From positions 1 to 64,000 of the forward strand of contig LADR01000089.1 of NCBI GenBank assembly GCA_000961655.1: a stretch of 64,000 nt of DNA, given 5' to 3'. This DNA is from Desulfatitalea sp. BRH_c12 (lineage in GTDB: Bacteria > Desulfobacterota > Desulfobacteria > Desulfobacterales > Desulfosarcinaceae). The translations under genes and the position numbers were made by a program. The notes below the pieces were generated by a model. The model ran no database searches, was not told the DNA's origin, and saw only the letters and a program-made list of their open reading frames with translations. Below are positions 1 to 64,000 of this stretch, piece by piece (the first letter of the stretch is position 1; every line of letters begins with the position of its first letter).

Positions 1-961
1 CAGATCGCCTTCGATGTCCATCTCCAGCCCGAGCATTTCTTCAGGATAGCCGGTCAAGCGGCTGACAATCCCCACCAGGGCCTGCGTGATTTTCGATGGT
101 GCAACTCCTGTCGCAGGCATTGCGGCAACGGGCGAGGGCAGCGGCGCGGAGGCCGGCGCCACATGCGCGCACAGGTAATCGCAAATCTGCCCGAGCGTTT
201 TCAATGTGCCGACCCTGTCGGGGGTCACCTTGGGCAGGTGGGGCAGGTGTTCTTCGAGCGCGGACAGGATCTCGACCCGCTTGATCGAGTCGATGCCCAG
301 ATCGCCTTCGATGTCCATCTCCAGCCCGAGCATTTCTTCAGGATAGCCGGTCAAGCGGCTGACAATCCCCACCAGGGCCTGCGTGATTTCCGATGGCGCA
401 ACTCCTGTCGCAGGCATTGCGGCAACGGGCGAGGGCGGCGGCGCGGAGGCCGGCGCCACATGCGCGCACAGGTAATCACAAATCTGCCCGAGCGTTTTCA
501 ATGTGCCGACCATGTCGGGGGTCACCTTGGGCAGGTGGGGCAGGTGTTCTTCGAGCGCGGACAGGATCTCGACCCGCTTGATCGAGTCGATGCCCAGATC
601 AGCTTCGATGTCCATCTCCAGCCCGAGCATCTCTTCAGGATAGCCGGTCAAGCGGCTGACAATCCCCACCAGGGCCTGCGTGATTTTCGATGGTGCAACT
701 CCTGTCGCAGGCATTGCGGCAACGGGCGAGGGCAGCGGCGCGGAGGCCGGCGCCACATGCGCGCACAGGTAATCGCAAATCTGCCCGAGCGTTTTCAATG
801 TGCCGACCCTGTCGGGGGTCACCTTGGGCAGGTGGGGCAGGTGTTCTTCGAGCGCGGACAGGATCTCGACCCGCTTGATCGAGTCGATGCCCAGATCGGC
901 TTCGATGTCCATCTCCAGCCCGAGCATCTCTTCAGGATAGCCGGTCAAGCGGCTGACAATC
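1..961 (-). repeat. Tandem 297-bp repeats encoding the PfaA acyl carrier proteins
   Basis: Identical landmarks recur every 297 bases (99 codons), for example at positions 1, 298, 595 and 892. Three full units and the start of a fourth are visible, and the array continues past the left edge. Units differ at only a few positions, and the inter-ACP linker is as conserved as the ACP itself. The similarity stops near 961, where the preceding Ala/Pro linker begins. Each unit is one phosphopantetheine-bearing ACP. Tandem ACP arrays are typical of PfaA proteins, and in known systems copy number affects product yield. Confidence 0.95.
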
Positions 962-3900
962 TGTATCAACGAGGCGCGCACCGTATCATCCAACACGTTC
1001 GAAGCGGCCGCGACGGTCTCTTCGGGGGGCGCTACAGGCGACTGCGCCGTTGCCGTAACCGGGCTCGCAGCAACGATTGCCGCTGGTGATGCTGCTGGCG
1101 CGACCATTTGCGCAATACCGGCGCGAGGGGCTGTCATGGCGGCGGCCGGCGGCAATGCCGCTGGGACAGCCCCCATGGCTGTGGCAGCCAGGGCCTGCGT
1201 ACTCTGAACCATTTGTTGCAATGTCCGATTGGCTTCGGCCTGCGTTTCAAGATATTTTTGATGCGCCTGGGTGGTTTGGGATTGCAAGGCCTGCATTGAG
1301 GACAATCCTTGCTGCACAGCGGCAAGGGCTTGGTTCAGAAATGTTTTTTGGGTATTCACGATAATTTGCTCACTCTGCAGTTTTTGGCGGTCTGCTGTTT
1401 TTAGGTCCGGGGGCGCCACGGGCGTCGTCAAAGAAGGTCCGTCCGGGATGGCCGGCGCGCCAGCGTGCAAAGAAGGCCGCGTCGAACCATGGCCATCGGT
1501 GCCGATGGCCACCTTTCTCAAGCCAGCCGTCGGGGCTTTTGGCGGGGTGCTGCTGCGGTAATTGGCCCCCGATAGCGAAATTCGCATGCGTGGCACCCGG
1601 CTTTTGGGCGCCGGTTTTTCCCAACGATCGAGTTGGATGGGGTATCCGAGCGCCGAAAGGTGGGCCAAGGTGCGCGCCAGGTCGACCAATCCGAATTCGC
1701 GCCCGGCTGAATTGTCCAATGCCAGCGCTTCGAAGGCGCGGCCTTTCAATATCGTCTTGGTCAGGCGGGTTAGCACCGATTTGGGGCCGATTTCGATAAA
1801 AGTCCGAACCCCTTTGTCGTAAAGGGCTTCGATGTTGCTTATAAAATCGACGGGATGGGCCAGTTGCCCACCCAGCAGCTGCTTTGCCGCCTGTGTCTCT
1901 TCAGGATAGACATCCCCAGTGGTGTTGCTCATGACCATGATATCGCCCGAGCGCCATTCAACCTGGTCCACCGCTTTTTGAAAGGGCTCCTGCGCAGCCG
2001 ACACCAGCGGGCTGTGAAAAGCTGCGGAAACCGGCAAATGGATCGTGTCCCATCCTTTTTGCCTGCACAGCGCTTCTGCCGCTTCAATAGCGGCGGCGGG
2101 GCCGGACAGGACACCCTGGTTCGGACTGTTGCGATTTGCCAGGACAACATTTTCCAAAGGATCGATCTGGCGGGCCAACTCTTCAATGGGCGCAATAACC
2201 GCCAGCATGCGCCCGGCACCGGCGGCTCCAGCTTGGGCCATGAGCCGGCCGCGCGCGACAGATAGCTTCCAGAGGTTTTCCCGGTCTATTCTGCCGGCCG
2301 CATACAAGGCCACAAGTTCGCCATAGCTATGACCGCAAGTGGCGTCCGGAGCGATTCCGAACCACCGCAGGGCTTCCAGCAGGGCGACGCTGACGGCGCC
2401 AATGGCGGGCTGGGCGACATCCGTTTCCCTTAAGCGCTGCTCATAGCGGTCTTTATCACCTGGCATGCGCGGATAGAGATATTCACTCAGGGGATGTGTG
2501 GCATCGAAGTGAAATGCAGCTTCCTGGAGCACATCCAAGCTGGCAGGCAAGCAGCAGATCAGGTCTCTGCCCATTCCCACATACTGGCTGCCCTGTCCGG
2601 GGAAAAGGAATGCGAGCGGGCCAGGCGATTTTCCATGCCCGATAAATACCGGGTAAGCGGCCGACGCGATTTCGCCGTTTCCGCTTCGCAAGCTTTTTTC
2701 AGCCGCCTGGCAGGATTGAACAACCTGATCCGGACGGTCTACGGCTATCACCATTACGGCACGAATGGCATCTTGGACCTGGAACTGTCGCCTGCTCTGA
2801 GCGGATTTACGTCCTATTTCCCGTGCGCTGCTGTGCGGCGTTATCGTTGCGGCCCATTGCTGAACCTGATCCGCAACAGTTTCACGGTTGCTGCCTGAAA
2901 ACGCCGCAATTTCAACACTACCATCCCAGGAAAGCTCCGCTTTTTGAGATTCGTACTCTTCGAGCACCGCATGAAAATTGCTGCCACCAAAGCCAAAGGC
3001 GCTGACGCCGGCCCGACGCGGCTTATCTTTTTCCGCGGGCCATGGACGCAAGCTGTGATTGATGTAAAAAGGGCTTTTTTCGACGCCCAGTTTGGCATCG
3101 GCAGGTTGGGCTTTAAGCGTCGGCGGCAGGACTTTATGATAAATGGCCAGGGCTGCCTTGATCAATCCGGCCGTACCCGCGGCGGCTTTGGTATGCCCGA
3201 TGTTTGATTTGACTGAGCCCAGGGCGCACCCATTGGCGGCAGCGCCTGCCTTGCCGAAGACATCGCACAGTGCCTTGAACTCCACCTGGTCACCCACGCG
3301 CGTGCCGGTGCCGTGCGCTTCGACCATCGCGATCGAGGCCGGATCAATGCCCGCCTTTTGATAGGCTCTGCGAAGCGCCAGCGCCTGTCCCTCGGGCCGG
3401 GGAGCGTAGATGCTTTGAGATTTACCATCGCTGGCCGATCCCAAGCCTTTAATAACAGCATAAATACGGTTGCCGTCCCGCTCGGCATCGGCCAAACGCT
3501 TGAGGACCACCATACCGATGCCCTCGCCGAGAACAGTCCCGTCCGCATCTTGTGAAAAGGGGCGAATGTCTCCGCTGGCCGAAAGTATCTGGGTCTTGGA
3601 AAAACACATGTGCATGAAGGCGTCATTGATGGTATCGACGCCACCGGTCAACACCAGATCTGAGCGGCCGGTCTCCAACTCCAGCAATCCCATGTGAATG
3701 GCGGCCATGGAACTGGCGCAGGCGGCATCAACAACACAATTGGTTCCTCCCAAATCAAAACGATTGGCAATCCGGCCTGCCACCACATTGCCCAGCAAAC
3801 CCGGAAAAGAATTCTCTTGCCAGGGGACATAGCGGTCGGAAATACCCTGGATCACTGCGTTGGCGGTGCTTTCAGGGACATTGTTGTCAGCCAAGGATTG

Positions 3901-4347
3901 TCGCCAGATAGGATGTCCCAACCGTGCGCCCAGGGGAATGACCAACTCCTGGGTACCGGTGACGCCCAAAATGACGCTGGCTTTGTCGCGGTCGAAAACC
4001 TTTCCGCCATCACCATATCCCGCGTCCGCCAAAGCTTGTTTGGCCACCAGCAACCCGAGCAGCTGTGAAGTATCGGTTGCTTCCAAAGCCGCTGGAGGAA
4101 TGCCGAACTCGGAAGGATCGAAGTCGATTCGTGGTAAAAAGCCACCCCTGTGGCAATAAATGTGATCGGGTTTTTTCGGATCGGGATCGTAGTAGTCGGT
4201 TAGATACTGGTGGGTATCCGGCGGATCGGAAACGGCATTGATACCGCGTGTCAGCAGTTTCAAAAAAGCCTTCAGATCCGAAGACTTGGCAAAAATGCAC
4301 CCGATGCCGACAATGGCGATCGATGATTGGTAAGGCTTTTTTTTCAT
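1..4347 (-). CDS. pfaA: PfaA-type polyunsaturated fatty acid / secondary lipid synthase, KS-MAT-ACPn (partial, 3' end beyond window)
   Basis: Iterative type I synthase subunit that loads malonyl units and condenses them on tandem ACPs. My own minus-strand translation from ATG at 4347 stays open to position 1 (1,449 codons). An N-terminal ketosynthase carries DAACASS (Cys about residue 210), VEAHGTGT and SNIGHTKAAAG. A malonyl/acyltransferase carries FPGQGSQYVG (about residue 580) and GHSYGE (about 673). A glutamine-rich, coiled-coil-like linker follows (about 980-1050), then an Ala/Pro linker and ACPs with the GIDSIKRVEIL motif (attachment serines about residues 1156, 1255 and 1354). A fourth ACP is cut by the window edge. 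The family normally continues into a ketoreductase and often a dehydratase, which would lie to the left. The next in-frame upstream ATG (4362) is followed at once by TGA, so 4347 is the first usable start; its ribosome-binding site is weak. pfaD lies on the same strand, separated by an opposite-strand gene. Confidence 0.93.
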   Translation of the reverse strand, partial: MKKKPYQSSIAIVGIGCIFAKSSDLKAFLKLLTRGINAVSDPPDTHQYLTDYYDPDPKKPDHIYCHRGGFLPRIDFDPSEFGIPPAALEATDTSQLLGLLVAKQALADAGYGDGGKVFDRDKASVILGVTGTQELVIPLGARLGHPIWRQSLADNNVPESTANAVIQGISDRYVPWQENSFPGLLGNVVAGRIANRFDLGGTNCVVDAACASSMAAIHMGLLELETGRSDLVLTGGVDTINDAFMHMCFSKTQILSASGDIRPFSQDADGTVLGEGIGMVVLKRLADAERDGNRIYAVIKGLGSASDGKSQSIYAPRPEGQALALRRAYQKAGIDPASIAMVEAHGTGTRVGDQVEFKALCDVFGKAGAAANGCALGSVKSNIGHTKAAAGTAGLIKAALAIYHKVLPPTLKAQPADAKLGVEKSPFYINHSLRPWPAEKDKPRRAGVSAFGFGGSNFHAVLEEYESQKAELSWDGSVEIAAFSGSNRETVADQVQQWAATITPHSSAREIGRKSAQSRRQFQVQDAIRAVMVIAVDRPDQVVQSCQAAEKSLRSGNGEIASAAYPVFIGHGKSPGPLAFLFPGQGSQYVGMGRDLICCLPASLDVLQEAAFHFDATHPLSEYLYPRMPGDKDRYEQRLRETDVAQPAIGAVSVALLEALRWFGIAPDATCGHSYGELVALYAAGRIDRENLWKLSVARGRLMAQAGAAGAGRMLAVIAPIEELARQIDPLENVVLANRNSPNQGVLSGPAAAIEAAEALCRQKGWDTIHLPVSAAFHSPLVSAAQEPFQKAVDQVEWRSGDIMVMSNTTGDVYPEETQAAKQLLGGQLAHPVDFISNIEALYDKGVRTFIEIGPKSVLTRLTKTILKGRAFEALALDNSAGREFGLVDLARTLAHLSALGYPIQLDRWEKPAPKSRVPRMRISLSGANYRSSTPPKAPTAGLRKVAIGTDGHGSTRPSLHAGAPAIPDGPSLTTPVAPPDLKTADRQKLQSEQIIVNTQKTFLNQALAAVQQGLSSMQALQSQTTQAHQKYLETQAEANRTLQQMVQSTQALAATAMGAVPAALPPAAAMTAPRAGIAQMVAPAASPAAIVAASPVTATAQSPVAPPEETVAAASNVLDDTVRASLIQIVSRLTGYPEEMLGLEMDIEADLGIDSIKRVEILSALEEHLPHLPKVTPDRVGTLKTLGQICDYLCAHVAPASAPLPSPVAAMPATGVAPSKITQALVGIVSRLTGYPEEMLGLEMDIEADLGIDSIKRVEILSALEEHLPHLPKVTPDMVGTLKTLGQICDYLCAHVAPASAPPPSPVAAMPATGVAPSEITQALVGIVSRLTGYPEEMLGLEMDIEGDLGIDSIKRVEILSALEEHLPHLPKVTPDRVGTLKTLGQICDYLCAHVAPASAPLPSPVAAMPATGVAPSKITQALVGIVSRLTGYPEEMLGLEMDIEGDL

Positions 4348-4523
4348 ATGGTATAATCACATGGCAGCGTTCCCTCGGTGGATCGATGAGGCAACCCGCG
4401 TCTGGTAAATGGATTGACCCTGACATCATGATGCCGCTTGGCACCTGATGCAGAACGTATATTCCGCCGACCTGAGATACATAAACTATCGCCCTGCTAT
4501 TTGCAATACTTGACGCACCCCCT

Positions 4524-4540
4524 TTTACTTGATAAGTAGA
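4524..4540. promoter_or_regulatory. Imperfect palindrome, candidate operator upstream of the pfa-locus regulator
   Basis: The site reads TTTACT-N5-AGTAGA, an inverted repeat with one mismatch. It lies 29-45 bases upstream of the ATG at 4569, in the divergent pfaA/regulator intergenic region (4348-4568). It has the same half-sites and the same 5-base spacer as the perfect palindrome at 4572-4590, and the centres are 49 bases apart. A TTGACG -35-like hexamer lies just upstream for the plus strand, but no strong -10 was found. Confidence 0.45.
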
Positions 4541-4568
4541 TATAACAACTCTAAAACTATAGAAACAC

Positions 4569-5087
4569 ATGATTTACTATAATAGTAAATACTTATCCGA
4601 AAAGCTTGGAATCAACCCGGCCAAATGGAAACGGTGGGCCAGAGAATTTTTACCGCCCGATCCATTGGGAGGGCTACAGTCCGGTGTCGCGCGCCAATTT
4701 AATGTGAAAGATGCGTTCAAGGTCTACTTGGGTGGGTATTTGGTCAGTGAAATGAAATTCACGATACCATATGCATCGCAAATTCTAACTGAATTATCTG
4801 CATGGCTTCAAAACAATGGTTTTTTTTCATTCAGCCCCCGACGGGATTCAAAGAACTGCCCCCAACCTTACCACATTTATATTTATGGCGTAGGGCCGCA
4901 ACGGTTTGCTTATGCCGTTCGCATGGTGGCCGCGACCGAGTCCTGCGATGAACGTCACCATCAGCAGACGTTTTTACAGACGCTGATCGGTACCGATAAA
5001 GATCCGCTCATTGCAGGTACCGCCAAGAGCGGCCATCTCCTGGCGATTAGCGCGCTGTATTGCGATTTCCTGGACCACATCGCCTGA
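4569..5087 (+). CDS. Small putative DNA-binding protein inside the pfa locus
   Basis: 172 residues, divergent from pfaA and convergent with pfaD (6-base gap to the pfaD stop). The N-terminus (KYLSEKLGINPAKWKRWAREFLPPD) resembles a MerR/excisionase-type helix-turn-helix, with a basic segment after LGINPAKW. The rest (about 75-172) has no motif I recognise. No membrane segments or signal peptide are evident. The gene sits alone on the plus strand between two lipid-synthase genes and has palindromic sites upstream and over its first codons, so a local regulator is the likeliest role. The HTH reading rests on pattern only; a small synthase accessory protein is the alternative. Confidence 0.6.
   Translation: MIYYNSKYLSEKLGINPAKWKRWAREFLPPDPLGGLQSGVARQFNVKDAFKVYLGGYLVSEMKFTIPYASQILTELSAWLQNNGFFSFSPRRDSKNCPQPYHIYIYGVGPQRFAYAVRMVAATESCDERHHQQTFLQTLIGTDKDPLIAGTAKSGHLLAISALYCDFLDHIA
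4572..4590. promoter_or_regulatory. Perfect 19-bp palindrome at the start of the regulator gene
   Basis: ATTTACTATAATAGTAAAT has 9-base arms around one central base and contains the TTTACT-N5-AGTAAA core. It covers codons 2-8 of the gene starting at 4569. The sequence alone shows an inverted repeat. That it binds the adjacent putative HTH protein (autoregulation, with shared control of pfaA) is an inference from position and from the second related site at 4524-4540. Confidence 0.5.
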
Positions 5088-5093
5088 GCAACT

Positions 5094-6815
5094 TCAGCAT
5101 TGCATCCTTTTATTGATTTCATCGACCGTCAACGGTCTGAAAATAGCCGCCTGATGCGGGACGCCAACACCCTGGTTGCGTAACCAGCTGCAACGGATGA
5201 TTCCGGCGGCGCCATAAAGAAGATTCAAAGCAATGGCCGCGGCACACCGCTGGGAAGGTTCTTCCAGAAAGGAGCCTTTGGTCCATGCGTTGAATGCCCC
5301 CATCGCAGGTCCGCACCAGATCTGATAATCCATTCTCCGACTGGGTTCTCCCGATTTGGCCCAAAGGGACGATTGCCCTAAATAAGACCTGAACACCAAC
5401 GCCATCTTGTGTTTCGGATCCCGTTGGGCGCGTTCAATCTGGGACGGGTCACGCTGTTCGAAGAACCGTTGGGTTTGATCCCAGGCCTGATCAAAGCTGG
5501 ATCTCAAAAAATCTTTTTCGATCACTGTTCGGGCCGGCGCCGGCAACTGACCGAAGTCGTCGTAGGCACGATAAAGTTCATACAGTTTGGCCGCGCGCAT
5601 GGCAAACATGGTTCCTCGTTTGAGAACCTGGACCTTCACGCCCATTTCGAACATATCGGCGGCCGGTGCCATGGCAACGTCCGCTTGGGCGGCTTGGGCC
5701 AGCATTTCACGTACGGTTTGAGATGTATCGGCCTGAATGCTGGCTTGGTTGATAGAACCGGTCAATACATAGGCCGCGCCCATAGCGAATGCGGCCGCTG
5801 TCGCTTCTGGAGTGGCAATGCCGCCACCCAGCCCCACGCGCAATGGCATTGCAAAACGATGCTCACGCATGGCTTCGTCGCGCAAGGCCAGGAAAGTCGG
5901 CAGCATAGTCAATGCCGGTCGATTGTCGGTATGCCCACCCGAGTCCGCTTCGGCAGTCATATCCTGGGCCATGGGTATGTGGCTCGCCAACTGAGCTTCG
6001 TTTTGACTGATCTTTCCAATGCGCAGCAATTCGTCGAGCATTTTCGGGGGTGGCGGCGCAAAGAAACGGCTGGCCACTTCGACACGCGATACTTTTGCAA
6101 CCACTCGGTTGGGACAAACGATGCTGCCATCCGGCGTCTGATGGATCCCCTTGACCCGAAAATACACCAATGGCAACGTCAGCGCGAGATAGGCGGATGC
6201 GCTGACCAAATGAATGCCCCTATTAAGATAAAGATCAACGACCGCCGTTTCCAATTGCGGATCGTTGGGACTATGGATGAGGTTGAAACCATAGGCATAT
6301 GCATTGCGATCGCCATTCAGGAGGTCGATGGCGCGCGCCACCTGAGACAGGGACAATCCGCCCGCTCCGAAAAAACCGATCATGCCCGCCTGGCCGGCCG
6401 CCTGAAGCAACGCCACGGAGGTAATGCCGTTGGCCATGGCCCCGACCACATAGGCATAACGCAGGCCTAAATCTGCTTTAAAACCGGCATCTCCGAGATC
6501 GGCCGGGAGCAGGGGCGGGGCGAATCCCAGTAAAGGGTCCCCGGCATCCGCTTCTTTCAGGGGATCACCCCAGACCATTGTTCCTGTGTGCGTGACCGCG
6601 GGGCCATCCTCATGGGCGACCACATAGATGGGGCGTCCGGAATTAGCGATGGCTTCTTTGAATGCTGTTGCACCCGTTCGTGGTTCTTTGCGGTTTCCGA
6701 TCCATTTTCCGCGGGTTACTGGTAGGCTGGTGTTGATCACGTTGGGTTCCCTTGGTACGTTCGTTAGCGCAGTCCATACTGCTGATAGGACCTCATCGAG
6801 GTCAAAAGGTATCAA
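5094..6815 (-). CDS. pfaD: PfaD-type trans-acting enoyl reductase
   Basis: 573 residues, the usual PfaD size. It is an FMN-dependent nitronate-monooxygenase-like TIM barrel that reduces enoyl intermediates on the PUFA synthase. GMIGFFGAGGLSLSQVARAI, LRVGLGGGIATPEATAAAFAMGA and AYVLTGSINQAS (flavin-binding segments), the MFEMGVKVQVLKRGTMFAMRA segment and a helical C-terminus with FRSYLGQSS all fit PfaD. The only suitable start is TTG at 6815: an in-frame stop lies 9 codons upstream and the first ATG is deep inside the conserved region. AGG sits 9 bases before the TTG. It is co-oriented with pfaA but not contiguous with it. Confidence 0.92.
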   Translation of the reverse strand: MIPFDLDEVLSAVWTALTNVPREPNVINTSLPVTRGKWIGNRKEPRTGATAFKEAIANSGRPIYVVAHEDGPAVTHTGTMVWGDPLKEADAGDPLLGFAPPLLPADLGDAGFKADLGLRYAYVVGAMANGITSVALLQAAGQAGMIGFFGAGGLSLSQVARAIDLLNGDRNAYAYGFNLIHSPNDPQLETAVVDLYLNRGIHLVSASAYLALTLPLVYFRVKGIHQTPDGSIVCPNRVVAKVSRVEVASRFFAPPPPKMLDELLRIGKISQNEAQLASHIPMAQDMTAEADSGGHTDNRPALTMLPTFLALRDEAMREHRFAMPLRVGLGGGIATPEATAAAFAMGAAYVLTGSINQASIQADTSQTVREMLAQAAQADVAMAPAADMFEMGVKVQVLKRGTMFAMRAAKLYELYRAYDDFGQLPAPARTVIEKDFLRSSFDQAWDQTQRFFEQRDPSQIERAQRDPKHKMALVFRSYLGQSSLWAKSGEPSRRMDYQIWCGPAMGAFNAWTKGSFLEEPSQRCAAAIALNLLYGAAGIIRCSWLRNQGVGVPHQAAIFRPLTVDEINKRMQC

Positions 6816-6838
6816 TTTCGAGTGCCTGAATCGGTCCC

Positions 6839-6866
6839 GTTAATCAAGATGCGCAAGGATTGTCAA
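6839..6866 (-). promoter_or_regulatory. Weak candidate promoter for pfaD
   Basis: On the minus strand a perfect TTGACA (6861-6866) is followed after 16 bases by ATTAAC, a poor -10. This leaves a short leader before the TTG start at 6815. The 311-base pfaD-xerD intergenic region (6816-7126) holds nothing else I can identify. Confidence 0.3.
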
Positions 6867-7126
6867 TACAGTGTTTGGTTCAGCTATATTTACAAGCCCT
6901 GGGGGAGAGGGGCTACACCACGCGCAATATCATATAAGGGCGCCTCTTTCAGTGCAGATCCCGAAGATCCAACTGGTTAGATAAGATATGTCGATGTTCA
7001 CCTTCACGGGCGGCCTGCTTGGGATGACAATAGTTAACAATTAAGTGTTCACTGTCAATCACCCGCAAGATAGCCGCGGATGGGCGGCAAATCATGCTTC
7101 CGGAGGGACCATCGCACGGACTTCAT

Positions 7127-8035
7127 TCATCCTCGCGGATGAAACTTACGATGAATTTCGATCAACCGTTTCTGCGCCACATGGGTGTAAATTTGAGTGG
7201 TCGCGATATCCACATGTCCCAACATCACCTGAACCGCCCGCAGATCGGCCCCGCCTTCCAACAAATGACTGGCAAAAGAATGGCGCAGACTGTGAGGGGT
7301 TATTCTTTTGATAATTCGGGCCTTCAGAGCATACCGGCGCAATAATTTCCAGAATCCTTGGCGTGTCATGGGTTTACCGGCACGGGCAACAAAAAAAGCG
7401 TGACTGGGCTCATTTTTGACCAAGGCAGGCCGCGAGAGACGGAGATATTCCAAGAGGCAGGCGATCGCCTTGCTACCAATCGGCACGATCCGTTCTTTGC
7501 TGCCCTTGCCCATTACACGCACAAAACCCGCCTCCAGGTTAACGGCGGTGACGGGCAGGTCGACCAGTTCGGAAACGCGCAATCCAGCCGCGTAGATCAG
7601 TTCCAGCATGGCGGCATCGCGCAACCCTCGGGCGGTCTGCCGATCGGGCGTCGCAAGCAGATCGTCAATTTCGGAGACATTAAGGATGTCCGGCAGTTTT
7701 AGACCGCTTTTGGGCAGGTCGATCGTCTGGGCGACATTTTTTTGAAGAACGCCCAAACGCGTCAGGAATTGATAAAATCCGCGAAGAGCGACCAAGTGTC
7801 TGGCACGCGTCCTGGCGCCACGGCCGGCGTTTCTCATGTCGATGATATATTTCAGAAGAGCGGTCGTATCGGCCTCGCCAATGGATCTAATATCTTGCTC
7901 ATTCAAAAAGACCTGAAACGCATTGAGATCACCCGCATACGCTTGAACCGTTTTGGCGGCCAAGCCTTTTTCAACCAAGAGATAATTAATGTATTGATCG
8001 ACCCATTTATCAATAAGTAGCTGATCTTCTGCCAT
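7127..8035 (-). CDS. xerD: XerD-type tyrosine recombinase
   Basis: 302 residues from ATG at 8035, which has GAGAG at good spacing; an ATG at 8047 has none. The N-terminal SAM-like core-binding domain (KTVQAYAGDLNAFQVFL) is followed by a catalytic domain with the full R-K-H-R-H-Y set: AAGLRVSEL (Arg), GKGSKER (Lys), HSLRHSFA (His, Arg), LGH (His) and TTQIYTHV (Tyr nucleophile). The family resolves chromosome dimers at dif together with XerC and FtsK. The length and the lack of phage neighbours favour a housekeeping Xer over an integrase. It lies 51 bases downstream of the M24 peptidase gene and is probably co-transcribed with it. XerC versus XerD is not certain from sequence alone. Confidence 0.88.
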   Translation of the reverse strand: MAEDQLLIDKWVDQYINYLLVEKGLAAKTVQAYAGDLNAFQVFLNEQDIRSIGEADTTALLKYIIDMRNAGRGARTRARHLVALRGFYQFLTRLGVLQKNVAQTIDLPKSGLKLPDILNVSEIDDLLATPDRQTARGLRDAAMLELIYAAGLRVSELVDLPVTAVNLEAGFVRVMGKGSKERIVPIGSKAIACLLEYLRLSRPALVKNEPSHAFFVARAGKPMTRQGFWKLLRRYALKARIIKRITPHSLRHSFASHLLEGGADLRAVQVMLGHVDIATTQIYTHVAQKRLIEIHRKFHPRG

Positions 8036-8086
8036 TTGTGCTCTCATATGTGCTTGTGCTTGGCGTCGCGGCAGCGTGCCAGCAAA

Positions 8087-9205
8087 TCAGATCTGGTCAA
8101 TCGCATAGGTCGTGCTCAGGTGATTGAGAACCTCAGGGCCATGCTCGCCGACAACCACCTGGTGTTCGATGCGGACGCCCCCCCATTCCGGCAGGTAGAT
8201 GCCCGGCTCCACCGTCACGATCATGCCCGCTTCCAGTATGGTCTCCTTCAATGGGCTCAAGCGCGGTGCCTCATGAACGGCCAGTCCGGTACCGTGCCCC
8301 AGGCCATGCCCGAATTTGCCTTCATACCCATTGTTGTGAATATGGTCCCGCGCCACTGCATCCACGGCCTTGCTGCTGGCGCCGGCTTTGATGGCGGCAA
8401 TGGCTCTTTGCTGAGCTTCCAACACGGTTTGATGAACCCTTAAAAAGGTGTCATCAGGCGGTCCCAGGATAACCGTGCGCGAAGTATCCGAGCAATACCC
8501 ATTTAATTTTGCGCCCCAGTCGAACAGAATGGGTTCACCGGTTCGTATTTCGCGATCCGAAGGAATAGCGTGGGGCAGGGCACTGTTCGGACCTGCGGCG
8601 ATGATGCTCGGAAAAGACAGGTCGTCCGCGCCTTTTTGGCGCATGGCTTGTTCCAGGGCCCAGGCAATGCTTTTTTCGCTCATGCCGGGCTTGAGCGTTT
8701 TGACCACCTGCCGGAAGGCCCCTTCGGCAATGGCCAAAGCCTTTTGGGTACGTTGGATTTCGTCAGGCGATTTGATCAGCCGCATGGTTTCGACAAATGC
8801 GTCAAGCGGGACAAGTGTGACACAATGGCCGCTGCTGCTAAGTTCTTGTTCCAACACGGTATGCTGGTGGAAGGATACACGGTTGCTTTCGAATCCCATT
8901 TTGTGAATATTGAATCGCTTGGTGAGCTCGACCAATTCCTGGGCTAACCCTTTGCGGTAGATGATCACCTCGAACAAGGGGGCTTCGCGAAGCGCTTGCA
9001 GTTCAAAACGGGAGTCGGTGGCCAGAACTTGTGCGTCGGCAGTGATCAGCAGTGCTCCCGCCGATTCATCAAACTGGTGTTCTTCACCTGTAAAACCACT
9101 TAAATAGCGTCGATTTTCTTCGACCAGAACCAATAATGCGTCAATTCCAGCATCCGCCATCAAGGTCCGGACCTTGGTCAACCGCGCGTCTATGATATCA
9201 TCCAT
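8087..9205 (-). CDS. Xaa-Pro aminopeptidase (M24B metallopeptidase)
   Basis: 372 residues. A creatinase-type N-terminal domain (LMADAGIDALLVLVEENRRYLSGFTG) precedes a pita-bread catalytic domain. Metal ligands are visible: FDWGAKLNGYCSDTSRT (two Asp), GHGLGHGTGLAVHEAPRL (His), VTVEPGIY (Glu) and GVRIEHQVVV (Glu). It removes N-terminal residues that precede proline. An upstream in-frame TTG (9232) exists, but ATG at 9205 has GGAGA just before it and is preferred. First gene of a probable two-gene unit with xerD. Confidence 0.88.
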   Translation of the reverse strand: MDDIIDARLTKVRTLMADAGIDALLVLVEENRRYLSGFTGEEHQFDESAGALLITADAQVLATDSRFELQALREAPLFEVIIYRKGLAQELVELTKRFNIHKMGFESNRVSFHQHTVLEQELSSSGHCVTLVPLDAFVETMRLIKSPDEIQRTQKALAIAEGAFRQVVKTLKPGMSEKSIAWALEQAMRQKGADDLSFPSIIAAGPNSALPHAIPSDREIRTGEPILFDWGAKLNGYCSDTSRTVILGPPDDTFLRVHQTVLEAQQRAIAAIKAGASSKAVDAVARDHIHNNGYEGKFGHGLGHGTGLAVHEAPRLSPLKETILEAGMIVTVEPGIYLPEWGGVRIEHQVVVGEHGPEVLNHLSTTYAIDQI

Positions 9206-9369
9206 AAACTCTCCATGTTTATCGTTACGCAATCACAATCCAGCATGGGCGACCGGGATCGTCCTGATTGTCTTGACGCAGCCCCCACCCGGTGCACCTC
9301 ATCATTTGCTAAACAGAACATTCGCTACTCGGGAGAAGCCGGCGGCCCGTGGTCGAAACTTTGTTATAA

Positions 9370-9399
9370 TTGACTTACTTTTAATGCTTTGCCTATAAT
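9370..9399 (+). promoter_or_regulatory. Strong sigma70-type promoter for the thioesterase-elbB-recC unit
   Basis: TTGACT at 9370-9375, an 18-base spacer and a perfect TATAAT at 9394-9399. The next plus-strand gene starts at 9512, giving a leader of about 105 bases. This is one of the clearest -35/-10 pairs in the window. The 306-base gap 9206-9511 contains nothing else recognisable. Confidence 0.7.
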
Positions 9400-9511
9400 G
9401 CAACCGCTTTCATATCACGAAACATACGCGTTTTCTAATTGTCTTTGAGATTGCTATTGTTGGATATTTCAATTATTCGCCTAACAATAACGACTTTATC
9501 GAGGCACGCCA

Positions 9512-9901
9512 ATGGACATCATTACACACCAGACTATCGATACAGCACTTTGCGGTCGACCCCTGCAGGTCGAAAATGGACACAGCCGCGTTGAATTGCT
9601 CACTACCTCGGTGATGGCCGCGGATCAAAGCGGATTGGTTCACGGTGGTTTTATTTTCAGCCTGGCAGATTACGCCGCCATGCTCGCTGTCAACCATCCC
9701 AATGTGGTATTGGGGTCTGCCGAGGTCAAATTCGTTAAACCCGTACGTGTGAATGTGACAGTGACCGCGGAAGCAAGAATCGAAAGTATCCAAGGCAAAA
9801 AAACGGTTGTGAATGTAACTGTCAACGACGGCGTCGATGCGGTGTTCCAAGGCATATTCACCTGTTTTATCCCTTCCAGGCACGTCTTGGATAACTCATA
9901 G
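9512..9901 (+). CDS. PaaI-like hotdog-fold thioesterase
   Basis: 129 residues, the size of a single hotdog domain. The signature SGLVHGGFIFSLADYAAMLAVN (HGG plus the central helix) and the following beta-strands (GSAEVKFVKPVRV, TVTAEARIESIQGKKTVVNVTV) match PaaI/YbgC-like acyl-CoA thioesterases. It probably hydrolyses a small or medium acyl- or aryl-CoA in the cytoplasm; the substrate is unknown. GAGG lies 8 bases before the ATG. It is first in a plus-strand run with elbB (34-base gap) and recC, downstream of the promoter at 9370-9399. A link to the neighbouring lipid synthase is possible but not shown. Confidence 0.8.
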   Translation: MDIITHQTIDTALCGRPLQVENGHSRVELLTTSVMAADQSGLVHGGFIFSLADYAAMLAVNHPNVVLGSAEVKFVKPVRVNVTVTAEARIESIQGKKTVVNVTVNDGVDAVFQGIFTCFIPSRHVLDNS

Positions 9902-9935
9902 CGAATCATTAGCATTATATGAAAGGAGACAATCC

Positions 9936-10592
9936 ATGGCCAAAAAAGTTGGGGTATTGCTATCCGGTTGCGGTGTTTTCGATGGATCCGAAATCCATGA
10001 GGCGGTATTGACTTTGCTGTATCTGGACCAGGCCGGCGCTCAGGTCATGTGCATGGCGCCCAATATGAACCAGATGCATGTCATCGACCATACCAGCCAG
10101 TCCATGGTCGATCAACAACGCAACGTCCTCGTTGAATCCGCGCGCATTGCCCGAGGTGCAATCTCCGACATCAAAACAGTCACGGCCCAGCAAATAGATG
10201 CGTTGATCATTCCCGGCGGCTTCGGCGCCGCCAAGAACCTGAGCGATTTTGCCGTGGCGGGACCGGATGCAAAGGTGCATCCGGAAGTGCAGCGCTTGCT
10301 GGATGAAATGATCGCAGCCCACAAACCCATCGGAGCCCTGTGCATCGCACCGGCCACTCTCGCAAAGGCGTTGGCATCCCATCATCCCGAGGTCACCATT
10401 GGCACGGATGTGGGCACCGCGGCAGCGATCGAAAAAATGGGAGCGAAACACCATGCCTGCAAAGTGAACGAAATTCATGTGGATCAAACCCACAAGATTG
10501 TCACGACACCCGCATATATGCTCGGCCCAGGCATAAAGGATGTGGCGGCAGGCATTGCGCAACTCGTCGACAAAGTCATAGAAATGGCCTAA
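9936..10592 (+). CDS. elbB: ElbB-like DJ-1/PfpI superfamily glyoxalase
   Basis: 218 residues from ATG at 9936, preceded by AAAGGAGA; this matches the E. coli ElbB length (about 217). The start GVLLSGCGVFDGSEIHEAV is characteristic, and the nucleophile-elbow cysteine is in GALCIAPA (about residue 136). Other signatures are IPGGFGAAKNLSDFA and TPAYMLGPGIKDVAAGI. The family has glyoxalase III-like activity and is linked to isoprenoid metabolism in older annotation. The upstream extension of the open frame (to 9837) overlaps the thioesterase gene and lacks the conserved N-terminus, so I rejected it. Confidence 0.92.
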   Translation: MAKKVGVLLSGCGVFDGSEIHEAVLTLLYLDQAGAQVMCMAPNMNQMHVIDHTSQSMVDQQRNVLVESARIARGAISDIKTVTAQQIDALIIPGGFGAAKNLSDFAVAGPDAKVHPEVQRLLDEMIAAHKPIGALCIAPATLAKALASHHPEVTIGTDVGTAAAIEKMGAKHHACKVNEIHVDQTHKIVTTPAYMLGPGIKDVAAGIAQLVDKVIEMA

Positions 10593-10608
10593 GCTGTGCG
10601 ATACATTC

Positions 10609-13600
10609 ATGTCTGAGTTACAGCTGCATATCACCACGGGCAATCGCATGGAGATTCTGGCCGAGGGCCTGGCCGAGTTGCTGAGAACCCAAGCAGAGGG
10701 CCTGGCTGCGGATCCCCTGCGTCCGCAATGGGTGGTGGTCCAGAGTAAGGGCATGCAGCGCTGGCTGTCAATGACCGTCGCCCGCCTGAACGGTATCTGC
10801 GCCAACGTGGCTTTCCCTTTTCCGAACGCGATATTGGAAACCCTGTATGCACGGATTATCGGCCCCTTGCAGGAGTTCAATCCCTACGATCAGGGGGCGC
10901 TGACGTTTCGCATCCTTCAGTTGCTTCCGGTCCTTTTGGACTGTTCTGAATTCGAACCGCTGCGTCGCTATCTGGCTGGGGCGAAGCGCCCTCTGAAAAA
11001 TTACCAGTTGGCCGGTAAAATTGCGGATATGCTTGATCAATATGCCGTATTCCGTCCCGAAATGCTCCTGGATTGGGAACGCATTCCGACGACTGCCAAG
11101 CTTCCGCCTGGTTTTGAATGGCAGGCTGTTCTGTGGCGGGAAATCGTGAAGGGCACAGAGTTCCCGAATCGCTCGCACATTCAAAAACAACTGATTCGAA
11201 AATTGACGGATCCGAATTATACCATTGCCAAGGAAGTGTTGCCGCCCTGGCTTGCGGTATTCGGAATATCGCATTTGCCGCCTTACCATATTGAAGCACT
11301 GGAAGCCCTGTCTTACCGGATTCCTGTCTATCTCTTTTTATTGAACCCTTGTCGTCATTTCTGGTTCGATATTCTTTCGGATCATGAAAAGATCCGCCTG
11401 CGCAAGCCATTGCGACCATCGTCCAGTGTCGAAGATTTATATCTTGAACGCGGAAACCGGTTGTTGGCTTCGCTGGGTCATTTGGGCAAACACTTTTTTG
11501 ATCGCGTCTATCAGAGCGACGCCCAGATCGATGACAGATTTGTCGACAACCAAACAGAGACGCTGCTGGGAACTATTCAGCAGGATATTCTGGATTTGGT
11601 CGATCGCCCGCAACCCCAAGAGGAAACACCGACGCCGATCACCGTCCAGGCGGATGGCACCTTGCGCATCCAGAGCTGCCACAGCCCGATGCGGGAGGTG
11701 GAGGTCCTTTACGACCAATTGATCGATATGTTTGAAACCTGTGAGGGTCTTCAACCCCGCGACATCCTGGTCATGACACCGGACATCACACTGTACACGC
11801 CTTTTGTTCATGCCGTTTTCGGAAGTACGGACGGTTCGATTGCCCTTATCCCATATAGTGTGGCTGATCAAAATATACTGCGTGAAAACAAGGTGGCAGA
11901 AAGTTTCGTTGCCCTTTTGGACTTGGTTTCCGGACGTTTTGAGGCATCCCGCATCGTGACACTACTTGAGTGTCCGGCTGTCTGCCGGCGTTTCGGTCTA
12001 TCCGAATCCGACCTGGTGCGCATTGAACGATGGGTCCGGACGGCCGGTATTCGCTGGGGATGGGACGCTGCGGCACGCAAGCAGCACAAGCTGCCGGGTT
12101 TCAATGAAAATTCGTGGCGACTCGGCCTGGATCGCCTGATTTTGGGGTATGCCTTGGCCGGCCAGGACGATCAGCTGTTTTCCGGTATTTTGCCTTACGA
12201 GGGCATCGGGGCAGGGGAGGGGCCGATTATCGGCCGTTTCGTGGCTTTTGCTGAAGCGGTACACGATATTCTGGTCGATTTGCACGGAACGGATACACTG
12301 GATGGATGGTGCCGGCGCCTGCAGCACCTGATCGCACGAATGTACCAATCCGATGACCATAGCGAGCATCAGATCGAATCCTTGCGCGACATGATCGCGC
12401 AACTGCAGCGCTTCGGTTCCGCGGTGAAGGGGGCGTTTACGGTCGACTTCGACGTTGTCCGGCAACACCTGAAAGATTCACTGAGTGGGGCCGCATATGA
12501 ATCCGGTTTTATGTCTGGTGGCATCACATTCTGCGCCATGCTTCCCATGCGCAGCATTCCGGCCAAAGTCATCTGTCTGCTCGGAATGAATCACGATGCC
12601 TATCCGCGCGAACAACACGAACCCGGGTTCAATTTGATCGCCGTTGAACCGCGGAGCGGTGACCGCTCCAAGCGCAATGATGATCGCTACCTTTTTCTGG
12701 AAGCGCTCTTATCGGCCCGCGACATTTTCTATCTCAGCTATGTGGGTCAGAATAACCAGGATAATTCACGCATACCGCCATCGGTGCTGATCGATGAGAT
12801 CATTGAATATGTCACTGAAGGGTTGTCTATTCCCGCAGACCGATTTGTGACGCACCACCCGCTACATAGCTTTTCACCGGCCTATTTCAACAAGAATGAT
12901 CCACTTTTGTTCAGTTACTCCAGGCAAAACAAAGAGGCCGCGGGTCAGTTGGCCGACGAAGGCATAGAAAATCAGCTTTTTACATCCGCTCTGACACCAC
13001 CTGATGACCAGTGGCGCACATGTGAGTGGTCACAATTGGCAGCGTTTTTTACCCATCCAGCACGTTTTTTGTTAGAGAACCGGCTTGGCGTCTATCTGCA
13101 GGATGCGTTGCCAACCATGGAAGATCGCGAAAATTTCGGCTTGGATGCCTTGGAAAGCTACCTGGTGGGCCAGGATATATTGCATCGTTTTCTGAAAGGA
13201 AACACTGCAGAACACATTCATGCGGCTTTGAATGCCGCTGGGGTCCTGCCGCACGGGACGGTCGGTAAAGTCGTTTACCAACAACTCGGCAGGGAAGTCC
13301 AGGATTACATCAGCACCATGGCGGATTTGTTGCCGACAGAAAAGCCGCGGCGTGAGGATGTGGCGATCACGCTTAGCCCATTTTCCCTTTTAGGTGCCAT
13401 TGACGGCATCCATGGCAATACCCGTTTCGACTACCGTATGGCAAAAGCCAGGCCGGCGGATTTATTGAAACTCTTTATATTTCATCTGGCACTCTTGGCA
13501 TCGTCCTTGAACCCGCTTCCCAAGAACAGTATCTTGGTGTGCAAAGAGGCTGTTTGGTCCTTCGGTGAGGTCGATGACACCCATGACATATTACGCACAC

Positions 13601-13902
13601 TTTTGAATGCGTACTGGCAAGGATTGCATAAACCGCTCGCTTTAATTGGAAAAACGAGTTTTGAATATGCCTATCAGCGCATCATCAAGGAAAACCCCCG
13701 TACGACAGCCTTGAGAGCTGCTGCCGCCAAATGGCATGGCAATGATTTTAGTCCCGGCGAATCGGCCGATCCTTATTATAGGCGTTGTTTCGGAGAGACC
13801 GACCCATTGACTCCCGAATTCGAAGACATCGCGATGCAGGTGTACGGGCCGCTTTTCGCTGCCGGCCAAAGCACGGCTGCCCTTGATCTCAACTCAAGGT
13901 GA
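10609..13902 (+). CDS. recC: RecC, gamma subunit of exodeoxyribonuclease V (no recB/recD nearby)
   Basis: 1,097 residues, close to E. coli RecC (1,122). The start LQLHITTGNRMEILAEGLAELL, then QWVVVQSKGMQRWLSMTVARLNGICANVAFPFP and VFGISHLPPYHIEALEALS, is diagnostic. Later segments VRIERWVRTAGIRWGWD, GGITFCAMLPMRSIPAKVICLLGMN and the inactive-nuclease-like C-terminus are also present. RecC holds the degenerate helicase fold that recognises Chi in the RecBCD end-resection complex. ATG at 10609 follows elbB by 16 bases. It is followed by a tRNA gene rather than by recB or recD, so those must lie elsewhere if the complex exists. Confidence 0.92.
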   Translation: MSELQLHITTGNRMEILAEGLAELLRTQAEGLAADPLRPQWVVVQSKGMQRWLSMTVARLNGICANVAFPFPNAILETLYARIIGPLQEFNPYDQGALTFRILQLLPVLLDCSEFEPLRRYLAGAKRPLKNYQLAGKIADMLDQYAVFRPEMLLDWERIPTTAKLPPGFEWQAVLWREIVKGTEFPNRSHIQKQLIRKLTDPNYTIAKEVLPPWLAVFGISHLPPYHIEALEALSYRIPVYLFLLNPCRHFWFDILSDHEKIRLRKPLRPSSSVEDLYLERGNRLLASLGHLGKHFFDRVYQSDAQIDDRFVDNQTETLLGTIQQDILDLVDRPQPQEETPTPITVQADGTLRIQSCHSPMREVEVLYDQLIDMFETCEGLQPRDILVMTPDITLYTPFVHAVFGSTDGSIALIPYSVADQNILRENKVAESFVALLDLVSGRFEASRIVTLLECPAVCRRFGLSESDLVRIERWVRTAGIRWGWDAAARKQHKLPGFNENSWRLGLDRLILGYALAGQDDQLFSGILPYEGIGAGEGPIIGRFVAFAEAVHDILVDLHGTDTLDGWCRRLQHLIARMYQSDDHSEHQIESLRDMIAQLQRFGSAVKGAFTVDFDVVRQHLKDSLSGAAYESGFMSGGITFCAMLPMRSIPAKVICLLGMNHDAYPREQHEPGFNLIAVEPRSGDRSKRNDDRYLFLEALLSARDIFYLSYVGQNNQDNSRIPPSVLIDEIIEYVTEGLSIPADRFVTHHPLHSFSPAYFNKNDPLLFSYSRQNKEAAGQLADEGIENQLFTSALTPPDDQWRTCEWSQLAAFFTHPARFLLENRLGVYLQDALPTMEDRENFGLDALESYLVGQDILHRFLKGNTAEHIHAALNAAGVLPHGTVGKVVYQQLGREVQDYISTMADLLPTEKPRREDVAITLSPFSLLGAIDGIHGNTRFDYRMAKARPADLLKLFIFHLALLASSLNPLPKNSILVCKEAVWSFGEVDDTHDILRTLLNAYWQGLHKPLALIGKTSFEYAYQRIIKENPRTTALRAAAAKWHGNDFSPGESADPYYRRCFGETDPLTPEFEDIAMQVYGPLFAAGQSTAALDLNSR

Positions 13903-13978
13903 TAACCGTTTTTTTTGCCTGCGTTCGACGCAAGGTTTTCATTGAGAAGACGGGTGTCATGCACAGAAGCAGATCCGC

Positions 13979-14005
13979 TTGACAATTACGGTCCTTATCT
14001 ATAAA
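13979..14005 (+). promoter_or_regulatory. Promoter for the tRNA-Leu gene
   Basis: TTGACA at 13979-13984 and TATAAA at 14000-14005 with a 15-base spacer, about 38 bases upstream of the mature tRNA 5' end. Both hexamers are near consensus; the spacer is short. Confidence 0.6.
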
Positions 14006-14043
14006 AGCCACCTTACAAAAAGAGGCTGATCGGGTAAAAGCCC

Positions 14044-14131
14044 GCCTGGATGGCGGAATTGGTAGACGCAAGGGACTTAAAATCCCTCGGTGTTTAACAC
14101 CGTGCCGGTTCGATTCCGGCTCCAGGCACCA
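14044..14131 (+). tRNA. tRNA-Leu, anticodon TAA (UAA), CCA encoded
   Basis: The acceptor arm GCCTGGA (14044-14050) pairs perfectly with TCCAGGC (14121-14127), followed by discriminator A and encoded CCA (14129-14131). The D-arm has GGTAGACGCA. The anticodon stem AGGGA/TCCCT encloses the loop CTTAAAA with anticodon TAA at 14078-14080. A long variable arm (CGGTGTTTAACACCG) marks a class II tRNA, and the T-arm carries GGTTCGATTCC. It reads UUA codons. Confidence 0.97.
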
Positions 14132-14322
14132 ATCTTTTCGATTCAGATGTTTCCCGGATATCACACCGCAACAAGTACCTCTTATAGCAGCATCATTTGA
14201 AAAACATGCTCTTATGTGTCCGGGCAGGGCAGTCCGGTATGCAGCAGGTTGTTAAGTGGACAAGTGGGCACTGTATAAACGCAATCGCCAGCAAGCACAA
14301 AGAATCGGAAATGCAATCCTCA

Positions 14323-14351
14323 TTGACTTTTGAAGCGATCCGGTAGTATTT
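14323..14351 (+). promoter_or_regulatory. Candidate promoter of the HU gene
   Basis: TTGACT at 14323-14328 is followed by TAGTAT at 14344 (15-base spacer) or GTATTT at 14346 (17-base spacer). This gives a leader of roughly 25 bases before the GGAGGAG ribosome-binding site. Confidence 0.45.
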
Positions 14352-14380
14352 TGAATTAATTGGGTTAGGAGGAGATGGAG

Positions 14381-14659
14381 ATGAATAAGGCAGATCTGAT
14401 CGATGAACTGAAGAATCAGAACGGTTTCACGCGCGAACAGGCAGGCACAATTGTCGATATTTTTTTTGATTCGATCACAGACGCCCTTGAAAAGGGTGAG
14501 AGAGTCGAAATTCGAGGATTCGGCAGCGTTTTCGTCAAAGAATACAAATCTTACATGGGCAGAAACCCCAAAACAGGCATACCGGTTGAGGTAAAACGCA
14601 AACGCCTACCCTTTTTTCGTTGCGGCAAAGAACTTAAGGCAAGAGTCGATAAAGAATGA
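14381..14659 (+). CDS. HU/IHF family DNA-bending protein
   Basis: 92 residues, the standard HU size. MNKADLIDELKNQNGFTREQAGTIVDIFFDSI forms the helical base. The flexible arm region retains the family motif GFGSVFVKEYKSYMGRNPKTG, with Pro at the intercalating tip. It bends DNA as a dimer. The start at 14381 is preferred over the in-frame ATG at 14375 because it places GGAGGAG 6 bases upstream and gives the canonical MNKADLI. HU versus an IHF subunit cannot be settled, but the arm reads more like HU. Confidence 0.9.
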   Translation: MNKADLIDELKNQNGFTREQAGTIVDIFFDSITDALEKGERVEIRGFGSVFVKEYKSYMGRNPKTGIPVEVKRKRLPFFRCGKELKARVDKE

Positions 14660-14773
14660 ATTATTAACGCATTCTCGGCCCCTGGAATGAACTGATTCAT
14701 TCTACCGACACGGCAAGAGGTTGTTTAAAAGCCGCAAAGGTTTTTTGAACATTTCAACAATGTGAGGCCGAGT

Positions 14774-15184
14774 ATGACCGATGCCCCTGTCACGGCGTTG
14801 CTTCTGAAAACAAAGCCAGAAGGCCCTGATAGTCATCCGCAATCGGAGACCGTGGAACAGGAAATCGAGGCGGAGAGTTGGTATATCTGCCGTAATTGCC
14901 GCCAAAAATTGACTCAGCCATCTCATCGCACCGCCATCCAAGGAAGCCACATCCACACTTTCGCCAACCCAAGCGGCATTGTGTTCGAGATTGCCTGCTT
15001 CAACTATGCCCAGGGATACAGTTTTTTAGGCCCCCCTTCGACTGAATTCGCCTGGTTTGCCGGTCATTCATGGCGGATCGTAATTTGCGCCGCATGCCTG
15101 ATGCACGTCGGATGGCTTTTTACTTCCCGGAATGGCACCGTTTTCTTTGGTTTGATCACCGATCGATTATCCATTTCGACATGA
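14774..15184 (+). CDS. Bacterial cereblon-like CULT domain protein
   Basis: 136 residues. From about residue 36 the sequence follows the CULT fold, the thalidomide-binding domain of eukaryotic cereblon. Zinc ligands are C39/C42 (CRNC) and C105/C108 (CAAC). The three cage tryptophans are W94, W100 and W114 in PSTEFAWFAGHSW and HVGWLF. Spacings (6 and 14 residues between Trps, 5 from W100 to C105) equal those I recall for human CRBN W380/W386/W400 and C391/C394. The residue at the CRBN His378 position is Phe92. Bacterial CULT proteins bind small cyclic imides and are otherwise uncharacterised; the natural ligand here is unknown. GTGAGG precedes the ATG; an upstream GTG start at 14762 is less likely. 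Heads a short plus-strand run. Confidence 0.88.
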   Translation: MTDAPVTALLLKTKPEGPDSHPQSETVEQEIEAESWYICRNCRQKLTQPSHRTAIQGSHIHTFANPSGIVFEIACFNYAQGYSFLGPPSTEFAWFAGHSWRIVICAACLMHVGWLFTSRNGTVFFGLITDRLSIST

Positions 15185-15273
15185 ATTCCTTTGACATCGA
15201 CGGCATCCTTTTTTATAAGTTTGGCTTACGTTTGAAACGGGACGATTGCATTGCTAAAAGGTGGACTTTCGCC

Positions 15274-15606
15274 ATGCGGTTAAATGAAATTATAGAAAGC
15301 TGCAATCACCTTGAAACCTTTAAAAAACGGTGTATGACCGACGACTTTGTCGAGGTTGTCTTCAACAATGAGGATCTTTCGGAATGGTATCGTATTCTCT
15401 CCACACATTTGGGAGAGCCACGAAAACCCAAGGGAAAAACGCCTAGCGCAAACGACCTGAAACTCACCTCCAAAACGGGAGGCATCCGGGTGGATCAAAC
15501 CCTGTTTGAAAAGGAGTTTGAAGGGGACACTGTCATTGCCAAGTTTTGGCCTTGGCAAGATGACCAGCATACTACCTTGCGAATGGCTTTGCTTGTAAAA
15601 GGGTAA
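15274..15606 (+). CDS. Conserved hypothetical protein
   Basis: 110 residues, soluble, no signal peptide. Starts MRLNEIIESCNHLETFKKRC and includes FVEVVFNNEDLSEWYRILSTHLGEP and a C-terminal DTVIAKFWPWQDDQHTTLRMALLVKG. I do not recognise a family. I chose ATG at 15274 because AAAAGGTGG lies 9 bases upstream. A longer form from ATG at 15181 would overlap the CULT stop codon as ATGA (possible translational coupling) and add 31 residues. It lies between the CULT gene and a small membrane protein, and a role with either is only a guess. Confidence 0.6.
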   Translation: MRLNEIIESCNHLETFKKRCMTDDFVEVVFNNEDLSEWYRILSTHLGEPRKPKGKTPSANDLKLTSKTGGIRVDQTLFEKEFEGDTVIAKFWPWQDDQHTTLRMALLVKG

Positions 15607-15615
15607 CACGCGACA

Positions 15616-15816
15616 ATGGGAAAACTCGGCCTTTTCTTACAGTCCGCTTGCATTCTGACGGCAGCGGCCATTATTGGCAACTGGTTCTTGGCGGAACTTC
15701 GCAAATCGCGCCTGCATGGAAAACCCTGGTATGCGGCCTACCTGTCCATCCCCGGCATTATCATTCTGGCAGCCATTTTATTGGTGCCGATCGTCATTCA
15801 TTTAAAATCCTTGTGA
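15616..15816 (+). CDS. Small two-helix membrane protein, unknown function
   Basis: 66 residues with two hydrophobic segments: about 5-26 (FLQSACILTAAAIIGNWFL) and 42-62 (YLSIPGIIILAAILLVPIVI). A basic loop (RKSRLHGKPW) lies between them. It starts 9 bases after the preceding gene and is co-oriented, so probably in the same unit. No enzymatic motif is visible and no function can be assigned. Confidence 0.55.
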   Translation: MGKLGLFLQSACILTAAAIIGNWFLAELRKSRLHGKPWYAAYLSIPGIIILAAILLVPIVIHLKSL

Positions 15817-15868
15817 ACACTAAATTCCCTTCGGTGCTTCCTGACCGCGATTGGTCCTGCGATCCAGC

Positions 15869-16972
15869 ATGAAAATTAAAAATGTGTATATTGAAGCTTC
15901 TGCCCTGGATCTGCCCGAGACCCAACGGTTTTTGCATCGTATTGGCCTGCCCCCCGTGGTGATCCAACATCATAATGAGCTCTACGAGATCATCAAACAG
16001 GCGTCCGATCCGTGCAGTGCTGGCAAACAGAACCTATTGCTCACGCGCAACCAGGGGCCTTTTTTGCGGCAGTGCCCCGGCACGCGAGAGTATATTTGTT
16101 GTGGCTACAACATTCTAAACTTTGCAACCTATTGCACGATGGATTGCGCCTACTGCATTCTGCAAAGCTATTTCCACCCGCCGGTGCTGCAATATTTCGT
16201 CAACCAGGATGAGCTATGGAAAGAACTCGATCACGCCTTGGCGCAGCCGCGAACGCTGCGCGTGGGAACCGGTGAATTCACGGACAGTCTGATCTGGGAA
16301 CCCTGGTCAGACCTGACGCCCGGATTAATCGACCGTTTTGCGAACCAAACCCATTCCGTTTTGGAGTTGAAGACCAAAACAACGGCGATCGATCGCCTGA
16401 AAGGCCTGCGGCATCATCGCAAAACCATCATCTCCTGGTCGCTCAATACCCCACGCGTCATCGCCACCCAGGAGAGGGCGACCACCTCTTTGCATGCGCG
16501 CTTACGCGCGGCCGCCCAGTGCGCTTCCTGGGGATACCCATTGGCCTTTCATTTCGATCCGATCGTGCTTTATCCCGGTTGTGAGAAAGAATACGAAGAA
16601 GTGATCCAAACCCTTTTCGAGCATGTTGGAGCCGATAATATCGTTTGGATCAGCATGGGCACATTCCGCTTCATGCCGGCCTTGCAAACCATCGTGCAAA
16701 AACGCTTCGCTCAATCGGATATTGTTTATGGCGAATTCGTGCCGGGCCTAGATGGCAAGATGCGCTATTTTAAACCATTGCGCATCGATATATATCGGCG
16801 CATGGTGGCCGCCATCAACGAGTATGCACCCGACACCACGGTCTATTTGTGCATGGAAGACGAACATGTCTGGCTTAAAAGCTTTGGCTTTGCGCCGGAA
16901 GCCAAAGGCGGGCTGCCGGCAATGCTCGATCAAAGCGCAATACGCCACTGCGGCCTGGTGGCTTGCACCTAA
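15869..16972 (+). CDS. Spore photoproduct lyase-like radical SAM protein
   Basis: 367 residues. Radical SAM cluster motif C89-X3-C93-X2-C96 (CTMDCAYC) preceded by ICCGYNILNFATY, the arrangement of SplB-like proteins. Downstream, TLRVGTGEFTDSLIWEP, LELKTKTTAIDRL, SWSLNTPR, and FHFDPIVLYPGCEKEYEEVI with WISMGTFRFMPAL match the family. True SPL repairs spore photoproduct in Bacillus; homologs in non-spore formers are common and their substrate is unknown, so DNA photolesion repair is only a possibility. ATG at 15869 is chosen over an upstream TTG at 15851. The gene is convergent with the EF-G paralog. Confidence 0.85.
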   Translation: MKIKNVYIEASALDLPETQRFLHRIGLPPVVIQHHNELYEIIKQASDPCSAGKQNLLLTRNQGPFLRQCPGTREYICCGYNILNFATYCTMDCAYCILQSYFHPPVLQYFVNQDELWKELDHALAQPRTLRVGTGEFTDSLIWEPWSDLTPGLIDRFANQTHSVLELKTKTTAIDRLKGLRHHRKTIISWSLNTPRVIATQERATTSLHARLRAAAQCASWGYPLAFHFDPIVLYPGCEKEYEEVIQTLFEHVGADNIVWISMGTFRFMPALQTIVQKRFAQSDIVYGEFVPGLDGKMRYFKPLRIDIYRRMVAAINEYAPDTTVYLCMEDEHVWLKSFGFAPEAKGGLPAMLDQSAIRHCGLVACT

Positions 16973-17009
16973 AAAAAAGAGCTGAAACCGTCGTAACGGT
17001 TTCAGCTCT
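16971..17009 (-). terminator. Intrinsic terminator of the EF-G paralog gene (minus strand)
   Basis: A perfect 14-bp stem (16978-16991 pairing with 16996-17009) with loop CGTA is followed on the minus strand by eight T residues (A-tract 16971-16978 on the plus strand). It lies between convergent genes and may also stop plus-strand transcripts, although no T-tract follows on that side. Confidence 0.85.
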
Positions 17010-17012
17010 ACA

Positions 17013-17056
17013 ATCGACAGAATACCTTCCCTTACACTTAAAACTTTACACTTAAT
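17013..17056 (+). repeat. Interspersed intergenic repeat, copy 1
   Basis: The segment beginning AATCGACAGAATACC and ending TTTACACTTAA is a diverged copy of the element at 26147-26227. It lies directly after a terminator, between two convergent genes. Other copies: 58988-59051 (inverted) and a fragment near 63862-63895. Confidence 0.6.
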
Positions 17057-17124
17057 GCTGTACCGGCACACCGGTTAATGCGATTAGATGTGTCCTACAA
17101 TGCCATCCGGCTGATCGGTCGTCA

Positions 17125-19194
17125 TTATTCTTCCTGCTTGCTTCTTATTTCGGCGAGAAGTTTTTCCGCCAACTGCCCCGGCACTTCGTCATAGCGGGTA
17201 AACTCCATCGTAAATATCCCGCGGCCACCGGTCATCGACCGCAAATCCGGCGCATATGTCAGAAATTCGGACATGGGGACCTCGGCATTGATGATCTGGT
17301 ACTTGCCGGCGCTGTCCATACCCAATACACGACCGCGCCGTCCATTCAGATCGCCCATGATATCCCCCATGAAATCATCGGGAGCGGTGATCTGGACTTT
17401 CATTATGGGTTCAAGAAGAACCGGGTTGGCTTGCTCGGCTGCCTTCTTGAAGGCCAGGCTGCCCGCAATTTTAAAGGCCATTTCCGAGCTGTCAACCGCA
17501 TGAAACGAACCGTCATCCAACGTGACTTTAAAATCAACGCATGGGAATCCGGCCAAAACGCCTTTCTGGCACGCTTCAATGACGCCCTTTTCTACTGCAG
17601 GGATGTATGTCCGGGGAATAACACCGCCGACGATCGCGTCCACAAACTCGAAACCCTGACCGCGCGGCAGTGGTTCAAGCTGAATCCAGCAATCTCCGAA
17701 CTGGCCATGACCGCCGGTCTGCTTTTTGTGACGGCCCTGAACGCGGACTTTCTTTTTGATGGTTTCACGGTATGGAACCTTGGGCGGCTTGAGGACCACT
17801 TCAACGTTGAACTTGCGTTTGAGCTTTTCAATGGTGGCTTCGATATGGACCTGGCCTGAACCGGACAATAAAATTTCTTTGGTTTCGGCATTACGGTCGA
17901 TTTTCAATCCACGATCCTCCTCGAGCAACCGGCTCAGGGAGGAAAGGATCTTGTCTTCGTCACCTTTAGATTTGGGCTGCAAGGCAAAGGTGATCAGGGT
18001 CGGGATGGGCATTGCCAACGGAAACTGCACTTTGGCGTTTTCGGCGCACATAGTGTCGCCCGTTGTGGTCTCTTTGAGCTTGGCGACAGCCAGAATCGAT
18101 CCGGGGCCCGCCTCGTTGACCGGTTTTTGCTCTTTGCCCATGATCGACAGAAGTTGATTGAAACGTTCTTTGGTATCTTTGGTGGTATTGTAAAAAGTGC
18201 CGTCACCGCCCAGTGTTCCGCTTACCACGCGGAACAGCGATAATCGTCCGGCGTAAGGGTCGGCCACCGTCTTAAAGACAAAGGCCGAAAAGGGTGCACT
18301 GCTGTCCGGAGTCCGTTCGACCTCGCTGCCATCCGCGGGGTTTGTGCCGATACGGGCTGGGCTGTCCAAAGGCGAGGGCGCGCAGTTGACGATAAAGTCC
18401 ATCAACAGATCGACACCGATGTTCTTGGTGGCGGAGCCGCATAAAACCGGTGCGAATTTACGCTCGATGGTTCCTTTCCGCAATGTCGACTTGATCTCGT
18501 CGTCGGACAGTGTTTCGCCTTCCAGGTATTTCTCGATCAGCGAATCGTCGGCTTCAGCCACATTTTCAATCAATGTTTCGCGCGCGCTCGCCGCGGCTTC
18601 CTGCATATCCGCGGGTACATCGGAAGTACTGACCTTGCCCGAATTGTCATAGATAAAGGCTTTCATGGAGATCAGATCTACCACGCCTTTAAAACCCGAT
18701 TCTATGCCGATAGGCATTTGCACAATGATCGGTTTGGGAGATTCAAAGGAAGATCGCACATCTTCCACGGCGCGTTGAAAGTCAGCGCGCTCGCGGTCCA
18801 GCTTGTTGACGAAAACAAGGGTGGTTTGATTGAAATCGGATGCGAATTCCCAGGCTTTTTCGGTTTGCACCTTGACGCCGTCCACAGCGTCCACGACAAC
18901 GACAGCCGCATCGGCAGCCTGCATGCACAACTTGGTATCGGTGAAAAAATTCTGGTCACCGGGCGTATCGATGATGGTGATGGTGTGTTTTTTCCAAGGA
19001 GCTTGGGCAAAACTGGTGCTGATGCTCGTTTGGCGTTTGAGCTCTTCGGGCTCGTAATCCATCACCGTATTACCTTCTTCCACGCGTCCTTGGCGAGTCG
19101 TCACGCCCGCCTTGAACAGCATAGCCTCTGCCAGCGATGTTTTGCCTGCACCACCGTGGGCGACCAGGGCGATGTTTCTCAGCTTATCTGCCAT
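17125..19194 (-). CDS. Elongation factor G paralog (EF-G-like GTPase)
   Basis: 689 residues, all EF-G domains present. The P-loop reads AHGGAGKTS instead of the canonical HIDAGKTT of main EF-G. DTPGD, NKLDRERADF, the domain II region (VFKTVADPYAGRLSLFRVVSG), and domain IV with HKKQTGGHGQFGDCWIQLEPL and GSFHAVDSSEMAFKIAG follow. This P-loop and the isolated position, with no rpsL/rpsG/tuf neighbours, mark it as a paralog (EF-G2-like) rather than the str-operon fusA. Some paralogs act in ribosome recycling or stress, and the role here is open. ATG at 19194 is forced by an in-frame stop three codons upstream. A strong GAGAGGAG lies farther up, adjoining a 9-codon mini-ORF (ATG at 19208) that overlaps the start. 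Confidence 0.87.
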   Translation of the reverse strand: MADKLRNIALVAHGGAGKTSLAEAMLFKAGVTTRQGRVEEGNTVMDYEPEELKRQTSISTSFAQAPWKKHTITIIDTPGDQNFFTDTKLCMQAADAAVVVVDAVDGVKVQTEKAWEFASDFNQTTLVFVNKLDRERADFQRAVEDVRSSFESPKPIIVQMPIGIESGFKGVVDLISMKAFIYDNSGKVSTSDVPADMQEAAASARETLIENVAEADDSLIEKYLEGETLSDDEIKSTLRKGTIERKFAPVLCGSATKNIGVDLLMDFIVNCAPSPLDSPARIGTNPADGSEVERTPDSSAPFSAFVFKTVADPYAGRLSLFRVVSGTLGGDGTFYNTTKDTKERFNQLLSIMGKEQKPVNEAGPGSILAVAKLKETTTGDTMCAENAKVQFPLAMPIPTLITFALQPKSKGDEDKILSSLSRLLEEDRGLKIDRNAETKEILLSGSGQVHIEATIEKLKRKFNVEVVLKPPKVPYRETIKKKVRVQGRHKKQTGGHGQFGDCWIQLEPLPRGQGFEFVDAIVGGVIPRTYIPAVEKGVIEACQKGVLAGFPCVDFKVTLDDGSFHAVDSSEMAFKIAGSLAFKKAAEQANPVLLEPIMKVQITAPDDFMGDIMGDLNGRRGRVLGMDSAGKYQIINAEVPMSEFLTYAPDLRSMTGGRGIFTMEFTRYDEVPGQLAEKLLAEIRSKQEE

Positions 19195-19445
19195 TTTGGA
19201 TCACTCATGCTCCTCTCTAAGTGTGGTGGGTTCCGGATCGTGATGATCATTTAACGAGTGCTAAAACGAGGCTGCCGAACCGATGGGGAAGGCCTGTTAC
19301 GGAGAGCGAACGCAAGGGCCATGTTCAGATCCACAGGCGGTTCGGAGCACCAAAAGGTGCGGCATGGCAGCGCTTTTTCAACACGCCATTAAAAGTCTTT
19401 ATTGATATACAGGCAACCTGAAAAAATCAAGTTGAAATTACTTGA

Positions 19446-20198
19446 TTATTCAACCGAAATATCCATGCGCAACAATATGATGAATTCCTGGTTACCCTTC
19501 GGACCCAGAATGGGAGAGGGCACGACAGTGCCGCTGGTAAATCCCAGTTGTTCGAAAAAATCGGTGAGTTCCGCAATCACCCGGGTATGTTGCCCGGCAT
19601 CCTTGACCACGCCACCCTTACCCACTTGACCCTTTCCGACTTCGAACTGCGGTTTGATCAAGGCCAATACGCGTCCACTTGGTTTAAGGAATTTTTTTAT
19701 GGCTGGCACGACGATTTTGAGTGAAATGAAAGAGGCATCAATCGTAACCAGATCGACCGGTTCGGGGATCCGCTCGGCCGGCATGTGCCGAATATTGGTT
19801 CTTTCGATGGCCTCGACGCGGGGGTCCTGCCGCAATGACCAGGCCAATTGGCCGTAACCGACATCCACGGCGTATACCCTTCGTGCACCGTGTTTGAGCA
19901 GGCAGTCGGTGAACCCCCCAGTGGATGCACCCACATCCAGGCAGACCAGGTCCTTGACCGGCAGATCAAGTTTGTCGAGGGCGGCTTTCAGCTTCAAACC
20001 GCCGCGGCTGACATATTCGATATCATCATTTTTAACTGAAATGACGGCATCCGGATAGATTGTGGTACCCGGCTTATCAATGCGTTGGGTGTCGACCAGA
20101 ACTTTGCCAGCCATGATCAGCGCCCTGGCACGCTGCCGACTGTCGACCAACCCCTTTTCGAGCAGCAGCAGATCCAGCCGTTTTTTCTGATTTGCCAT
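19446..20198 (-). CDS. tlyA: TlyA family rRNA (cytidine-2'-O)-methyltransferase / hemolysin-like
   Basis: 250 residues from ATG at 20198. An S4 RNA-binding domain (KKRLDLLLLEKGLVDSRQRARALIMAGKVLVD) is followed by an FtsJ-like Rossmann methyltransferase with DVGASTGGFTDCLL (SAM loop), AVDVGYGQLAW, VDLVTIDASFISL and ALIKPQFEVGKG. It is predicted to methylate 16S/23S rRNA. It starts 7 bases after the dxs stop, the last gene of the xseA-xseB-ispA-dxs-tlyA operon. The longer open frame up to 20261 runs into dxs and was not used. Confidence 0.92.
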   Translation of the reverse strand: MANQKKRLDLLLLEKGLVDSRQRARALIMAGKVLVDTQRIDKPGTTIYPDAVISVKNDDIEYVSRGGLKLKAALDKLDLPVKDLVCLDVGASTGGFTDCLLKHGARRVYAVDVGYGQLAWSLRQDPRVEAIERTNIRHMPAERIPEPVDLVTIDASFISLKIVVPAIKKFLKPSGRVLALIKPQFEVGKGQVGKGGVVKDAGQHTRVIAELTDFFEQLGFTSGTVVPSPILGPKGNQEFIILLRMDISVE

Positions 20199-20205
20199 AG
20201 ACGAC

Positions 20206-22125
20206 TTATTGGCCTTGCGCGAGCGCGCCGATAGAAGGAGAGAGATGCACACTACGGTCAATCAGGTCGAGCGCACCTTGAAGGATACCGTCGGTGTCCA
20301 GACCATATTTTGACCGTAATTCGGATGACGTGCCATGTTCCACAAAGGAATCCGGCAGTCCCAGTCGTTTGACCTGGACATGACTGACGCCGTGATCGCC
20401 AAGTAACTCGAGGACCGCGCTGCCAAATCCGCCTTGAAGGGCGTTTTCTTCCAGTGTGAGGACACACGGAATGTGCCGCACCAATGCGAGAATGCACTCT
20501 GCATCCAGCGGTTTGACGAAACGACAGTTGACAACCGTGCAATGGATGCCCCGAGCCAGTAGTTTTTGGTGGGCTTCCATTGCCAACCCCACCATGCGGC
20601 CAATGGCCAGAATGATCAGATCGTCACCCCGGGTCAGAATCTCGGCCTGGCCAATGGGGATGGCTTTGGGACTGCGCTCCAGTGGCACGCCCATGGCTGC
20701 ACCGCGCGGATAACGGATGGCAATGGGGCCTGCATGCGCGACGGCCGTAACCAGCATCCGGCACAATTCGTTTTCGTCTTTGGGGGCCATAACGACCATA
20801 TACGGCAAGCTGCGCAGGTAGGAGATGTCAAACTGACCATGATGCGTGGGCCCGTCTTCTCCGACGACGCCACCACGGTCGACGGCAAATATCACCGGCA
20901 GTTTTTCAATGCAGACATCATGGATGATCTGGTCGTAAGCCCGCTGCAAAAAAGTAGAGTAGATCGCGACCACCGGACGAAAGCCTTCCGTGGCCATGCC
21001 GGCAGCGAAAGTGACCCCGTGCTGTTCGGCGATGCCCACATCGAAAAAACGCTCGGGAAATTTTTGTGAAAATCGGGCCAAGCCAGTGCCTTCGGGCATG
21101 GCTGCCGTCACAGCGACGATCTTGTCGTTCTTTTCGGCCAGTTGGAGCAGGAAATCGCCAAATACCTCGGTATAAGTTGGAATGGCACATTCCGGAGCCG
21201 TGCTGCGGCCACTGGAGACATCGAAGCAGCCCACACCATGAAAATAGATGGGATTCTTCTCGGCCTGTTCGTACCCCTTGCCTTTGGTCGTGGTGACATG
21301 CAGAAGAACCGGATCCTTGATGTTTTTGATGTTATTTAAAATATTAATCAGATGGTTTAAGTTATGCCCATTAATGGGTCCGAAATAATCAAAATTGAAA
21401 GCCTCAAAAAGCATGCCCGGAGTGATGAAAGTCTTAAAGGACTCCTCGCTGCGTTTGGCCCATTGATAGATGTTGTCGCCGATTTTGGGCAAGGATCTAA
21501 GGAATTCACCAAAATCTTTGCGCCAAGATTGCAAACGTTGATCGGAAAATGTGCGGCTGAGCAATGAAGACAGAGCGCCCACGTTGCGTGAAATCGACAT
21601 ATCATTGTCATTGAGGATGACAATCAAGTCCTTGTGCAGGTCGCCGGCTTGGTTCAAGGCCTCATAGGCCAACCCGGCGGTCATGGAGCCATCACCGATG
21701 ACCGCAACCACTTTGGAGGTCTTTTCTTGAAGACGGTTGGCACAGACAATGCCCAGAGCCGCCGAAATCGAGGTGCTGCTGTGCCCAGTGGTAAAGGTGT
21801 CAAAGGGGCTTTCACTGCGCTTGGTAAAACCGGATAGACCGCCGAATTTTCTCAGGGTGCGAAACTGATCCGCTCGCCCGGTGAGCAGCTTGTGAGCATA
21901 GGCCTGGTGTCCAACGTCCCAGATAATCTTATCTGAAGGCGCATCAAAAACGTAATGAATGGCAATGGCCAGCTCCACGGCGCCTAAGCTGCTGGCCAGG
22001 TGCCCGCCGTTTTTGGATACGACCTCGACAATCAGCTTGCGAATCTCTTCCGCAAGCTGCGGCAGTTCCTGGCGCGGCAGCTTCTTCAAATCAGATGGGG
22101 AGTGGATTCCCGCAAGTAGACCCAA
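20206..22125 (-). CDS. dxs: 1-deoxy-D-xylulose-5-phosphate synthase
   Basis: 639 residues, typical for DXS. The thiamine-diphosphate fold is clear: [57 protein letters not shown] (GDG...N motif) and [13 protein letters not shown] (catalytic Glu), with a transketolase C-terminal domain. It condenses pyruvate and glyceraldehyde 3-phosphate in the first step of the MEP isoprenoid pathway. The start is TTG at 22125 with AAGGAG 8 bases upstream. It lies 12 bases after ispA and feeds the same pathway. Confidence 0.96.
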
Positions 22126-22137
22126 AATGAGTGCTCC

Positions 22138-23031
22138 TTAATGATTGCGGTGGATAATGTAGCGTGCGATGGCCCGCAGAGGATCGGCTTTGGTATCAAA
22201 AATATCCAAGGCGTGCAAGGCGCGATCGATCAGATCGCCCGCATAGCATTCGGATTCGACCAGGCCAAGAAGGGCAGGGTAGGTGTTTTTTTGGCGGGAC
22301 TGATCCGTCCCAACCGCTTTACCCAGGATCGCCGGATCCCCCTTGACGTTGAGCACATCATCCACCACTTGGAATGCCAGACCGATGTTGGCTGCATAGA
22401 CCAGCAGCCTTTCGGTTTGCTGAGCGGTGCCCAGCCCCAGCAGACCGCCGACATGCACGGCAGCACCAATCAGCGCGCCGGTTTTGAGCCGGTGCATATC
22501 TTCGAGATCATGGCGATTCAGTTTCATGCCTTCGTACGCCAAGTCTCTTGCCTGGCCTTCGATCATGCCGCGGCAACCGGCTGCTTGCGAAATAATGCGC
22601 AACACCTTCAGCCATACCATCGCCTCTTGTTCCGGTGCACAGACACCACTTTCGCTCAGCACTTCAAACGCCATCGTCAGCAAAGCGTCACCGGCAAGTA
22701 TGGCGGTGGCTTCGTTAAATTGAATGTGACAGGTCGGCTGGCCTCGGCGCAGCGCGTCATTGTCCAGCGCGGGCAAGTCATCATGGATCAGGGAGTAAGT
22801 ATGAATCATTTCCAATGCGCACGCGGCCGGCAAAGCGTGGGTTTGCTCGCGTCCAACGGCCGCACAAGCTGCCATACAGAGGATAGGGCGCACACGTTTG
22901 CCGCCGGCGGAAACCGCGTAAGCGACAGGTTGGCGCATCCGCTCCGAAATACTCAACTGTCGTATGTAATCTTGCAAAGCGGCATCGATGATTCGCCGCT
23001 GGTCATTAAGATACCCTTTGAGGTCGAACAT
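22138..23031 (-). CDS. ispA: Polyprenyl (farnesyl/geranylgeranyl) diphosphate synthase
   Basis: 297 residues. The first aspartate-rich motif is in LIHDDLPALDND (DDxxxxD) and the second in FQVVDDVLNVKGD. GGKRVRPIL and KTGALIGAAVHVGGLLG also fit IspA-type short-chain prenyltransferases. It condenses IPP with DMAPP or GPP to C15/C20 diphosphates. ATG at 23031 is preferred over a GTG at 23040 because AGGTGA sits at good spacing. It is third in the xseA-xseB-ispA-dxs-tlyA operon. Confidence 0.93.
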   Translation of the reverse strand: MFDLKGYLNDQRRIIDAALQDYIRQLSISERMRQPVAYAVSAGGKRVRPILCMAACAAVGREQTHALPAACALEMIHTYSLIHDDLPALDNDALRRGQPTCHIQFNEATAILAGDALLTMAFEVLSESGVCAPEQEAMVWLKVLRIISQAAGCRGMIEGQARDLAYEGMKLNRHDLEDMHRLKTGALIGAAVHVGGLLGLGTAQQTERLLVYAANIGLAFQVVDDVLNVKGDPAILGKAVGTDQSRQKNTYPALLGLVESECYAGDLIDRALHALDIFDTKADPLRAIARYIIHRNH

Positions 23032-23072
23032 TTCAGTCACCTGAGCCAGCTTGGCCGAGTTGCAAGGGGTCC

Positions 23073-23321
23073 TCAGTCATTGTTGACATTGTTAAGAGTG
23101 TTCGCATCAAAAGGCATTTCCTTCAGGGAGCCATCTGCATTTTCCATGAGCAAAGTGATTTTCTTTTCAGTTTCATCCAGTTTTTGCGAACAGAACCGGG
23201 ACAGCTTAATACCTTCTTCAAATTTTTTTAACGCATTTTCAAGCGATAATTGCCCGGATTCCATCTCATGAACGATTTTATCCAGTTGCGCCATAGCTTC
23301 TTCGAACGATAATTTTGCCAT
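23073..23321 (-). CDS. xseB: Exodeoxyribonuclease VII small subunit
   Basis: 82 residues from ATG at 23321 (AAAGG upstream). The signature LSFEEAMAQLDKIVHEMESGQLSLENALKKFEEGIKLSRFC and the LDETEKKI helix are diagnostic of XseB. It binds XseA to form the ssDNA-specific exonuclease VII. Located between xseA and ispA. Confidence 0.95.
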   Translation of the reverse strand: MAKLSFEEAMAQLDKIVHEMESGQLSLENALKKFEEGIKLSRFCSQKLDETEKKITLLMENADGSLKEMPFDANTLNNVNND

Positions 23322-23404
23322 AAACGTCGACCTTTTTTTGTTATCCAAAAATGCTCCAAAAAGTAAGCATCAACCATTGCCGCACTAACCCTCTGTGCAC
23401 CGCC

Positions 23405-24751
23405 CTATGCATCGGATGATGCATCTTCAACGGTCACATTCAACGTCCCCTTGGCCAGAAGGATTTCGAGCGCCTGTCCCTGCTTTGCCTCGTCCGCCCG
23501 GGTCAGAACGCTTTTTTCGGCTTTCGTTCGCGTGATGCTGTACCCTCTGTCAAGAACAGCCTGCGGGCTCAATGCCTTCAAAGCGGCGCTCAAAGCGGAG
23601 AGCCGGGTTTTATTCTGTATGACATGCGTCATGGCGGCTTGATGGAGTCGCGTGCGTGATCGTTCAGCCACCGCTTTATTTCTATTAAGGTAATTTACCG
23701 GATTTGTAATCAATAATTTGTGGAAGTAACTTTCTTTCCTGGATCTGGCACTGTAAACGAAAGCCCGTCCAGCACGATGCAGCCGTTCAGACAGATCATC
23801 CACACGCATCTGTAATGATTGAACTTTCATTTTGGGATGCACCAGTGCGCGGCTGTGCTGCCGCAACTCTTTACGATAGTTGGAGAGTATTTTGTTGATG
23901 CTGTCGAGGCATCTGCGATGCAAAACGGCACAGCGGACAAGCAGTTCCGATCTGACAGGGACGACCAATTCGGCTGCCGCGGAAGGGGTCGGCGCACGCA
24001 TGTCGGCCACAAAATCAGCAATCGTCACGTCCGTTTCGTGGCCGACTGCGGAAATGACCGGGATGTCGGAATTAAAGATGGCGCGCGCGACATCTTCTGA
24101 ATTGAATGCCGCCAAATCCTCAAGCGAACCACCGCCGCGCGCCAGAATAATGACCTTGGCACGCTTGCGTCGATTGGCCGCCCGTATTGCTTTTGCAATC
24201 TCTTCGACAGCACCTTCGCCTTGGACCCGTACGGGTAGAATTTCCACGGCCACACAACAAAAGCGCCGGTTGAGCACGTTCAAAAGATCATGGATGACCG
24301 CACCACGCGGCGATGTAATGATGCAGATGGTATCAGGTAAAAACGGGATAGGGCGCTTGCGGGCATTATCGAACAAACCTTCTTGTGACAGCTTGTTCTT
24401 CAGTTGTTCGAAGGCCAGTTGCAGAGCACCGGCGCCTTTGGGTTCGACATATTCGAGAATAATCTGGTAAGTGCCGCGGGGTTCATAGACCGAAATTCTG
24501 CCGAGTGCGACGATGGTCAGACCATCACTCAGATCGAATTTAAGCTGTCTGCGCTGTGCCCGAAACATCACACCCGCAATCTGGGCCTGGGCATCCTTCA
24601 AGGTGAAATACGCATGCCCCGAACCGGGAATTTTTAAATTGGATATTTCCCCGGTTATCCATACCATAGGAAAGCTGACTTCGAGTAAAACTTTAATTTT
24701 GGAGGTCAGCTTTGATATTGAATAAATTTGCTTGGAAGATGCGCTATTCAA
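23405..24751 (-). CDS. xseA: Exodeoxyribonuclease VII large subunit
   Basis: About 448 residues from TTG at 24751 (AGGA 8 bases upstream); a farther TTG at 24805 has no ribosome-binding site. An N-terminal OB-fold (FPMVWITGEISNLKIPGSGHAYFTLKDAQAQI) precedes the catalytic core: KRPIPFLPDTICIITSPRGAVIHD, ILARGGGSLEDLAAFNSEDVARAI and SAVGHETDVTIADFVADMRAPTPSAAAEL. A long coiled-coil region and the C-terminal VLDRGYSITR motif follow. Degrades ssDNA with XseB. First gene of the five-gene operon. The exact start is uncertain. Confidence 0.93.
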   Translation of the reverse strand: MNSASSKQIYSISKLTSKIKVLLEVSFPMVWITGEISNLKIPGSGHAYFTLKDAQAQIAGVMFRAQRRQLKFDLSDGLTIVALGRISVYEPRGTYQIILEYVEPKGAGALQLAFEQLKNKLSQEGLFDNARKRPIPFLPDTICIITSPRGAVIHDLLNVLNRRFCCVAVEILPVRVQGEGAVEEIAKAIRAANRRKRAKVIILARGGGSLEDLAAFNSEDVARAIFNSDIPVISAVGHETDVTIADFVADMRAPTPSAAAELVVPVRSELLVRCAVLHRRCLDSINKILSNYRKELRQHSRALVHPKMKVQSLQMRVDDLSERLHRAGRAFVYSARSRKESYFHKLLITNPVNYLNRNKAVAERSRTRLHQAAMTHVIQNKTRLSALSAALKALSPQAVLDRGYSITRTKAEKSVLTRADEAKQGQALEILLAKGTLNVTVEDASSDA

Positions 24752-24961
24752 ATGTCTAATCCTAAGTCGGCGGCGAAAAGCACCGCACGGGGACGGCTTG
24801 GCCAAAAGGAGGTACCAAGGTTGTAGCGGAGAATGCCTTGTACTATTTAGATCAGTAACGTCTGATAAGATATATTATGTAAACTTTCACATCTCGAGAT
24901 TTTTTATCGCAAACGGCCAGGCTCTCGTACCTGTAATACATGCACGCGCCCACAGGGGGTT

Positions 24962-25243
24962 TTACTGTTCATTTTTCTTTCCCTTAAACTGATCAAGATA
25001 CTCTCTGACCGCCGGTATAATATAAATTGCGTCCAAAGGCATTCGGCTCAAACACTCAGCCAGAATTTCAGCTTTCATGTCTATTTTTATATGCTTATCT
25101 ATAATACAGTGATCTTTATCTTTAACTTTGCAACAGCCGCTTTTGACGTGAATGCCGGTCGGACGAAAATTCTGCTCCAAAACGCGAAGATTCATTTTTT
25201 CGGCTAAATTTTTAAGTTCCTGATAGAGTTGTTCGGGTTTCAT
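24962..25243 (-). CDS. Small conserved hypothetical protein with a Cys-rich segment
   Basis: 93 residues from ATG at 25243 (in-frame alternatives at 25267 and 25285). Mostly helical N-terminus (MKPEQLYQELKNLAEKM), then GIHVKSGCCKVKDKDHCIIDKH, whose Cys/His content might bind a metal, and a C-terminal LSRMPLDAIYIIPAVREYLDQF. I do not recognise a family. It is divergent from the BI-1 gene and separate from xseA. Confidence 0.6.
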   Translation of the reverse strand: MKPEQLYQELKNLAEKMNLRVLEQNFRPTGIHVKSGCCKVKDKDHCIIDKHIKIDMKAEILAECLSRMPLDAIYIIPAVREYLDQFKGKKNEQ

Positions 25244-25299
25244 CGACTCGCAATCCTCATCAATCATACTGCAATCGACAGGCAATAACAGCTTTTCTC

Positions 25300-25328
25300 T
25301 TGAAAAGAAAGCCGGTTGTGGTTATGTT
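25300..25328 (+). promoter_or_regulatory. Candidate promoter for the BI-1 family gene
   Basis: TTGAAA at 25300-25305, a 17-base spacer and TATGTT at 25323-25328, about 35 bases upstream of the ATG with AAAGGAGG. Confidence 0.45.
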
Positions 25329-25362
25329 AGCCGCTGAATTAAACAAGTATAAAGGAGGATGA

Positions 25363-26061
25363 ATGCAACCCCAACCCTATTCGATGGATCGAACGCAGAC
25401 CCAAACCCGAGTGAATGAATTCGTTCGGGGCGTATATAATTGGATGGCACTCGGATTGGCTTTGACCGGCGTTGTCTCATATGTCGTGACGTCGAGTGAG
25501 GCCGCACTGCAGTTTGTTTATCAGACCCGCTGGATCTTCTTTATCGCCGAGCTGGCCCTGGTTTTCATGATTTCCGCAAGGATTCAGAAGCTCCAAGCCT
25601 CCACAGCCACCGGCATGTTCCTTTTATACAGCGCGTTGAACGGCGCCACGCTCGCGCTGCTTTTGGTCATGTTCACCGGCGAGTCCGTTGCATCGACCTT
25701 TTTCATCTGTGCGGCAACTTTTCTGGCGTTGAGCGTTTACGGATGGACCACCAAAAAAGACTTGACCGGTTTTGGGCGTTTTCTTTTCATGGGCGTGATC
25801 GGTATCCTGATCGCCTCGGTGGTCAACATCTTCATCGGGTCCTATGGGATGCAAATGATCATCAGCTACATCGGCGTGCTGGTTTTTGCAGGCTTGACAG
25901 CCTATGATACCCAGAAAATCAAGGCGATGGCTTTGAGCCAGCCGGCTAACCTTGACGCCGCGGTTGTCCGCAAAGGCGCAATCATCGGCGCCCTGCAGCT
26001 TTACCTGGATTTCATTCTGATGTTCCAGTACCTGCTCATGATTCTTGGCAATCGCCGCTAA
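25363..26061 (+). CDS. Bax inhibitor-1 (BI-1/YccA) family membrane protein
   Basis: 232 residues with seven hydrophobic segments. The N-terminal NEFVRGVYNWMALGLALTGVVSY, the core FILICAATFLALSVYGWTTKKDLTGFGRFL-like region and AGLTAYDTQKIK are the family signature. The C-terminus GALQLYLDFILMFQYLLMILGNRR fits YccA/YbhL. Members are inner-membrane proteins implicated in calcium leak and FtsH modulation; the exact role here is unknown. AAAGGAGG precedes the ATG. Monocistronic, ended by the hairpin at 26101-26140. Confidence 0.92.
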   Translation: MQPQPYSMDRTQTQTRVNEFVRGVYNWMALGLALTGVVSYVVTSSEAALQFVYQTRWIFFIAELALVFMISARIQKLQASTATGMFLLYSALNGATLALLLVMFTGESVASTFFICAATFLALSVYGWTTKKDLTGFGRFLFMGVIGILIASVVNIFIGSYGMQMIISYIGVLVFAGLTAYDTQKIKAMALSQPANLDAAVVRKGAIIGALQLYLDFILMFQYLLMILGNRR

Positions 26062-26100
26062 AAAATCCTGCACCTGTAAAACCAAAACCGTCCTTTAAAA

Positions 26101-26140
26101 TACAAACGCCTCTGATGCCACAGCATCAGAGGCGTTTGTA
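26101..26140. terminator. Strong bidirectional hairpin between BI-1 gene and glmM
   Basis: A perfect 18-bp stem (26101-26118 pairing with 26123-26140) with loop CACA lies between convergent genes. The outer stem is T/A-rich on both sides, so it can serve both strands, although no long T-tract follows. Confidence 0.8.
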
Positions 26141-26146
26141 GTTGTG

Positions 26147-26227
26147 CGTGCAACATGGGGAGGTGTGAGCATACCCAATCGACAGAATGCCTCCCTTTAC
26201 ACTTTAAACTTTACACTTAACACTTCC
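26147..26227 (+). repeat. Interspersed intergenic repeat, copy 2 (longest copy)
   Basis: The element starts near GCGTGCAACATGGGG, passes through ATCGACAGAATGCCTCCC and ends TTTACACTTAACACTTCC. The same order of segments, inverted, occurs at 58988-59051, which lacks one internal TTTAAACTTTACAC-like unit. Here it lies directly after a hairpin, between the convergent BI-1 gene and glmM. Confidence 0.7.
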
Positions 26228-26280
26228 CAATAGTCAATTGAGTGAACTTCATAATTAAAGTGTTGATTTAACAAATTAAA

Positions 26281-27630
26281 TTATGGATTCAAAGCCCTGC
26301 GTACCGCATCGGCAATCGCGAGACAATGCGCGCGCGTTTGCACCGCATCCGGTCCCTCCACCATCACCCGGCACTTGTTCTGGGTGCCCGAATACCGCAC
26401 CAGAACCCTGCCCCGCTCGCCCAATTGTTCTTCGATGCGTGCAATCGCCCCGGCTATTTCAGGAATGCTTTCCAACGCAGGCTTGGCGCTGACATCCACA
26501 TTGATCAATTCCTGAGGAAACACCGTCATCACCTCGGCCAACTCGGACAAAGGCTGGCCGGAACCGCTCATGACTTCCAGCAGTCGCACGGCGGCTAACA
26601 CCCCGTCTCCGGTGGTGTGCACGTCGCGGAAAATCATGTGCCCTGAATCCTCGCCCCCAAGCACGGCATCTTCCAAGCGCATTTTTTCCATGACATAGCG
26701 ATCACCCACCTGGGTGGTGTGCAGTCGGATCCCCATTTCCTTAAGGGCTGCGCCAAACCCAAGGTTACTCATGACCGTGCTGACAACGACCGCATTTTTA
26801 AGCAGGCCTTTGCGCTTCAAATCCCTGGCGCAGATAGCCATGATCTGGTCGCCGCTCAAAACCCTGCCGGTTTCGTCCACCGCGATCAACCGGTCGCCGT
26901 CCCCATCGAATGCCAAACCGAGATCAGCTTTTTCAGCGACCACCCTACCCGCCAGGCTTTCGGGATGCTGCGACCCGCAACGATCATTGATGTTGATGCC
27001 GTCGGGCGCGCAGAACAAAGGGGTCACACGGCATCCCAGTCTCCGGAACATTTTAGGCGCTACCTGGTATGTGGCGCCATTGGCACAATCCAAAACAACG
27101 GAGATCTTGCTGAAGGACTGCTCTTTGACGGCTTCTTGCAAAAAATTGAGATAGTGCTCCGTGGCATTCGTAAAGCGTTTGACCCGGCCAATCCGATCGG
27201 AGGCTGCCACGGCCGCACCATTCGATTTTAAAAGCGCTTCTATTTCCGCTTCTGCGGCATCTGATAACTTAAAGCCATTCGCGTCAAAAATTTTGATGCC
27301 GTTATCCTCGTACGGATTGTGCGATGCCGAAATCACGATACCGGCCAATGCACCTGTGGAGCGCGCCAGATGCGCAATGCCGGGTGTCGGCAAAACCCCT
27401 GACGGCCAGACATCTACCCCTACAGCGCAAATGCCTGCCGCAACGGCATTCACCAACATATCGCCGGAAAGGCGCGTGTCCTGTCCGATGACAATGTGCT
27501 GCTTGGCGTGTTCCGATTTGTTTTTGAAATAGGAAGCCACCGCCTTGCCCGCAAGCAGCGCGGTTTCCGAATTCATCGGATAGACGTTGGCCTGTCCCCG
27601 AATACCGTCTGTCCCGAACAGTTTCTGCAT
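26281..27630 (-). CDS. glmM: Phosphoglucosamine mutase
   Basis: 449 residues, standard GlmM length. The N-terminus KLFGTDGIRG, the phosphoserine loop SASHNP (Ser103), metal loop AFDGDGDRL, sugar-binding GGEDSGHM and C-terminal phosphate-binding RYSGTQNKCRVMVEG are all present. It interconverts glucosamine 6- and 1-phosphate for UDP-GlcNAc synthesis. It follows a beta-helix protein gene by 24 bases at the downstream end of the polysaccharide region. Confidence 0.96.
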   Translation of the reverse strand: MQKLFGTDGIRGQANVYPMNSETALLAGKAVASYFKNKSEHAKQHIVIGQDTRLSGDMLVNAVAAGICAVGVDVWPSGVLPTPGIAHLARSTGALAGIVISASHNPYEDNGIKIFDANGFKLSDAAEAEIEALLKSNGAAVAASDRIGRVKRFTNATEHYLNFLQEAVKEQSFSKISVVLDCANGATYQVAPKMFRRLGCRVTPLFCAPDGININDRCGSQHPESLAGRVVAEKADLGLAFDGDGDRLIAVDETGRVLSGDQIMAICARDLKRKGLLKNAVVVSTVMSNLGFGAALKEMGIRLHTTQVGDRYVMEKMRLEDAVLGGEDSGHMIFRDVHTTGDGVLAAVRLLEVMSGSGQPLSELAEVMTVFPQELINVDVSAKPALESIPEIAGAIARIEEQLGERGRVLVRYSGTQNKCRVMVEGPDAVQTRAHCLAIADAVRRALNP

Positions 27631-27654
27631 GCCCTGTGCGCTTTCGAATCAGGT

Positions 27655-28872
27655 TTATTGATGAGGTTTGGGTGCCCCGATGATCGGCAGATGTTGGGTC
27701 AAATCATTCATTACCCTGGACACGATGCTTTCCAGCCACTGTGTTCCAACGGCCGCCTGCTCGCTGCTGAAACCCTGGACAACGCCAAGGTAGGATTTCC
27801 CGATCTCAGTCATTTTTTGCACTACGACTGCGCTGAACGCATCCAGTGATTCAGCCGCGCCTTCAAAGGATTCAAGATCTTTCAAAAGCCCTTCTACCGC
27901 CGGCCATTTGGCCGTCAGTTCATGCTGCGTACCATTGGCACTTCTGGATTCCCCAAGTTTTTGACCCAGACGGCCAAGCTGCCGGATCCGCTCATCGATG
28001 CAAGTCCGAAGGCTCGTCCGTAATGCATCCAAAAGTTCTTGCGGCAGGTCGCGCCCCACAAATTGCGACCGAATCCGGCCATACCATTGGCGCAGCGCAT
28101 ACAAATTTGCAATATAGATACAATTGTTTCGGATGATACGATTCAGACCGGAAAAGCCACCCGGTGCATATGGAATTTTTCCGCTGCGAACCTTTCCGCC
28201 ATAAACCAAGTGATTTTCTTCAAGCTGATCGCCACGGCAAATCGTGCCCGCAGCCAACACAGTACCGAATGCCAGCAGGGTCGGCCCAACCAGCCCCCCC
28301 TGCCCTCCCAGAAAAATAGGGGACTTATTGAGCATGACCCCCTGAGGCACATCGCCGATCAACGATGGCGTCGCTTTATCCTGATTGGGCGTGAAGTTAA
28401 AATGAATGTAAGAACTGCCCACCTCACTGTGGTTTTTACGGCTGGTCCCGCCCGCCATCAGACAATCACAAAAATTGATCAGGCTCCCCAACGTGACAAA
28501 AGGGAAAAGAATCGTCTGCTTCAATCCGACCGTATGGGCAATGCTGGAGGCCTCCTCCAAAATGGTCCCCTGCCGCACGTGCGCCCCTGAGCCACAACTG
28601 GCTTTCTGCAGAAAAACGGCGCCGCTGAAAAAACCGCCTTTTAAAGCAACCTGTGGGCCCACGGCACAATTTTCGATCGTCACCGGCCCTTCGGCACCGA
28701 TCTGCACCCCTTCGGCGATGAAGGTATCCGCACCGAAAATCCGGGTGCCCGGGTAGAGGGTCACGCCTTGGCCGGCCAACCGATCCGTATCCACATCGTC
28801 ACCGATCGTGACGGTGCGCGGATCGGGGATGCGGGCCCCTTTTTGGAGCACTATTTTAATTTTTTGTTCCAT
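27655..28872 (-). CDS. Left-handed beta-helix (hexapeptide) protein, putative UDP-sugar pyrophosphorylase/acyltransferase-like
   Basis: 405 residues. Residues about 15-250 show hexapeptide-like repeats (VTIGDDVDTDRL, TLYPGTRIFG, TFIAEGVQIGAEGPVTIENCAVGPQV) typical of a left-handed parallel beta-helix. A conserved patch reads GGTSRKNHSEVGSSYIHFNFTPNQDKATPSLIGDVP. The C-terminal 150 residues are helical. There is no N-terminal nucleotidyltransferase G-x-G-T-R-M motif, so it is not canonical GlmU. It sits just upstream of glmM in the same direction, which suggests a role in making or modifying a nucleotide sugar. The precise reaction is not evident. Confidence 0.7.
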   Translation of the reverse strand: MEQKIKIVLQKGARIPDPRTVTIGDDVDTDRLAGQGVTLYPGTRIFGADTFIAEGVQIGAEGPVTIENCAVGPQVALKGGFFSGAVFLQKASCGSGAHVRQGTILEEASSIAHTVGLKQTILFPFVTLGSLINFCDCLMAGGTSRKNHSEVGSSYIHFNFTPNQDKATPSLIGDVPQGVMLNKSPIFLGGQGGLVGPTLLAFGTVLAAGTICRGDQLEENHLVYGGKVRSGKIPYAPGGFSGLNRIIRNNCIYIANLYALRQWYGRIRSQFVGRDLPQELLDALRTSLRTCIDERIRQLGRLGQKLGESRSANGTQHELTAKWPAVEGLLKDLESFEGAAESLDAFSAVVVQKMTEIGKSYLGVVQGFSSEQAAVGTQWLESIVSRVMNDLTQHLPIIGAPKPHQ

Positions 28873-28884
28873 AAAGGCTATCTC

Positions 28885-30729
28885 TTAATCGTCCAAATCA
28901 ATTTCCTGAAGATCGATCCTGAAGCGTTTCAGAAAAAGACCCTTTCGCAAACAATAATGTCTGGCTTTTTCATGAGCCGAATTGCAGCCCCCATTCACAT
29001 TGTTGAACGATACGAGAACCCCCTGAATGTCATACTGCCCGTTCATGCTCGCCAGTTCATCCAATGATCCGATAATGGGAAAGCCTTGGATTTTTCTGCC
29101 TTTTTTCAACACATCGTCATCCACAAAACCAACGGGCTTCACATTCAAACGTTTATTGTTCAAAATTTCTCGCAACAATAACTCGCCTGCCCTTCCGGCG
29201 CCATAAATAACAACCTTTGCACCGGATAATGTGCGGCGCTTGAAAGAATCCAGAAAAATACGAAAAGAAGCGCGCACACCCAACAAAAAACCGGTCGTAA
29301 ACAGAAAATCAATAAGGAATATCCCTTTGGAGAATTCGCTGAACCGATAGAGAAAGGTCACGGCGGCGATAGACAACAAACTCCCAACAATGGACGCTCT
29401 CACATGAAGGAATACATCATTGGTACTGATGTATCCCCAAATAGACCGATAAACACCCATCCAGAAAAAGACCAGCATCTTGCAGGCGATCACCGCCGGC
29501 AAGGACCGTAAAAAAACCTTGAAGTAATGCGGGAAAGCCTCCCCACCAAATCGCAGGCGATACGCAATGTAATACGAAAAAGCAATGATGACTGCGTCGA
29601 GCACGACCAAAAGGATCTGGCGCTTGTAAGTCAGTTCCATCAGAATCGGAGTAAAACTGCGGTTGCGCAGCAAACAGAATTCCTTCTCCGGGTAGACTCT
29701 GAGCTGCGACAAATAGATGCCCATCAAGGTGAAGGCCATCAGGACGGGGATGATCACCACGGGTGAGGTCAAAGTATCCTGGCGACTCACTAACACGGCT
29801 GCAAAGCCGGCAATCGCTGCCACGCCATAAAGGAGCAGGACCGCTTTGGTTTCCGAATAACCCATCAGGACCAATCGATGGGACGTATGATCGCGCCCCC
29901 CGACTGAAGCCTTCCGCCCGCTGAGCAGACGAATGGCTGTCACCAATGTAGTGTCCAGGATGGGAACCATCAAAATCAGGATCGGCACCGTGAATCGCGC
30001 CAGAAAAGACGTTGCCGGAACTTCCGAAAAATGCAACGTCAGCACGCTGACACAAAAGCCGATCACCAGGCTGCCGCAATCACCCATGAAAATCTTGGCG
30101 GGATTGAAGTTGTAAATCAGGAAGCCGCCCATGGCGCCCGCCAGAACAAGGGCGATCAGGAAAGCTTCACGGTCTGCAGGGAAGAACAGCACAGCCAGGC
30201 TGACGGAAGCCACGCAACCGACCCCGGCGCACAACCCATCCATGTTGTCGATCAGATTAAATGCGTTGGTAATCCCCACGATCCAAAACAGGGTCGCCAT
30301 GGTGTCCAGAGTCATCGAGTTGAACCAATGCAGCCTGAAACCGAAAAAAACCACCAGCGAAGCGACCAGGATCTGCGCAACCAACTTGTTGTGCGGCTTG
30401 ACCGCGTGCAAATCGTCGAACAAGCCGAGAAAAAATAAAAACACGGACCCTAAAATGATTACGGCACTCAGAGAAGGCAGTTCTCCGAATCCGTTTTCCC
30501 TGAAAACATGCTCTACAGCCGATCGAAAATCCGCCATCATGAGCAACGGCACAAACAGGGCTGCAAATATGGCGATGCCGCCCAACAAAGCGGTCGGTTT
30601 TTTATGCCAACGATCGCATGTCGGTTGCGCAACCCACCCCTTTTTATTCGCGATAAAACGCATCAGCGGCGTCAATATCGCAGACAAACCGAAGGCTGAA
30701 CCGAAGTTCAAAAAGATGGAAGTCATCAT
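28885..30729 (-). CDS. Fusion of a WecA/MraY-like sugar-1-phosphate transferase with a CapD/FlaA1-type N-terminal module
   Basis: About 614 residues from ATG at 30729, 13 bases after the epimerase stop. Residues about 1-345 form a multi-spanning polyprenyl-phosphate glycosyl-1-phosphate transferase with LFFLGLFDDLHAVKPHNKL, NAFNLIDNMDGLCAG, NPAKIFMGDCGSLVIGF and GGRDHTSHRL. Residues about 375-614 add four further TM helices (LLVVLDAVIIAFSYYIAYRLRF) and a Rossmann-like domain (AKVVIYGAGRAGELLLREI, PVGFVDDD, GFPIIGSLDEL). That is the N-terminal half of FlaA1/WbpM proteins, here without the SDR catalytic domain. It probably initiates polysaccharide assembly on undecaprenyl phosphate. The fusion is unusual. 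Confidence 0.85.
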   Translation of the reverse strand: MMTSIFLNFGSAFGLSAILTPLMRFIANKKGWVAQPTCDRWHKKPTALLGGIAIFAALFVPLLMMADFRSAVEHVFRENGFGELPSLSAVIILGSVFLFFLGLFDDLHAVKPHNKLVAQILVASLVVFFGFRLHWFNSMTLDTMATLFWIVGITNAFNLIDNMDGLCAGVGCVASVSLAVLFFPADREAFLIALVLAGAMGGFLIYNFNPAKIFMGDCGSLVIGFCVSVLTLHFSEVPATSFLARFTVPILILMVPILDTTLVTAIRLLSGRKASVGGRDHTSHRLVLMGYSETKAVLLLYGVAAIAGFAAVLVSRQDTLTSPVVIIPVLMAFTLMGIYLSQLRVYPEKEFCLLRNRSFTPILMELTYKRQILLVVLDAVIIAFSYYIAYRLRFGGEAFPHYFKVFLRSLPAVIACKMLVFFWMGVYRSIWGYISTNDVFLHVRASIVGSLLSIAAVTFLYRFSEFSKGIFLIDFLFTTGFLLGVRASFRIFLDSFKRRTLSGAKVVIYGAGRAGELLLREILNNKRLNVKPVGFVDDDVLKKGRKIQGFPIIGSLDELASMNGQYDIQGVLVSFNNVNGGCNSAHEKARHYCLRKGLFLKRFRIDLQEIDLDD

Positions 30730-30742
30730 TTTGATATCCACT

Positions 30743-31729
30743 TTAAATCGTGTCGGTCCGTTTACGCATCGAGCTGATAACTTTGGCCAAAATGGCATCC
30801 AAGGGGGTTTGCGGGTCGAACCCGATCAATTTGCCGATCTTATCGATGCCCGGCACGCGACGTTGCATATCTTCAAAATCCTTGCCAAACGCCTTTTCAT
30901 AGGGGATGAGTTGGATTTCGGAGGAAGAATTGGTGGCAGCAACTATCCGCCTGGCAAGGTCCGCCATCGAAATCTCTTCAATTCCACCGATATTGAACAC
31001 TTCACCGAAAGCAGCGTCATTTTCGACCAGGCGCATGAACGCCCATACCACGTCTTTGACATACGTAAACGTGCGGGTCTGAAGCCCATCGCCATACACC
31101 GTCAAAGGTTCATGCTTCAAAGCCTGCCCGATAAAACGGGGGATGACCATCCCGTATGCACCTGTCTGGCGGGGCCCGACCGTATTGAACAGGCGCGCGA
31201 TCGTTACCTTGAGCCCTGTGGTGCGGAAATAGGCCAGCGACATGAATTCATCCATGAGCTTCGAAGCCGCATAGCTCCACCGGAACTTGCTGGATGGCCC
31301 ATAGATGATGTTGTCCGTCTCAACCAACGGCGCATGCGTGTGTTTGCCGTACACCTCCGATGTAGAGGCGATCAACACGCGCTTCTTGAACTTATTGCAC
31401 AAATCCAGTACAATTTCAGTACCTTGGATGTTGGTCTTGATCGACTCCATGGGATGATCGAGGATGAACTCCACACCAACGGCCGCCGCAAGATGATGAA
31501 CGACATCGCAGGTACCCACCAATTCCATCATGATATCGCGATTCAGAATGGAATCAATGTGAACGAACAGACGCTTCCGATAAGCACCTTTTTCCTTGAG
31601 ATGGGCGATATTATCCAGAGATCCGGTGGAAAGATCATCAATAATATACACTTCATCCCCGTTTTCAAGATAGGCGTCCGCTAAATGGGACCCAATAAAA
31701 CCGGCACCGCCGGTGATCAGTACGCGCAT
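30743..31729 (-). CDS. NAD-dependent nucleotide-sugar epimerase/dehydratase (extended SDR)
   Basis: 328 residues from ATG at 31729 (GGAGA 7 bases upstream). The NAD loop is ITGGAGFIGSHL. The Ser/Tyr/Lys set is visible in ASTSEVYG and WSYAASKLMDEF, with LFNTVGPRQ and DGLQTRTFTYVKDVV as in UDP-glucuronate decarboxylase/UDP-glucose epimerase relatives. The substrate cannot be assigned: UDP-xylose synthase-like and GalE-like are both possible. Co-oriented with the glycosyltransferases and the WecA-like fusion gene. Confidence 0.87.
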   Translation of the reverse strand: MRVLITGGAGFIGSHLADAYLENGDEVYIIDDLSTGSLDNIAHLKEKGAYRKRLFVHIDSILNRDIMMELVGTCDVVHHLAAAVGVEFILDHPMESIKTNIQGTEIVLDLCNKFKKRVLIASTSEVYGKHTHAPLVETDNIIYGPSSKFRWSYAASKLMDEFMSLAYFRTTGLKVTIARLFNTVGPRQTGAYGMVIPRFIGQALKHEPLTVYGDGLQTRTFTYVKDVVWAFMRLVENDAAFGEVFNIGGIEEISMADLARRIVAATNSSSEIQLIPYEKAFGKDFEDMQRRVPGIDKIGKLIGFDPQTPLDAILAKVISSMRKRTDTI

Positions 31730-31771
31730 GTTCGATCTCCGCATTTCTGGTTTGGCTCAATCATTATTCCT

Positions 31772-32665
31772 CTACGTCTTTCGATTTTTATGACTTTCTA
31801 CCAGTCGGCGCAAGTAGTTATAAAAAACAGCAGCCGAAAAACGCAACATCAGGGCAATGGCGGCCACAGGTGTTAAAAAAGAGAACGGCCAACTGGCGTA
31901 TTTTTCATACAGGCGAAAACAGCTTTTGTGAAATTGGAAAATCGCGAATGCAGGACGCGTATCGCTGCTCTTCCCGACGCTATGCACGACCCGGGCCCCT
32001 GGAAAGTAGACCACATTCCATCCCGCTTTTTTGACACGGCGGCAAAGGTCGGTATCCTCCCAGTAGAGAAAAAACCTCTCGTCGAACCCCCCTACCGTAT
32101 CCATGGCTTCTCGCCGTATTACCATACAGGCTCCGGACACCCAATCTACTTCCATCGGTGTTTTATCATCAGCCCTCCATGTGATAATGTTCGCGCGTGT
32201 GATGGAATTGTTCGGAAACATTTTGCTAAGGGGGGAATTGCGGCCGAAAATCGATGTGAGCGGGTTTGGAAATGTGCGCGCGGACCCTTGAACACTCCCG
32301 TCATCATCCAAAATCATCGGTCCCAGGATGGCGATATGTCCGTTCTGCTCCATTAATCGAATGGATTCTTCGATAAACCCATCGGTCACCACGCTATCGG
32401 GGTTCAGTAAAACAATGTATTTTGAATGACAACGGGCCAGTGCTTGGTTGACCGCAGCGCCGAAACCGACATTTCTCTTGTTCAGAATCAGGGTTACGTT
32501 AGGGAAAAGACTTTTTGCCCGCTGAAGATTTGCCTCGGATGAATTATCGACGACGACAATGTTTAAATCGTGCTCGCCAGGATTCCACTTCAACAATGCT
32601 TCAATGGAGTGAATGAGCCACTTTGAGCTATTGTAGTTGACATATATAAAATCCAGGACCGCCAT
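31772..32665 (-). CDS. Glycosyltransferase family 2 (rhamnosyltransferase-like)
   Basis: 297 residues from ATG at 32665 (a TTG at 32695 is in frame). A GT-A fold with IYVNYNSSKWLIHSIEALL, IVVVDNSS, LILNKRNVGFGAAVNQAL, LLNPDSVV (DxD-like), VDWVSGACMVIRREA and ERFFLYWEDTDLCRRVKKAGW. The C-terminus is hydrophobic, probably peripheral to the membrane. Adds a sugar during surface-polysaccharide assembly; donor and acceptor are unknown. Confidence 0.87.
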   Translation of the reverse strand: MAVLDFIYVNYNSSKWLIHSIEALLKWNPGEHDLNIVVVDNSSEANLQRAKSLFPNVTLILNKRNVGFGAAVNQALARCHSKYIVLLNPDSVVTDGFIEESIRLMEQNGHIAILGPMILDDDGSVQGSARTFPNPLTSIFGRNSPLSKMFPNNSITRANIITWRADDKTPMEVDWVSGACMVIRREAMDTVGGFDERFFLYWEDTDLCRRVKKAGWNVVYFPGARVVHSVGKSSDTRPAFAIFQFHKSCFRLYEKYASWPFSFLTPVAAIALMLRFSAAVFYNYLRRLVESHKNRKT

Positions 32666-32777
32666 GGCTCTGTTTTTCCCACGATTACTGTTCAATGCTA
32701 TTGTTCACTTGAACTTCGGTGCAAATTTTACAGTTCTTAATGAGAATATAGCCCCTCATAGAACATTTTATGTGAAA

Positions 32778-33737
32778 CTACCATTTTTTATCAGGGATCA
32801 AATGTTTATCCAAAATTTGCCAGATATCTTGAATACTGGCGACCCGTCTGTTTTGGATGTTTTTCCGTTTTATCAGCGCTTGCGGCAAACTTTTAATAGC
32901 GTCCAGTTTGGATTTAAAAATAACGCGGAATTGTCCTCTTAATGCAAAAATTGCGATGGTAACGATGTTCATTAATATATGCACTGGCATGAACAACCAG
33001 AATAGTACACCGGGCATATTTTTCACATAAGTCCAGACCACATTGCGATGTCCATGATAAACTGAAAAATCGCTGTGCCGTCCACCCGCAGCTGCCGACC
33101 CGACATGCCGTACTATCGCATCAGGTACATACATAGCTTTATAGCCTGCGAGACGGAGACGAAAACCCAAATCCACATCCTCCACATAGCAAAAGTAGTC
33201 TTCATCGAAGCCGCCAACGCTCATCAGGGCTTGTCGGCGATACATGGCAGCCGCGGCACAGGGGGAAAAAATTTCTCGAGCTATCTTATCTTCGAGATTC
33301 TGACCCATTCTATATCGTTTTCGCCAGACAAGTCCGCTCAAATGAAAGCTGTCACCCACACCATCAACTTTTTGAGGATCGTCATAACACAATTGCCGCG
33401 ACCCAAAAAAAGCGATACCGGGGTATTCTCTGGCTGCTATCAACATATTTTCTATCCAGGTCGGCTCAGGAAAAGCGTCAGGGTTCAGCAATGCCACAAA
33501 TTCGCTGGTGCATTCAGCCAAACCTCGATTATTGCCTGCAGCAAAGCCGATGTTGTCGCTCATTTTGAGAATTTTCAATTTACCAGAATAATCGACGAAG
33601 TCGCCGGATCCGTCACTGCTGGCGTTATCCACCACATATACACTTTCTGGAAGAACCGTCTGTGAATTCAAGGATCGCAAACATTCCGCGAGCATTTTTC
33701 CACTGTTCCAGTTTACTATAATAACGCTTATGGACAT
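32778..33737 (-). CDS. Glycosyltransferase family 2
   Basis: 319 residues from ATG at 33737. Motifs: SVIIVNWNSGKMLAECLRSL, VYVVDNASSDGSGDFV, LKMSDNIGFAAGNNRGL, LLNPDAFPEPTWIEN, FSPCAAAAMYRRQAL and EDYFCYVEDVDLGFRLRLAGY. A hydrophobic segment (MPGVLFWLFMPVHILMNIVTIAIFAL) near residue 255 suggests membrane attachment. Same family as the next gene downstream (31772-32665); probably a successive sugar-adding step. Confidence 0.87.
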   Translation of the reverse strand: MSISVIIVNWNSGKMLAECLRSLNSQTVLPESVYVVDNASSDGSGDFVDYSGKLKILKMSDNIGFAAGNNRGLAECTSEFVALLNPDAFPEPTWIENMLIAAREYPGIAFFGSRQLCYDDPQKVDGVGDSFHLSGLVWRKRYRMGQNLEDKIAREIFSPCAAAAMYRRQALMSVGGFDEDYFCYVEDVDLGFRLRLAGYKAMYVPDAIVRHVGSAAAGGRHSDFSVYHGHRNVVWTYVKNMPGVLFWLFMPVHILMNIVTIAIFALRGQFRVIFKSKLDAIKSLPQALIKRKNIQNRRVASIQDIWQILDKHLIPDKKW

Positions 33738-34068
33738 AACAGTTATTCCAAATCGATTCACGTAAAGTAATACAGGATAGAACTCCAAACAAACTCTTAT
33801 ACGATAAACAGTCTGTGCAAACGCAGCAGAGACGCAACAGCAACTATTTGGGATTCAATGCCGATCTGAACAGTTGTTGGTATATGTCGCTGAGGTTTGC
33901 AGTATAAATCGTATACCCATTAAGCAATATCACTATAGCTTTCGGTGCATTCCTGCTTTTTTTATCCGTGCAGTATGGGATTTACCAAATTTATTTTTTA
34001 GAGATAAGTTCGTAAAGACAGACAGATATGTGAAATGGCGGAATCTTCCTTTGGAAGAATATCCTAAG

Positions 34069-35706
34069 TCAAGAAAACTTTTGTTGGATAATATGCAGAA
34101 CATTGGCTGCAGTCCAGTATAGAACAAGCCCGGCTGGAAAAGGATAAAATAATATGAAAAATCCTAAAGCAACAAAGACAAGGCAAATGTCCTGTCGCCG
34201 ATCGGCAGAGGCGTCGGTAGCCGACTTTGGAGATAGCTTTAATGCAATGAGTGTCGATAATGCCATGAGCACAGGCAACATGTTGAAATACTCGCCCAAG
34301 TAAGGGATTTTAAAACCTAAAGCAAAGAGCTTGTCAGGCTCTGCCAATGTTTCTATCCACCAAAATGATGCGTCACGCAATTCGTAAGTTGAGCCGAGAA
34401 CATGAAACAAGGCAATCAAAATCGGTAACTGAAGGAGCACGATAAAGAGGGGTTTTAAACCGGCCAGTGGGCTGACGCCATGGTTTTTGTATAAAGCCAA
34501 TATTCTTTCGCTTTGTTCTTCGCCGCGATAATCTCTCTTAATTATTTCTAATTCAGGTTTCATACTTTTTTGAATCTGAACAAAAGCTTTTTGGCTAGAC
34601 GCAGCTTTCCTGGCTACTGGGTACAAGACCATCCGTACCAAAACAGCCAAAAGAAGAATCACCAGTCCCCAATTGGATATTGCCGAATACATGATTTTCA
34701 TAAACCAAAGTAAACAAAAACTCAGCCATCGCATCCACGGCCAAAGACTTGTAAAAACCAACCTATCAAATTCCAGTATTCCATTGTTAAGGGCTTGCAT
34801 GGATTTGGGTCCGGAAAATACAACAAATTCCCACTGTACGTAATCACCGGCTCCAATTGAATTTAATGGTAACTGCATTGCAAGCACCGGTAAATGATTC
34901 ATGGGCAATTCAGTGTGAGCGCCATATTCCTGCGCACGAACCAATACTTCATTAAACCGAATCTCCACCTTTTCATCTTGCTGAGTAATAGGAGCGATCA
35001 AAAAGGCAAAATATCTGCCATGAAGGCCTAACCACTGAAGCTCTGAATGGGCCCATGGTAATACAGTTGCAGTTTCCGGTTTTGAACGAAAACGTTTCAC
35101 TTCGCCGTCTATCAATGCTACGGGCTCGACAAACGAGTACATGGATTCAGCATAACCAAACCCATCGGAGCGTTGATCGCCCAATCCTGGCCCTATCGAA
35201 AGCTGTAAACGGTCATCTGAATATGGCTTGAAAATTTGATCAGTGGTGTTCAGCAATCGAATGCAAAAGTTCAATTGATATGGATTATTCGTTAGGGCAT
35301 ATGACTGCTCCAGAACCAATCCATTTTTTAGTAGGCGTCTGTAAATGGTTTGTGGATGGATTGTGTTGTCAATATGAACCCAATTTCCGTTTGATGAAAT
35401 TAAAAAATTGCTGATTTTACCATTCAAACTCAAGTGCCTTGTCATTGATCGACTGGCATCAGTGGGTGCCTGCATGGAAAACCATTCAATGGTATCGCCA
35501 TTATTTGCAGAAAGTACTTTCCACATAGCAGGTTCAGGGTTATCAGACATCCATGCAATATCAAGGTATTGAGATTGAATCCGATGAGCAAAATGGGTCT
35601 GGTTCGAACTCGATTGATTTGCTTCGGTCGACAAGCTCGAAAACGCAATTATCAAAAAGATGTGATATACAACGGTTACCCTGTTTAACGGGAACAATGA
35701 AGGCAT
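34069..35706 (-). CDS. yidC: YidC/Oxa1-family membrane insertase homolog within the polysaccharide region
   Basis: 545 residues from ATG at 35706 (AGGA 8 bases upstream), close to E. coli YidC (548). An N-terminal TM/signal segment precedes a periplasmic beta-sandwich-like domain (about 30-320) with recognisable GYAESMYSFVEPVALIDGEVKRF. The 60KD-IMP core has WGLVILLLAVLVRMVLYPVARKA (groove Arg about residue 358), SPLAGLKPLFIVLLQLPILIALFHVLG and FYPFPAGLVLYWTAANVLHIIQQ. The housekeeping yidC normally sits by rnpA/rpmH, so this is probably a paralog. It follows the DPGTGS gene in a polysaccharide context, which suggests a dedicated job. Confidence 0.85.
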   Translation of the reverse strand: MPSLFPLNRVTVVYHIFLIIAFSSLSTEANQSSSNQTHFAHRIQSQYLDIAWMSDNPEPAMWKVLSANNGDTIEWFSMQAPTDASRSMTRHLSLNGKISNFLISSNGNWVHIDNTIHPQTIYRRLLKNGLVLEQSYALTNNPYQLNFCIRLLNTTDQIFKPYSDDRLQLSIGPGLGDQRSDGFGYAESMYSFVEPVALIDGEVKRFRSKPETATVLPWAHSELQWLGLHGRYFAFLIAPITQQDEKVEIRFNEVLVRAQEYGAHTELPMNHLPVLAMQLPLNSIGAGDYVQWEFVVFSGPKSMQALNNGILEFDRLVFTSLWPWMRWLSFCLLWFMKIMYSAISNWGLVILLLAVLVRMVLYPVARKAASSQKAFVQIQKSMKPELEIIKRDYRGEEQSERILALYKNHGVSPLAGLKPLFIVLLQLPILIALFHVLGSTYELRDASFWWIETLAEPDKLFALGFKIPYLGEYFNMLPVLMALSTLIALKLSPKSATDASADRRQDICLVFVALGFFILFYPFPAGLVLYWTAANVLHIIQQKFS

Positions 35707-35808
35707 TTTAAGGTTCCTGTAAAGTCCAGTGATCATGGCACCATATTTATGCCTTCCCTTAATCACCGATTCCGATATCTGCAAAAACCAGAAGTATATC
35801 TGGAAACA

Positions 35809-36054
35809 TCACTGCTCACTCCCGCCGCCTTTAACTTTCTGCTCAAGTGCGGAACGCTTTTTGGACAACCCCAGGAAGCGTAAAATTCTGTACCAATAGA
35901 GTTTCAAAATGACCGCAATGGCTGCAACTCCCCCCAATACCCCTTGAAGGATAGCGCTGCCGGTACCAGGATCAAGATATGCGTATGCCGGTGGCGCAAT
36001 AAAAAGAATGCACAACGATAAAATTATTCCATTTATGATGGTATTTGCTCGCAT
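35809..36054 (-). CDS. Small DPGTGS-motif membrane protein
   Basis: 81 residues. A signal or TM segment (GIILSLCILFIAPPAYA) is followed by YLDPGTGSAILQGVLGG, a second TM helix and a basic tail (RILRFLGLSKKR). I recall similar YxDPGTGS small proteins next to polysaccharide methyltransferase and sulfatase genes, but no function is established to my knowledge. AGGAGG lies 10 bases before the ATG. It sits between the methyltransferase and yidC genes, co-oriented, so possibly a client or partner of that YidC. Confidence 0.75.
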   Translation of the reverse strand: MRANTIINGIILSLCILFIAPPAYAYLDPGTGSAILQGVLGGVAAIAVILKLYWYRILRFLGLSKKRSALEQKVKGGGSEQ

Positions 36055-36099
36055 ATGAAAATAGCCTCCTGAAAATGATCACGCTTGGTTAAAATAGAC

Positions 36100-37515
36100 T
36101 TATGGTTTTCTTCGCATAAGATAAAGAACCCGATCAGAACCTTCTATCGGCTCAGCACGCTCAAGCAAAAAGTGCAAAGCGAAGGCCTTTTCGAATTGAT
36201 CGCGCGTATAATTATCGAATATGTCCACCCTCGATCGCAGCAAACGTTGCACCTGACTGTCCGATTTTGGCACAAACTCGATGATAAGACTTTTACGGCA
36301 AAGTTGAGCAAAAAAAGATGCGACTTTTTCGAAAGGTACATTGTTTGAAATCGAAATGTGATGGATCAGCGCAAGTGCCATTATACAATCAACTGGCCCA
36401 CGATCAAATAATGAGTCGCGTTCTGCACTGTTCCAGCCTAATCCGGGGCTAGGATTTGTTAAATCGAGCAGTAACGGTAAAATGGTCGTTTCGCCATCTT
36501 TACGGACCTGACGATAGTTGATTTCCACGGCAGATGGGTCGATATCAAACGCTACGGTAAATAATCCCCTTTCAGAAGCAACGCGACTAAACAGTCCGAT
36601 ATTGGCGCCCAAGTCCCAAACTTCATTTTTGGGGCCGGCATTATCAAGAAAGACCTCAATTTGGCGTCTTTTTGATTGAAAAGCATTATCTGAATAATTC
36701 GTATCATTATAATAGTCGCTCCATTCGGTGTTGCCGGGCTTCCATTCGAGTTTTGCAATGGTTTTGCGCAAACCATCAAGCAGCCCAATAAGCCCTACCC
36801 TGCTGACTTTGCTGAACTTCAAGGCGGTTTTTGAAAGCGATGCATGACTGTCTGCAAAAGACTGCTGGGTTCTCGCATGCATATGCAAGTGCATCAATAT
36901 TCCAACGCTCGTCCAGCTCCGCTTTGGCAACAAATTGCTTGCTAAATCAAGTGGCAGACCATCAATGTGGTTACGCAATAATTGCCCAAGACGAATATCT
37001 CTCTTTGCCATTAAGGTCAAGGGGGCGAGAAAATGTTGGCAAAACTGCCGGTATGCGACCCATGGCATACCATCGACATATGACTCAAAAGAAAGTGTGT
37101 CGATGAAAATCGGGCGGCCTTGATGAAACTGAACATTATATGCGGAGGCATCTTTCAGACACATGCCATGATTCAAAGCAATAAATTGTATATCGAGCGT
37201 CAGAAGCGCAGCGTCCTTAAGTTGACTGAAACACCATTCATATGGATATGAAATGAATGTCACCGGTTCAGGTTGGATGGTAAGCCATGAATGGACATCC
37301 TTATTTATATCGACCTCGGTGTGGGGAATGAGGAGTCTTTTTTCCGTCAATGCATTATACAACCCAGAGTTGATCAAGTTCTCGTAATTCCCACGGTATG
37401 ATACATTTAAGGCTCGGAAAAGGACACCATCAGACCGATAAAGATATCCATCAGGATCCCGAAATGAAGCAGGTAAAATAGTTTGGGAACTGGTAGTAAA
37501 ACCAGATGGTGTCAT
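36100..37515 (-). CDS. Class I SAM-dependent methyltransferase, large form
   Basis: 471 residues. The C-terminal half has a Rossmann methyltransferase core: EVWDLGANIGLFSRVASE (motif I), TVAFDIDPSAVEINYRQ (motif II acidic) and VDCIMALALIHHI. The N-terminal 250 residues (PASFRDPDGYLYRSDGVLFRAL, LKDASAYNVQFHQGRPIFIDTLSFE) resemble a kinase-like or nodulation-type N-domain, and the segment around DASAYNVQF could bind a nucleotide. GGAGA precedes the ATG. It lies between the sulfatase-superfamily gene and the DPGTGS gene and may cap or modify the polysaccharide. The exact acceptor is unknown. Confidence 0.8.
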   Translation of the reverse strand: MTPSGFTTSSQTILPASFRDPDGYLYRSDGVLFRALNVSYRGNYENLINSGLYNALTEKRLLIPHTEVDINKDVHSWLTIQPEPVTFISYPYEWCFSQLKDAALLTLDIQFIALNHGMCLKDASAYNVQFHQGRPIFIDTLSFESYVDGMPWVAYRQFCQHFLAPLTLMAKRDIRLGQLLRNHIDGLPLDLASNLLPKRSWTSVGILMHLHMHARTQQSFADSHASLSKTALKFSKVSRVGLIGLLDGLRKTIAKLEWKPGNTEWSDYYNDTNYSDNAFQSKRRQIEVFLDNAGPKNEVWDLGANIGLFSRVASERGLFTVAFDIDPSAVEINYRQVRKDGETTILPLLLDLTNPSPGLGWNSAERDSLFDRGPVDCIMALALIHHISISNNVPFEKVASFFAQLCRKSLIIEFVPKSDSQVQRLLRSRVDIFDNYTRDQFEKAFALHFLLERAEPIEGSDRVLYLMRRKP

Positions 37516-37899
37516 TATATATAATCTCCATTTATATTATAAAAAATTGTGTCGATCATTTTGGAGGCACTTATGCTCCATTGTAAAGGGATATCGCGAT
37601 GATAGAATAGAAAATTGTCGAGTATTGTCTGCTGATAAGCACTTTGAATCCATCTCTATCATATAATATACTCTTTAATTTCCCGAAAGCGATTTTTGCT
37701 GACATCGAAGGAGAGAGAGTTAGACCCAGGTTGGCTTTCAGCAAGGGAAGGGCCCACAAGCGAACGAAACAACATTTTGTCTTATACTGCGATCCGGCCC
37801 ATATAGTCATCTATACTTTGGTTTTTTTTCACGAACAGGCAACCTTTTTGTAGCCTGCAAGGGTCTAAACATTCGAGCGATCAGATGCTTGATATGGAT
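37516..37899. other. AT-rich intergenic region, no recognisable gene
   Basis: 384 bases between the sulfatase-superfamily gene and the methyltransferase gene. Short open frames exist on both strands, but neither has a ribosome-binding site or a familiar sequence. It may hold a promoter for the downstream methyltransferase-DPGTGS-yidC group; I see no convincing -35/-10 pair. Confidence 0.5.
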
Positions 37900-40404
37900 T
37901 TACTGTCGCTTTAGAACTGTCTGGATGAGCTGCTTGTGTTCATCCTTGATGTGTATTCTGAATGCTCTCTTTTCTCCCGACAAAGCAATTATGTTGACAT
38001 CACCAGAACGATGATCAAACGCCTTCAGAGGCACATCCGTGCGATAGCCACTGACAGATAGTGCTGGACTATTAAATGCTTTTGATACACCTTCTCTCTT
38101 GTAATCCGGTGCACCCTGCCATATGAGTTTCTCTCCTTTAAAAAAGAGGATATGAGATGCTGGTTTATACTCGACCAAATCAGCGGACCAACCATCAAAT
38201 ACGAGCATTTCGCCATCTACGACAAGCCAATCCAAATAGCCATCCATATTATTGCGTGTTTTATCAACCAAAAGCTCTTTTCCATTCGCAAAGACAAGAG
38301 TGCAGCTACCATCAGATGCGCTTTTTAATTTAACATTTTTTCTATTCTCATTTAAGGGGCGTAATAGAAGGCCTTTTCTTTTCTGCTCAATTTCATAAAC
38401 TCTAACCCTGTTCTCTCCTTTTTGTAAAGCAACTTTGGGAAGCAATACTGAAAAATAATTTTCCTTTTCATTCCATTGAGAGGCGTTGGTGGTAAGCCAG
38501 ATTATGTCATTAATTTCTACCGCCAATTGGAGTTTACGCCCGTTTGCACCTTCGATATACCCGCTAAAGAGTAATGGTAAAAAATGATCGTCTATATTGA
38601 TATTCTGAAAATGATTGATGTTATTGCTCCTTAGCAATAAATCTGCGACTTCACCGATTTGCAAGCTTGATAGGTCACACCCAACCAATTCATTAAAAGG
38701 TCCTCTTGTTATTAGACTGTCAAGTGGCGTACGTTCACCAAAATTTTCAACTTGCCATTTGAGCCGAGAAAAACCTGCAATATCCCTTTCACTCAGATTG
38801 CCTAATTCCGTAAAATCAAAGATTTCTCTTATCTCACCTTTTTTTCTGGCCAAAGAAATTCCGTCAAGCTTCCAAGACACATCAGCTTTAATTACATCAA
38901 TGATAGTTGGCAGAATATCGGCGCTTGTTACAATTCTATTGTCAATCTCACCTTTTTTTTGCTTGGGGTATTTCACAAACATAGGAATCTTAAGGATCTC
39001 ACGCCTGTTAACAGTGTTCGCTATTCGCCGAGATTGCCACGGCTCAAACGCGACGCCATGATCCGCCATAACAATCAATAATGCATCATCATAAATTGCT
39101 TCAGAAATTAATTCTTTTTTGAGCATTCCCAAAAATCTATCTACATACCCGACTTGCTGAAGGTACCTGTGGTAAGCGGTAGCTATCAGGGGTTTTTCTC
39201 CAAGCCACCCTTCCTTATCACTAAGAATTCCCTCAGGCAATTTATGTTCAAAGGTGTATAGTTGTCCAGTAGCAAGATAGCCATAAGGAATATGCGGTAA
39301 TAATGTATGTATAAAGAATAGTTGGGGTTTAGCACTTGATCTTATCTGTGATAAAAATGTTTTCAGTTGTTCAGATTTTTGGGGTGTTCTGGTGTATTTT
39401 GACATCTGAGTGTCACCACTCGTTGAAGTAGGTATATCCTCATAAAAACCTGCCCATTGTGTATCCAGCGCGGGCAACTCATTTGTCCAACTATGAAGGA
39501 ATATTAAGTGTTTGTAGATTACAAAAAGGTCAGAAAAGAAAAGATAATAACTTTGGTCCGATGCTTTATTCAATTTCACACAGAGCTGTTCTGGGCACAA
39601 CTCTGTGTTCACCTCGGAGACATTAAGTTCATACTGTCCACCAAGCATCGTGAACAGACTTTTTGGATAATCCGTTGAAGTCGGCATAAGTTTAACGCCG
39701 GGTTTGGGAAACATGCCGCTAACAATTGCAGGTATAACCTTTACCGTTGATTCCGAAACAGTAATTGCGTTTGGAAACCATAAAGCTTCCGATGCCAAGG
39801 CGGCAAAGTTAGGATAACGTACGGAATCAATCCGCACCTTGGAATCTAAAAGTGCCGTTGTGCTAAATTCATCAAAAACAACGATAACGATCGGCACCGG
39901 ATTTTTTATCTCGATTTCTGAATAAACCTTGTCCACCTGGGGGAATACAAGACGACCAATGGGTGTACCAAAAATAAACCACAACGGGAATATCAGCGTG
40001 ACGGGTAACAACAGGGTTATAAACAACCGAGTCACTTGCAGGCGTGAATACAAAACTGTGAATAGAAGTGCGACAAACCCAGATATGCCTACAACTGATA
40101 GATCCGATATGGTGATTTTTTTTATTAAGGGTAAGACCACTATCGCAGCTAAGACAAAAACAAAAAACAGGTGAACACCTCTCTGCGCCTTTTTATTAAT
40201 CGTATAGATGGCAATTTCGGCGAAAATTAACAAAAATGCAAAACCGAACGAGAGAATAAGGCTCATGCTGACAATAAGCCCTGGTGTGGCGGAGTGCGCC
40301 ACAAAAAACTCTGGATATTTGCCTAGCAAATCATAAATTGGCTGTGCAATTGCAAAGGATATAAATACGAAAAGATGCAGGCAATCCATATAAGACTTGT
40401 TCAT
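37900..40404 (-). CDS. Membrane-bound sulfatase/alkaline-phosphatase superfamily protein
   Basis: 834 residues. Four or five N-terminal TM helices (about 5-160) are followed by an extracytoplasmic sulfatase-like domain. IVIVVFDEFSTTALLD carries metal ligands (DE) and a Thr/Ser at the nucleophile position, without the C/S-X-P-X-R sulfatase signature. FFIHTLLPHIPYGY and LLIVMADHGVAF supply further ligands. This pattern is closer to LtaS/phosphoglycerol or phosphoethanolamine transferases than to true sulfatases. A C-terminal 230-residue region has no family I recognise. It could add a phospho-substituent to the exported polysaccharide. Immediately downstream of the IS remnants. Confidence 0.78.
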   Translation of the reverse strand: MNKSYMDCLHLFVFISFAIAQPIYDLLGKYPEFFVAHSATPGLIVSMSLILSFGFAFLLIFAEIAIYTINKKAQRGVHLFFVFVLAAIVVLPLIKKITISDLSVVGISGFVALLFTVLYSRLQVTRLFITLLLPVTLIFPLWFIFGTPIGRLVFPQVDKVYSEIEIKNPVPIVIVVFDEFSTTALLDSKVRIDSVRYPNFAALASEALWFPNAITVSESTVKVIPAIVSGMFPKPGVKLMPTSTDYPKSLFTMLGGQYELNVSEVNTELCPEQLCVKLNKASDQSYYLFFSDLFVIYKHLIFLHSWTNELPALDTQWAGFYEDIPTSTSGDTQMSKYTRTPQKSEQLKTFLSQIRSSAKPQLFFIHTLLPHIPYGYLATGQLYTFEHKLPEGILSDKEGWLGEKPLIATAYHRYLQQVGYVDRFLGMLKKELISEAIYDDALLIVMADHGVAFEPWQSRRIANTVNRREILKIPMFVKYPKQKKGEIDNRIVTSADILPTIIDVIKADVSWKLDGISLARKKGEIREIFDFTELGNLSERDIAGFSRLKWQVENFGERTPLDSLITRGPFNELVGCDLSSLQIGEVADLLLRSNNINHFQNINIDDHFLPLLFSGYIEGANGRKLQLAVEINDIIWLTTNASQWNEKENYFSVLLPKVALQKGENRVRVYEIEQKRKGLLLRPLNENRKNVKLKSASDGSCTLVFANGKELLVDKTRNNMDGYLDWLVVDGEMLVFDGWSADLVEYKPASHILFFKGEKLIWQGAPDYKREGVSKAFNSPALSVSGYRTDVPLKAFDHRSGDVNIIALSGEKRAFRIHIKDEHKQLIQTVLKRQ

Positions 40405-40593
40405 AACAAAACGGTCCTAAACCCATAGAAAGGTTCCAAGTTCAGGATGCCGCAATTTAAACTTCTTCTAAGTTGGCATCCTGGCGCATGAGATAAAAGG
40501 GAATGCAGCTTTTTGATTACATGCATAGGTTTCATGACTATTTTCAGGACACCGGATTTATTGCGCCTGAGTTCTGGAACACGATGGTTCCAT

Positions 40594-40760
40594 CTAAGCA
40601 TTCTTCGTGGAGATAGCGCCCCAGGTGCCTCTATCATAAGTGTGAAGCTGATCCGTCATCAGGTGAGATCCCTTATCAACACAACGTTTGATGTGTGGCA
40701 AAAGGTCCATCATACTGTCACTTTTTTTACCGGAACAGTCAGAACCGGGGCGTTACGATA
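40594..40760 (-). pseudogene. Remnant of an IS1595-family transposase (C-terminal-side part)
   Basis: Minus-strand translation of 40713-40594 gives a peptide including HIKRCVDKGSHLMTDQL, which resembles the conserved catalytic-domain region of IS1595 transposases (a TDE/TDQ segment after GS). A preceding RNAPVLTVPVKKV-like stretch is in another frame. Stops and frameshifts make it nonfunctional. The matching N-terminal part lies at 42474-42660, across the inserted IS1634-like element. The rest of the gap 40405-40799 shows nothing clear. Confidence 0.45.
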
Positions 40761-40821
40761 GACCGCAACCAGCACTCACTGCTTTTTTGTTCCGTGTTAT
40801 CATCGTTACAATATAAAATTG

Positions 40822-42452
40822 TTGTAACGATGACAGGAGGAAATCGTATATGGCCATAGTGTATCAGACCAATAAAAAGACCGGCGTCACCTATGCTTAC
40901 GAGAATTGCTTATTGGGATAAGAAAAAGAAGCAGTCCCGGGCGAAACGTAAATGTATAGGGAAGGTGGACCCCGAGACACAGCAAATCATTTCCACGCGA
41001 AAACGACAACTGTCGGAAGTAGGCCAGGCCCCTAAGCGGGGGCCAGTGCCGGTTACCCGGACGAAACGCAGTTTTTATGGAGCCACCTACCTTTTTGACC
41101 GCATTGGAGAAGATACCGGCGTGACTGAGGATCTGAAAACCTGCTTTCCAGAAAGTTACCGGCAGATCCTGTCCATCGATTATTATCTGATTTTGGAAGA
41201 TAGGAACCCCCTGAGCCGTTTTAATCGCTGGGCGGCCGTGCATTGGCATCCCCATGGTGACAGCATATCATCTCAGAGAAGCAGTGAATTGTTCGCCTCT
41301 CTTACTGATGAGGCAAGGCAGCGCTTTTTTTATCTTCAGGCAAAACGTCGAGTTGACAAAGAGTATCTGGCCTATGATAGCACTTCTGTTTCCAGTTATT
41401 TAAAAAGCCTAAGGCAGGTCCGCTACGGCAAAAACAAAGACCATGAGCATCTGGCCCAGATCAATCTGAGCCTGTTGTTCGGACAACAATCCCGTCTGCC
41501 TTTTTATTACCGAAAGCTGGCCGGCAACATTCCTGACGTGGAAAACCCTTAAGAAACTGCTGGCCGACATTAATACGTTGGGCTACGAGAAGATCAAGGT
41601 GGTGTCCTGGATCGAGGTTTTTTCAGCGCCGCCAACATCAACGAGCTATACAGGCATCATATCAAGTTTTTGATTGCCACCAAGCTGTCCCTGAAATTTG
41701 TGCAGACACATCTGGATACCGTGCGCGATACGATGCGCAGTTGGAACCACTATAGCCAGGACTATCAACTCTATATGTATTCCCTGCCGGTTACTTGGGA
41801 CTATGTTCAAGATCGCCCTTATAAAGGGGACAACATCAAAGCGGATCGTCGGATGTACCTTCATTTATATCATTCCCCGGAGCGGGCCCTGGAGGATGAA
41901 ATGGCCTTCAACAGCCAGCTGGCCGATTTACAGGCGGAATTGGAAAGTGGCCAGCGGCATCCGGATCATGAGAAGCAGTATGCCAAATATTTTGAGGTGA
42001 AAAGCACACCGGTCAGAGGCACAAAAGTAGTTGTCAGGGAAGAGGCCCTGTCCGAGGCCAAACGCAATTACGGGCTTTTTGCGCTATTGAGCAACGAGAT
42101 AAAGGAAGCACAAGAGGCGTTGGAGATTTATCGGAACAAGGACCTGGTGGAAAAGGCCTTCGATAATCTTAAAGAGCGGCTCAATCTGCGCCGGTTGGCT
42201 GTCTCATCGGAACAAAGTCTGGATGGTAAGCTCTTTGTGCAGTTCATCGCACTGATCTTTTTATCCTACATCACAAGGAAGATGCAGGAAAACAAGCTAT
42301 TCAAGAACCATACGTTGCAAGAGATTTTGGACGAGTTCGACATCATTGAATGCTTCGAAGTGCCGGGCCAACGACTACAGGTCGGAGAAACAACGAAACG
42401 TCAAATGGAACTATACACCACCTTTGGTATTATGCCGCCTGCATCGTTACAA
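40822..42452 (+). mobile_element. IS1634-like (IS4 superfamily) insertion sequence, degraded
   Basis: Candidate inverted repeats flank the transposase frame: TTGTAACGATGACAGG at 40822-40837 and CCTGCATCGTTACAA at 42438-42452 (one indel). A hairpin (40800-40811 with 40822-40833) lies just before the transposase start and may limit read-through expression. The element separates the two halves of an IS1595-like gene, so it appears to have inserted into it. Outer ends may extend further than given here. Confidence 0.6.
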
Positions 42453-42455
42453 TAG
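40850..42455 (+). pseudogene. IS1634-like transposase, frameshifted
   Basis: The true start is ATG at 40850 (AGGAGG upstream), MAIVYQTNKKTGVTYAYEN, which hits a stop at 40921 after a frame change. The sequence continues in another frame (AYWDKKKKQSRAKRKCIGKVD) to about 41545, where one extra G in GTGGAAAACC ends that frame. A third shift occurs near 41610 just before the catalytic DRG. The last part (41670-42455) carries the YRNKDLVEKAFDNLKERL motif with the catalytic Glu. At least three frameshifts, so inactive. Confidence 0.8.
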
Positions 42456-42473
42456 TCCGGGAATTTAGGTTGT

Positions 42474-42660
42474 AACGGTAAATTGCTTTTTACAGTGGGC
42501 GCATTCATAAAGACCGGCCCTCACTTTTTGGCACGACAGAGCATTAGACATGTAACAACAGCAGTGAGAACAGTATCGGCCATCTCCCCGAATGATGTAC
42601 TCAAAAAAACTCGGCAGGCCGAAGCGTCTGCAAACCTTTTCCAAATTGGTCGATGTTCAT
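42474..42660 (-). pseudogene. N-terminal fragment of an IS1595-family transposase
   Basis: On the minus strand, ATG at 42660 has AAGGAGG upstream and begins MNIDQFGK. After a frameshift it continues VCRRFGLPSFFEYIIRGDG, then a zinc-ribbon-like stretch with CSHC and ECAHCKKQF, as in IS1595 N-termini. It breaks off at about 42474, next to the IS1634-like element. The rest of the 331-base gap 42456-42786 has no gene. Confidence 0.55.
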
Positions 42661-42786
42661 GGCATCCTCCTTGATGTTTTCGAGGATGCTATCATGGTGC
42701 TGTGACAGATCCGGGCACAGCGATGCCTTCATATTTTTTATAGAACCGAAGATTTTTCAATCGAAATTCTCGTTTTAGGTGGTGAG

Positions 42787-43863
42787 TTAATTGACAATAG
42801 ATAGAAGACGCTGCCAAGCGACATATAGAATATTTCTAGAATAACTCGCAGTTGCGAAGATTTTTGGACGTAAAACATCGATTTTCCCCATTTCATTTTG
42901 AAACCATTTATCATCAACACCGTAGGACTTTGACAGAATTTCTCTATGACTGTTATCATTAAGTAAACTGTTTAATTTCAGTAGTCCTATCATTTTATAG
43001 GGTTTATCAAGCCATTGATTACCCAAAAAATATAATAAAGCTTTTTCGATATTTAAATGCTCATTACTAGGAATATCTTTGACTATCAATTGGTCATAAA
43101 ACCCATCTATAAGCAACTCCCTATTAACATTATCGAAAAATTTTTCGGCAATTAAATAATGCTCATTGATAGTTCGAATTGAGTTTGTAGGGGTTTCACA
43201 GCTTGCATTTTCGCCGGGCATGATCCTAAAATTAACTAATTCTTTGTGTGATATACTTATCTCGTAATGTTTTACCAATCGGACCCACATATCGAAATCG
43301 GGGAGTTGGCGAAGTCGGTTATTGTAAGTGCCTAAATTTTTATAGCACTCCCTTCTTATAAGCATTGTAGGATGGCATATGCAATTGCCATGATCAAAAA
43401 AGTGTCTAAGCCATTTCCCTCGTGGCCTATTTTCTTGATGAAAAACTTTTTCAAATGGCAATTTTGTTTTAATGTGCCCTCCTTCTTTATCAACAAATCT
43501 TGCCAGCCCAAAGCATGCGCCAAGTGAAGGATTTTCTCTCATTAAATCTATCTGATATGCCAACTTGTACTCGTCAATCCAACTGTCATCCGAATTAATA
43601 AGTGCGATGAATTCACCCGATGCCTTTTCAATGAGGTCATTGGTAACGAAGCAAGCACCGCGATTGACGTCGTTTTGAAAAAATTTTATTCTGGGGTCAT
43701 TAACAGAAGCAATTACCTCCTTTGTTCTATCAGAAGACCCATCGTCGGCTATTAAAAACTCGAATTCCACATCACGTTGCTGCAGGACACTTTCGATCGC
43801 CTGTTTGACAAAGCCGGCATGATTATACGCCGCCATAATAACAGAGACGGTTGCTGATTTCAT
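42787..43863 (-). CDS. Glycosyltransferase family 2
   Basis: 358 residues. GT-A N-terminal domain with SVIMAAYNHAGFVKQAIESVLQQ, FLIADDGSSDRTKEVI, NDVNRGACFVTNDL and ALINSDDSWIDEYKLAYQIDLM. HPTMLIRRECYKNLGTYN and DFDMWVRLVKH are acceptor-side family motifs. The ATG overlaps the stop of the upstream GT2 gene by 4 bases (ATGA), implying translational coupling. A step in polysaccharide assembly with unknown sugar. Last intact gene before the IS remnants. Confidence 0.88.
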   Translation of the reverse strand: MKSATVSVIMAAYNHAGFVKQAIESVLQQRDVEFEFLIADDGSSDRTKEVIASVNDPRIKFFQNDVNRGACFVTNDLIEKASGEFIALINSDDSWIDEYKLAYQIDLMRENPSLGACFGLARFVDKEGGHIKTKLPFEKVFHQENRPRGKWLRHFFDHGNCICHPTMLIRRECYKNLGTYNNRLRQLPDFDMWVRLVKHYEISISHKELVNFRIMPGENASCETPTNSIRTINEHYLIAEKFFDNVNRELLIDGFYDQLIVKDIPSNEHLNIEKALLYFLGNQWLDKPYKMIGLLKLNSLLNDNSHREILSKSYGVDDKWFQNEMGKIDVLRPKIFATASYSRNILYVAWQRLLSIVN

Positions 43864-44825
43864 GCAACCCCCCTAAAAAATATTCTTACGATGGAGCGTT
43901 TCAGTTTTGGGGGTAACAATGAACGAGAGAGTGTCAATATTATTGGCGGCATGAAATCTAAAATATTTGGCAATATTCGGGCAAACGGCTTGCATGTATC
44001 CGCGACAGCGTCCTCTACTGACGAAGTTATAATATTGTGCTTTAGGCAATTAGATAAATTTTCAAAATCATTTTTAAAGATGTGCATAGTTAACTCATCG
44101 TAGGCAGGGATAAGTCCAAGTTGTTCTTTTAATTTTTCGACATGAGGTTTTTGAGCCCATACTCCGTTTGAATGGAGACGATACACAGACATGGGTTCCT
44201 CCAGAAAACCAATCAGGCTATATCTTGCAATACAGATATTTACGATCCAATCATATGATTTAATGCTGAATATTGCTGGTGGCAGCTTTTCCAATCCAGA
44301 TTTACGATACATGCAAGTCGAAAAATTCCCAATAATGTTATCAGCAATCAGTTCTCGGGCACTAATAAAACGATGTCCATTCCCAATTGCTGTCCTGATA
44401 GTAAAACTTGCCTGATCTTCCTGATACACAAAGTAGTTGACTGAACAAAGATCGCAACCATAGAAATTATCTAAAAAATCGCATTGATGCTTAAGCTTTA
44501 ATGAACTGACCCAGTAGTCGTCACCTTCTAAGACAGCGACATATGTCCCGGTGCAGGCAGCGAAACCGCGCTGATAATTTCTGGTTATACCTATATTTGA
44601 GTTGCCATCCAGATATTTGAATTGGAACCTTGGGTCCCTTCCCTCATGCTCTCTTATAATAGTCAAGGTGTTGTCTGATGATCCGTCGTCGGCGATAACT
44701 AACTCTACTGGACCTTCCAAGGTCTGGAAAAATATGCTGTTTATCGCCTTCTCGATGTATTTTTCATGGTTGTAGGTTACCAGCAAGATGGATAAACGGG
44801 GGCCACATTCGTTTTTATAAATCAT
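43860..44825 (-). CDS. Glycosyltransferase family 2
   Basis: 321 residues with SILLVTYNHEKYIEKAINSIFFQ, ELVIADDGSSDNTLTIIREH, NSNIGITRNYQRGF, AVLEGDDYWVSSLKLKHQCDFL (DDYW), STCMYRKSGLEKLP and YDWIVNICIARY. A C-terminal amphipathic or hydrophobic tail (MPPIILTLSRSLLPPK) may anchor it to the membrane. Its stop overlaps the next GT2 start by 4 bases, so the two were probably acquired and are expressed together. Confidence 0.88.
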   Translation of the reverse strand: MIYKNECGPRLSILLVTYNHEKYIEKAINSIFFQTLEGPVELVIADDGSSDNTLTIIREHEGRDPRFQFKYLDGNSNIGITRNYQRGFAACTGTYVAVLEGDDYWVSSLKLKHQCDFLDNFYGCDLCSVNYFVYQEDQASFTIRTAIGNGHRFISARELIADNIIGNFSTCMYRKSGLEKLPPAIFSIKSYDWIVNICIARYSLIGFLEEPMSVYRLHSNGVWAQKPHVEKLKEQLGLIPAYDELTMHIFKNDFENLSNCLKHNIITSSVEDAVADTCKPFARILPNILDFMPPIILTLSRSLLPPKLKRSIVRIFFRGVA

Positions 44826-44871
44826 GGGCGTACCAAATTTATTATAATTATAACTGCATTATATTCTAATT

Positions 44872-45528
44872 TTATTTAATCAATGGCCGAGCAGGATTGC
44901 CAACAACAGTTATACCTGGTGGCACATTTTTTGTTACTACAGCCCCCATCCCTATGACAGCTTCACACCCGATGGTTAAAGGCTCTCCATGTTTACCTTG
45001 CCTTATTGCAGCACCAGTGCCAATGTAGACATGATCTTCTATAACAACGTTGCCATTACACTTTACCGAAGGTGCAAAAGTTACGTAATCCCCGATTATA
45101 CAGTCATGAGCTACATATGAGTAGATGTTTGCATGGAAAAAAACTCCAATGTGAACATTCGATGTGATTGTAACGAATGGTGAAAGGATAGAGCCATGAC
45201 CCATTTGAATCGCGTCCATTGTGACTACGTTCTTCGCATTTATTGAAAATGGAACCGATCCTGCGTCTATGCAAATCTTTGCAATTCTTTGTCTTGCTTT
45301 AGAATTCCCTATAGCAATATTGAATCGCTTTGGGTTGGGCAAATTTAAAAAATTCTTAAGGGATATAACGGAAAAACCATTGACCGGCATCAAATCATCA
45401 ACATCTTCTACTACGAAAAAAAGTTCCGCATTACCGGAGAGTATTTCGCCTCGCAACCCTGAGTTTGCCAAAGGCATGACTTCCCTTCCATATCCTCCAG
45501 CTCCAATTAGACCATAATAAGTTTTCAT
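44872..45528 (-). CDS. PglD/NeuD-type sugar O/N-acetyltransferase
   Basis: 218 residues. The N-terminal Rossmann-like UDP-sugar-binding domain (GLIGAGGYGREVMPLA) is followed by hexapeptide repeats of a left-handed beta-helix. HDCIIGDYVTFAPSVKCNGNVVIEDHVYIGTGAAIRQGK contains the catalytic-His region, and the C-terminus VVGNPARPLIK is characteristic. It uses acetyl-CoA to acetylate an aminosugar nucleotide. It lies 17 bases after the aminotransferase gene, which would make its amino-sugar substrate. Confidence 0.9.
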   Translation of the reverse strand: MKTYYGLIGAGGYGREVMPLANSGLRGEILSGNAELFFVVEDVDDLMPVNGFSVISLKNFLNLPNPKRFNIAIGNSKARQRIAKICIDAGSVPFSINAKNVVTMDAIQMGHGSILSPFVTITSNVHIGVFFHANIYSYVAHDCIIGDYVTFAPSVKCNGNVVIEDHVYIGTGAAIRQGKHGEPLTIGCEAVIGMGAVVTKNVPPGITVVGNPARPLIK

Positions 45529-45545
45529 GAAAATATATTTCCACT

Positions 45546-46628
45546 CTAGTATCGAATCGAACGTTTAACAATCCGGCAAACCATTGCTATTTCTTCTTCG
45601 GAAAGCCTATCATAAAGCGGCAGACAAAGAATGCGACGAGAAATCGTTTCCGCAGTAGGCACTTTCTGTCCTGTAACATATGGAAGATCTGATAGAGATG
45701 GGAAAAAGTACCTTCTTGGATAAATATTATAAAGATTAAGCTGCGCCAATACTTTCAAGAGAATTGACTCATCTTCGAAAATCACAGGAAAGTATGAAAA
45801 ATTATATTCAGTATCTGGTACAATGACCTGGAACTGGATTGGTATATTTTGCAAATTTGCTTTATATTGGTTAGTCAGCTTTTTTCTGACTTTAATAATG
45901 TCCCGTATATACTTAAGATTGCATAACCCCATAGCGGCATGCATTTCTGAATTTTTCCCATTAATGCCGATATCGCCGAACTCAGTTGCTGAGATGTGTC
46001 CAAAGTTACGCATTAGCGCCATGCGCTTTAAAAAGTCTGCATTGGGAGTAACGACAGCCCCCCCTTCGATTGTATGAAATAGTTTTGTCGCGTGAAAACT
46101 ACAAGTAGAAATGTCACCGTAGGAAAGCAGCGAACGTCCATTGTAAGTGGTTCCGAAGGCATGCGCGGCATCGTAAATAACACGCAACTTATATTTTTCG
46201 GCGATAGTTTGAATGGCTTGCACATCACAGGGATTACCAAAAACATGCACCGCCAAAATGGCACTCGTCTTTTTTGTAATAGCCTGTTCGAGCTTCTTTG
46301 GATCTATATTCAAAGTTTCAGGGCAAATGTCGACCATTACCGGTTTGCATCTCTCCCACACAATGCTCGAGGTAGTTGCGACATAACTAAAGGGGGTGGT
46401 GATTATCTCACCTTGCAAATCCAGGGCCCTAATTGCAATCTGAAGTGCTATCGTGCCATTACTAACAAATAAAAGATGCTCAACATCTATGTACTCTTTT
46501 AGTTTCAACTCTAATTCATTGACTAAAGGCCCGTTGTTGGTCAACCATTCTCGATCCCAAATTTTATTTATATATTCTTGATATTCTTCGCAGGGAGGCA
46601 AAAATGGTTTTGTAACGGTTATATTCAT
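45546..46628 (-). CDS. DegT/DnrJ/EryC1-family PLP-dependent sugar aminotransferase
   Basis: 360 residues. VSNGTIALQIAIRAL (phosphate-binding), TTPFSYVATTSSIVWERCKPVMVDI, YDAAHAFGTTYNGRS, and CSFHATKLFHTIEGGAVVT with the PLP lysine, then RNFGHISATEFGDIGINGKNSEMHAAMGL. It transfers an amino group to a nucleotide keto-sugar. The following acetyltransferase gene completes an acetamido sugar, as in FdtB/QdtB-type or PglE-type pathways. No ketoisomerase or 4,6-dehydratase for the keto-sugar lies alongside. Confidence 0.92.
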   Translation of the reverse strand: MNITVTKPFLPPCEEYQEYINKIWDREWLTNNGPLVNELELKLKEYIDVEHLLFVSNGTIALQIAIRALDLQGEIITTPFSYVATTSSIVWERCKPVMVDICPETLNIDPKKLEQAITKKTSAILAVHVFGNPCDVQAIQTIAEKYKLRVIYDAAHAFGTTYNGRSLLSYGDISTCSFHATKLFHTIEGGAVVTPNADFLKRMALMRNFGHISATEFGDIGINGKNSEMHAAMGLCNLKYIRDIIKVRKKLTNQYKANLQNIPIQFQVIVPDTEYNFSYFPVIFEDESILLKVLAQLNLYNIYPRRYFFPSLSDLPYVTGQKVPTAETISRRILCLPLYDRLSEEEIAMVCRIVKRSIRY

Positions 46629-46645
46629 GGCGACCTGACCTCATG

Positions 46646-48115
46646 TTAAAGAAGCTGCTGTAATTTTTTAAAGACGAATCTCAGTTTTCCGTACCAAGAC
46701 TTTTTTGCTAATATTGTTTCGACATCATGGTTCCTGTTGGCCAGATCTGTAAGCCCTTTCTCAAGCGTTGTGATATACTGCCCACAGGCTTTCCAATCGG
46801 CTTCAACACTGCTTATTTTATTAGTCTGATCTGAAATGATTTGCTCAAGAGCAGCTATATTTTGCCTGCGTTCATCCAGTTCATTTTCAATGCCTTGGAT
46901 GTAATCCGACTGGAGCATGAGCATATGTTCAGTCATTTTCAAGCGTGCCATCAATTTGATTGGCCACTTGTCTTCGTTATGATTAAATGATTTTTCCAGT
47001 AATTCAGAGCGTTTTTCAAGTTGTTTTTTAGGGTGAAAAATTTCATGGCTGACATTTCGACCGTTATTGCGAATGTTCATTAACAAATCTGGATTGCGAA
47101 TCAATTCTTTGACAGCTTTAAAAAGAGCCTCTGGTTTAGGTTCGCAAATAACAATATCGATCCCATTGGTGTAATGGTGGTTGAGTCTTAGTTCATCACT
47201 GCAGACCATAGCGACACCACACAGAGAGGCTTCCACACAGCAACCAGTAGGGAAACCATCGAAATTCCCAGGATGTAATAAAAAGGGGCGGTTTGGAGAA
47301 ATAATAATATCCTGCGTCAAAAAAAATTCTTTCAACTCACTGGTGGCGAGAGGCCCTTTAAATAAAATGGACGATATTACCTTATCATCTATTGAAGCAT
47401 CTTCGGCTGTAAAATTCCCAACAACAGAGAACCGCAAATTTCGAAATTCTTCATTAAGTTGCTTCGCCGCCGCTATAAATTCCGGGAATCCTTTGTTAGC
47501 ACCTTTTGGCATGTAGCGTGCCGCCACAAAACATATTGATATAACATTACCTGGTACCAAGGTGTCTTTATCTATATTAATTTGTTCGAAGTATAAAGGA
47601 TGAATTACTCCGCCATACATGTAATGCACAGGAACAGCACAATGCTTGGCCTGTAAGTATTCCATCGTGACGCTTTGAGTAGCTATGACCCCGCGAAGTA
47701 GCGGTGACTGAAGTACCTTATTTAGCTTTGCATCACTCGCTGGTTCCCTTAAACCAAATCCACCGCCAGGATATAGTGTCATGATGAAAGGAATGCAGTG
47801 TGCGTTCAGTGCGGGTAAAAAATGGTGCGCATTGTTAAGAAAGTTTATATATGCAAACTCGCAGTCATATAGGGAGGAATATTCATATGGTTCAACCCGG
47901 TCAGCATATTGTGGATATTGTTTTGCATAAGCTGCATGGACGGTTTTGAAATCAGCATTGGTCGAAAGTATCTTTAGTCGCGGGAAGCATTCCATGTACC
48001 AATTATACTCGGCAACTCGGAAGGCCGATAGCAGATTAGGAAAATAATCATCCAACACTGCCACAAAGCGGCGTTTTTCAACATGCTGTTTTAAATACTG
48101 AGAACTTGATATCAT
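46646..48115 (-). CDS. Glycosyltransferase (GT-B type) with C-terminal coiled coil
   Basis: About 489 residues from ATG at 48115. GT-B fold with GVIATQSVTMEYLQAKHC, SICFVAARYMPKGANKGFPEFIAAAKQL, FSVVGNF, DIIISPNRPFLLHPGNFDGFPTGCCVEASLCGVAMVCSD (the E-x7-E-like region) and PEALFKAVKEL. Residues about 410-470 (MLMLQSDYIQGIENELDERRQNIAALEQIISDQ) form a coiled coil seen in some O-antigen-length or methyl-capping enzymes. The start overlaps the 3' end of wzt by 38 bases. Position after wzm/wzt suggests a polymerising or primary glycosyltransferase. Confidence 0.8.
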   Translation of the reverse strand: MISSSQYLKQHVEKRRFVAVLDDYFPNLLSAFRVAEYNWYMECFPRLKILSTNADFKTVHAAYAKQYPQYADRVEPYEYSSLYDCEFAYINFLNNAHHFLPALNAHCIPFIMTLYPGGGFGLREPASDAKLNKVLQSPLLRGVIATQSVTMEYLQAKHCAVPVHYMYGGVIHPLYFEQINIDKDTLVPGNVISICFVAARYMPKGANKGFPEFIAAAKQLNEEFRNLRFSVVGNFTAEDASIDDKVISSILFKGPLATSELKEFFLTQDIIISPNRPFLLHPGNFDGFPTGCCVEASLCGVAMVCSDELRLNHHYTNGIDIVICEPKPEALFKAVKELIRNPDLLMNIRNNGRNVSHEIFHPKKQLEKRSELLEKSFNHNEDKWPIKLMARLKMTEHMLMLQSDYIQGIENELDERRQNIAALEQIISDQTNKISSVEADWKACGQYITTLEKGLTDLANRNHDVETILAKKSWYGKLRFVFKKLQQLL

Positions 48116-49400
48116 GATCAATTTCGACCCAATCGCATAGAGGGAAAGGATTACGCACCGCCACTTCAAATACACCAATATCTTCAAGCCAGTCAACGAT
48201 ATTGACGTCTGAGTATTGATTTACATCATCCATACTTGAAAGCAACGCCGTGATGGAATACCGACCTGCTTGCAGTCGAACAGGTAATTGAAACTCGACC
48301 TGAAAGCGCTCACCAGGCAGCCATGTGCGATCGAATAGCCCAATCGTCGCTCCTGTGTTGAGGCCTACCAAATGTTGATTATTCCGATCTTTTATGTGAA
48401 GAGCCACTATTATTTGCTTGCATTTTTCTTTGATTTCAATAAGGCAAACAATTCTCAACGAACTGCCGAATTTAAGGGGACTCACATCAAATAATTCATT
48501 TCCACAAAATCCTTGGAAAGCTATGTATCGCGCTTGACCGGTGCCGGAGCGTTCTGAGTACCGCAAGTTTGTGGCACTATTATTACAATCAATTAGTTCG
48601 TGGGGTTTTGAATTTTTAGTTTCATCTAACTGCCCAGATGCGAACAAATGTTGAGCGTTGGCGTGTTTAATCCAGTCTTGACCATAAGCTCGGGAAACAT
48701 CAGCAGTATCACCGAACATTTTACCAACCCCCTGATCAAGCCATAACGTTCGCTTGCATAACGCTTTAATGGAATCAATATCATGGCTTACAAGCAAAAT
48801 TGTGGTGCCGCTTTCAACAATCTGCTTCATCCGGGACATGCATTTGGCCTGAAAGAAGGAATCACCAACAGCAAGAGCCTCATCAACAATTAATATATCA
48901 GCATCCACATGCACAATTACCGCAAATGCAAGTCGCAAATACATGCCACTGGAATAGGTTTTTACGGGTTGACCGATGAAGTCGCCAATATCCGCGAAGG
49001 AAACAATGTTGTCGTAACGGGCATCGATCTCTTCTTTGGTTAATCCGAGCAGTGAAGCGTTCAAGTAAACATTTTCGTAGCCAGTGAATTCCGGATTAAA
49101 GCCTGATCCCAGTTCCAAAAGAGCCGCAATACGGCCTGCGGTTTGAATACTGCCAGAGTTGGGCGTAAGTGTTCCGCATATAATTTGAAGCAGGGTTGAC
49201 TTTCCGGATCCATTGCGGCCGATGATGCCGACGGTTTCACCTTTTTTGACCTCATATGAAACATCCTTGAGTGCCCAAAACTCCCTATAATACTTCTTCC
49301 GTCTACGCATCAGCATTTGCATGAGGCGGTCTCGCGGTTTATCATAGATCAGATAGCATTTGCTTAGATTTTTAACCTTAATGGCGATCTCAGAGGACAT
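48078..49400 (-). CDS. wzt: Wzt-type polysaccharide ABC exporter ATP-binding protein with C-terminal carbohydrate-binding domain
   Basis: 440 residues from ATG at 49400, overlapping the wzm 3' end by 11 bases. Walker A GRNGSGKST, signature YSSGMYLRLAFA, Walker B DILIVDEALAVGD and switch His in LLVSHD. After residue 245 a C-terminal beta-rich domain (about 285-440; LRIVCLIEIKEKCKQIIVALHIKD, WLPGERFQVEFQLPVRLQAGRYSITALLS) matches Wzt-C, which recognises the modified non-reducing end of the glycan. This suggests that chain termination by a cap (methyl or phosphate) triggers export. Confidence 0.92.
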   Translation of the reverse strand: MSSEIAIKVKNLSKCYLIYDKPRDRLMQMLMRRRKKYYREFWALKDVSYEVKKGETVGIIGRNGSGKSTLLQIICGTLTPNSGSIQTAGRIAALLELGSGFNPEFTGYENVYLNASLLGLTKEEIDARYDNIVSFADIGDFIGQPVKTYSSGMYLRLAFAVIVHVDADILIVDEALAVGDSFFQAKCMSRMKQIVESGTTILLVSHDIDSIKALCKRTLWLDQGVGKMFGDTADVSRAYGQDWIKHANAQHLFASGQLDETKNSKPHELIDCNNSATNLRYSERSGTGQARYIAFQGFCGNELFDVSPLKFGSSLRIVCLIEIKEKCKQIIVALHIKDRNNQHLVGLNTGATIGLFDRTWLPGERFQVEFQLPVRLQAGRYSITALLSSMDDVNQYSDVNIVDWLEDIGVFEVAVRNPFPLCDWVEIDHDIKFSVFKTAC

Positions 49401-50208
49401 CTGCGAACCCTTTGCGCGTCTTTTGAAACCAGACAAACCCCATCCAGGCAATACATGATGCGATCAGAAAGTAAGCTGTCAACATAGCTATGCCTGGTAA
49501 TTTTCCCCAAAACAGCATGTTTCTGGTTTCTTCGATCGCAGGCATTAATGGATTCAGCAACAAGGCCGATCGGTATGCTTCAGGAAGGGCGGTAATCGGA
49601 TAAAAAATAGGAGAGAGAAACATCAATACCGTTGTCAGAATACCCACAAACTGCGATACATCGCGTAAATATACCCCCAGCGATGCCAGCATCCAGGACA
49701 GGCCCATAATTAATAGGGCCAATGGCAAAAAAACCAAAGGAAGCAAAAGCGCGGTGGCATGCGGCAAACCGAATAAAAAAACATACGCAGTCAACCACAC
49801 GCCAAGGCTAATTATTGTGTGGAACATCGCTGATCCCAAGGCTACCCAGGGCAGAATTTCTAATGGAAATACTACTTTTTTCACATAATTCACATTCGCG
49901 AGGATCAGCCCCGGGGCACGATTGACACACTCAGCAAAAAGGTTGAACACGATCAGTCCGGCGAAAAGCACCAGAGCAAATTCAGTCTTTGAATCGCTTC
50001 CTGTATTCCACCGAGCTTTAAAGATGACGCTAAATACGAAAGTGTATACCGCCAGCATGAAAAGGGGATTGAAAAAAGACCAGAAAATCCCAAGAAAAGA
50101 TCCCCTGTAGCGTCCAACCACTTCTCTCTTGGATAGAGCAAAGATCAGACTCCGGTTGCGCCAGAAACCGGCGATCATTTCTTTGGGTGATATAGAAAAA
50201 TGCTGCAT
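49390..50208 (-). CDS. wzm: Wzm-type polysaccharide ABC exporter permease
   Basis: 272 residues with six hydrophobic helices. Typical ABC-2 start RNRSLIFALSKREVVGRYRGSFLGIFWSFFNPLFMLAVYTFVFSVIF, then VNYVKKVVFPLEILPWVALGSA and SPIFYPITALPE...LLNPLMPAIEETRN. It partners Wzt to move undecaprenyl-linked glycan across the inner membrane. Lies 72 bases after the winged-helix regulator gene. Confidence 0.92.
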   Translation of the reverse strand: MQHFSISPKEMIAGFWRNRSLIFALSKREVVGRYRGSFLGIFWSFFNPLFMLAVYTFVFSVIFKARWNTGSDSKTEFALVLFAGLIVFNLFAECVNRAPGLILANVNYVKKVVFPLEILPWVALGSAMFHTIISLGVWLTAYVFLFGLPHATALLLPLVFLPLALLIMGLSWMLASLGVYLRDVSQFVGILTTVLMFLSPIFYPITALPEAYRSALLLNPLMPAIEETRNMLFWGKLPGIAMLTAYFLIASCIAWMGFVWFQKTRKGFADVL

Positions 50209-50280
50209 TATGCAAAAACTTTCACAAGATTCATGTGCGGTTTGTACCCGGAAAGTGAATAACCGAAGGTCGGCAGTTCC

Positions 50281-50817
50281 TTATAGCGTTAATATTTTCT
50301 CTTTGAGGATCCCGCTATTTTCTAAGCTTTGAGCAATAGCATTATATTCTTCAAGTTCCAATATAAGTATAATGTCATAATCAAGATCACCCAGGCATTT
50401 TTCGTTATCAATTATATTTACCAGTGTCAGGCTTTGTTCGTTCATCACCTCACAGGCAATATTAGAAATAGCGCCATTGCCATATAAGACAATGCGTTGT
50501 TTCCCTTTTGTTTTTATTTCTTTGAACAGGTTTCTTAATTTCTCCTGAATCTCTTTGTAGAATCCCATTGAATGCCGAATGTATCGGTAGGTCAGGTTTG
50601 ATATTTCAACATCCCCTTTGGGTGTGAGGAGATATTTGACTTTGCTTTCCGAAATATTGCTGATTTCGAGATAGCCTTTTTGAACGAGCCTCTTGAGCAA
50701 GGCGTTGACCATTCCCAGGGAGATCTTAAGTCTTTTGGCGATTTCCCTTTGACTTGGACTTTGATCGCTCGCCAGAGTCTCCAACAGTCTCAGGGCATTG
50801 ATCTCTTTTTGATGCAT
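50281..50817 (-). CDS. Winged-helix regulator fused to a Rossmann-like C-terminal domain
   Basis: 178 residues. Residues 1-70 are a MarR/ArsR-like winged helix (LRLLETLASDQSPSQREIAKRLKISLGMVNALLKRLVQKGYLEI). Residues about 105-178 (GKQRIVLYGNGAISNIACEVMNE, TLVNIIDNEKCLGDLDYDIILILEL) look like a nucleotide-binding Rossmann-type half domain, as found in PglD or FlaA1 N-termini. It may sense a nucleotide sugar. First gene of the minus-strand polysaccharide region, 72 bases upstream of wzm, so a local regulator is likely. No clear ribosome-binding site precedes ATG 50817. Confidence 0.75.
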   Translation of the reverse strand: MHQKEINALRLLETLASDQSPSQREIAKRLKISLGMVNALLKRLVQKGYLEISNISESKVKYLLTPKGDVEISNLTYRYIRHSMGFYKEIQEKLRNLFKEIKTKGKQRIVLYGNGAISNIACEVMNEQSLTLVNIIDNEKCLGDLDYDIILILELEEYNAIAQSLENSGILKEKILTL

Positions 50818-51005
50818 GGATGCGAAGAAAAACTTAAAAGGTGTACATAGCTCCGCCTGGTGAATTCCAAATTAGAATTCACATGGTTCTGGCATTTGAA
50901 GCTGTTTGATTGGGGATGTGGAGCGGTCTCAGAGATGATCGTTGTTTCAAATGCTGTCGGGATGATGTTCTGATTTGTATGAGATCGATTCTGAGCTTGG
51001 AAATG

Positions 51006-51026
51006 TATGTTCAGCAGTTGAACATA
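51006..51026. promoter_or_regulatory. Perfect inverted repeat upstream of the polysaccharide-region regulator
   Basis: Arms TATGTTCA (51006-51013) and TGAACATA (51019-51026) flank a 5-base spacer. A TTGACA -35-like hexamer for the minus strand lies at 51039-51044, so the repeat overlaps where a -10 would fall. The site is about 190 bases upstream of the winged-helix gene. That it is that protein's operator is inference from position. The rest of the 452-base gap 50818-51269 holds the hairpin at 51123 and the terminator at 51210. Confidence 0.5.
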
Positions 51027-51122
51027 TTCATTTTTCAATGTCAAGGCTTTTTTACTTCTATGAGATTAAGATGAAGTGAATCCCCCATTATGAGATTCGC
51101 CGATATCATACCTCTGCACCGA

Positions 51123-51139
51123 GCGAACACTAGGTTCGC
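51123..51139. repeat. Small palindromic (REP-like) hairpin
   Basis: GCGAAC-ACTAG-GTTCGC forms a perfect 6-bp stem, and an inverted TAGGTTCG/CGAACCTA pair connects 51131-51138 with 51165-51172. Similar GGTTCGCCCCTAC palindromes are common in intergenic regions of related bacteria; no other copy was noticed in this window. Confidence 0.4.
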
Positions 51140-51209
51140 CCCTACATCGTCCCCCTGCTTGGAACGAACCTACCTGGCTGCCCTCGGAATCCATGGTAAC
51201 GAGGAACAA

Positions 51210-51251
51210 AAAAAATCCAGAAACCGAAAACGCTCGATTTCTGGATTTTTT
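51210..51251. terminator. Terminator downstream of the ComEA-like gene
   Basis: A 14-bp stem (51210-51223 pairing with 51238-51251) with T/A tracts on both ends lies just beyond the stop of the minus-strand gene at 51270. On the minus strand the outer stem ends in a T run, giving an intrinsic terminator. Confidence 0.75.
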
Positions 51252-51269
51252 GTGCTTTTCCGATCTTTC

Positions 51270-51557
51270 TTACTTCTTGTCCTTAACCACGATCCTGTCC
51301 TTGTTGGCATCCAGCGTTTTCTGGCCAATGCCTTTTACCTGAAGGATGTCATCCGGGGTTTTGAAGGGGCCGTTTTGTTCGCGGTGCTCGACGATGCGGT
51401 CCGCGTAGCCCCTGCCAACGCCATCGAGAGTCATGAGTTGCTCGACGGTCGCTGTGTTGATGTTCACCTTGCCACCACCCTCGGCCCACAGGGGAGCCGC
51501 ACACATCAACATCAAAGCCGTCACTAATGTAATTACTGTCATAGCCCTCTTTTTCAT
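51270..51557 (-). CDS. ComEA-like secreted helix-hairpin-helix protein
   Basis: 95 residues. A signal peptide (MKKRAMTVITLVTALMLMCAAPLWA, cleavage after AEG likely) precedes a ComEA-type double HhH domain: VNINTATVEQLMTLDGVGRGYADRIVEHREQNGPFKTPDDILQVKGIGQKTLDANKDRI. Such small periplasmic proteins bind DNA and are related to competence ComEA; similar short forms are common in Proteobacteria. AAAAGGAGG lies just before the ATG. Monocistronic with its own promoter (51628-51655) and terminator (51210-51251). Confidence 0.9.
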   Translation of the reverse strand: MKKRAMTVITLVTALMLMCAAPLWAEGGGKVNINTATVEQLMTLDGVGRGYADRIVEHREQNGPFKTPDDILQVKGIGQKTLDANKDRIVVKDKK

Positions 51558-51627
51558 CCTACCTCCTTTTCAGTTAATAGTCTCTTGCCTCTTGAAGCCT
51601 CAACCTCTGCGCACCCATATTTGATTA

Positions 51628-51655
51628 AGAATACAGTATCTTATAAATCTGTCAA
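51628..51655 (-). promoter_or_regulatory. Promoter of the ComEA-like gene
   Basis: On the minus strand TTGACA (51650-51655), a 16-base spacer and TATTCT (51628-51633) lie about 70 bases upstream of the ATG at 51557. Confidence 0.6.
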
Positions 51656-51818
51656 TACGGAAAAAATCGCTGTTTTATACGGTAATAAAATAAGTATTTA
51701 ATGTTGAAATTGTGATTTATGCGCTTTGTTTCAGCGGGTTATGGTTTAGGTAAGTCGACTGAGTGCGGTTTTACAGCTTATCACACGGTACATGGATTGT
51801 AAAAAAAAGCGTTTATCC

Positions 51819-51847
51819 TTGATTAAAGCGGCTGCCTCGGCTATATG
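51819..51847 (+). promoter_or_regulatory. Candidate promoter of the pfaC-type gene
   Basis: TTGATT at 51819-51824, a 17-base spacer and TATATG at 51842-51847, about 35 bases before the ATG at 51883. The hexamers are moderate matches; no strong ribosome-binding site follows. Confidence 0.4.
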
Positions 51848-51882
51848 GCTTTTTTTAAATCAAATCAAAGTAGTTACGGTAT

Positions 51883-54800
51883 ATGTGCATGCAAAAAGAG
51901 GTTCCGATAGCCATTGTTTCCATGGCGGGTGTCTTTCCGAGAGCCACTGGAATTGAGCAATTCTGGCGGAATATCGTCGACAAGGTGGATGCCACGGAGG
52001 TGGTTCCGACACATCGGTGGTGCGGACCGCTGGACTGGGTTTACGATCGTGCTCCGGCCCCGGATAAAGCCTATTCCAAGCGGGCCTGTTTGATCGATGG
52101 TTTTCGGTTCGACGGCAGTGATATGGCGATCGATCCTGCTGAGGTCGCTGGTCTGGACCCCCTCTACCAATGGGTTCTGTATGCGACCGGTGATGCTTTG
52201 CGGCATTGCGATGTGTCGAAAGTGGATAAAAAACGTGTCGGGGCTATTCTGGCGGCGATTGCCCTGCCGACCCGGTCCTCATCTGCCCTGGCGTCCAAGC
52301 TTTTCGGCGCTCAGTTATTGGGTTCCCTGCTGCCGGCACAAAATGCGCCGGCCATTTCAGCTATTGAATCCTTGCGCGACCGGGTCGTCGCGAGGCCTGC
52401 ATCGTTGGTTTGCAGCGCTTTCGGCCTGGGGGGCACGGCCTACACGCTGGATGCGGCCTGCGCTTCCTCATTATATGCGTTGAAGTTGGCCTGCGACGAA
52501 CTGCGCGGTGGCCGCGCCGATGCCATGATCACGGGAGGGGTTTCGGCGGCCGATTGCCTCTATACGCAAATCGGTTTCAGCCAGTTGCGGGCGTTGTCGC
52601 CGTCCGGGCGGTGCGCGCCGTTCGATCGGACGGCGGATGGCCTGGTGGTGGGTGAAGGCGCCGGCATTCTCGTGCTCAAGCGCCTGGACGATGCGTTGCG
52701 GGATCAGGATACGATCTACGGTGTGATTCGCGGGATCGGTTTGTCCAATGACATGCGTGGCAATCTGTTGGCACCGGAATCGGACGGGCAGCTGCGCGCG
52801 ATGCGAGCGGCCTATTCGGAAGCGGGTTGGCAGCCATGGGATGTGGATTATATCGAATGCCATGGCGCGGGCACGCTGGTGGGCGATGCCACCGAATTGA
52901 AAAGCCTGCGCACCCTTTGGCAAGCGGCCGACAGCGCGCATCGCTGCGCGATCGGCTCGGTCAAATCCATGATCGGCCATCTGCTCACCGCGGCCGGCGC
53001 GGCGGGTTTGATCAAAACCCTGCTGGGGCTTCAGCGTCACATCTTGCCGCCGTCATTGAAATTTGAACGGCCGGCCGAAGGCAGCCCTTTGATCGACAGC
53101 CCTTTTGCGGTTCAAACCACGGCCGCGCCCTGGTTGCCAAAGGATGCCTCTGCGCCCAGGCGGGCGGCGGTCAGCGCCTTTGGCTTCGGGGGGATCAACG
53201 GGCACGTGCTTATTGAGGAGTGGCCGAGGCCAAGCGATGGCTCTGCTTGCCAAAAAGTGCCAACGGTAGCTGTTACCCACACCCGTGCGACTGAACGACG
53301 ATCCGACGCGATCGCCATCGTCGGCATGGATCTGTGCCTGGGTTCCCTGCAATCCGTGCAAGCCTTTCAGCAAGCTGTGTTCGCAGGCCATTCGGCCCTG
53401 CGGGCCGTTCCCGCCGAACGCTGGAAAGCGCCCGGGACCATGCGGGAGCTTTTCGGGACGGCGGCCGCGATCGGCGGATTCATGCAAGAGATCGTGGTCG
53501 CAATCGGCGAATTTCAGATTCCGCCTGGTGAAATCGCGGATATTCTGCCCCAGCAATTGTTGATGCTCAAAACGGCTGCCGGCGCCATCCATGATGCCGG
53601 CTTGCCCTTGCGCGAACCGCGGGCCCGTATGGGCGCCATCATCGGCATCGGCTTCGATTATGAGGCCACCAATTTTCACCTGCGCTGGGTGCTGCCACAA
53701 TTGCTCGAAGAGTGGCGCCGGCACTACGGCTGGACAGTTGCGGCGGAGAAGCTCGAACAGTGGCTCGAAAGGGCCAAAGACGCCTGTGGCCCGCCATTGA
53801 CGCCTTCACGGACACTCGGCGCCTTGGGCGGCATCGTGGCCAGCCGCATCGCCCGCGAATTCCGCTTAGGCGGCCCCTCCTTCGTGGTTTCAGAGGAAGA
53901 GGCCTCCGGACTGCGTGCGGTCGAGATCGCCATGCGCATGCTCAGGTCCCGTCAAACGGATGCCATGCTGGTTGGCGCGGTCGATCTGGCCGGCGACGAA
54001 CGCAATCTGGCGACTTTGCTGGCGCGCGGCGACGTGAGCCCGTCAGGCATGGTCCGGCCTTTCGACCACAATGCGGATGGCACCCTGCCCGGCGAAGGCG
54101 CCGTGGCTCTGGTGCTCAAACGTCTGGAGGACGCCCAAGCGGATGGCGATCGCATTTATGCCGTGATACGCGGGGTTGGCAGCGCCCGTGGCAACGATGC
54201 CCCAGCCCTGCCCGCCGCCTACCGTGAATCCCTCGCACACGCTTTGGATGATGCGCGGATTTCCGCTGACACGGTCACTTTGGTGGAAACGCATGGCAGC
54301 GCCATTGTTTCGGAAGATGCCGTTGAAGCCGAGGCGCTGACTTCTTTTATGCGCAACGCCGGTGGCCGTGCTCCGGAACACGCGGTTTCCATCAGTGCCT
54401 TGAAACCGCTGGTGGGGCACACCGGGGCGACCTCCGGCCTGGCCTCCCTGGCCAAGACATCCTTGTGCCTTTTCCATCACCTGCTGCCCGCCATGCCCCA
54501 TTTCGACACCGCCGGCCAGCGTCAGTTGCAAGAAGGTCCGTTTCATTTCCCCCGCCAAACCACCTACTGGGCAGGCAACCGGGAGGAAGGCGCACGCACG
54601 GCAGTCGTGGCCGCCATGACAGGTGACGGCAACTGTATGCATGCGGTGCTGGCGCAGTCCGATGCAGCAGGGTCAACGCCTACAGGACCTGTCTTGAATC
54701 AACGCCGCCGGCCGATGGGTCCCCTGCCTTACGCCTTGTTCGTGGTCAAAGGGGACAGCAAAGAAGACCTGATGGCCGGGCTGCGGCGTGTGGAACAGCT

Positions 54801-57800
54801 TGCGTCGACCTGCGATCACGCTTCTGCACCCATGGAGCAGCTTGGCCGTCACTGGTTCAAGAACGAGCAGCCGACCACCGGCCGGTCGCAGACCCTATCG
54901 ATTCTGGCCCATTCGCCGGAGGAACTGCGCGGCTATCTTGCTCAAGCGCAACGGGTCGTTCAGGATGCGCAAACCCATCCGATGGCCGCTCGCGGCGGGG
55001 TGTGTTACCTGCCTGCCATCGCGCAGCAAAAAGGCCGCCTGGCCTTCGTTTTTCCCGGCTCGGGCAACCACTACGTGGGTATGGGCCGAACGTTGGGCGC
55101 CCATTGGCCCGAAATCTTGAGGGACATGGACGGCAGCACCGCCCGGCTCAAGGCGCAGATGCTGCCGCATTTGTACGATCCCTGGCGCAGCAATTGGTGT
55201 CCCGGTTGGCCGACCGAGAGCTACCAGGCACTGGTTGCCGATCCATTGCACCCCATTTTCGGCCAGGTGGTGTTTGGATCCCAGATGGGCGGTCTGTTGC
55301 GCGGCTTTCAGCTGCAGCCCGATGCTGTGATCGGGTATAGCCTGGGAGAGTCGGCCGGACTTTTCGCACTCGGCGCCTGGATCGATCACGGCCAGATGCT
55401 CGCGCGTCTGGCGGCCTCCGATCTTTTTAAAACCGAATTGTGCGGACCGCTGCTTTCTCTCAAACGCGCCTGGGGGCTCGCTGCCGATCAAGAGGTGCAC
55501 TGGGTGGCCGCCGTGGTCAACCGGCCGGCCGAACAAGTCGATCGGGCCATCGCGCACGCTCAGCATGTCCGCCGGCTCATCATCAACACGCCCAATGAAT
55601 GCGTCATCGGCGGAATTGCGGACGCGGTCGCCAAGGTCATTGCCGCACTGGGCTGCGAGGCCCTCTATTTGGACGGCGTGGTCACGGTGCATTGCGATGC
55701 GGCGCAACCGGTGGCGCAGGCCTACAAGGACTTGCATCGGTTTGCGACCCACGCTGTTCCCGGCGTTCAGTTTTACAGTTGCGCGCGCGGCGAATCCTAT
55801 GCGCTGACCTCCGAAAGCGCGGCCGATTCGATTCTGCGCCAGGCCCTGCACGGTTTCGATTTTCCGCGCACCATTGGGCAGGCGTACACGGACGGGGTCC
55901 GCGTGTTTGTCGAGGTGGGCCCGCAATCTTCGTGCACGCGCATGATCCGGCAGATTCTGGGCGATCGGCCCCATCTGGCAGTCGCAGCCAATGTGCGCGG
56001 CGAAGATGAGTGCCTGACGCTGCTCAAATGCCTGGGAACCGTGGCGGCTGCCGGGATGGATGTGGACATGGCCCTATTGTATGACTATGCGCAGGGTCCA
56101 GGGTCGCGCCGGGGTTCGGCGCCGGCAGAGGCAAACCGCAAGACGATCCGTGTCAAAGTGGGCGGCCGGCCGCTGCAATTGCCGCCGCTGCCCATCGAAA
56201 AAAACGATCCGCAACTGTCGACAACCGGCCCTGCCCCGGTATCGCCGCAGCCGGCGGATATGGCTGACATCGCGCCCATGCCTGCTGCGCCACCGCCATC
56301 GAATGCCGCTCCCTCGGCGGTTTCCGAGTTTCAGTCCCTGCTGGCCACCTTCGATGCCAATGTGGCGGCCACAGCACAGGTTCACGAACAATTTCTGGAT
56401 CTTTCCCAGGAGATGACCCGGCGGTTCGCGGAAACGTTCCAGTTGCAAAACCATTTGATCGGGGTGATAGCCGACCTGGGTGGCGGGACTATCTCGGCCC
56501 CTTCCGAACCGGTGGCCTTTACCCGCGAACAGTGCATGGAATTCGCGGTCGGGTCGGTCGGCAAGGTGCTCGGCCCCGCATTCGATGTGATCGACACCTA
56601 TAAGTGCAGGGTGCGCCTGCCCGATGAGCCTTTGATGCTGGTCGATCGCATCATGCTGGTGGAAGGCGAAAAAGGGGCTCTCGGGCCGGGGCGTCTGGTC
56701 ACCGAACATGACGTGCTGCCCGGTGCCTGGTACCTGGACGGCGGTCGTGCGCCGGTATGCATTTCCGTGGAGGCCGGCCAGGCCGATCTTTTTCTGAGCA
56801 GCTATCTGGGCATCGACCACCAGGTCAAGGGCGAACGCGCCTATCGGCTGCTCGACGCCAAAATTCAATTTCATCGCGGGCTGCCCCGCGCCGGCGAAAC
56901 GATCCGCTACGATATCCATATCGATAAGTTCGTCAAGCAGGGCGCCACATACCTTTTCTTTTTCCGTTTCGAAGGCCATATCGACGGGCAGCATCTGATC
57001 ACCATGACCGAGGGCTGCGCCGGCTTTTTCACCGAACAGGAGGTGGCCAACTCCGGCGGCATCATCCTGACCGACGAAGATCGTGCACCCGCGACGGCCA
57101 TCGGCGGAAAGCCATTTTTTCCGATCTTGCCATTGCCTGACAGGGAAACATTTCACGACGCTCAGATCGAAGCCCTGCGCAGCGGCGATGCCGCCGCCTG
57201 TTTCGGTCCGGATTTCGCTGGGGTAACCCTGCCCGATTCTTTGTGCCTGCCCCAAGGGCGCATGCGCCTGATCGACCGCATCGTGGCTTGCGATCCTGCC
57301 GGCGGCCGCTGGGGCAAAGGGCTCATCAAAGCCGAAGCCGATATCCAACCGGATGCCTGGTTTTTGACCTGCCATTTTGTGGATGACAAGGTCATGCCGG
57401 GGACGCTGATGTACGAGTGCTGCGCCCATACCCTGCGCGTGCTGCTGTCGCGCCTGGGGTGGGTCACCGACAGCAGCGCGGTCGCTTACGAACCGGTGCC
57501 GGAGGTGCCCTGCCGCTTAAAGTGCCGCGGGCCGGTGACGCCGCAGACACGCCACGTGCATTACGTGGTGGAGATCAAGGAAATGGGCTATCGTCCCGAA
57601 CCGTACGTCCTGGCCGACGCCCACATGTATGCCGACGGCGACTATATCGTGTTCTTCAAAGATATGTCGCTGCAGATGACCGGTTTGAGCCAAGCGGGCA
57701 TCGAAGATTTCTGGCGCCGCCGCGGACAGTCAAATCGACTGTCGACGCCCGCACAACCGCCGGTTTTGGCTGCAATCGGCCCAAAGCCCCCCCTGTTCAC

Positions 57801-58923
57801 GCGCGCGCATATTCTGGAATTTGCCCAGGGCCGCCCCTCCAAGGCCTTTGGGGAACCATACGCCCCGTTCGACGACCAGCGTCGCATTGCCCGTTTACCC
57901 GCCCCGCCCTATTGCTTCATGGATCGTGTGACGGCCATCGAGCCGGAACCGTGGGTGGTCAAAGCGGACGGTTGGATCGAGGCCCAGTATGATATGCGGG
58001 CCGATGACTGGTATTTTACGGCTGACCGCAGCGGCGTGATGCCCTTTTGTATCCTGCTGGAAATCGCCTTGCAGCCCTGCGGCTGGCTGGCGGCCTATGT
58101 CGGCTCCGCCTTGCGTAGCCGCCAGGATCTGAAATTCCGCAATCTGGGGGGCCGGGCCACACTTTACGAAAACCTGCTGCCTGCCGACCGGACGCTGACC
58201 ATGCGGGCACGCATCTCCAAAGTATCGGAGGCGGCCGACATGATCATTGAAAATTTCGACTTCGAAGTCCACGACGGGGACAAGCCGGTATACAGCGGCA
58301 CGACCTATTTCGGATTTTTCACGGCGCAGGCGCTCGCTCAGCAAGTGGGACTGCGCGAGGCGGTCTATCGGCCCGATGAGGACACCCATCAGGCTGACAT
58401 CGTTGCACGGCTGGCTGACGAAGCCCCCTTGGTGCCGGACGATGTTCAGCCGGGCACTATTGGTCAGCCCCAGGGGTTGGTGATGCCGGCCAAGGCGTTG
58501 CGCATGATCGACAGCATCGACCTTTTCCAGGCCACTGGCGGGCCGCAAGGCTTGGGCTATGTGCGCGGCCGCAAACAGGTGGACCCATCCGAGTGGTTTT
58601 TCAAGGCCCATTTTTACCAGGATCCGGTCTGTCCCGGCTCTCTGGGGGTCGAGTCTTTCCTGCAGCTGATCAAATACGCCGCCATGCAACGTTGGCCTGA
58701 ATTGCGGGAATCCCATCGTTTCGAAATGGCGAGCGGCCAAGCGCATGAATGGCAATACCGCGGACAGGTCGTGCCAACCAACCGCACTGTGACGGTCGAG
58801 GCCGTGATCACGCGGGTGGCCGAAGGTCTCCAACCGCTGATGGTGGCCGATGGGTGGTTGCAGGTGGATGGCCTGTACATCTATAAGATGGTCGGATTCG
58901 GGTTGCGGCTGGTTGCTATATAA
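51883..58923 (+). CDS. pfaC: PfaC-type megasynthase: KS - CLF - AT - DH - DH
   Basis: 2,346 residues. Active KS at about 8-460 with DAACASS (Cys193), CHGAGT (His327) and GHLLTAAG (His366). A second KS-like domain (about 480-925) has VSEEEASGL where the Cys would be (Glu673), so it is a chain-length factor. AT domain about 1045-1370 with FPGSGNHYVGMG and GYSLGES (Ser1153), PfaB-like. After an Ala/Pro linker come four FabA-like hotdogs forming two dehydratase didomains; the catalytic His lies in CHFVDDKVMPGTLMYE (His1831) and AHFYQDPVCPGSLG (His2243). This order equals the Pfa3 proteins of myxobacteria, but without their C-terminal acyltransferase (AGPAT). With PfaA and PfaD it would make polyunsaturated chains. 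oleA follows 260 bases downstream. ATG at 51889 is an equally possible start. Confidence 0.92.
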   Translation: MCMQKEVPIAIVSMAGVFPRATGIEQFWRNIVDKVDATEVVPTHRWCGPLDWVYDRAPAPDKAYSKRACLIDGFRFDGSDMAIDPAEVAGLDPLYQWVLYATGDALRHCDVSKVDKKRVGAILAAIALPTRSSSALASKLFGAQLLGSLLPAQNAPAISAIESLRDRVVARPASLVCSAFGLGGTAYTLDAACASSLYALKLACDELRGGRADAMITGGVSAADCLYTQIGFSQLRALSPSGRCAPFDRTADGLVVGEGAGILVLKRLDDALRDQDTIYGVIRGIGLSNDMRGNLLAPESDGQLRAMRAAYSEAGWQPWDVDYIECHGAGTLVGDATELKSLRTLWQAADSAHRCAIGSVKSMIGHLLTAAGAAGLIKTLLGLQRHILPPSLKFERPAEGSPLIDSPFAVQTTAAPWLPKDASAPRRAAVSAFGFGGINGHVLIEEWPRPSDGSACQKVPTVAVTHTRATERRSDAIAIVGMDLCLGSLQSVQAFQQAVFAGHSALRAVPAERWKAPGTMRELFGTAAAIGGFMQEIVVAIGEFQIPPGEIADILPQQLLMLKTAAGAIHDAGLPLREPRARMGAIIGIGFDYEATNFHLRWVLPQLLEEWRRHYGWTVAAEKLEQWLERAKDACGPPLTPSRTLGALGGIVASRIAREFRLGGPSFVVSEEEASGLRAVEIAMRMLRSRQTDAMLVGAVDLAGDERNLATLLARGDVSPSGMVRPFDHNADGTLPGEGAVALVLKRLEDAQADGDRIYAVIRGVGSARGNDAPALPAAYRESLAHALDDARISADTVTLVETHGSAIVSEDAVEAEALTSFMRNAGGRAPEHAVSISALKPLVGHTGATSGLASLAKTSLCLFHHLLPAMPHFDTAGQRQLQEGPFHFPRQTTYWAGNREEGARTAVVAAMTGDGNCMHAVLAQSDAAGSTPTGPVLNQRRRPMGPLPYALFVVKGDSKEDLMAGLRRVEQLASTCDHASAPMEQLGRHWFKNEQPTTGRSQTLSILAHSPEELRGYLAQAQRVVQDAQTHPMAARGGVCYLPAIAQQKGRLAFVFPGSGNHYVGMGRTLGAHWPEILRDMDGSTARLKAQMLPHLYDPWRSNWCPGWPTESYQALVADPLHPIFGQVVFGSQMGGLLRGFQLQPDAVIGYSLGESAGLFALGAWIDHGQMLARLAASDLFKTELCGPLLSLKRAWGLAADQEVHWVAAVVNRPAEQVDRAIAHAQHVRRLIINTPNECVIGGIADAVAKVIAALGCEALYLDGVVTVHCDAAQPVAQAYKDLHRFATHAVPGVQFYSCARGESYALTSESAADSILRQALHGFDFPRTIGQAYTDGVRVFVEVGPQSSCTRMIRQILGDRPHLAVAANVRGEDECLTLLKCLGTVAAAGMDVDMALLYDYAQGPGSRRGSAPAEANRKTIRVKVGGRPLQLPPLPIEKNDPQLSTTGPAPVSPQPADMADIAPMPAAPPPSNAAPSAVSEFQSLLATFDANVAATAQVHEQFLDLSQEMTRRFAETFQLQNHLIGVIADLGGGTISAPSEPVAFTREQCMEFAVGSVGKVLGPAFDVIDTYKCRVRLPDEPLMLVDRIMLVEGEKGALGPGRLVTEHDVLPGAWYLDGGRAPVCISVEAGQADLFLSSYLGIDHQVKGERAYRLLDAKIQFHRGLPRAGETIRYDIHIDKFVKQGATYLFFFRFEGHIDGQHLITMTEGCAGFFTEQEVANSGGIILTDEDRAPATAIGGKPFFPILPLPDRETFHDAQIEALRSGDAAACFGPDFAGVTLPDSLCLPQGRMRLIDRIVACDPAGGRWGKGLIKAEADIQPDAWFLTCHFVDDKVMPGTLMYECCAHTLRVLLSRLGWVTDSSAVAYEPVPEVPCRLKCRGPVTPQTRHVHYVVEIKEMGYRPEPYVLADAHMYADGDYIVFFKDMSLQMTGLSQAGIEDFWRRRGQSNRLSTPAQPPVLAAIGPKPPLFTRAHILEFAQGRPSKAFGEPYAPFDDQRRIARLPAPPYCFMDRVTAIEPEPWVVKADGWIEAQYDMRADDWYFTADRSGVMPFCILLEIALQPCGWLAAYVGSALRSRQDLKFRNLGGRATLYENLLPADRTLTMRARISKVSEAADMIIENFDFEVHDGDKPVYSGTTYFGFFTAQALAQQVGLREAVYRPDEDTHQADIVARLADEAPLVPDDVQPGTIGQPQGLVMPAKALRMIDSIDLFQATGGPQGLGYVRGRKQVDPSEWFFKAHFYQDPVCPGSLGVESFLQLIKYAAMQRWPELRESHRFEMASGQAHEWQYRGQVVPTNRTVTVEAVITRVAEGLQPLMVADGWLQVDGLYIYKMVGFGLRLVAI

Positions 58924-58987
58924 AATGATAGCATGGTTTTAGCACCCATTTGAATTAGTTACGCATTCCGCTCCAGGGATTATGGGC

Positions 58988-59051
58988 GAAGTGTTAAGTG
59001 TAAAGGGAGGCATTCTGTCGATTTGACATGCTCACCCCCCATGTTGCACGC
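58988..59051 (-). repeat. Interspersed intergenic repeat, copy 3 (inverted)
   Basis: Read on the minus strand, it has the same order of segments as the copy at 26147-26227: CAACATGGGGGGTGAGCAT, TCGACAGAATGCCTCCC, TTTACACTTAACACTTC. It lies between pfaC and oleA. Confidence 0.7.
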
Positions 59052-59070
59052 TTTTACGTGCATGTTTTGT
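59045..59070 (+). terminator. Weak hairpin between pfaC and oleA
   Basis: Stem TGCACG/CGTGCA (59045-59050 with 59057-59062), loop CTTTTA, followed by TGTTTTGTT. It could attenuate pfaC transcripts before oleA or mark oleA as a separate unit. Confidence 0.4.
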
Positions 59071-59183
59071 TAAAGGTTTTAAGAATTACAACGTAACCTT
59101 CTTATGACACCCTATACCTGTGTCATACTGGAGTGACGTGCATAACCAGATTACACCATTAATTGAGTTGATTGGAATCAGGA

Positions 59184-60224
59184 ATGCGTTACACGAAGGT
59201 TCGTATTGCCGGGTTCGGCTACGAGTTGGCACCCAATGTCGTTACCACGGAAGATTTGGAGAAACGTCTTGCACCGGTCTATGAAAAGCTGCATCTGCAG
59301 CCCGGGCAACTCCAGGTGCTCACAGGCATCGAGGAACGCCGTTTCTGGGATCCGGACGCACGCCTGTCCGAAGGCGCTGTGCGGGCCGGGCAAAAAGCGT
59401 TGACCGCGGCCGCCATCGCGCCGCAAGATATCGGCATGCTGATTTATGGCGGGGTGTGCCGCGAGAACCTGGAGCCGGCGACCGCCTGTGCCGTGGCCAA
59501 CGGGTTGCGCCTGGGCGGCGGCGCACAGATATACGACGTGTCCAATGCCTGTCTGGGGGTGCTCAACGGCATGGTGCAGATCGCCAATGCCATTGAACTG
59601 GGCCAGATCGGCGCCGGAATGGTCGTGTCGTGCGAGTCGTCCCGCCAAATTGTCGACATGACCATCGACCGTCTGCTGAAAACGGGCAGCATGGAAGTTT
59701 TCAAAGAGACGATCGCCACACTGACGGGCGGCTCGGGTGCCGTGGCGGTCGTGTTGTGTGACGCCTCAGATCCGGCACAAGGTCGCCGGTTGCTGGGCGG
59801 GGTGGCACGCAGCGCCACGCAGCATCACGGCTTATGCACCTGGGGACCGGACACTGGCATACCGGCAAGCCTGCCTCTGGTGATGCGGACCGATTCGGTG
59901 GGCGTTCTCAAGCACGGGGTGACGTTGGGCCTTGAAACCTACCGGGCGTTCCGGCAAGTACTGGGCTGGTCCGACGACCAGCCCGACAAGGTGATTTGCC
60001 ATCAAGTCGGCTCGGCCCATCAGCGCACGATTCTGGATGCCATTCGCATCGACCCATCCAAGGATTACACAACCTTCCGCTATCTCGGCAATATCGGAAC
60101 CGTATCGCTGCCGATAACGGCCGCCATCGCCGACGAGCGACAGTTCCTGCAGCCTGGCGACCTGGTGGGCTTTTTGGGTATCGGCAGCGGTCTGAACTGC
60201 ATGATGCTGGGGATTCGATGGTAA
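59184..60224 (+). CDS. oleA: OleA, acyl-CoA head-to-head condensing enzyme (thiolase superfamily)
   Basis: 346 residues from ATG at 59184 (an in-frame TTG at 59172 is possible). A KAS III-like fold with Cys123 in SNACLG, Glu97 in RENLEPA, His273 in CHQVGSAH and Asn303 in LGNIG. The spacings Glu-to-Cys (26) and His-to-Asn (30) match what I recall for Xanthomonas OleA (E117, C143, H285, N315), so the full catalytic set is present. It performs non-decarboxylative Claisen condensation of two fatty acyl-CoAs to a 2-alkyl-3-ketoacid. First of oleABCD; overlaps oleB by 7 bases. Confidence 0.94.
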   Translation: MRYTKVRIAGFGYELAPNVVTTEDLEKRLAPVYEKLHLQPGQLQVLTGIEERRFWDPDARLSEGAVRAGQKALTAAAIAPQDIGMLIYGGVCRENLEPATACAVANGLRLGGGAQIYDVSNACLGVLNGMVQIANAIELGQIGAGMVVSCESSRQIVDMTIDRLLKTGSMEVFKETIATLTGGSGAVAVVLCDASDPAQGRRLLGGVARSATQHHGLCTWGPDTGIPASLPLVMRTDSVGVLKHGVTLGLETYRAFRQVLGWSDDQPDKVICHQVGSAHQRTILDAIRIDPSKDYTTFRYLGNIGTVSLPITAAIADERQFLQPGDLVGFLGIGSGLNCMMLGIRW

Positions 60225-61120
60225 TTATGGACACACCTATCCTGAACGATGCCGTGGCCCGTCTCTATCCGTTCACATCCAACTACCTGGCGTTGAACGG
60301 ATTGCGCTATCACTACCTGGACGAAGGGTCCGGAGAACCGCTGATCATGCTGCACGGCAATCCGACCTGGTCCTTCTATTTTCGCGCCTTGGTGTCAGCG
60401 CTGAAAACAGAGTACCGCGTTATCGTACCGGATCATATGGGCTGCGGCTTGTCGGACAAGCCCACCTTAGCGCAGTACGATTTCCGCCTGCAAAGGCGTA
60501 TTGCGGATTTGGGAATGCTGATCGATCACCTGAAAATAGATCGCCCGATCACGATCATCGCACATGATTGGGGCGGAATGATCGGTCTGGGATGGGCGCT
60601 GAACAATCTGCAGCGCGTGGGCCGTCTGGTGTTGATGAACACGGCCGGCTTTTTTCCACCTTCGGGCAAATCGATCCCGCATCGTTTGCGCCTGATCCGC
60701 ACGCCCAACCCGGTCATGGAACGTATCGTCCTGCATTTGAATCTTTTCGCCCGCGCGGCCATTTACATGGCTCCCCGCCGCCGGCTGTCGGCCGCGGTCC
60801 GGGCCGGCCTGCTCGCGCCCTACAACACGCCGCACAACCGGTTGGCCACGCTGAAGTTCGTCCAGGATATCCCCTTGAACGAGAAAGATCCCAGCGGGCC
60901 GATCGTATCCGCTGTCGACCGCAATCTTGCACGGATCACCCAGCGGCCGGTAATGCTGGTCTGGGGGGCCCACGATTTCGTTTTTGATCGCCACTATTTC
61001 AATGAATGGCAACGGCGCGTACCCCACGCCCAGAGCCACTGGCTGCCCGAAGCAGGCCACTATTTGCTCGAAGACGCCCCGCACAAAATCGCCGGCCTGA
61101 TTCGTGAATTCTTGAAATAG
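60218..61120 (+). CDS. oleB: OleB, beta-lactone decarboxylase (haloalkane dehalogenase-like alpha/beta hydrolase)
   Basis: 300 residues from ATG at 60218 (GGGGA upstream; ATG 60227 is an alternative). Oxyanion region LHGNPTWSFYFR, nucleophile Asp117 in AHDWGG, and C-terminal LVWGAHDFVFD and GHYLLED with the catalytic His. It decarboxylates cis-beta-lactones to cis-olefins. In some lineages OleB is fused to OleC; here it is separate. It starts within the end of oleA and ends 28 bases before oleC. Confidence 0.93.
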   Translation: MVIMDTPILNDAVARLYPFTSNYLALNGLRYHYLDEGSGEPLIMLHGNPTWSFYFRALVSALKTEYRVIVPDHMGCGLSDKPTLAQYDFRLQRRIADLGMLIDHLKIDRPITIIAHDWGGMIGLGWALNNLQRVGRLVLMNTAGFFPPSGKSIPHRLRLIRTPNPVMERIVLHLNLFARAAIYMAPRRRLSAAVRAGLLAPYNTPHNRLATLKFVQDIPLNEKDPSGPIVSAVDRNLARITQRPVMLVWGAHDFVFDRHYFNEWQRRVPHAQSHWLPEAGHYLLEDAPHKIAGLIREFLK

Positions 61121-61148
61121 CATCCAAACGGGTGTTATATGTGCCGCC

Positions 61149-62843
61149 ATGCAATCATTCGATGAAACGATCCCGTTGACCGAAGACGACGCGGCTCAGC
61201 CGTTTGTCAATGTGGCCATGCGCCTGAAAACCATGGCCAGAATCCAACCCTATCGCCGGGCAGTGGTTTCCCCGGCCGGCCGGGACCGGCATGGACGCGT
61301 GGCTTACAGCCATCTTACCTTCCGCCAGCTCGACCGCGAGTCCGACTGCTTTGCCCATGGCCTGGAAGCCGCCGGCATCAAGCGCGGCACGCGCACCATC
61401 TTGATGGTGCGGCCAAGCCTGGAATTTTTCGCGCTCACGTACGCCATGTTAAAAGTGGGTGCCGTTTTCGTGATGGTCGACCCCGGCATGGGCGTCGGCC
61501 GCATGCTGGCCTGCCTGCGCGATAGCCGCGCCCAGGCGCTGGTCGGCATCCCGCCGGCGCACGTATTGAGGACTCTTTACCGATCATCGTTCCGTACGGT
61601 CAAGACCGCCGTGACTGTCGGCCGCCGCTGGTTCTGGCGCGGTTTGACCTTGAAAGATGTCCGCCAACTGCCGTGGCAGCCCTACAACGTGGCCAACACC
61701 AACAAAGATGAGATGGCCGCTATTTTATTCACGACCGGCAGCACTGGCGCGGCCAAAGGGGCCATCTACACACATGGCGTCTTCGATGCCCAGGTGCGCC
61801 TGATCAAAACGCAGTTCGGCATCTCTCCGGATGAAATCGATCTGCCCACCTTTCCGCTCTTTGCGCTCTTCGATGTGGCCTTGGGCATGACTGCCGTCAT
61901 CCCGGATATGGACCCCACCCGGCCGGCCCAGGTCAACCCGCAGAAAATCATCGAGGCGGTGCTCAACCAGGGCGTCACCAATATGTTCGCTTCGCCGGCG
62001 CTGCTCAACCGCGTGGGCCGCTACGGAAATACCAACGGGACCAAACTGCCTTCTTTGAAGCGCATTATTTCGGCCGGTGCGCCTGCTGCGCCCGCAACGA
62101 TTGCGCAATTCGCCGCTCTGCTCGAAGAGGATGCCGAAATCCACACGGGCTATGGCGCCACCGAAGCCATGCCGGTCTCTTCATTCGGCAGCAAGGAGAT
62201 TCTTTCCGAAACTGCCGCGTTGACCGAGCAAGGCTTCGGCATTTGCGTCGGCCGGCCGATCCAAGAACTGGCTGTGAGAATCATCAAAATCTCCGACGCC
62301 CCCATCGATGCATGGTCCGATGCGCTGGTGGTGGCTGACGGCGAAATCGGCGAAATCACCGTCAGCGGCGATATCGTCACCAAAGGCTATTTCCAACGGC
62401 CGCTCGATGATGCCATGTCCAAGATCAGAGACAATGGCCGCATTTGGCACCGTATGGGAGATCTGGGCTGGAAAGACAAGAAGGAACGCATCTGGTTTTG
62501 CGGCCGCAAAGGACATCGGGTGATCACGCCCGAAGGAACGCTGTTTACAATTCCCTGCGAAGCAATTTTCAACAATCATCCGGCGGTGTTCCGCAGCGCC
62601 CTGGTCGGAGTGGGCCAAGCGCCGCGGCAGCGACCGGTGATCTGCATCGAGGTGGAAGCGGATCATCGCCGCGACGACCGTGAACGGTTGACCCGTGATC
62701 TGCTTGAAATGGCCAAGCAAAATATTCTGACCGAGCGGATCGACACCTTCATGTTCCATCCTGGTTTTCCGGTGGATATCCGCCACAACTCAAAAATATT
62801 CCGTGAAAAATTAGCGACATGGGCGCAGCGCAGACTTCAATGA
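61149..62843 (+). CDS. oleC: OleC, beta-lactone synthetase (AMP-binding superfamily)
   Basis: 564 residues. Acyl-adenylate-forming enzyme with the phosphate loop FTTGSTGAAKGA (about residue 195), HTGYGATEAMPVS, WHRMGDLGWKD and a C-terminal Lys in HNSKIFREKL. OleC uses ATP to close 2-alkyl-3-hydroxyacids into beta-lactones. The N-terminus (PFVNVAMRLKTMARIQPYRRAVV) fits OleC rather than ordinary acyl-CoA ligases. Its stop overlaps the oleD start (ATGA). Confidence 0.93.
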   Translation: MQSFDETIPLTEDDAAQPFVNVAMRLKTMARIQPYRRAVVSPAGRDRHGRVAYSHLTFRQLDRESDCFAHGLEAAGIKRGTRTILMVRPSLEFFALTYAMLKVGAVFVMVDPGMGVGRMLACLRDSRAQALVGIPPAHVLRTLYRSSFRTVKTAVTVGRRWFWRGLTLKDVRQLPWQPYNVANTNKDEMAAILFTTGSTGAAKGAIYTHGVFDAQVRLIKTQFGISPDEIDLPTFPLFALFDVALGMTAVIPDMDPTRPAQVNPQKIIEAVLNQGVTNMFASPALLNRVGRYGNTNGTKLPSLKRIISAGAPAAPATIAQFAALLEEDAEIHTGYGATEAMPVSSFGSKEILSETAALTEQGFGICVGRPIQELAVRIIKISDAPIDAWSDALVVADGEIGEITVSGDIVTKGYFQRPLDDAMSKIRDNGRIWHRMGDLGWKDKKERIWFCGRKGHRVITPEGTLFTIPCEAIFNNHPAVFRSALVGVGQAPRQRPVICIEVEADHRRDDRERLTRDLLEMAKQNILTERIDTFMFHPGFPVDIRHNSKIFREKLATWAQRRLQ

Positions 62844-63865
62844 TGAAAGACCACAACATGGCCGGTAAACGACGGGTTCTGGTCACCGGTGGCGGCGGTT
62901 TTCTGGGCGGTGCCATCGTGCGCCTTCTGGTGGCCCGTGGGGAACGGGTGCGAAGCCTCTCGCGGGGCCATTATCCCGAGTTAGCCCGCTTGGGGGTCGA
63001 GCATATCAGCGGCGATATCGCCGATCGGGAGACGGTCCGACGCGCCTGCCGCGATGTGGAAGCCGTCTTTCACACGGCGGCCAAACCTGGCGTGTGGGGC
63101 CCGTATGCCGCTTATTACCAGGCCAATGTGCAAGGCACCCTGAATGTCATCGAGGCCTGCAAGTCCGCCGGCGTCGCACGCCTGGTCTACACCAGCTCAC
63201 CCAGCGTCATCTTCGATGGCAGCGACATGCAAGGCGTGGACGAGTCAGCCCCTTACCCCGCGCACTTTGGAGCGCACTATCCTGCCACCAAAGCGTTGGC
63301 CGAACAAGCGGTTCTGTCAGCCGCCCGCAACGGTCTGGCGGCCATCGCCCTGCGCCCGCACCTGATCTGGGGTCCGGGCGACAATCACCTGGTGCCGCGC
63401 ATCATAGCACGGGCTGCACGACTGAGGCGTATCGGCAGCGGCCACAACAAAGTGGATACCATTTACATCGACAACGCGGCCTGGGCGCACGTCCTGGCCG
63501 AAGCGCGTCTCCGTCAGGATGTGACATTATCGGGACGGGTCTATTTCATCAGCCAGGACGACCCGGTACCGCTGTGGGACATGGTCGACCATATTCTCAC
63601 CGCCGCCGGCCTGCCGCCGGTCCGGAAAAAGATCTCTCCCGCTCTGGCCGCAGCGATCGGAGCTGCCTGCGAGACCATTTATGGGCTGTTCAGAATAGCC
63701 TCCGAGCCGCCCATGACCCGTTTCGTGGCCCGCGAAATGGCCACCGCGCACTGGTTCAACATCGACGCAGCCAAGCGCGATCTGGGGTACAGCCCCACGA
63801 TTTCGACCTCGGAAGGATTGCAACGGCTATCGGAATGGCTTAAAAAAGAGATCGTTGCGTGTTAA
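62840..63865 (+). CDS. oleD: OleD, NADPH-dependent 2-alkyl-3-ketoalkanoate reductase (SDR)
   Basis: 341 residues from ATG at 62840, overlapping the oleC stop by 4 bases; in-frame ATGs at 62819 and 62858 are alternatives. NAD(P)-loop VTGGGGFLGGAIV, AVFHTAAKPGVWGPYAAYYQANVQGTLNVIEAC, YTSSPSVIFDG and the catalytic pair in HYPATKALAEQ, all characteristic of OleD/3-beta-HSD-like SDRs. It reduces the OleA product to the hydroxyacid used by OleC. Completes the ole set. Confidence 0.94.
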   Translation: MMKDHNMAGKRRVLVTGGGGFLGGAIVRLLVARGERVRSLSRGHYPELARLGVEHISGDIADRETVRRACRDVEAVFHTAAKPGVWGPYAAYYQANVQGTLNVIEACKSAGVARLVYTSSPSVIFDGSDMQGVDESAPYPAHFGAHYPATKALAEQAVLSAARNGLAAIALRPHLIWGPGDNHLVPRIIARAARLRRIGSGHNKVDTIYIDNAAWAHVLAEARLRQDVTLSGRVYFISQDDPVPLWDMVDHILTAAGLPPVRKKISPALAAAIGAACETIYGLFRIASEPPMTRFVAREMATAHWFNIDAAKRDLGYSPTISTSEGLQRLSEWLKKEIVAC

Positions 63866-63895
63866 GTTTAAAGTTTACGTGAAGTATTCCGCCCA
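63862..63895 (-). repeat. Degenerate fragment of the interspersed repeat, copy 4
   Basis: A GTTAAGTTTAAAGTTTAC-like stretch followed by GAAGTATTCCG resembles the TTTAAACTTTACACTTAA end of the copies at 17013 and 26147, inverted. It lies between oleD and the convergent CBS-domain gene. Confidence 0.4.
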
Positions 63896-63901
63896 ACCCG
63901 C

Positions 63902-64000
63902 TCACTCCGGCAACAAATCATAAAAGTAACACATCACATCCGAGCGGGTCACGATACCGATCAGGCGATCCTCTTCCACTACCGGTAATCGGCCGATGTC
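63902..64000 (-). CDS. CBS-domain protein (partial, C-terminal 32 residues)
   Basis: Minus-strand frame open at the right edge, ending TGA at 63904-63902. The sequence RLPVVEEDRLIGIVTRSDVM is the end of a CBS domain, and the protein ends CYFYDLLPE shortly after. CBS pairs bind adenosine nucleotides. What precedes it (kinase, transporter, tRNA nucleotidyltransferase or stand-alone CBS pair) lies beyond the window. Convergent with oleD. Confidence 0.8.
   Translation of the reverse strand, partial: DIGRLPVVEEDRLIGIVTRSDVMCYFYDLLPE

Follow-up and report, generated by a model that had tools for sequence, protein, structure and literature searches.

The pfaC-oleABCD locus of the sulfate reducer Desulfatitalea sp. 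BRH_c12 and a probable Pfa-plus-Ole hydrocarbon pathway with genes in two places

Genes at the pfaC-oleABCD locus

The sulfate reducer Desulfatitalea sp. BRH_c12 carries five consecutive genes on the plus strand of contig LADR01000089.1, namely pfaC followed by oleA, oleB, oleC and oleD, all with intact motifs (Table 1). The window analysed here is the whole 64,000-nt stretch from position 1 to position 64,000 of that contig. A preliminary description had claimed a KS-CLF-AT-DH-DH megasynthase followed on one strand by oleABCD with intact catalytic residues, and domain profiles, a motif search and alignments confirmed this.

Table 1 Features of the Pfa and Ole genes in the window
Feature	Position	Strand	Basis
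pfaA front, KS-AT-ACP(n)	1..4347	-	TIGR02813 1226.1 bits (cut-off 1010.1)
pfaD, enoyl-reductase subunit	5094..6815	-	TIGR02814 607.3 bits (cut-off 449.25)
pfaC (pfaBC-type fusion), PUFA-synthase subunit KS-CLF-AT-DH-DH, 2346 aa	51883..58923	+	domain profiles, motifs, structure match
putative weak terminator-like hairpin between pfaC and oleA	59045..59062	+	hairpin scan
oleA, head-to-head condensing thiolase	59184 (ATG)..60224	+	PRK09258, match to X. campestris OleA 3fk5, catalytic residues
oleB, alpha/beta-hydrolase of haloalkane-dehalogenase type; predicted beta-lactone decarboxylase	60218..61120	+	HDWGG and GHY motifs
oleC, AMP-forming, beta-lactone-synthetase-like	61149..62843	+	PRK09274 743.6 bits (cut-off 478)
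oleD, 2-alkyl-3-oxoalkanoate-reductase-like SDR	62840 (or start 62819)..63865	+	NF042422 below cut-off; motifs GGGFLG, YPATK

The domain scan of PfaC returned two ketoacyl synthases, an acyltransferase and four FabA-like stretches, and the best match among solved structures was 6riw (E 1.2e-128). A scripted search located the motifs DAACASS in the KS, GYSLGE in the AT and HFYQDPVCPG in a DH. The first DH motif, HFVDDKVMPG, was read from the translation, and eight of its ten residues are invariant in a 14-row alignment. At the position of the KS cysteine, the CLF has VSEEEAS. PfaC is a KS-CLF-AT-DH2 fusion with intact KS, AT and DH motifs, as looked for in a Type I/K-like synthase. Its fused AT scored 74.7 bits against the PfaB model TIGR02816, below the cut-off of 144.3, and its DH half is 71-72% identical in five congeners among the matches listed.

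OleA scored 477.8 bits against PRK09258 (cut-off 285) and matched the Xanthomonas campestris OleA structure 3fk5 with an E-value of 2e-63. Residues C123, E97, H273 and N303 align with their counterparts in the X. campestris enzyme, which we take to be C143, E117, H285 and N315, and the Cys/Glu/His/Asn set is kept in all 54 OleA proteins aligned. While both enzymes have these catalytic residues in common, the OleA of the window bears about nine extra residues near 221-234 that X. campestris OleA lacks. This insertion was seen in 48 of 48 linked OleA proteins aligned, being shorter in loci L160 and L167. No second close oleA copy was found in the genome, where the two further matches reached 26-27% identity.

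The genes oleB, oleC and oleD follow oleA on one strand, with an overlap of 7 bp between oleA and oleB and, with the oleD start at 62840, of 4 bp between oleC and oleD. An OleB match was present at 43 of 47 linked loci; HDWGG was kept in all 43 and GHY in 41. OleC fell below the NCBIfam equivalog cut-offs for Xanthomonas/Shewanella (622.8 against 900 for NF045786, and 600.2 against 850), as did OleD (415.4 for NF042422 and 408.9, against 580). The names OleC and OleD rest on best match and gene order, not on such equivalog status. The OleC motif GYGATE says little, since it occurred in only 5 of 34 linked OleC matches, and OleC matched none of the solved structures at E 1e-40.

The gap between pfaC and oleA had been placed at 58924-59183, and these coordinates are correct. 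It spans 260 bp (263 by the measure used for the congeners), compared with 8-99 bp in five congeners among the matches listed. The weak hairpin lies within it, in a scan that yielded 17 such sites against 14.4 in shuffled sequence. With a gap larger than in the congeners and this hairpin inside it, pfaC and oleA of BRH_c12 may or may not be co-transcribed.

A Pfa set in two blocks

The window also contains pfaD and the front of pfaA on the minus strand, both of which the preliminary description had overlooked. The contig start cuts pfaA within its ACP repeats, and the rear part, ACP-ACP-KR-DH, lies on another contig (G000:C83:250401-253328). PfaD and a PfaA with KS-AT, tandem ACPs and KR, a further Type I/K-like feature, are present in the same genome, which rules out that pfaC is an orphan fragment. 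The genome has three PPTase-family matches, all on other contigs. Some 45 kb separate the pfaD-pfaA block from the pfaC-oleABCD block, which is on the opposite strand. The claim that the Pfa and Ole pathways are physically joined therefore holds for the PfaC half and fails for PfaA and PfaD.

The collinear order pfaD-pfaA-pfaC, also looked for as a Type I/K-like feature, is absent from the window. It is found in other lineages, where genomes G003 and G066 have pfaD-pfaA-pfaC-oleABCD in one line, as does locus L186 with part of PfaD. In the congeners G126 and G226, pfaD-pfaA and pfaC are likewise apart and divergent, and in the congener G243 they lie 22 kb apart on one strand. Since some other families keep one collinear cluster, Desulfatitalea probably split an originally collinear one. 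The stretch between pfaD and pfaC includes the housekeeping genes xer, pepQ, recC, the EF-G gene, tlyA, dxs and xseA, which show synteny with G126 and G226. Their position suggests that the pfaC-ole block moved or that the region was rearranged, and it rules out insertion of the polysaccharide region as the only cause of the split. The Desulfatitalea Pfa set is Type I-like in its predicted working and rearranged in layout, a likeness to Types I and K drawn from published descriptions of the Geobacter and Hxd3 clusters rather than from their sequences.

Distribution of the pairing in the order

Among 291 genomes of the order, 181 had both OleA and PfaC, 14 OleA only, 16 PfaC only and 80 neither; as these genomes are related to one another, a Fisher value for the joint occurrence gives no fair probability. 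In 89 of the 121 genomes with both genes among the matches listed (lists of 150 rows, with matches in 195, 197 and 213 genomes), OleA directly followed PfaC on the same strand, with a median gap of 78 bp; in seven genomes, again among the matches listed, Pfa and Ole shared a contig but lay apart. We also scanned named loci, a set with a bias to close relatives that comprises the best 80 of 568 confirmed stretches. Of these, 71 were evaluable: OleA was next to PfaC at 47, OleB at seven and neither at 17. Conservation of the adjacency in relatives, which had been set beforehand as a condition, was borne out by both counts, and this recurrence rules out a chance adjacency of pfaC and ole. PfaC-OleA adjacency also occurs in MAGs named Planctomycetota and Acidobacteria.

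The seven loci with OleB next (within the best 80 of 568) lack an oleA at this place; three of the seven carry the name Desulfosarcina. At L120, from Desulfosarcina alkanivorans PL12, the order is pfaC-oleBCD, again with no adjoining oleA. Some genomes have oleB adjoining pfaC and their only OleA match, a divergent one, elsewhere. Divergent OleA, a class set by eye from E-values of about 1e-60 to 1e-71, was the only kind in 26 of the 181 genomes with both proteins, and 16 of 197 PfaC-bearing genomes were without OleA at the threshold used. Pfa and Ole are therefore separable. Loci L148 and L150, named Desulfosudis oleivorans, have no ole gene adjoining pfaC. A common replacement gene beside pfaC was ruled out for the 17 loci with neither neighbour, since no downstream family occurred in more than three of them; Pfam assigned the first downstream gene at four of the 17 to a carboxylase, a histidine kinase (twice) and an antiporter.

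On an unrooted PfaC tree built by a quick method, 11 changes are needed to explain the three neighbour states, but the well-supported branches alone force only four for OleA as neighbour. The neighbour labels were clustered on the tree, none of 500 shuffles giving so low a count, which is what one would expect for related genomes.

Since the pairing is common in relatives and already described in Geobacter, the Desulfatitalea locus is a well-supported further example of a published arrangement and not a novel one. The joining of Pfa and Ole is preceded by descriptions for Geobacter bemidjiensis (PMC4882568) and Photobacterium profundum SS9 (PMC6463001).

Predicted pathway, alternatives and known systems

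From the genes, motifs and PfaC-OleA adjacency observed, we infer the reactions, the product and the feeding of Ole by Pfa. We consider it probable that Desulfatitalea has a polyene-hydrocarbon pathway whose genes lie in two places and whose Ole part is fed by the Pfa synthase. PfaA, PfaD and PfaC would jointly assemble, on the tandem ACPs of PfaA, a polyunsaturated acyl chain with methylene-interrupted double bonds. Two of these chains, as acyl-ACPs or acyl-CoAs, would be condensed head to head by OleA; reduction of the beta-keto acid by OleD, ring closure to a beta-lactone by OleC and decarboxylation by OleB would then lead to a long olefin. The expected product, judged from Geobacter bemidjiensis and Shewanella, would be hentriacontanonaene (C31:9) or a homologue of other length; our claim stops short of all Pfa-made chains going to hydrocarbon. 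The direct precedent is G. bemidjiensis. Several observations weigh against this pathway and lower our confidence in it, namely the PUHC- entry for P. profundum SS9R (PMC6463001), the wide pfaC-oleA gap with its weak hairpin, the distant PfaA and PfaD, the genomes and loci in which Pfa and Ole are separate, and the OleC and OleD scores below the equivalog cut-offs.

It is possible, if rather doubtful, that PUFA for phospholipids is the main Pfa product and that OleA draws off an intermediate, a reading partly compatible with a Pfa-fed Ole pathway. With a single synthase, Shewanella pealeana is described as both EPA+ and PUHC+ (PMC6463001). The fused AT of PfaC resembles PfaB, albeit below the model's cut-off, and a 2026 paper describes PfaB as a terminal acyltransferase by which the final PUFA is determined (PMC12895367). 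The PfaC-bearing genomes without OleA fit this as well. However, no phospholipid acyltransferase domain was found in PfaC or the scanned neighbouring ORFs, the recurrent PfaC-OleA linkage suggests that Ole is a main outlet, and the published entry for S. oneidensis MR-1 reads EPA- and PUHC+ (PMC6463001). A looser relation, in which Ole works on chains from ordinary FAS II and is linked to pfaC without metabolic coupling, appears improbable. Xanthomonas OleA is reported to condense ordinary saturated and unsaturated chains (PMC7064751), and the genomes with oleB beside pfaC and their sole, divergent OleA match elsewhere would agree with it. P. profundum SS9R, EPA+ in a published table, is PUHC- there despite its adjacent operons, so that adjacency alone is no proof of hydrocarbon production (PMC6463001). 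Against such an uncoupled Ole stand the recurrence of the adjacency in many families and in the MAGs of other named phyla, and the reported C31:9 production by G. bemidjiensis with its tandem cluster (PMC4882568).

For the Pfa-fed pathway, we regard a ketone or beta-lactone in place of the olefin as very unlikely. OleA without other Ole proteins is described as giving ketones (PMC6463001), and clusters without oleB are taken to yield beta-lactones (PMC7064751). The presence of oleB makes the olefin likelier than the beta-lactone, which it rules out as likeliest end product, and the OleB motifs are kept in Desulfatitalea and widely at the linked loci.

The Pfa-Ole linkage of Geobacter and Photobacterium now extends to Desulfatitalea and many families of its order, whose sulfate reducers hold an important place in anoxic marine sediment. 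Should they indeed make a polyene hydrocarbon, long-chain polyenes in sediments may in part stem from them, a source so far overlooked, and the pfaC-oleBCD loci without a linked oleA would be a natural test for the protein contact by which both pathways are coupled. A wider reading, speculative and on present evidence unlikely, is that PfaC and Ole form a lasting partnership in sulfate reducers, with Pfa serving chiefly polyene hydrocarbon and the loop of about nine residues marking Pfa-partnered OleA. In a Desulfosarcina-type lineage, a Xanthomonas-like OleA encoded outside the operon would have taken the place of the original one, with OleBCD still beside PfaC, which would make PfaC and OleBCD the lasting partners. 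If so, sulfate reducers would be major anaerobic producers of the polyenes in sediments.

The accessible parts of the literature searched contained no measured Pfa-Ole product for Desulfatitalea or sulfate reducers. Shewanella and Photobacterium, which are not strict anaerobes, have the same enzyme set and proposed flow to a C31:9 polyene, but their AT resides in a separate PfaB, whereas it is fused into PfaC in the window. The pfa and ole operons of P. profundum SS9 are described as adjacent, and E. coli with OleA and pfaABCDE gave a 31:8 ketone, which the authors attribute to a 16:4 acyl-ACP drawn from PfaA (PMC6463001). Among the published cluster types, Type C (Desulfatibacillum alkenivorans) has a KS-CLF-AT-DH2 fusion like Desulfatitalea PfaC and differs in that its cluster ends, on the 3' side, with pfaD, and Type K (Desulfococcus oleovorans Hxd3) is a sulfate-reducer cluster described as similar to Type I (PMC3098273). 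Geobacter bemidjiensis, a strict anaerobe, is described with pfaD, A, B, C, oleA, B, C, D and pfaE in tandem, and the compound it makes is hentriacontanonaene (PMC4882568). Shulse and Allen (2011) list its cluster as a secondary lipid synthase of Type I, in which pfaBC is fused (PMC3098273). According to these descriptions, it resembles Desulfatitalea in bringing together pfaD, pfaA, pfaB/C and oleABCD; in contrast to this single tandem cluster, Desulfatitalea has its genes in two distant blocks on opposite strands, with the PPTase-family matches on other contigs.

The pfaC-ole unit and the divided synthase

The window comprises the initial 64 kb of a contig of 83 kb, within a genome of 6.0 Mb. 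In a quick PfaC tree, its closest named relatives were Desulfatitalea: SH-aLRT support was 94 for the group that the window PfaC forms with D. alkaliphila and two Desulfatitalea MAGs, and 99 for the larger one that also includes locus L118. Domain, structure-match and motif searches confirmed that the megasynthase noted in the preliminary description is present and intact as a KS-CLF-AT-DH-DH PfaC, and oleA, oleB, oleC and oleD were likewise all found intact downstream of it. The window sequence has a 7-bp overlap between oleA and oleB and a possible 4-bp overlap between oleC and oleD, the pattern to be expected of a single transcript. Due to the 260-bp gap between pfaC and oleA and a weak hairpin, co-transcription in the window's strain is uncertain.

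Features of the window and of other contigs (C83, C89) of its own genome (G000)
Feature	Position	Strand	Remark
pfaA, front	1-4347	minus	overlooked in the preliminary description; truncated inside ACP repeats by contig start
pfaD	5094-6815	minus	overlooked in the preliminary description
Spore-photoproduct-lyase-like protein	15851-16972
Polysaccharide region	26281-50817		GC about 39-46% from 32 kb onward
pfaC	51883-58923	plus
oleA	59184-60224	plus
oleB	60218-61120	plus
oleC	61149-62843	plus
oleD	62840-63865	plus
PfaA rear, ACP-ACP-KR-DH	G000:C83:250401-253328 (L023)		far end of contig C83
Second large ketoacyl-synthase gene group	G000:C89:1-14000		open frames of 2403 and 1621 aa

A motif script identified three complete DLGIDSIK motifs in the window part of PfaA. 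The two contig ends carrying the broken PfaA showed no exact overlap, the break falling in tandem ACP repeats. As front and rear of PfaA and also PfaD were located, a full PfaA/C/D set exists in the genome. The physical joining of the two pathways claimed earlier therefore holds for pfaC with oleABCD; the full PfaA/C/D set, in contrast, forms two divergent blocks 45 kb apart. These are separated by housekeeping genes, among them the spore-photoproduct-lyase-like gene in this sulfate reducer, and by the low-GC polysaccharide region, which encodes glycosyltransferases, a DegT aminotransferase and a Wzm/Wzt-type ABC transporter. From the pfaC-side part of this region, only single genes were matched in the congeners G126 and G226. 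A PPTase-family match lies near the second ketoacyl-synthase group.

Conservation of the PfaC-OleA adjacency and origin of the split

Homologue searches in 291 genomes of the order (E <= 1e-60) recovered OleA in 195, the DH half of PfaC in 197 and PfaD in 213 genomes. Neighbour counts, based on the 150 matches listed per search, were drawn from related, partly fragmentary genomes. Among the matches listed, OleA and PfaC occurred together in 121 genomes, and the adjacency was conserved in 89 of them, with PfaC immediately preceding OleA in the same orientation at a gap of 4-2044 bp (median 78). The two genes resided on one contig yet apart in 7/121 and on different contigs in 25/121, the latter being beyond what draft assemblies resolve. 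Within the window's genus they were adjacent in all six listed genomes carrying both; in the seventh, G280, which gave no PfaC match, 329 bases separate the OleA start from a contig end.

In a separate scan of named loci (best 80 of 568 confirmed stretches), nine loci ended too soon to be judged; in the remaining 71, the next gene was OleA (47), OleB without OleA (7) or neither (17). These three states require 11 changes on the quick PfaC tree, where well-supported branches alone force four changes of the state with OleA next. Gain and loss are indistinguishable on this tree, and the adjacent state is the commonest. PfaC-OleABCD units were also present in L178, L181, L182 and L186, MAGs named Planctomycetota, Phycisphaerae and Acidobacteria, which share one branch of the PfaC tree with L187.

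PfaD and PfaC shared a contig in 29 of the 118 genomes having both among the matches listed; in 16 of these 29 the two had the same orientation, with pfaD no more than 22 kb upstream, and in 10 of the 16 OleA also adjoined PfaC. A single row pepQ-xer-pfaD-pfaA-pfaC-oleABCD was found in G003 and G066. Within the window's genus, G126 and G226 have the same divided order as the window, with pepQ-xer still adjoining pfaD, and G243 carries both blocks on one strand, 22 kb apart. G274 and G268, of the window's family, show still other arrangements. The simplest reading would be one ancestral cluster from which the pfaC-ole block was displaced in the window's lineage.

Loci without oleA and the OleA clade

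In seven loci (L120, L121, L122, L130, L157, L164 and L193), pfaC is directly followed by oleB without oleA, with oleC and oleD next in six of them at the scan threshold. L120, L121, L122 and L130 form one branch of the PfaC tree and three of them are named Desulfosarcina; since L154, also so named, has OleA next, the name is no rule for the layout. A renewed OleA search in the window's family took in six genomes (G274, G268, G250, G203, G173 and G152), and the four inspected, G274, G268, G250 (L122) and G203 (L164), have the pfaC-oleBCD layout. Each of the six yielded one OleA-like protein (37-40% identical), encoded on another contig than pfaC or megabases away. In alignments, these divergent copies retain the Cys, Glu, His and Asn; downstream of the one in G268 are PqiA-, MlaD-, ABC- and BrkB-type genes.

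Compared with X. campestris OleA, the one sequence from a proven producer in the comparison, the window OleA has about nine additional residues at ~221-234. This stretch appeared in 48/48 aligned linked OleA, two of them shorter, and was missing from all six divergent copies. Three further OleA from the clade of the linked ones (L195-L197) carry it without adjoining PfaC, so it is a marker of the clade rather than of the adjacency.

Proposed pathway and known precedents

For the window's organism, we infer a scheme in which PfaA/C/D would make a polyunsaturated acyl chain, OleA would condense two such chains, and OleD, OleC and OleB would complete the olefin. From co-expression in E. coli, the authors of PMC6463001 concluded that OleA draws 16:4 acyl-ACP from PfaA. 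An olefin is the favoured product because oleB is intact here and oleB-less clusters are assumed (PMC7064751) to stop at the beta-lactone. The fused AT of PfaC resembles PfaB, described in PMC12895367 as a terminal acyltransferase, so the chains may be used in phospholipids as well. Phenotypes in PMC6463001 are mixed: its table lists S. oneidensis as EPA-, PUHC+ and S. pealeana as EPA+, PUHC+, and P. profundum SS9R is given as EPA+, PUHC-, though the species has adjacent operons. This cautions against a simple rule.

The literature searched yielded no product measured in Desulfatitalea or other members of its family; PMC10176705 describes Desulfobacteraceae-related oleC genes from anoxic water. 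Pfa-Ole linkage as a kind is not new. Shulse and Allen (2011, PMC3098273) found ole genes in 44/80 genomes with such synthases and described them as often linked with the synthase clusters. According to a 2016 review (PMC4882568), hentriacontanonaene is made by G. bemidjiensis, which has a tandem array of pfaD,A,B,C,oleA,B,C,D and pfaE. To these precedents our analysis adds the order-wide linkage count, the divided Desulfatitalea layout and the loci where oleA left the pfaC-ole unit.
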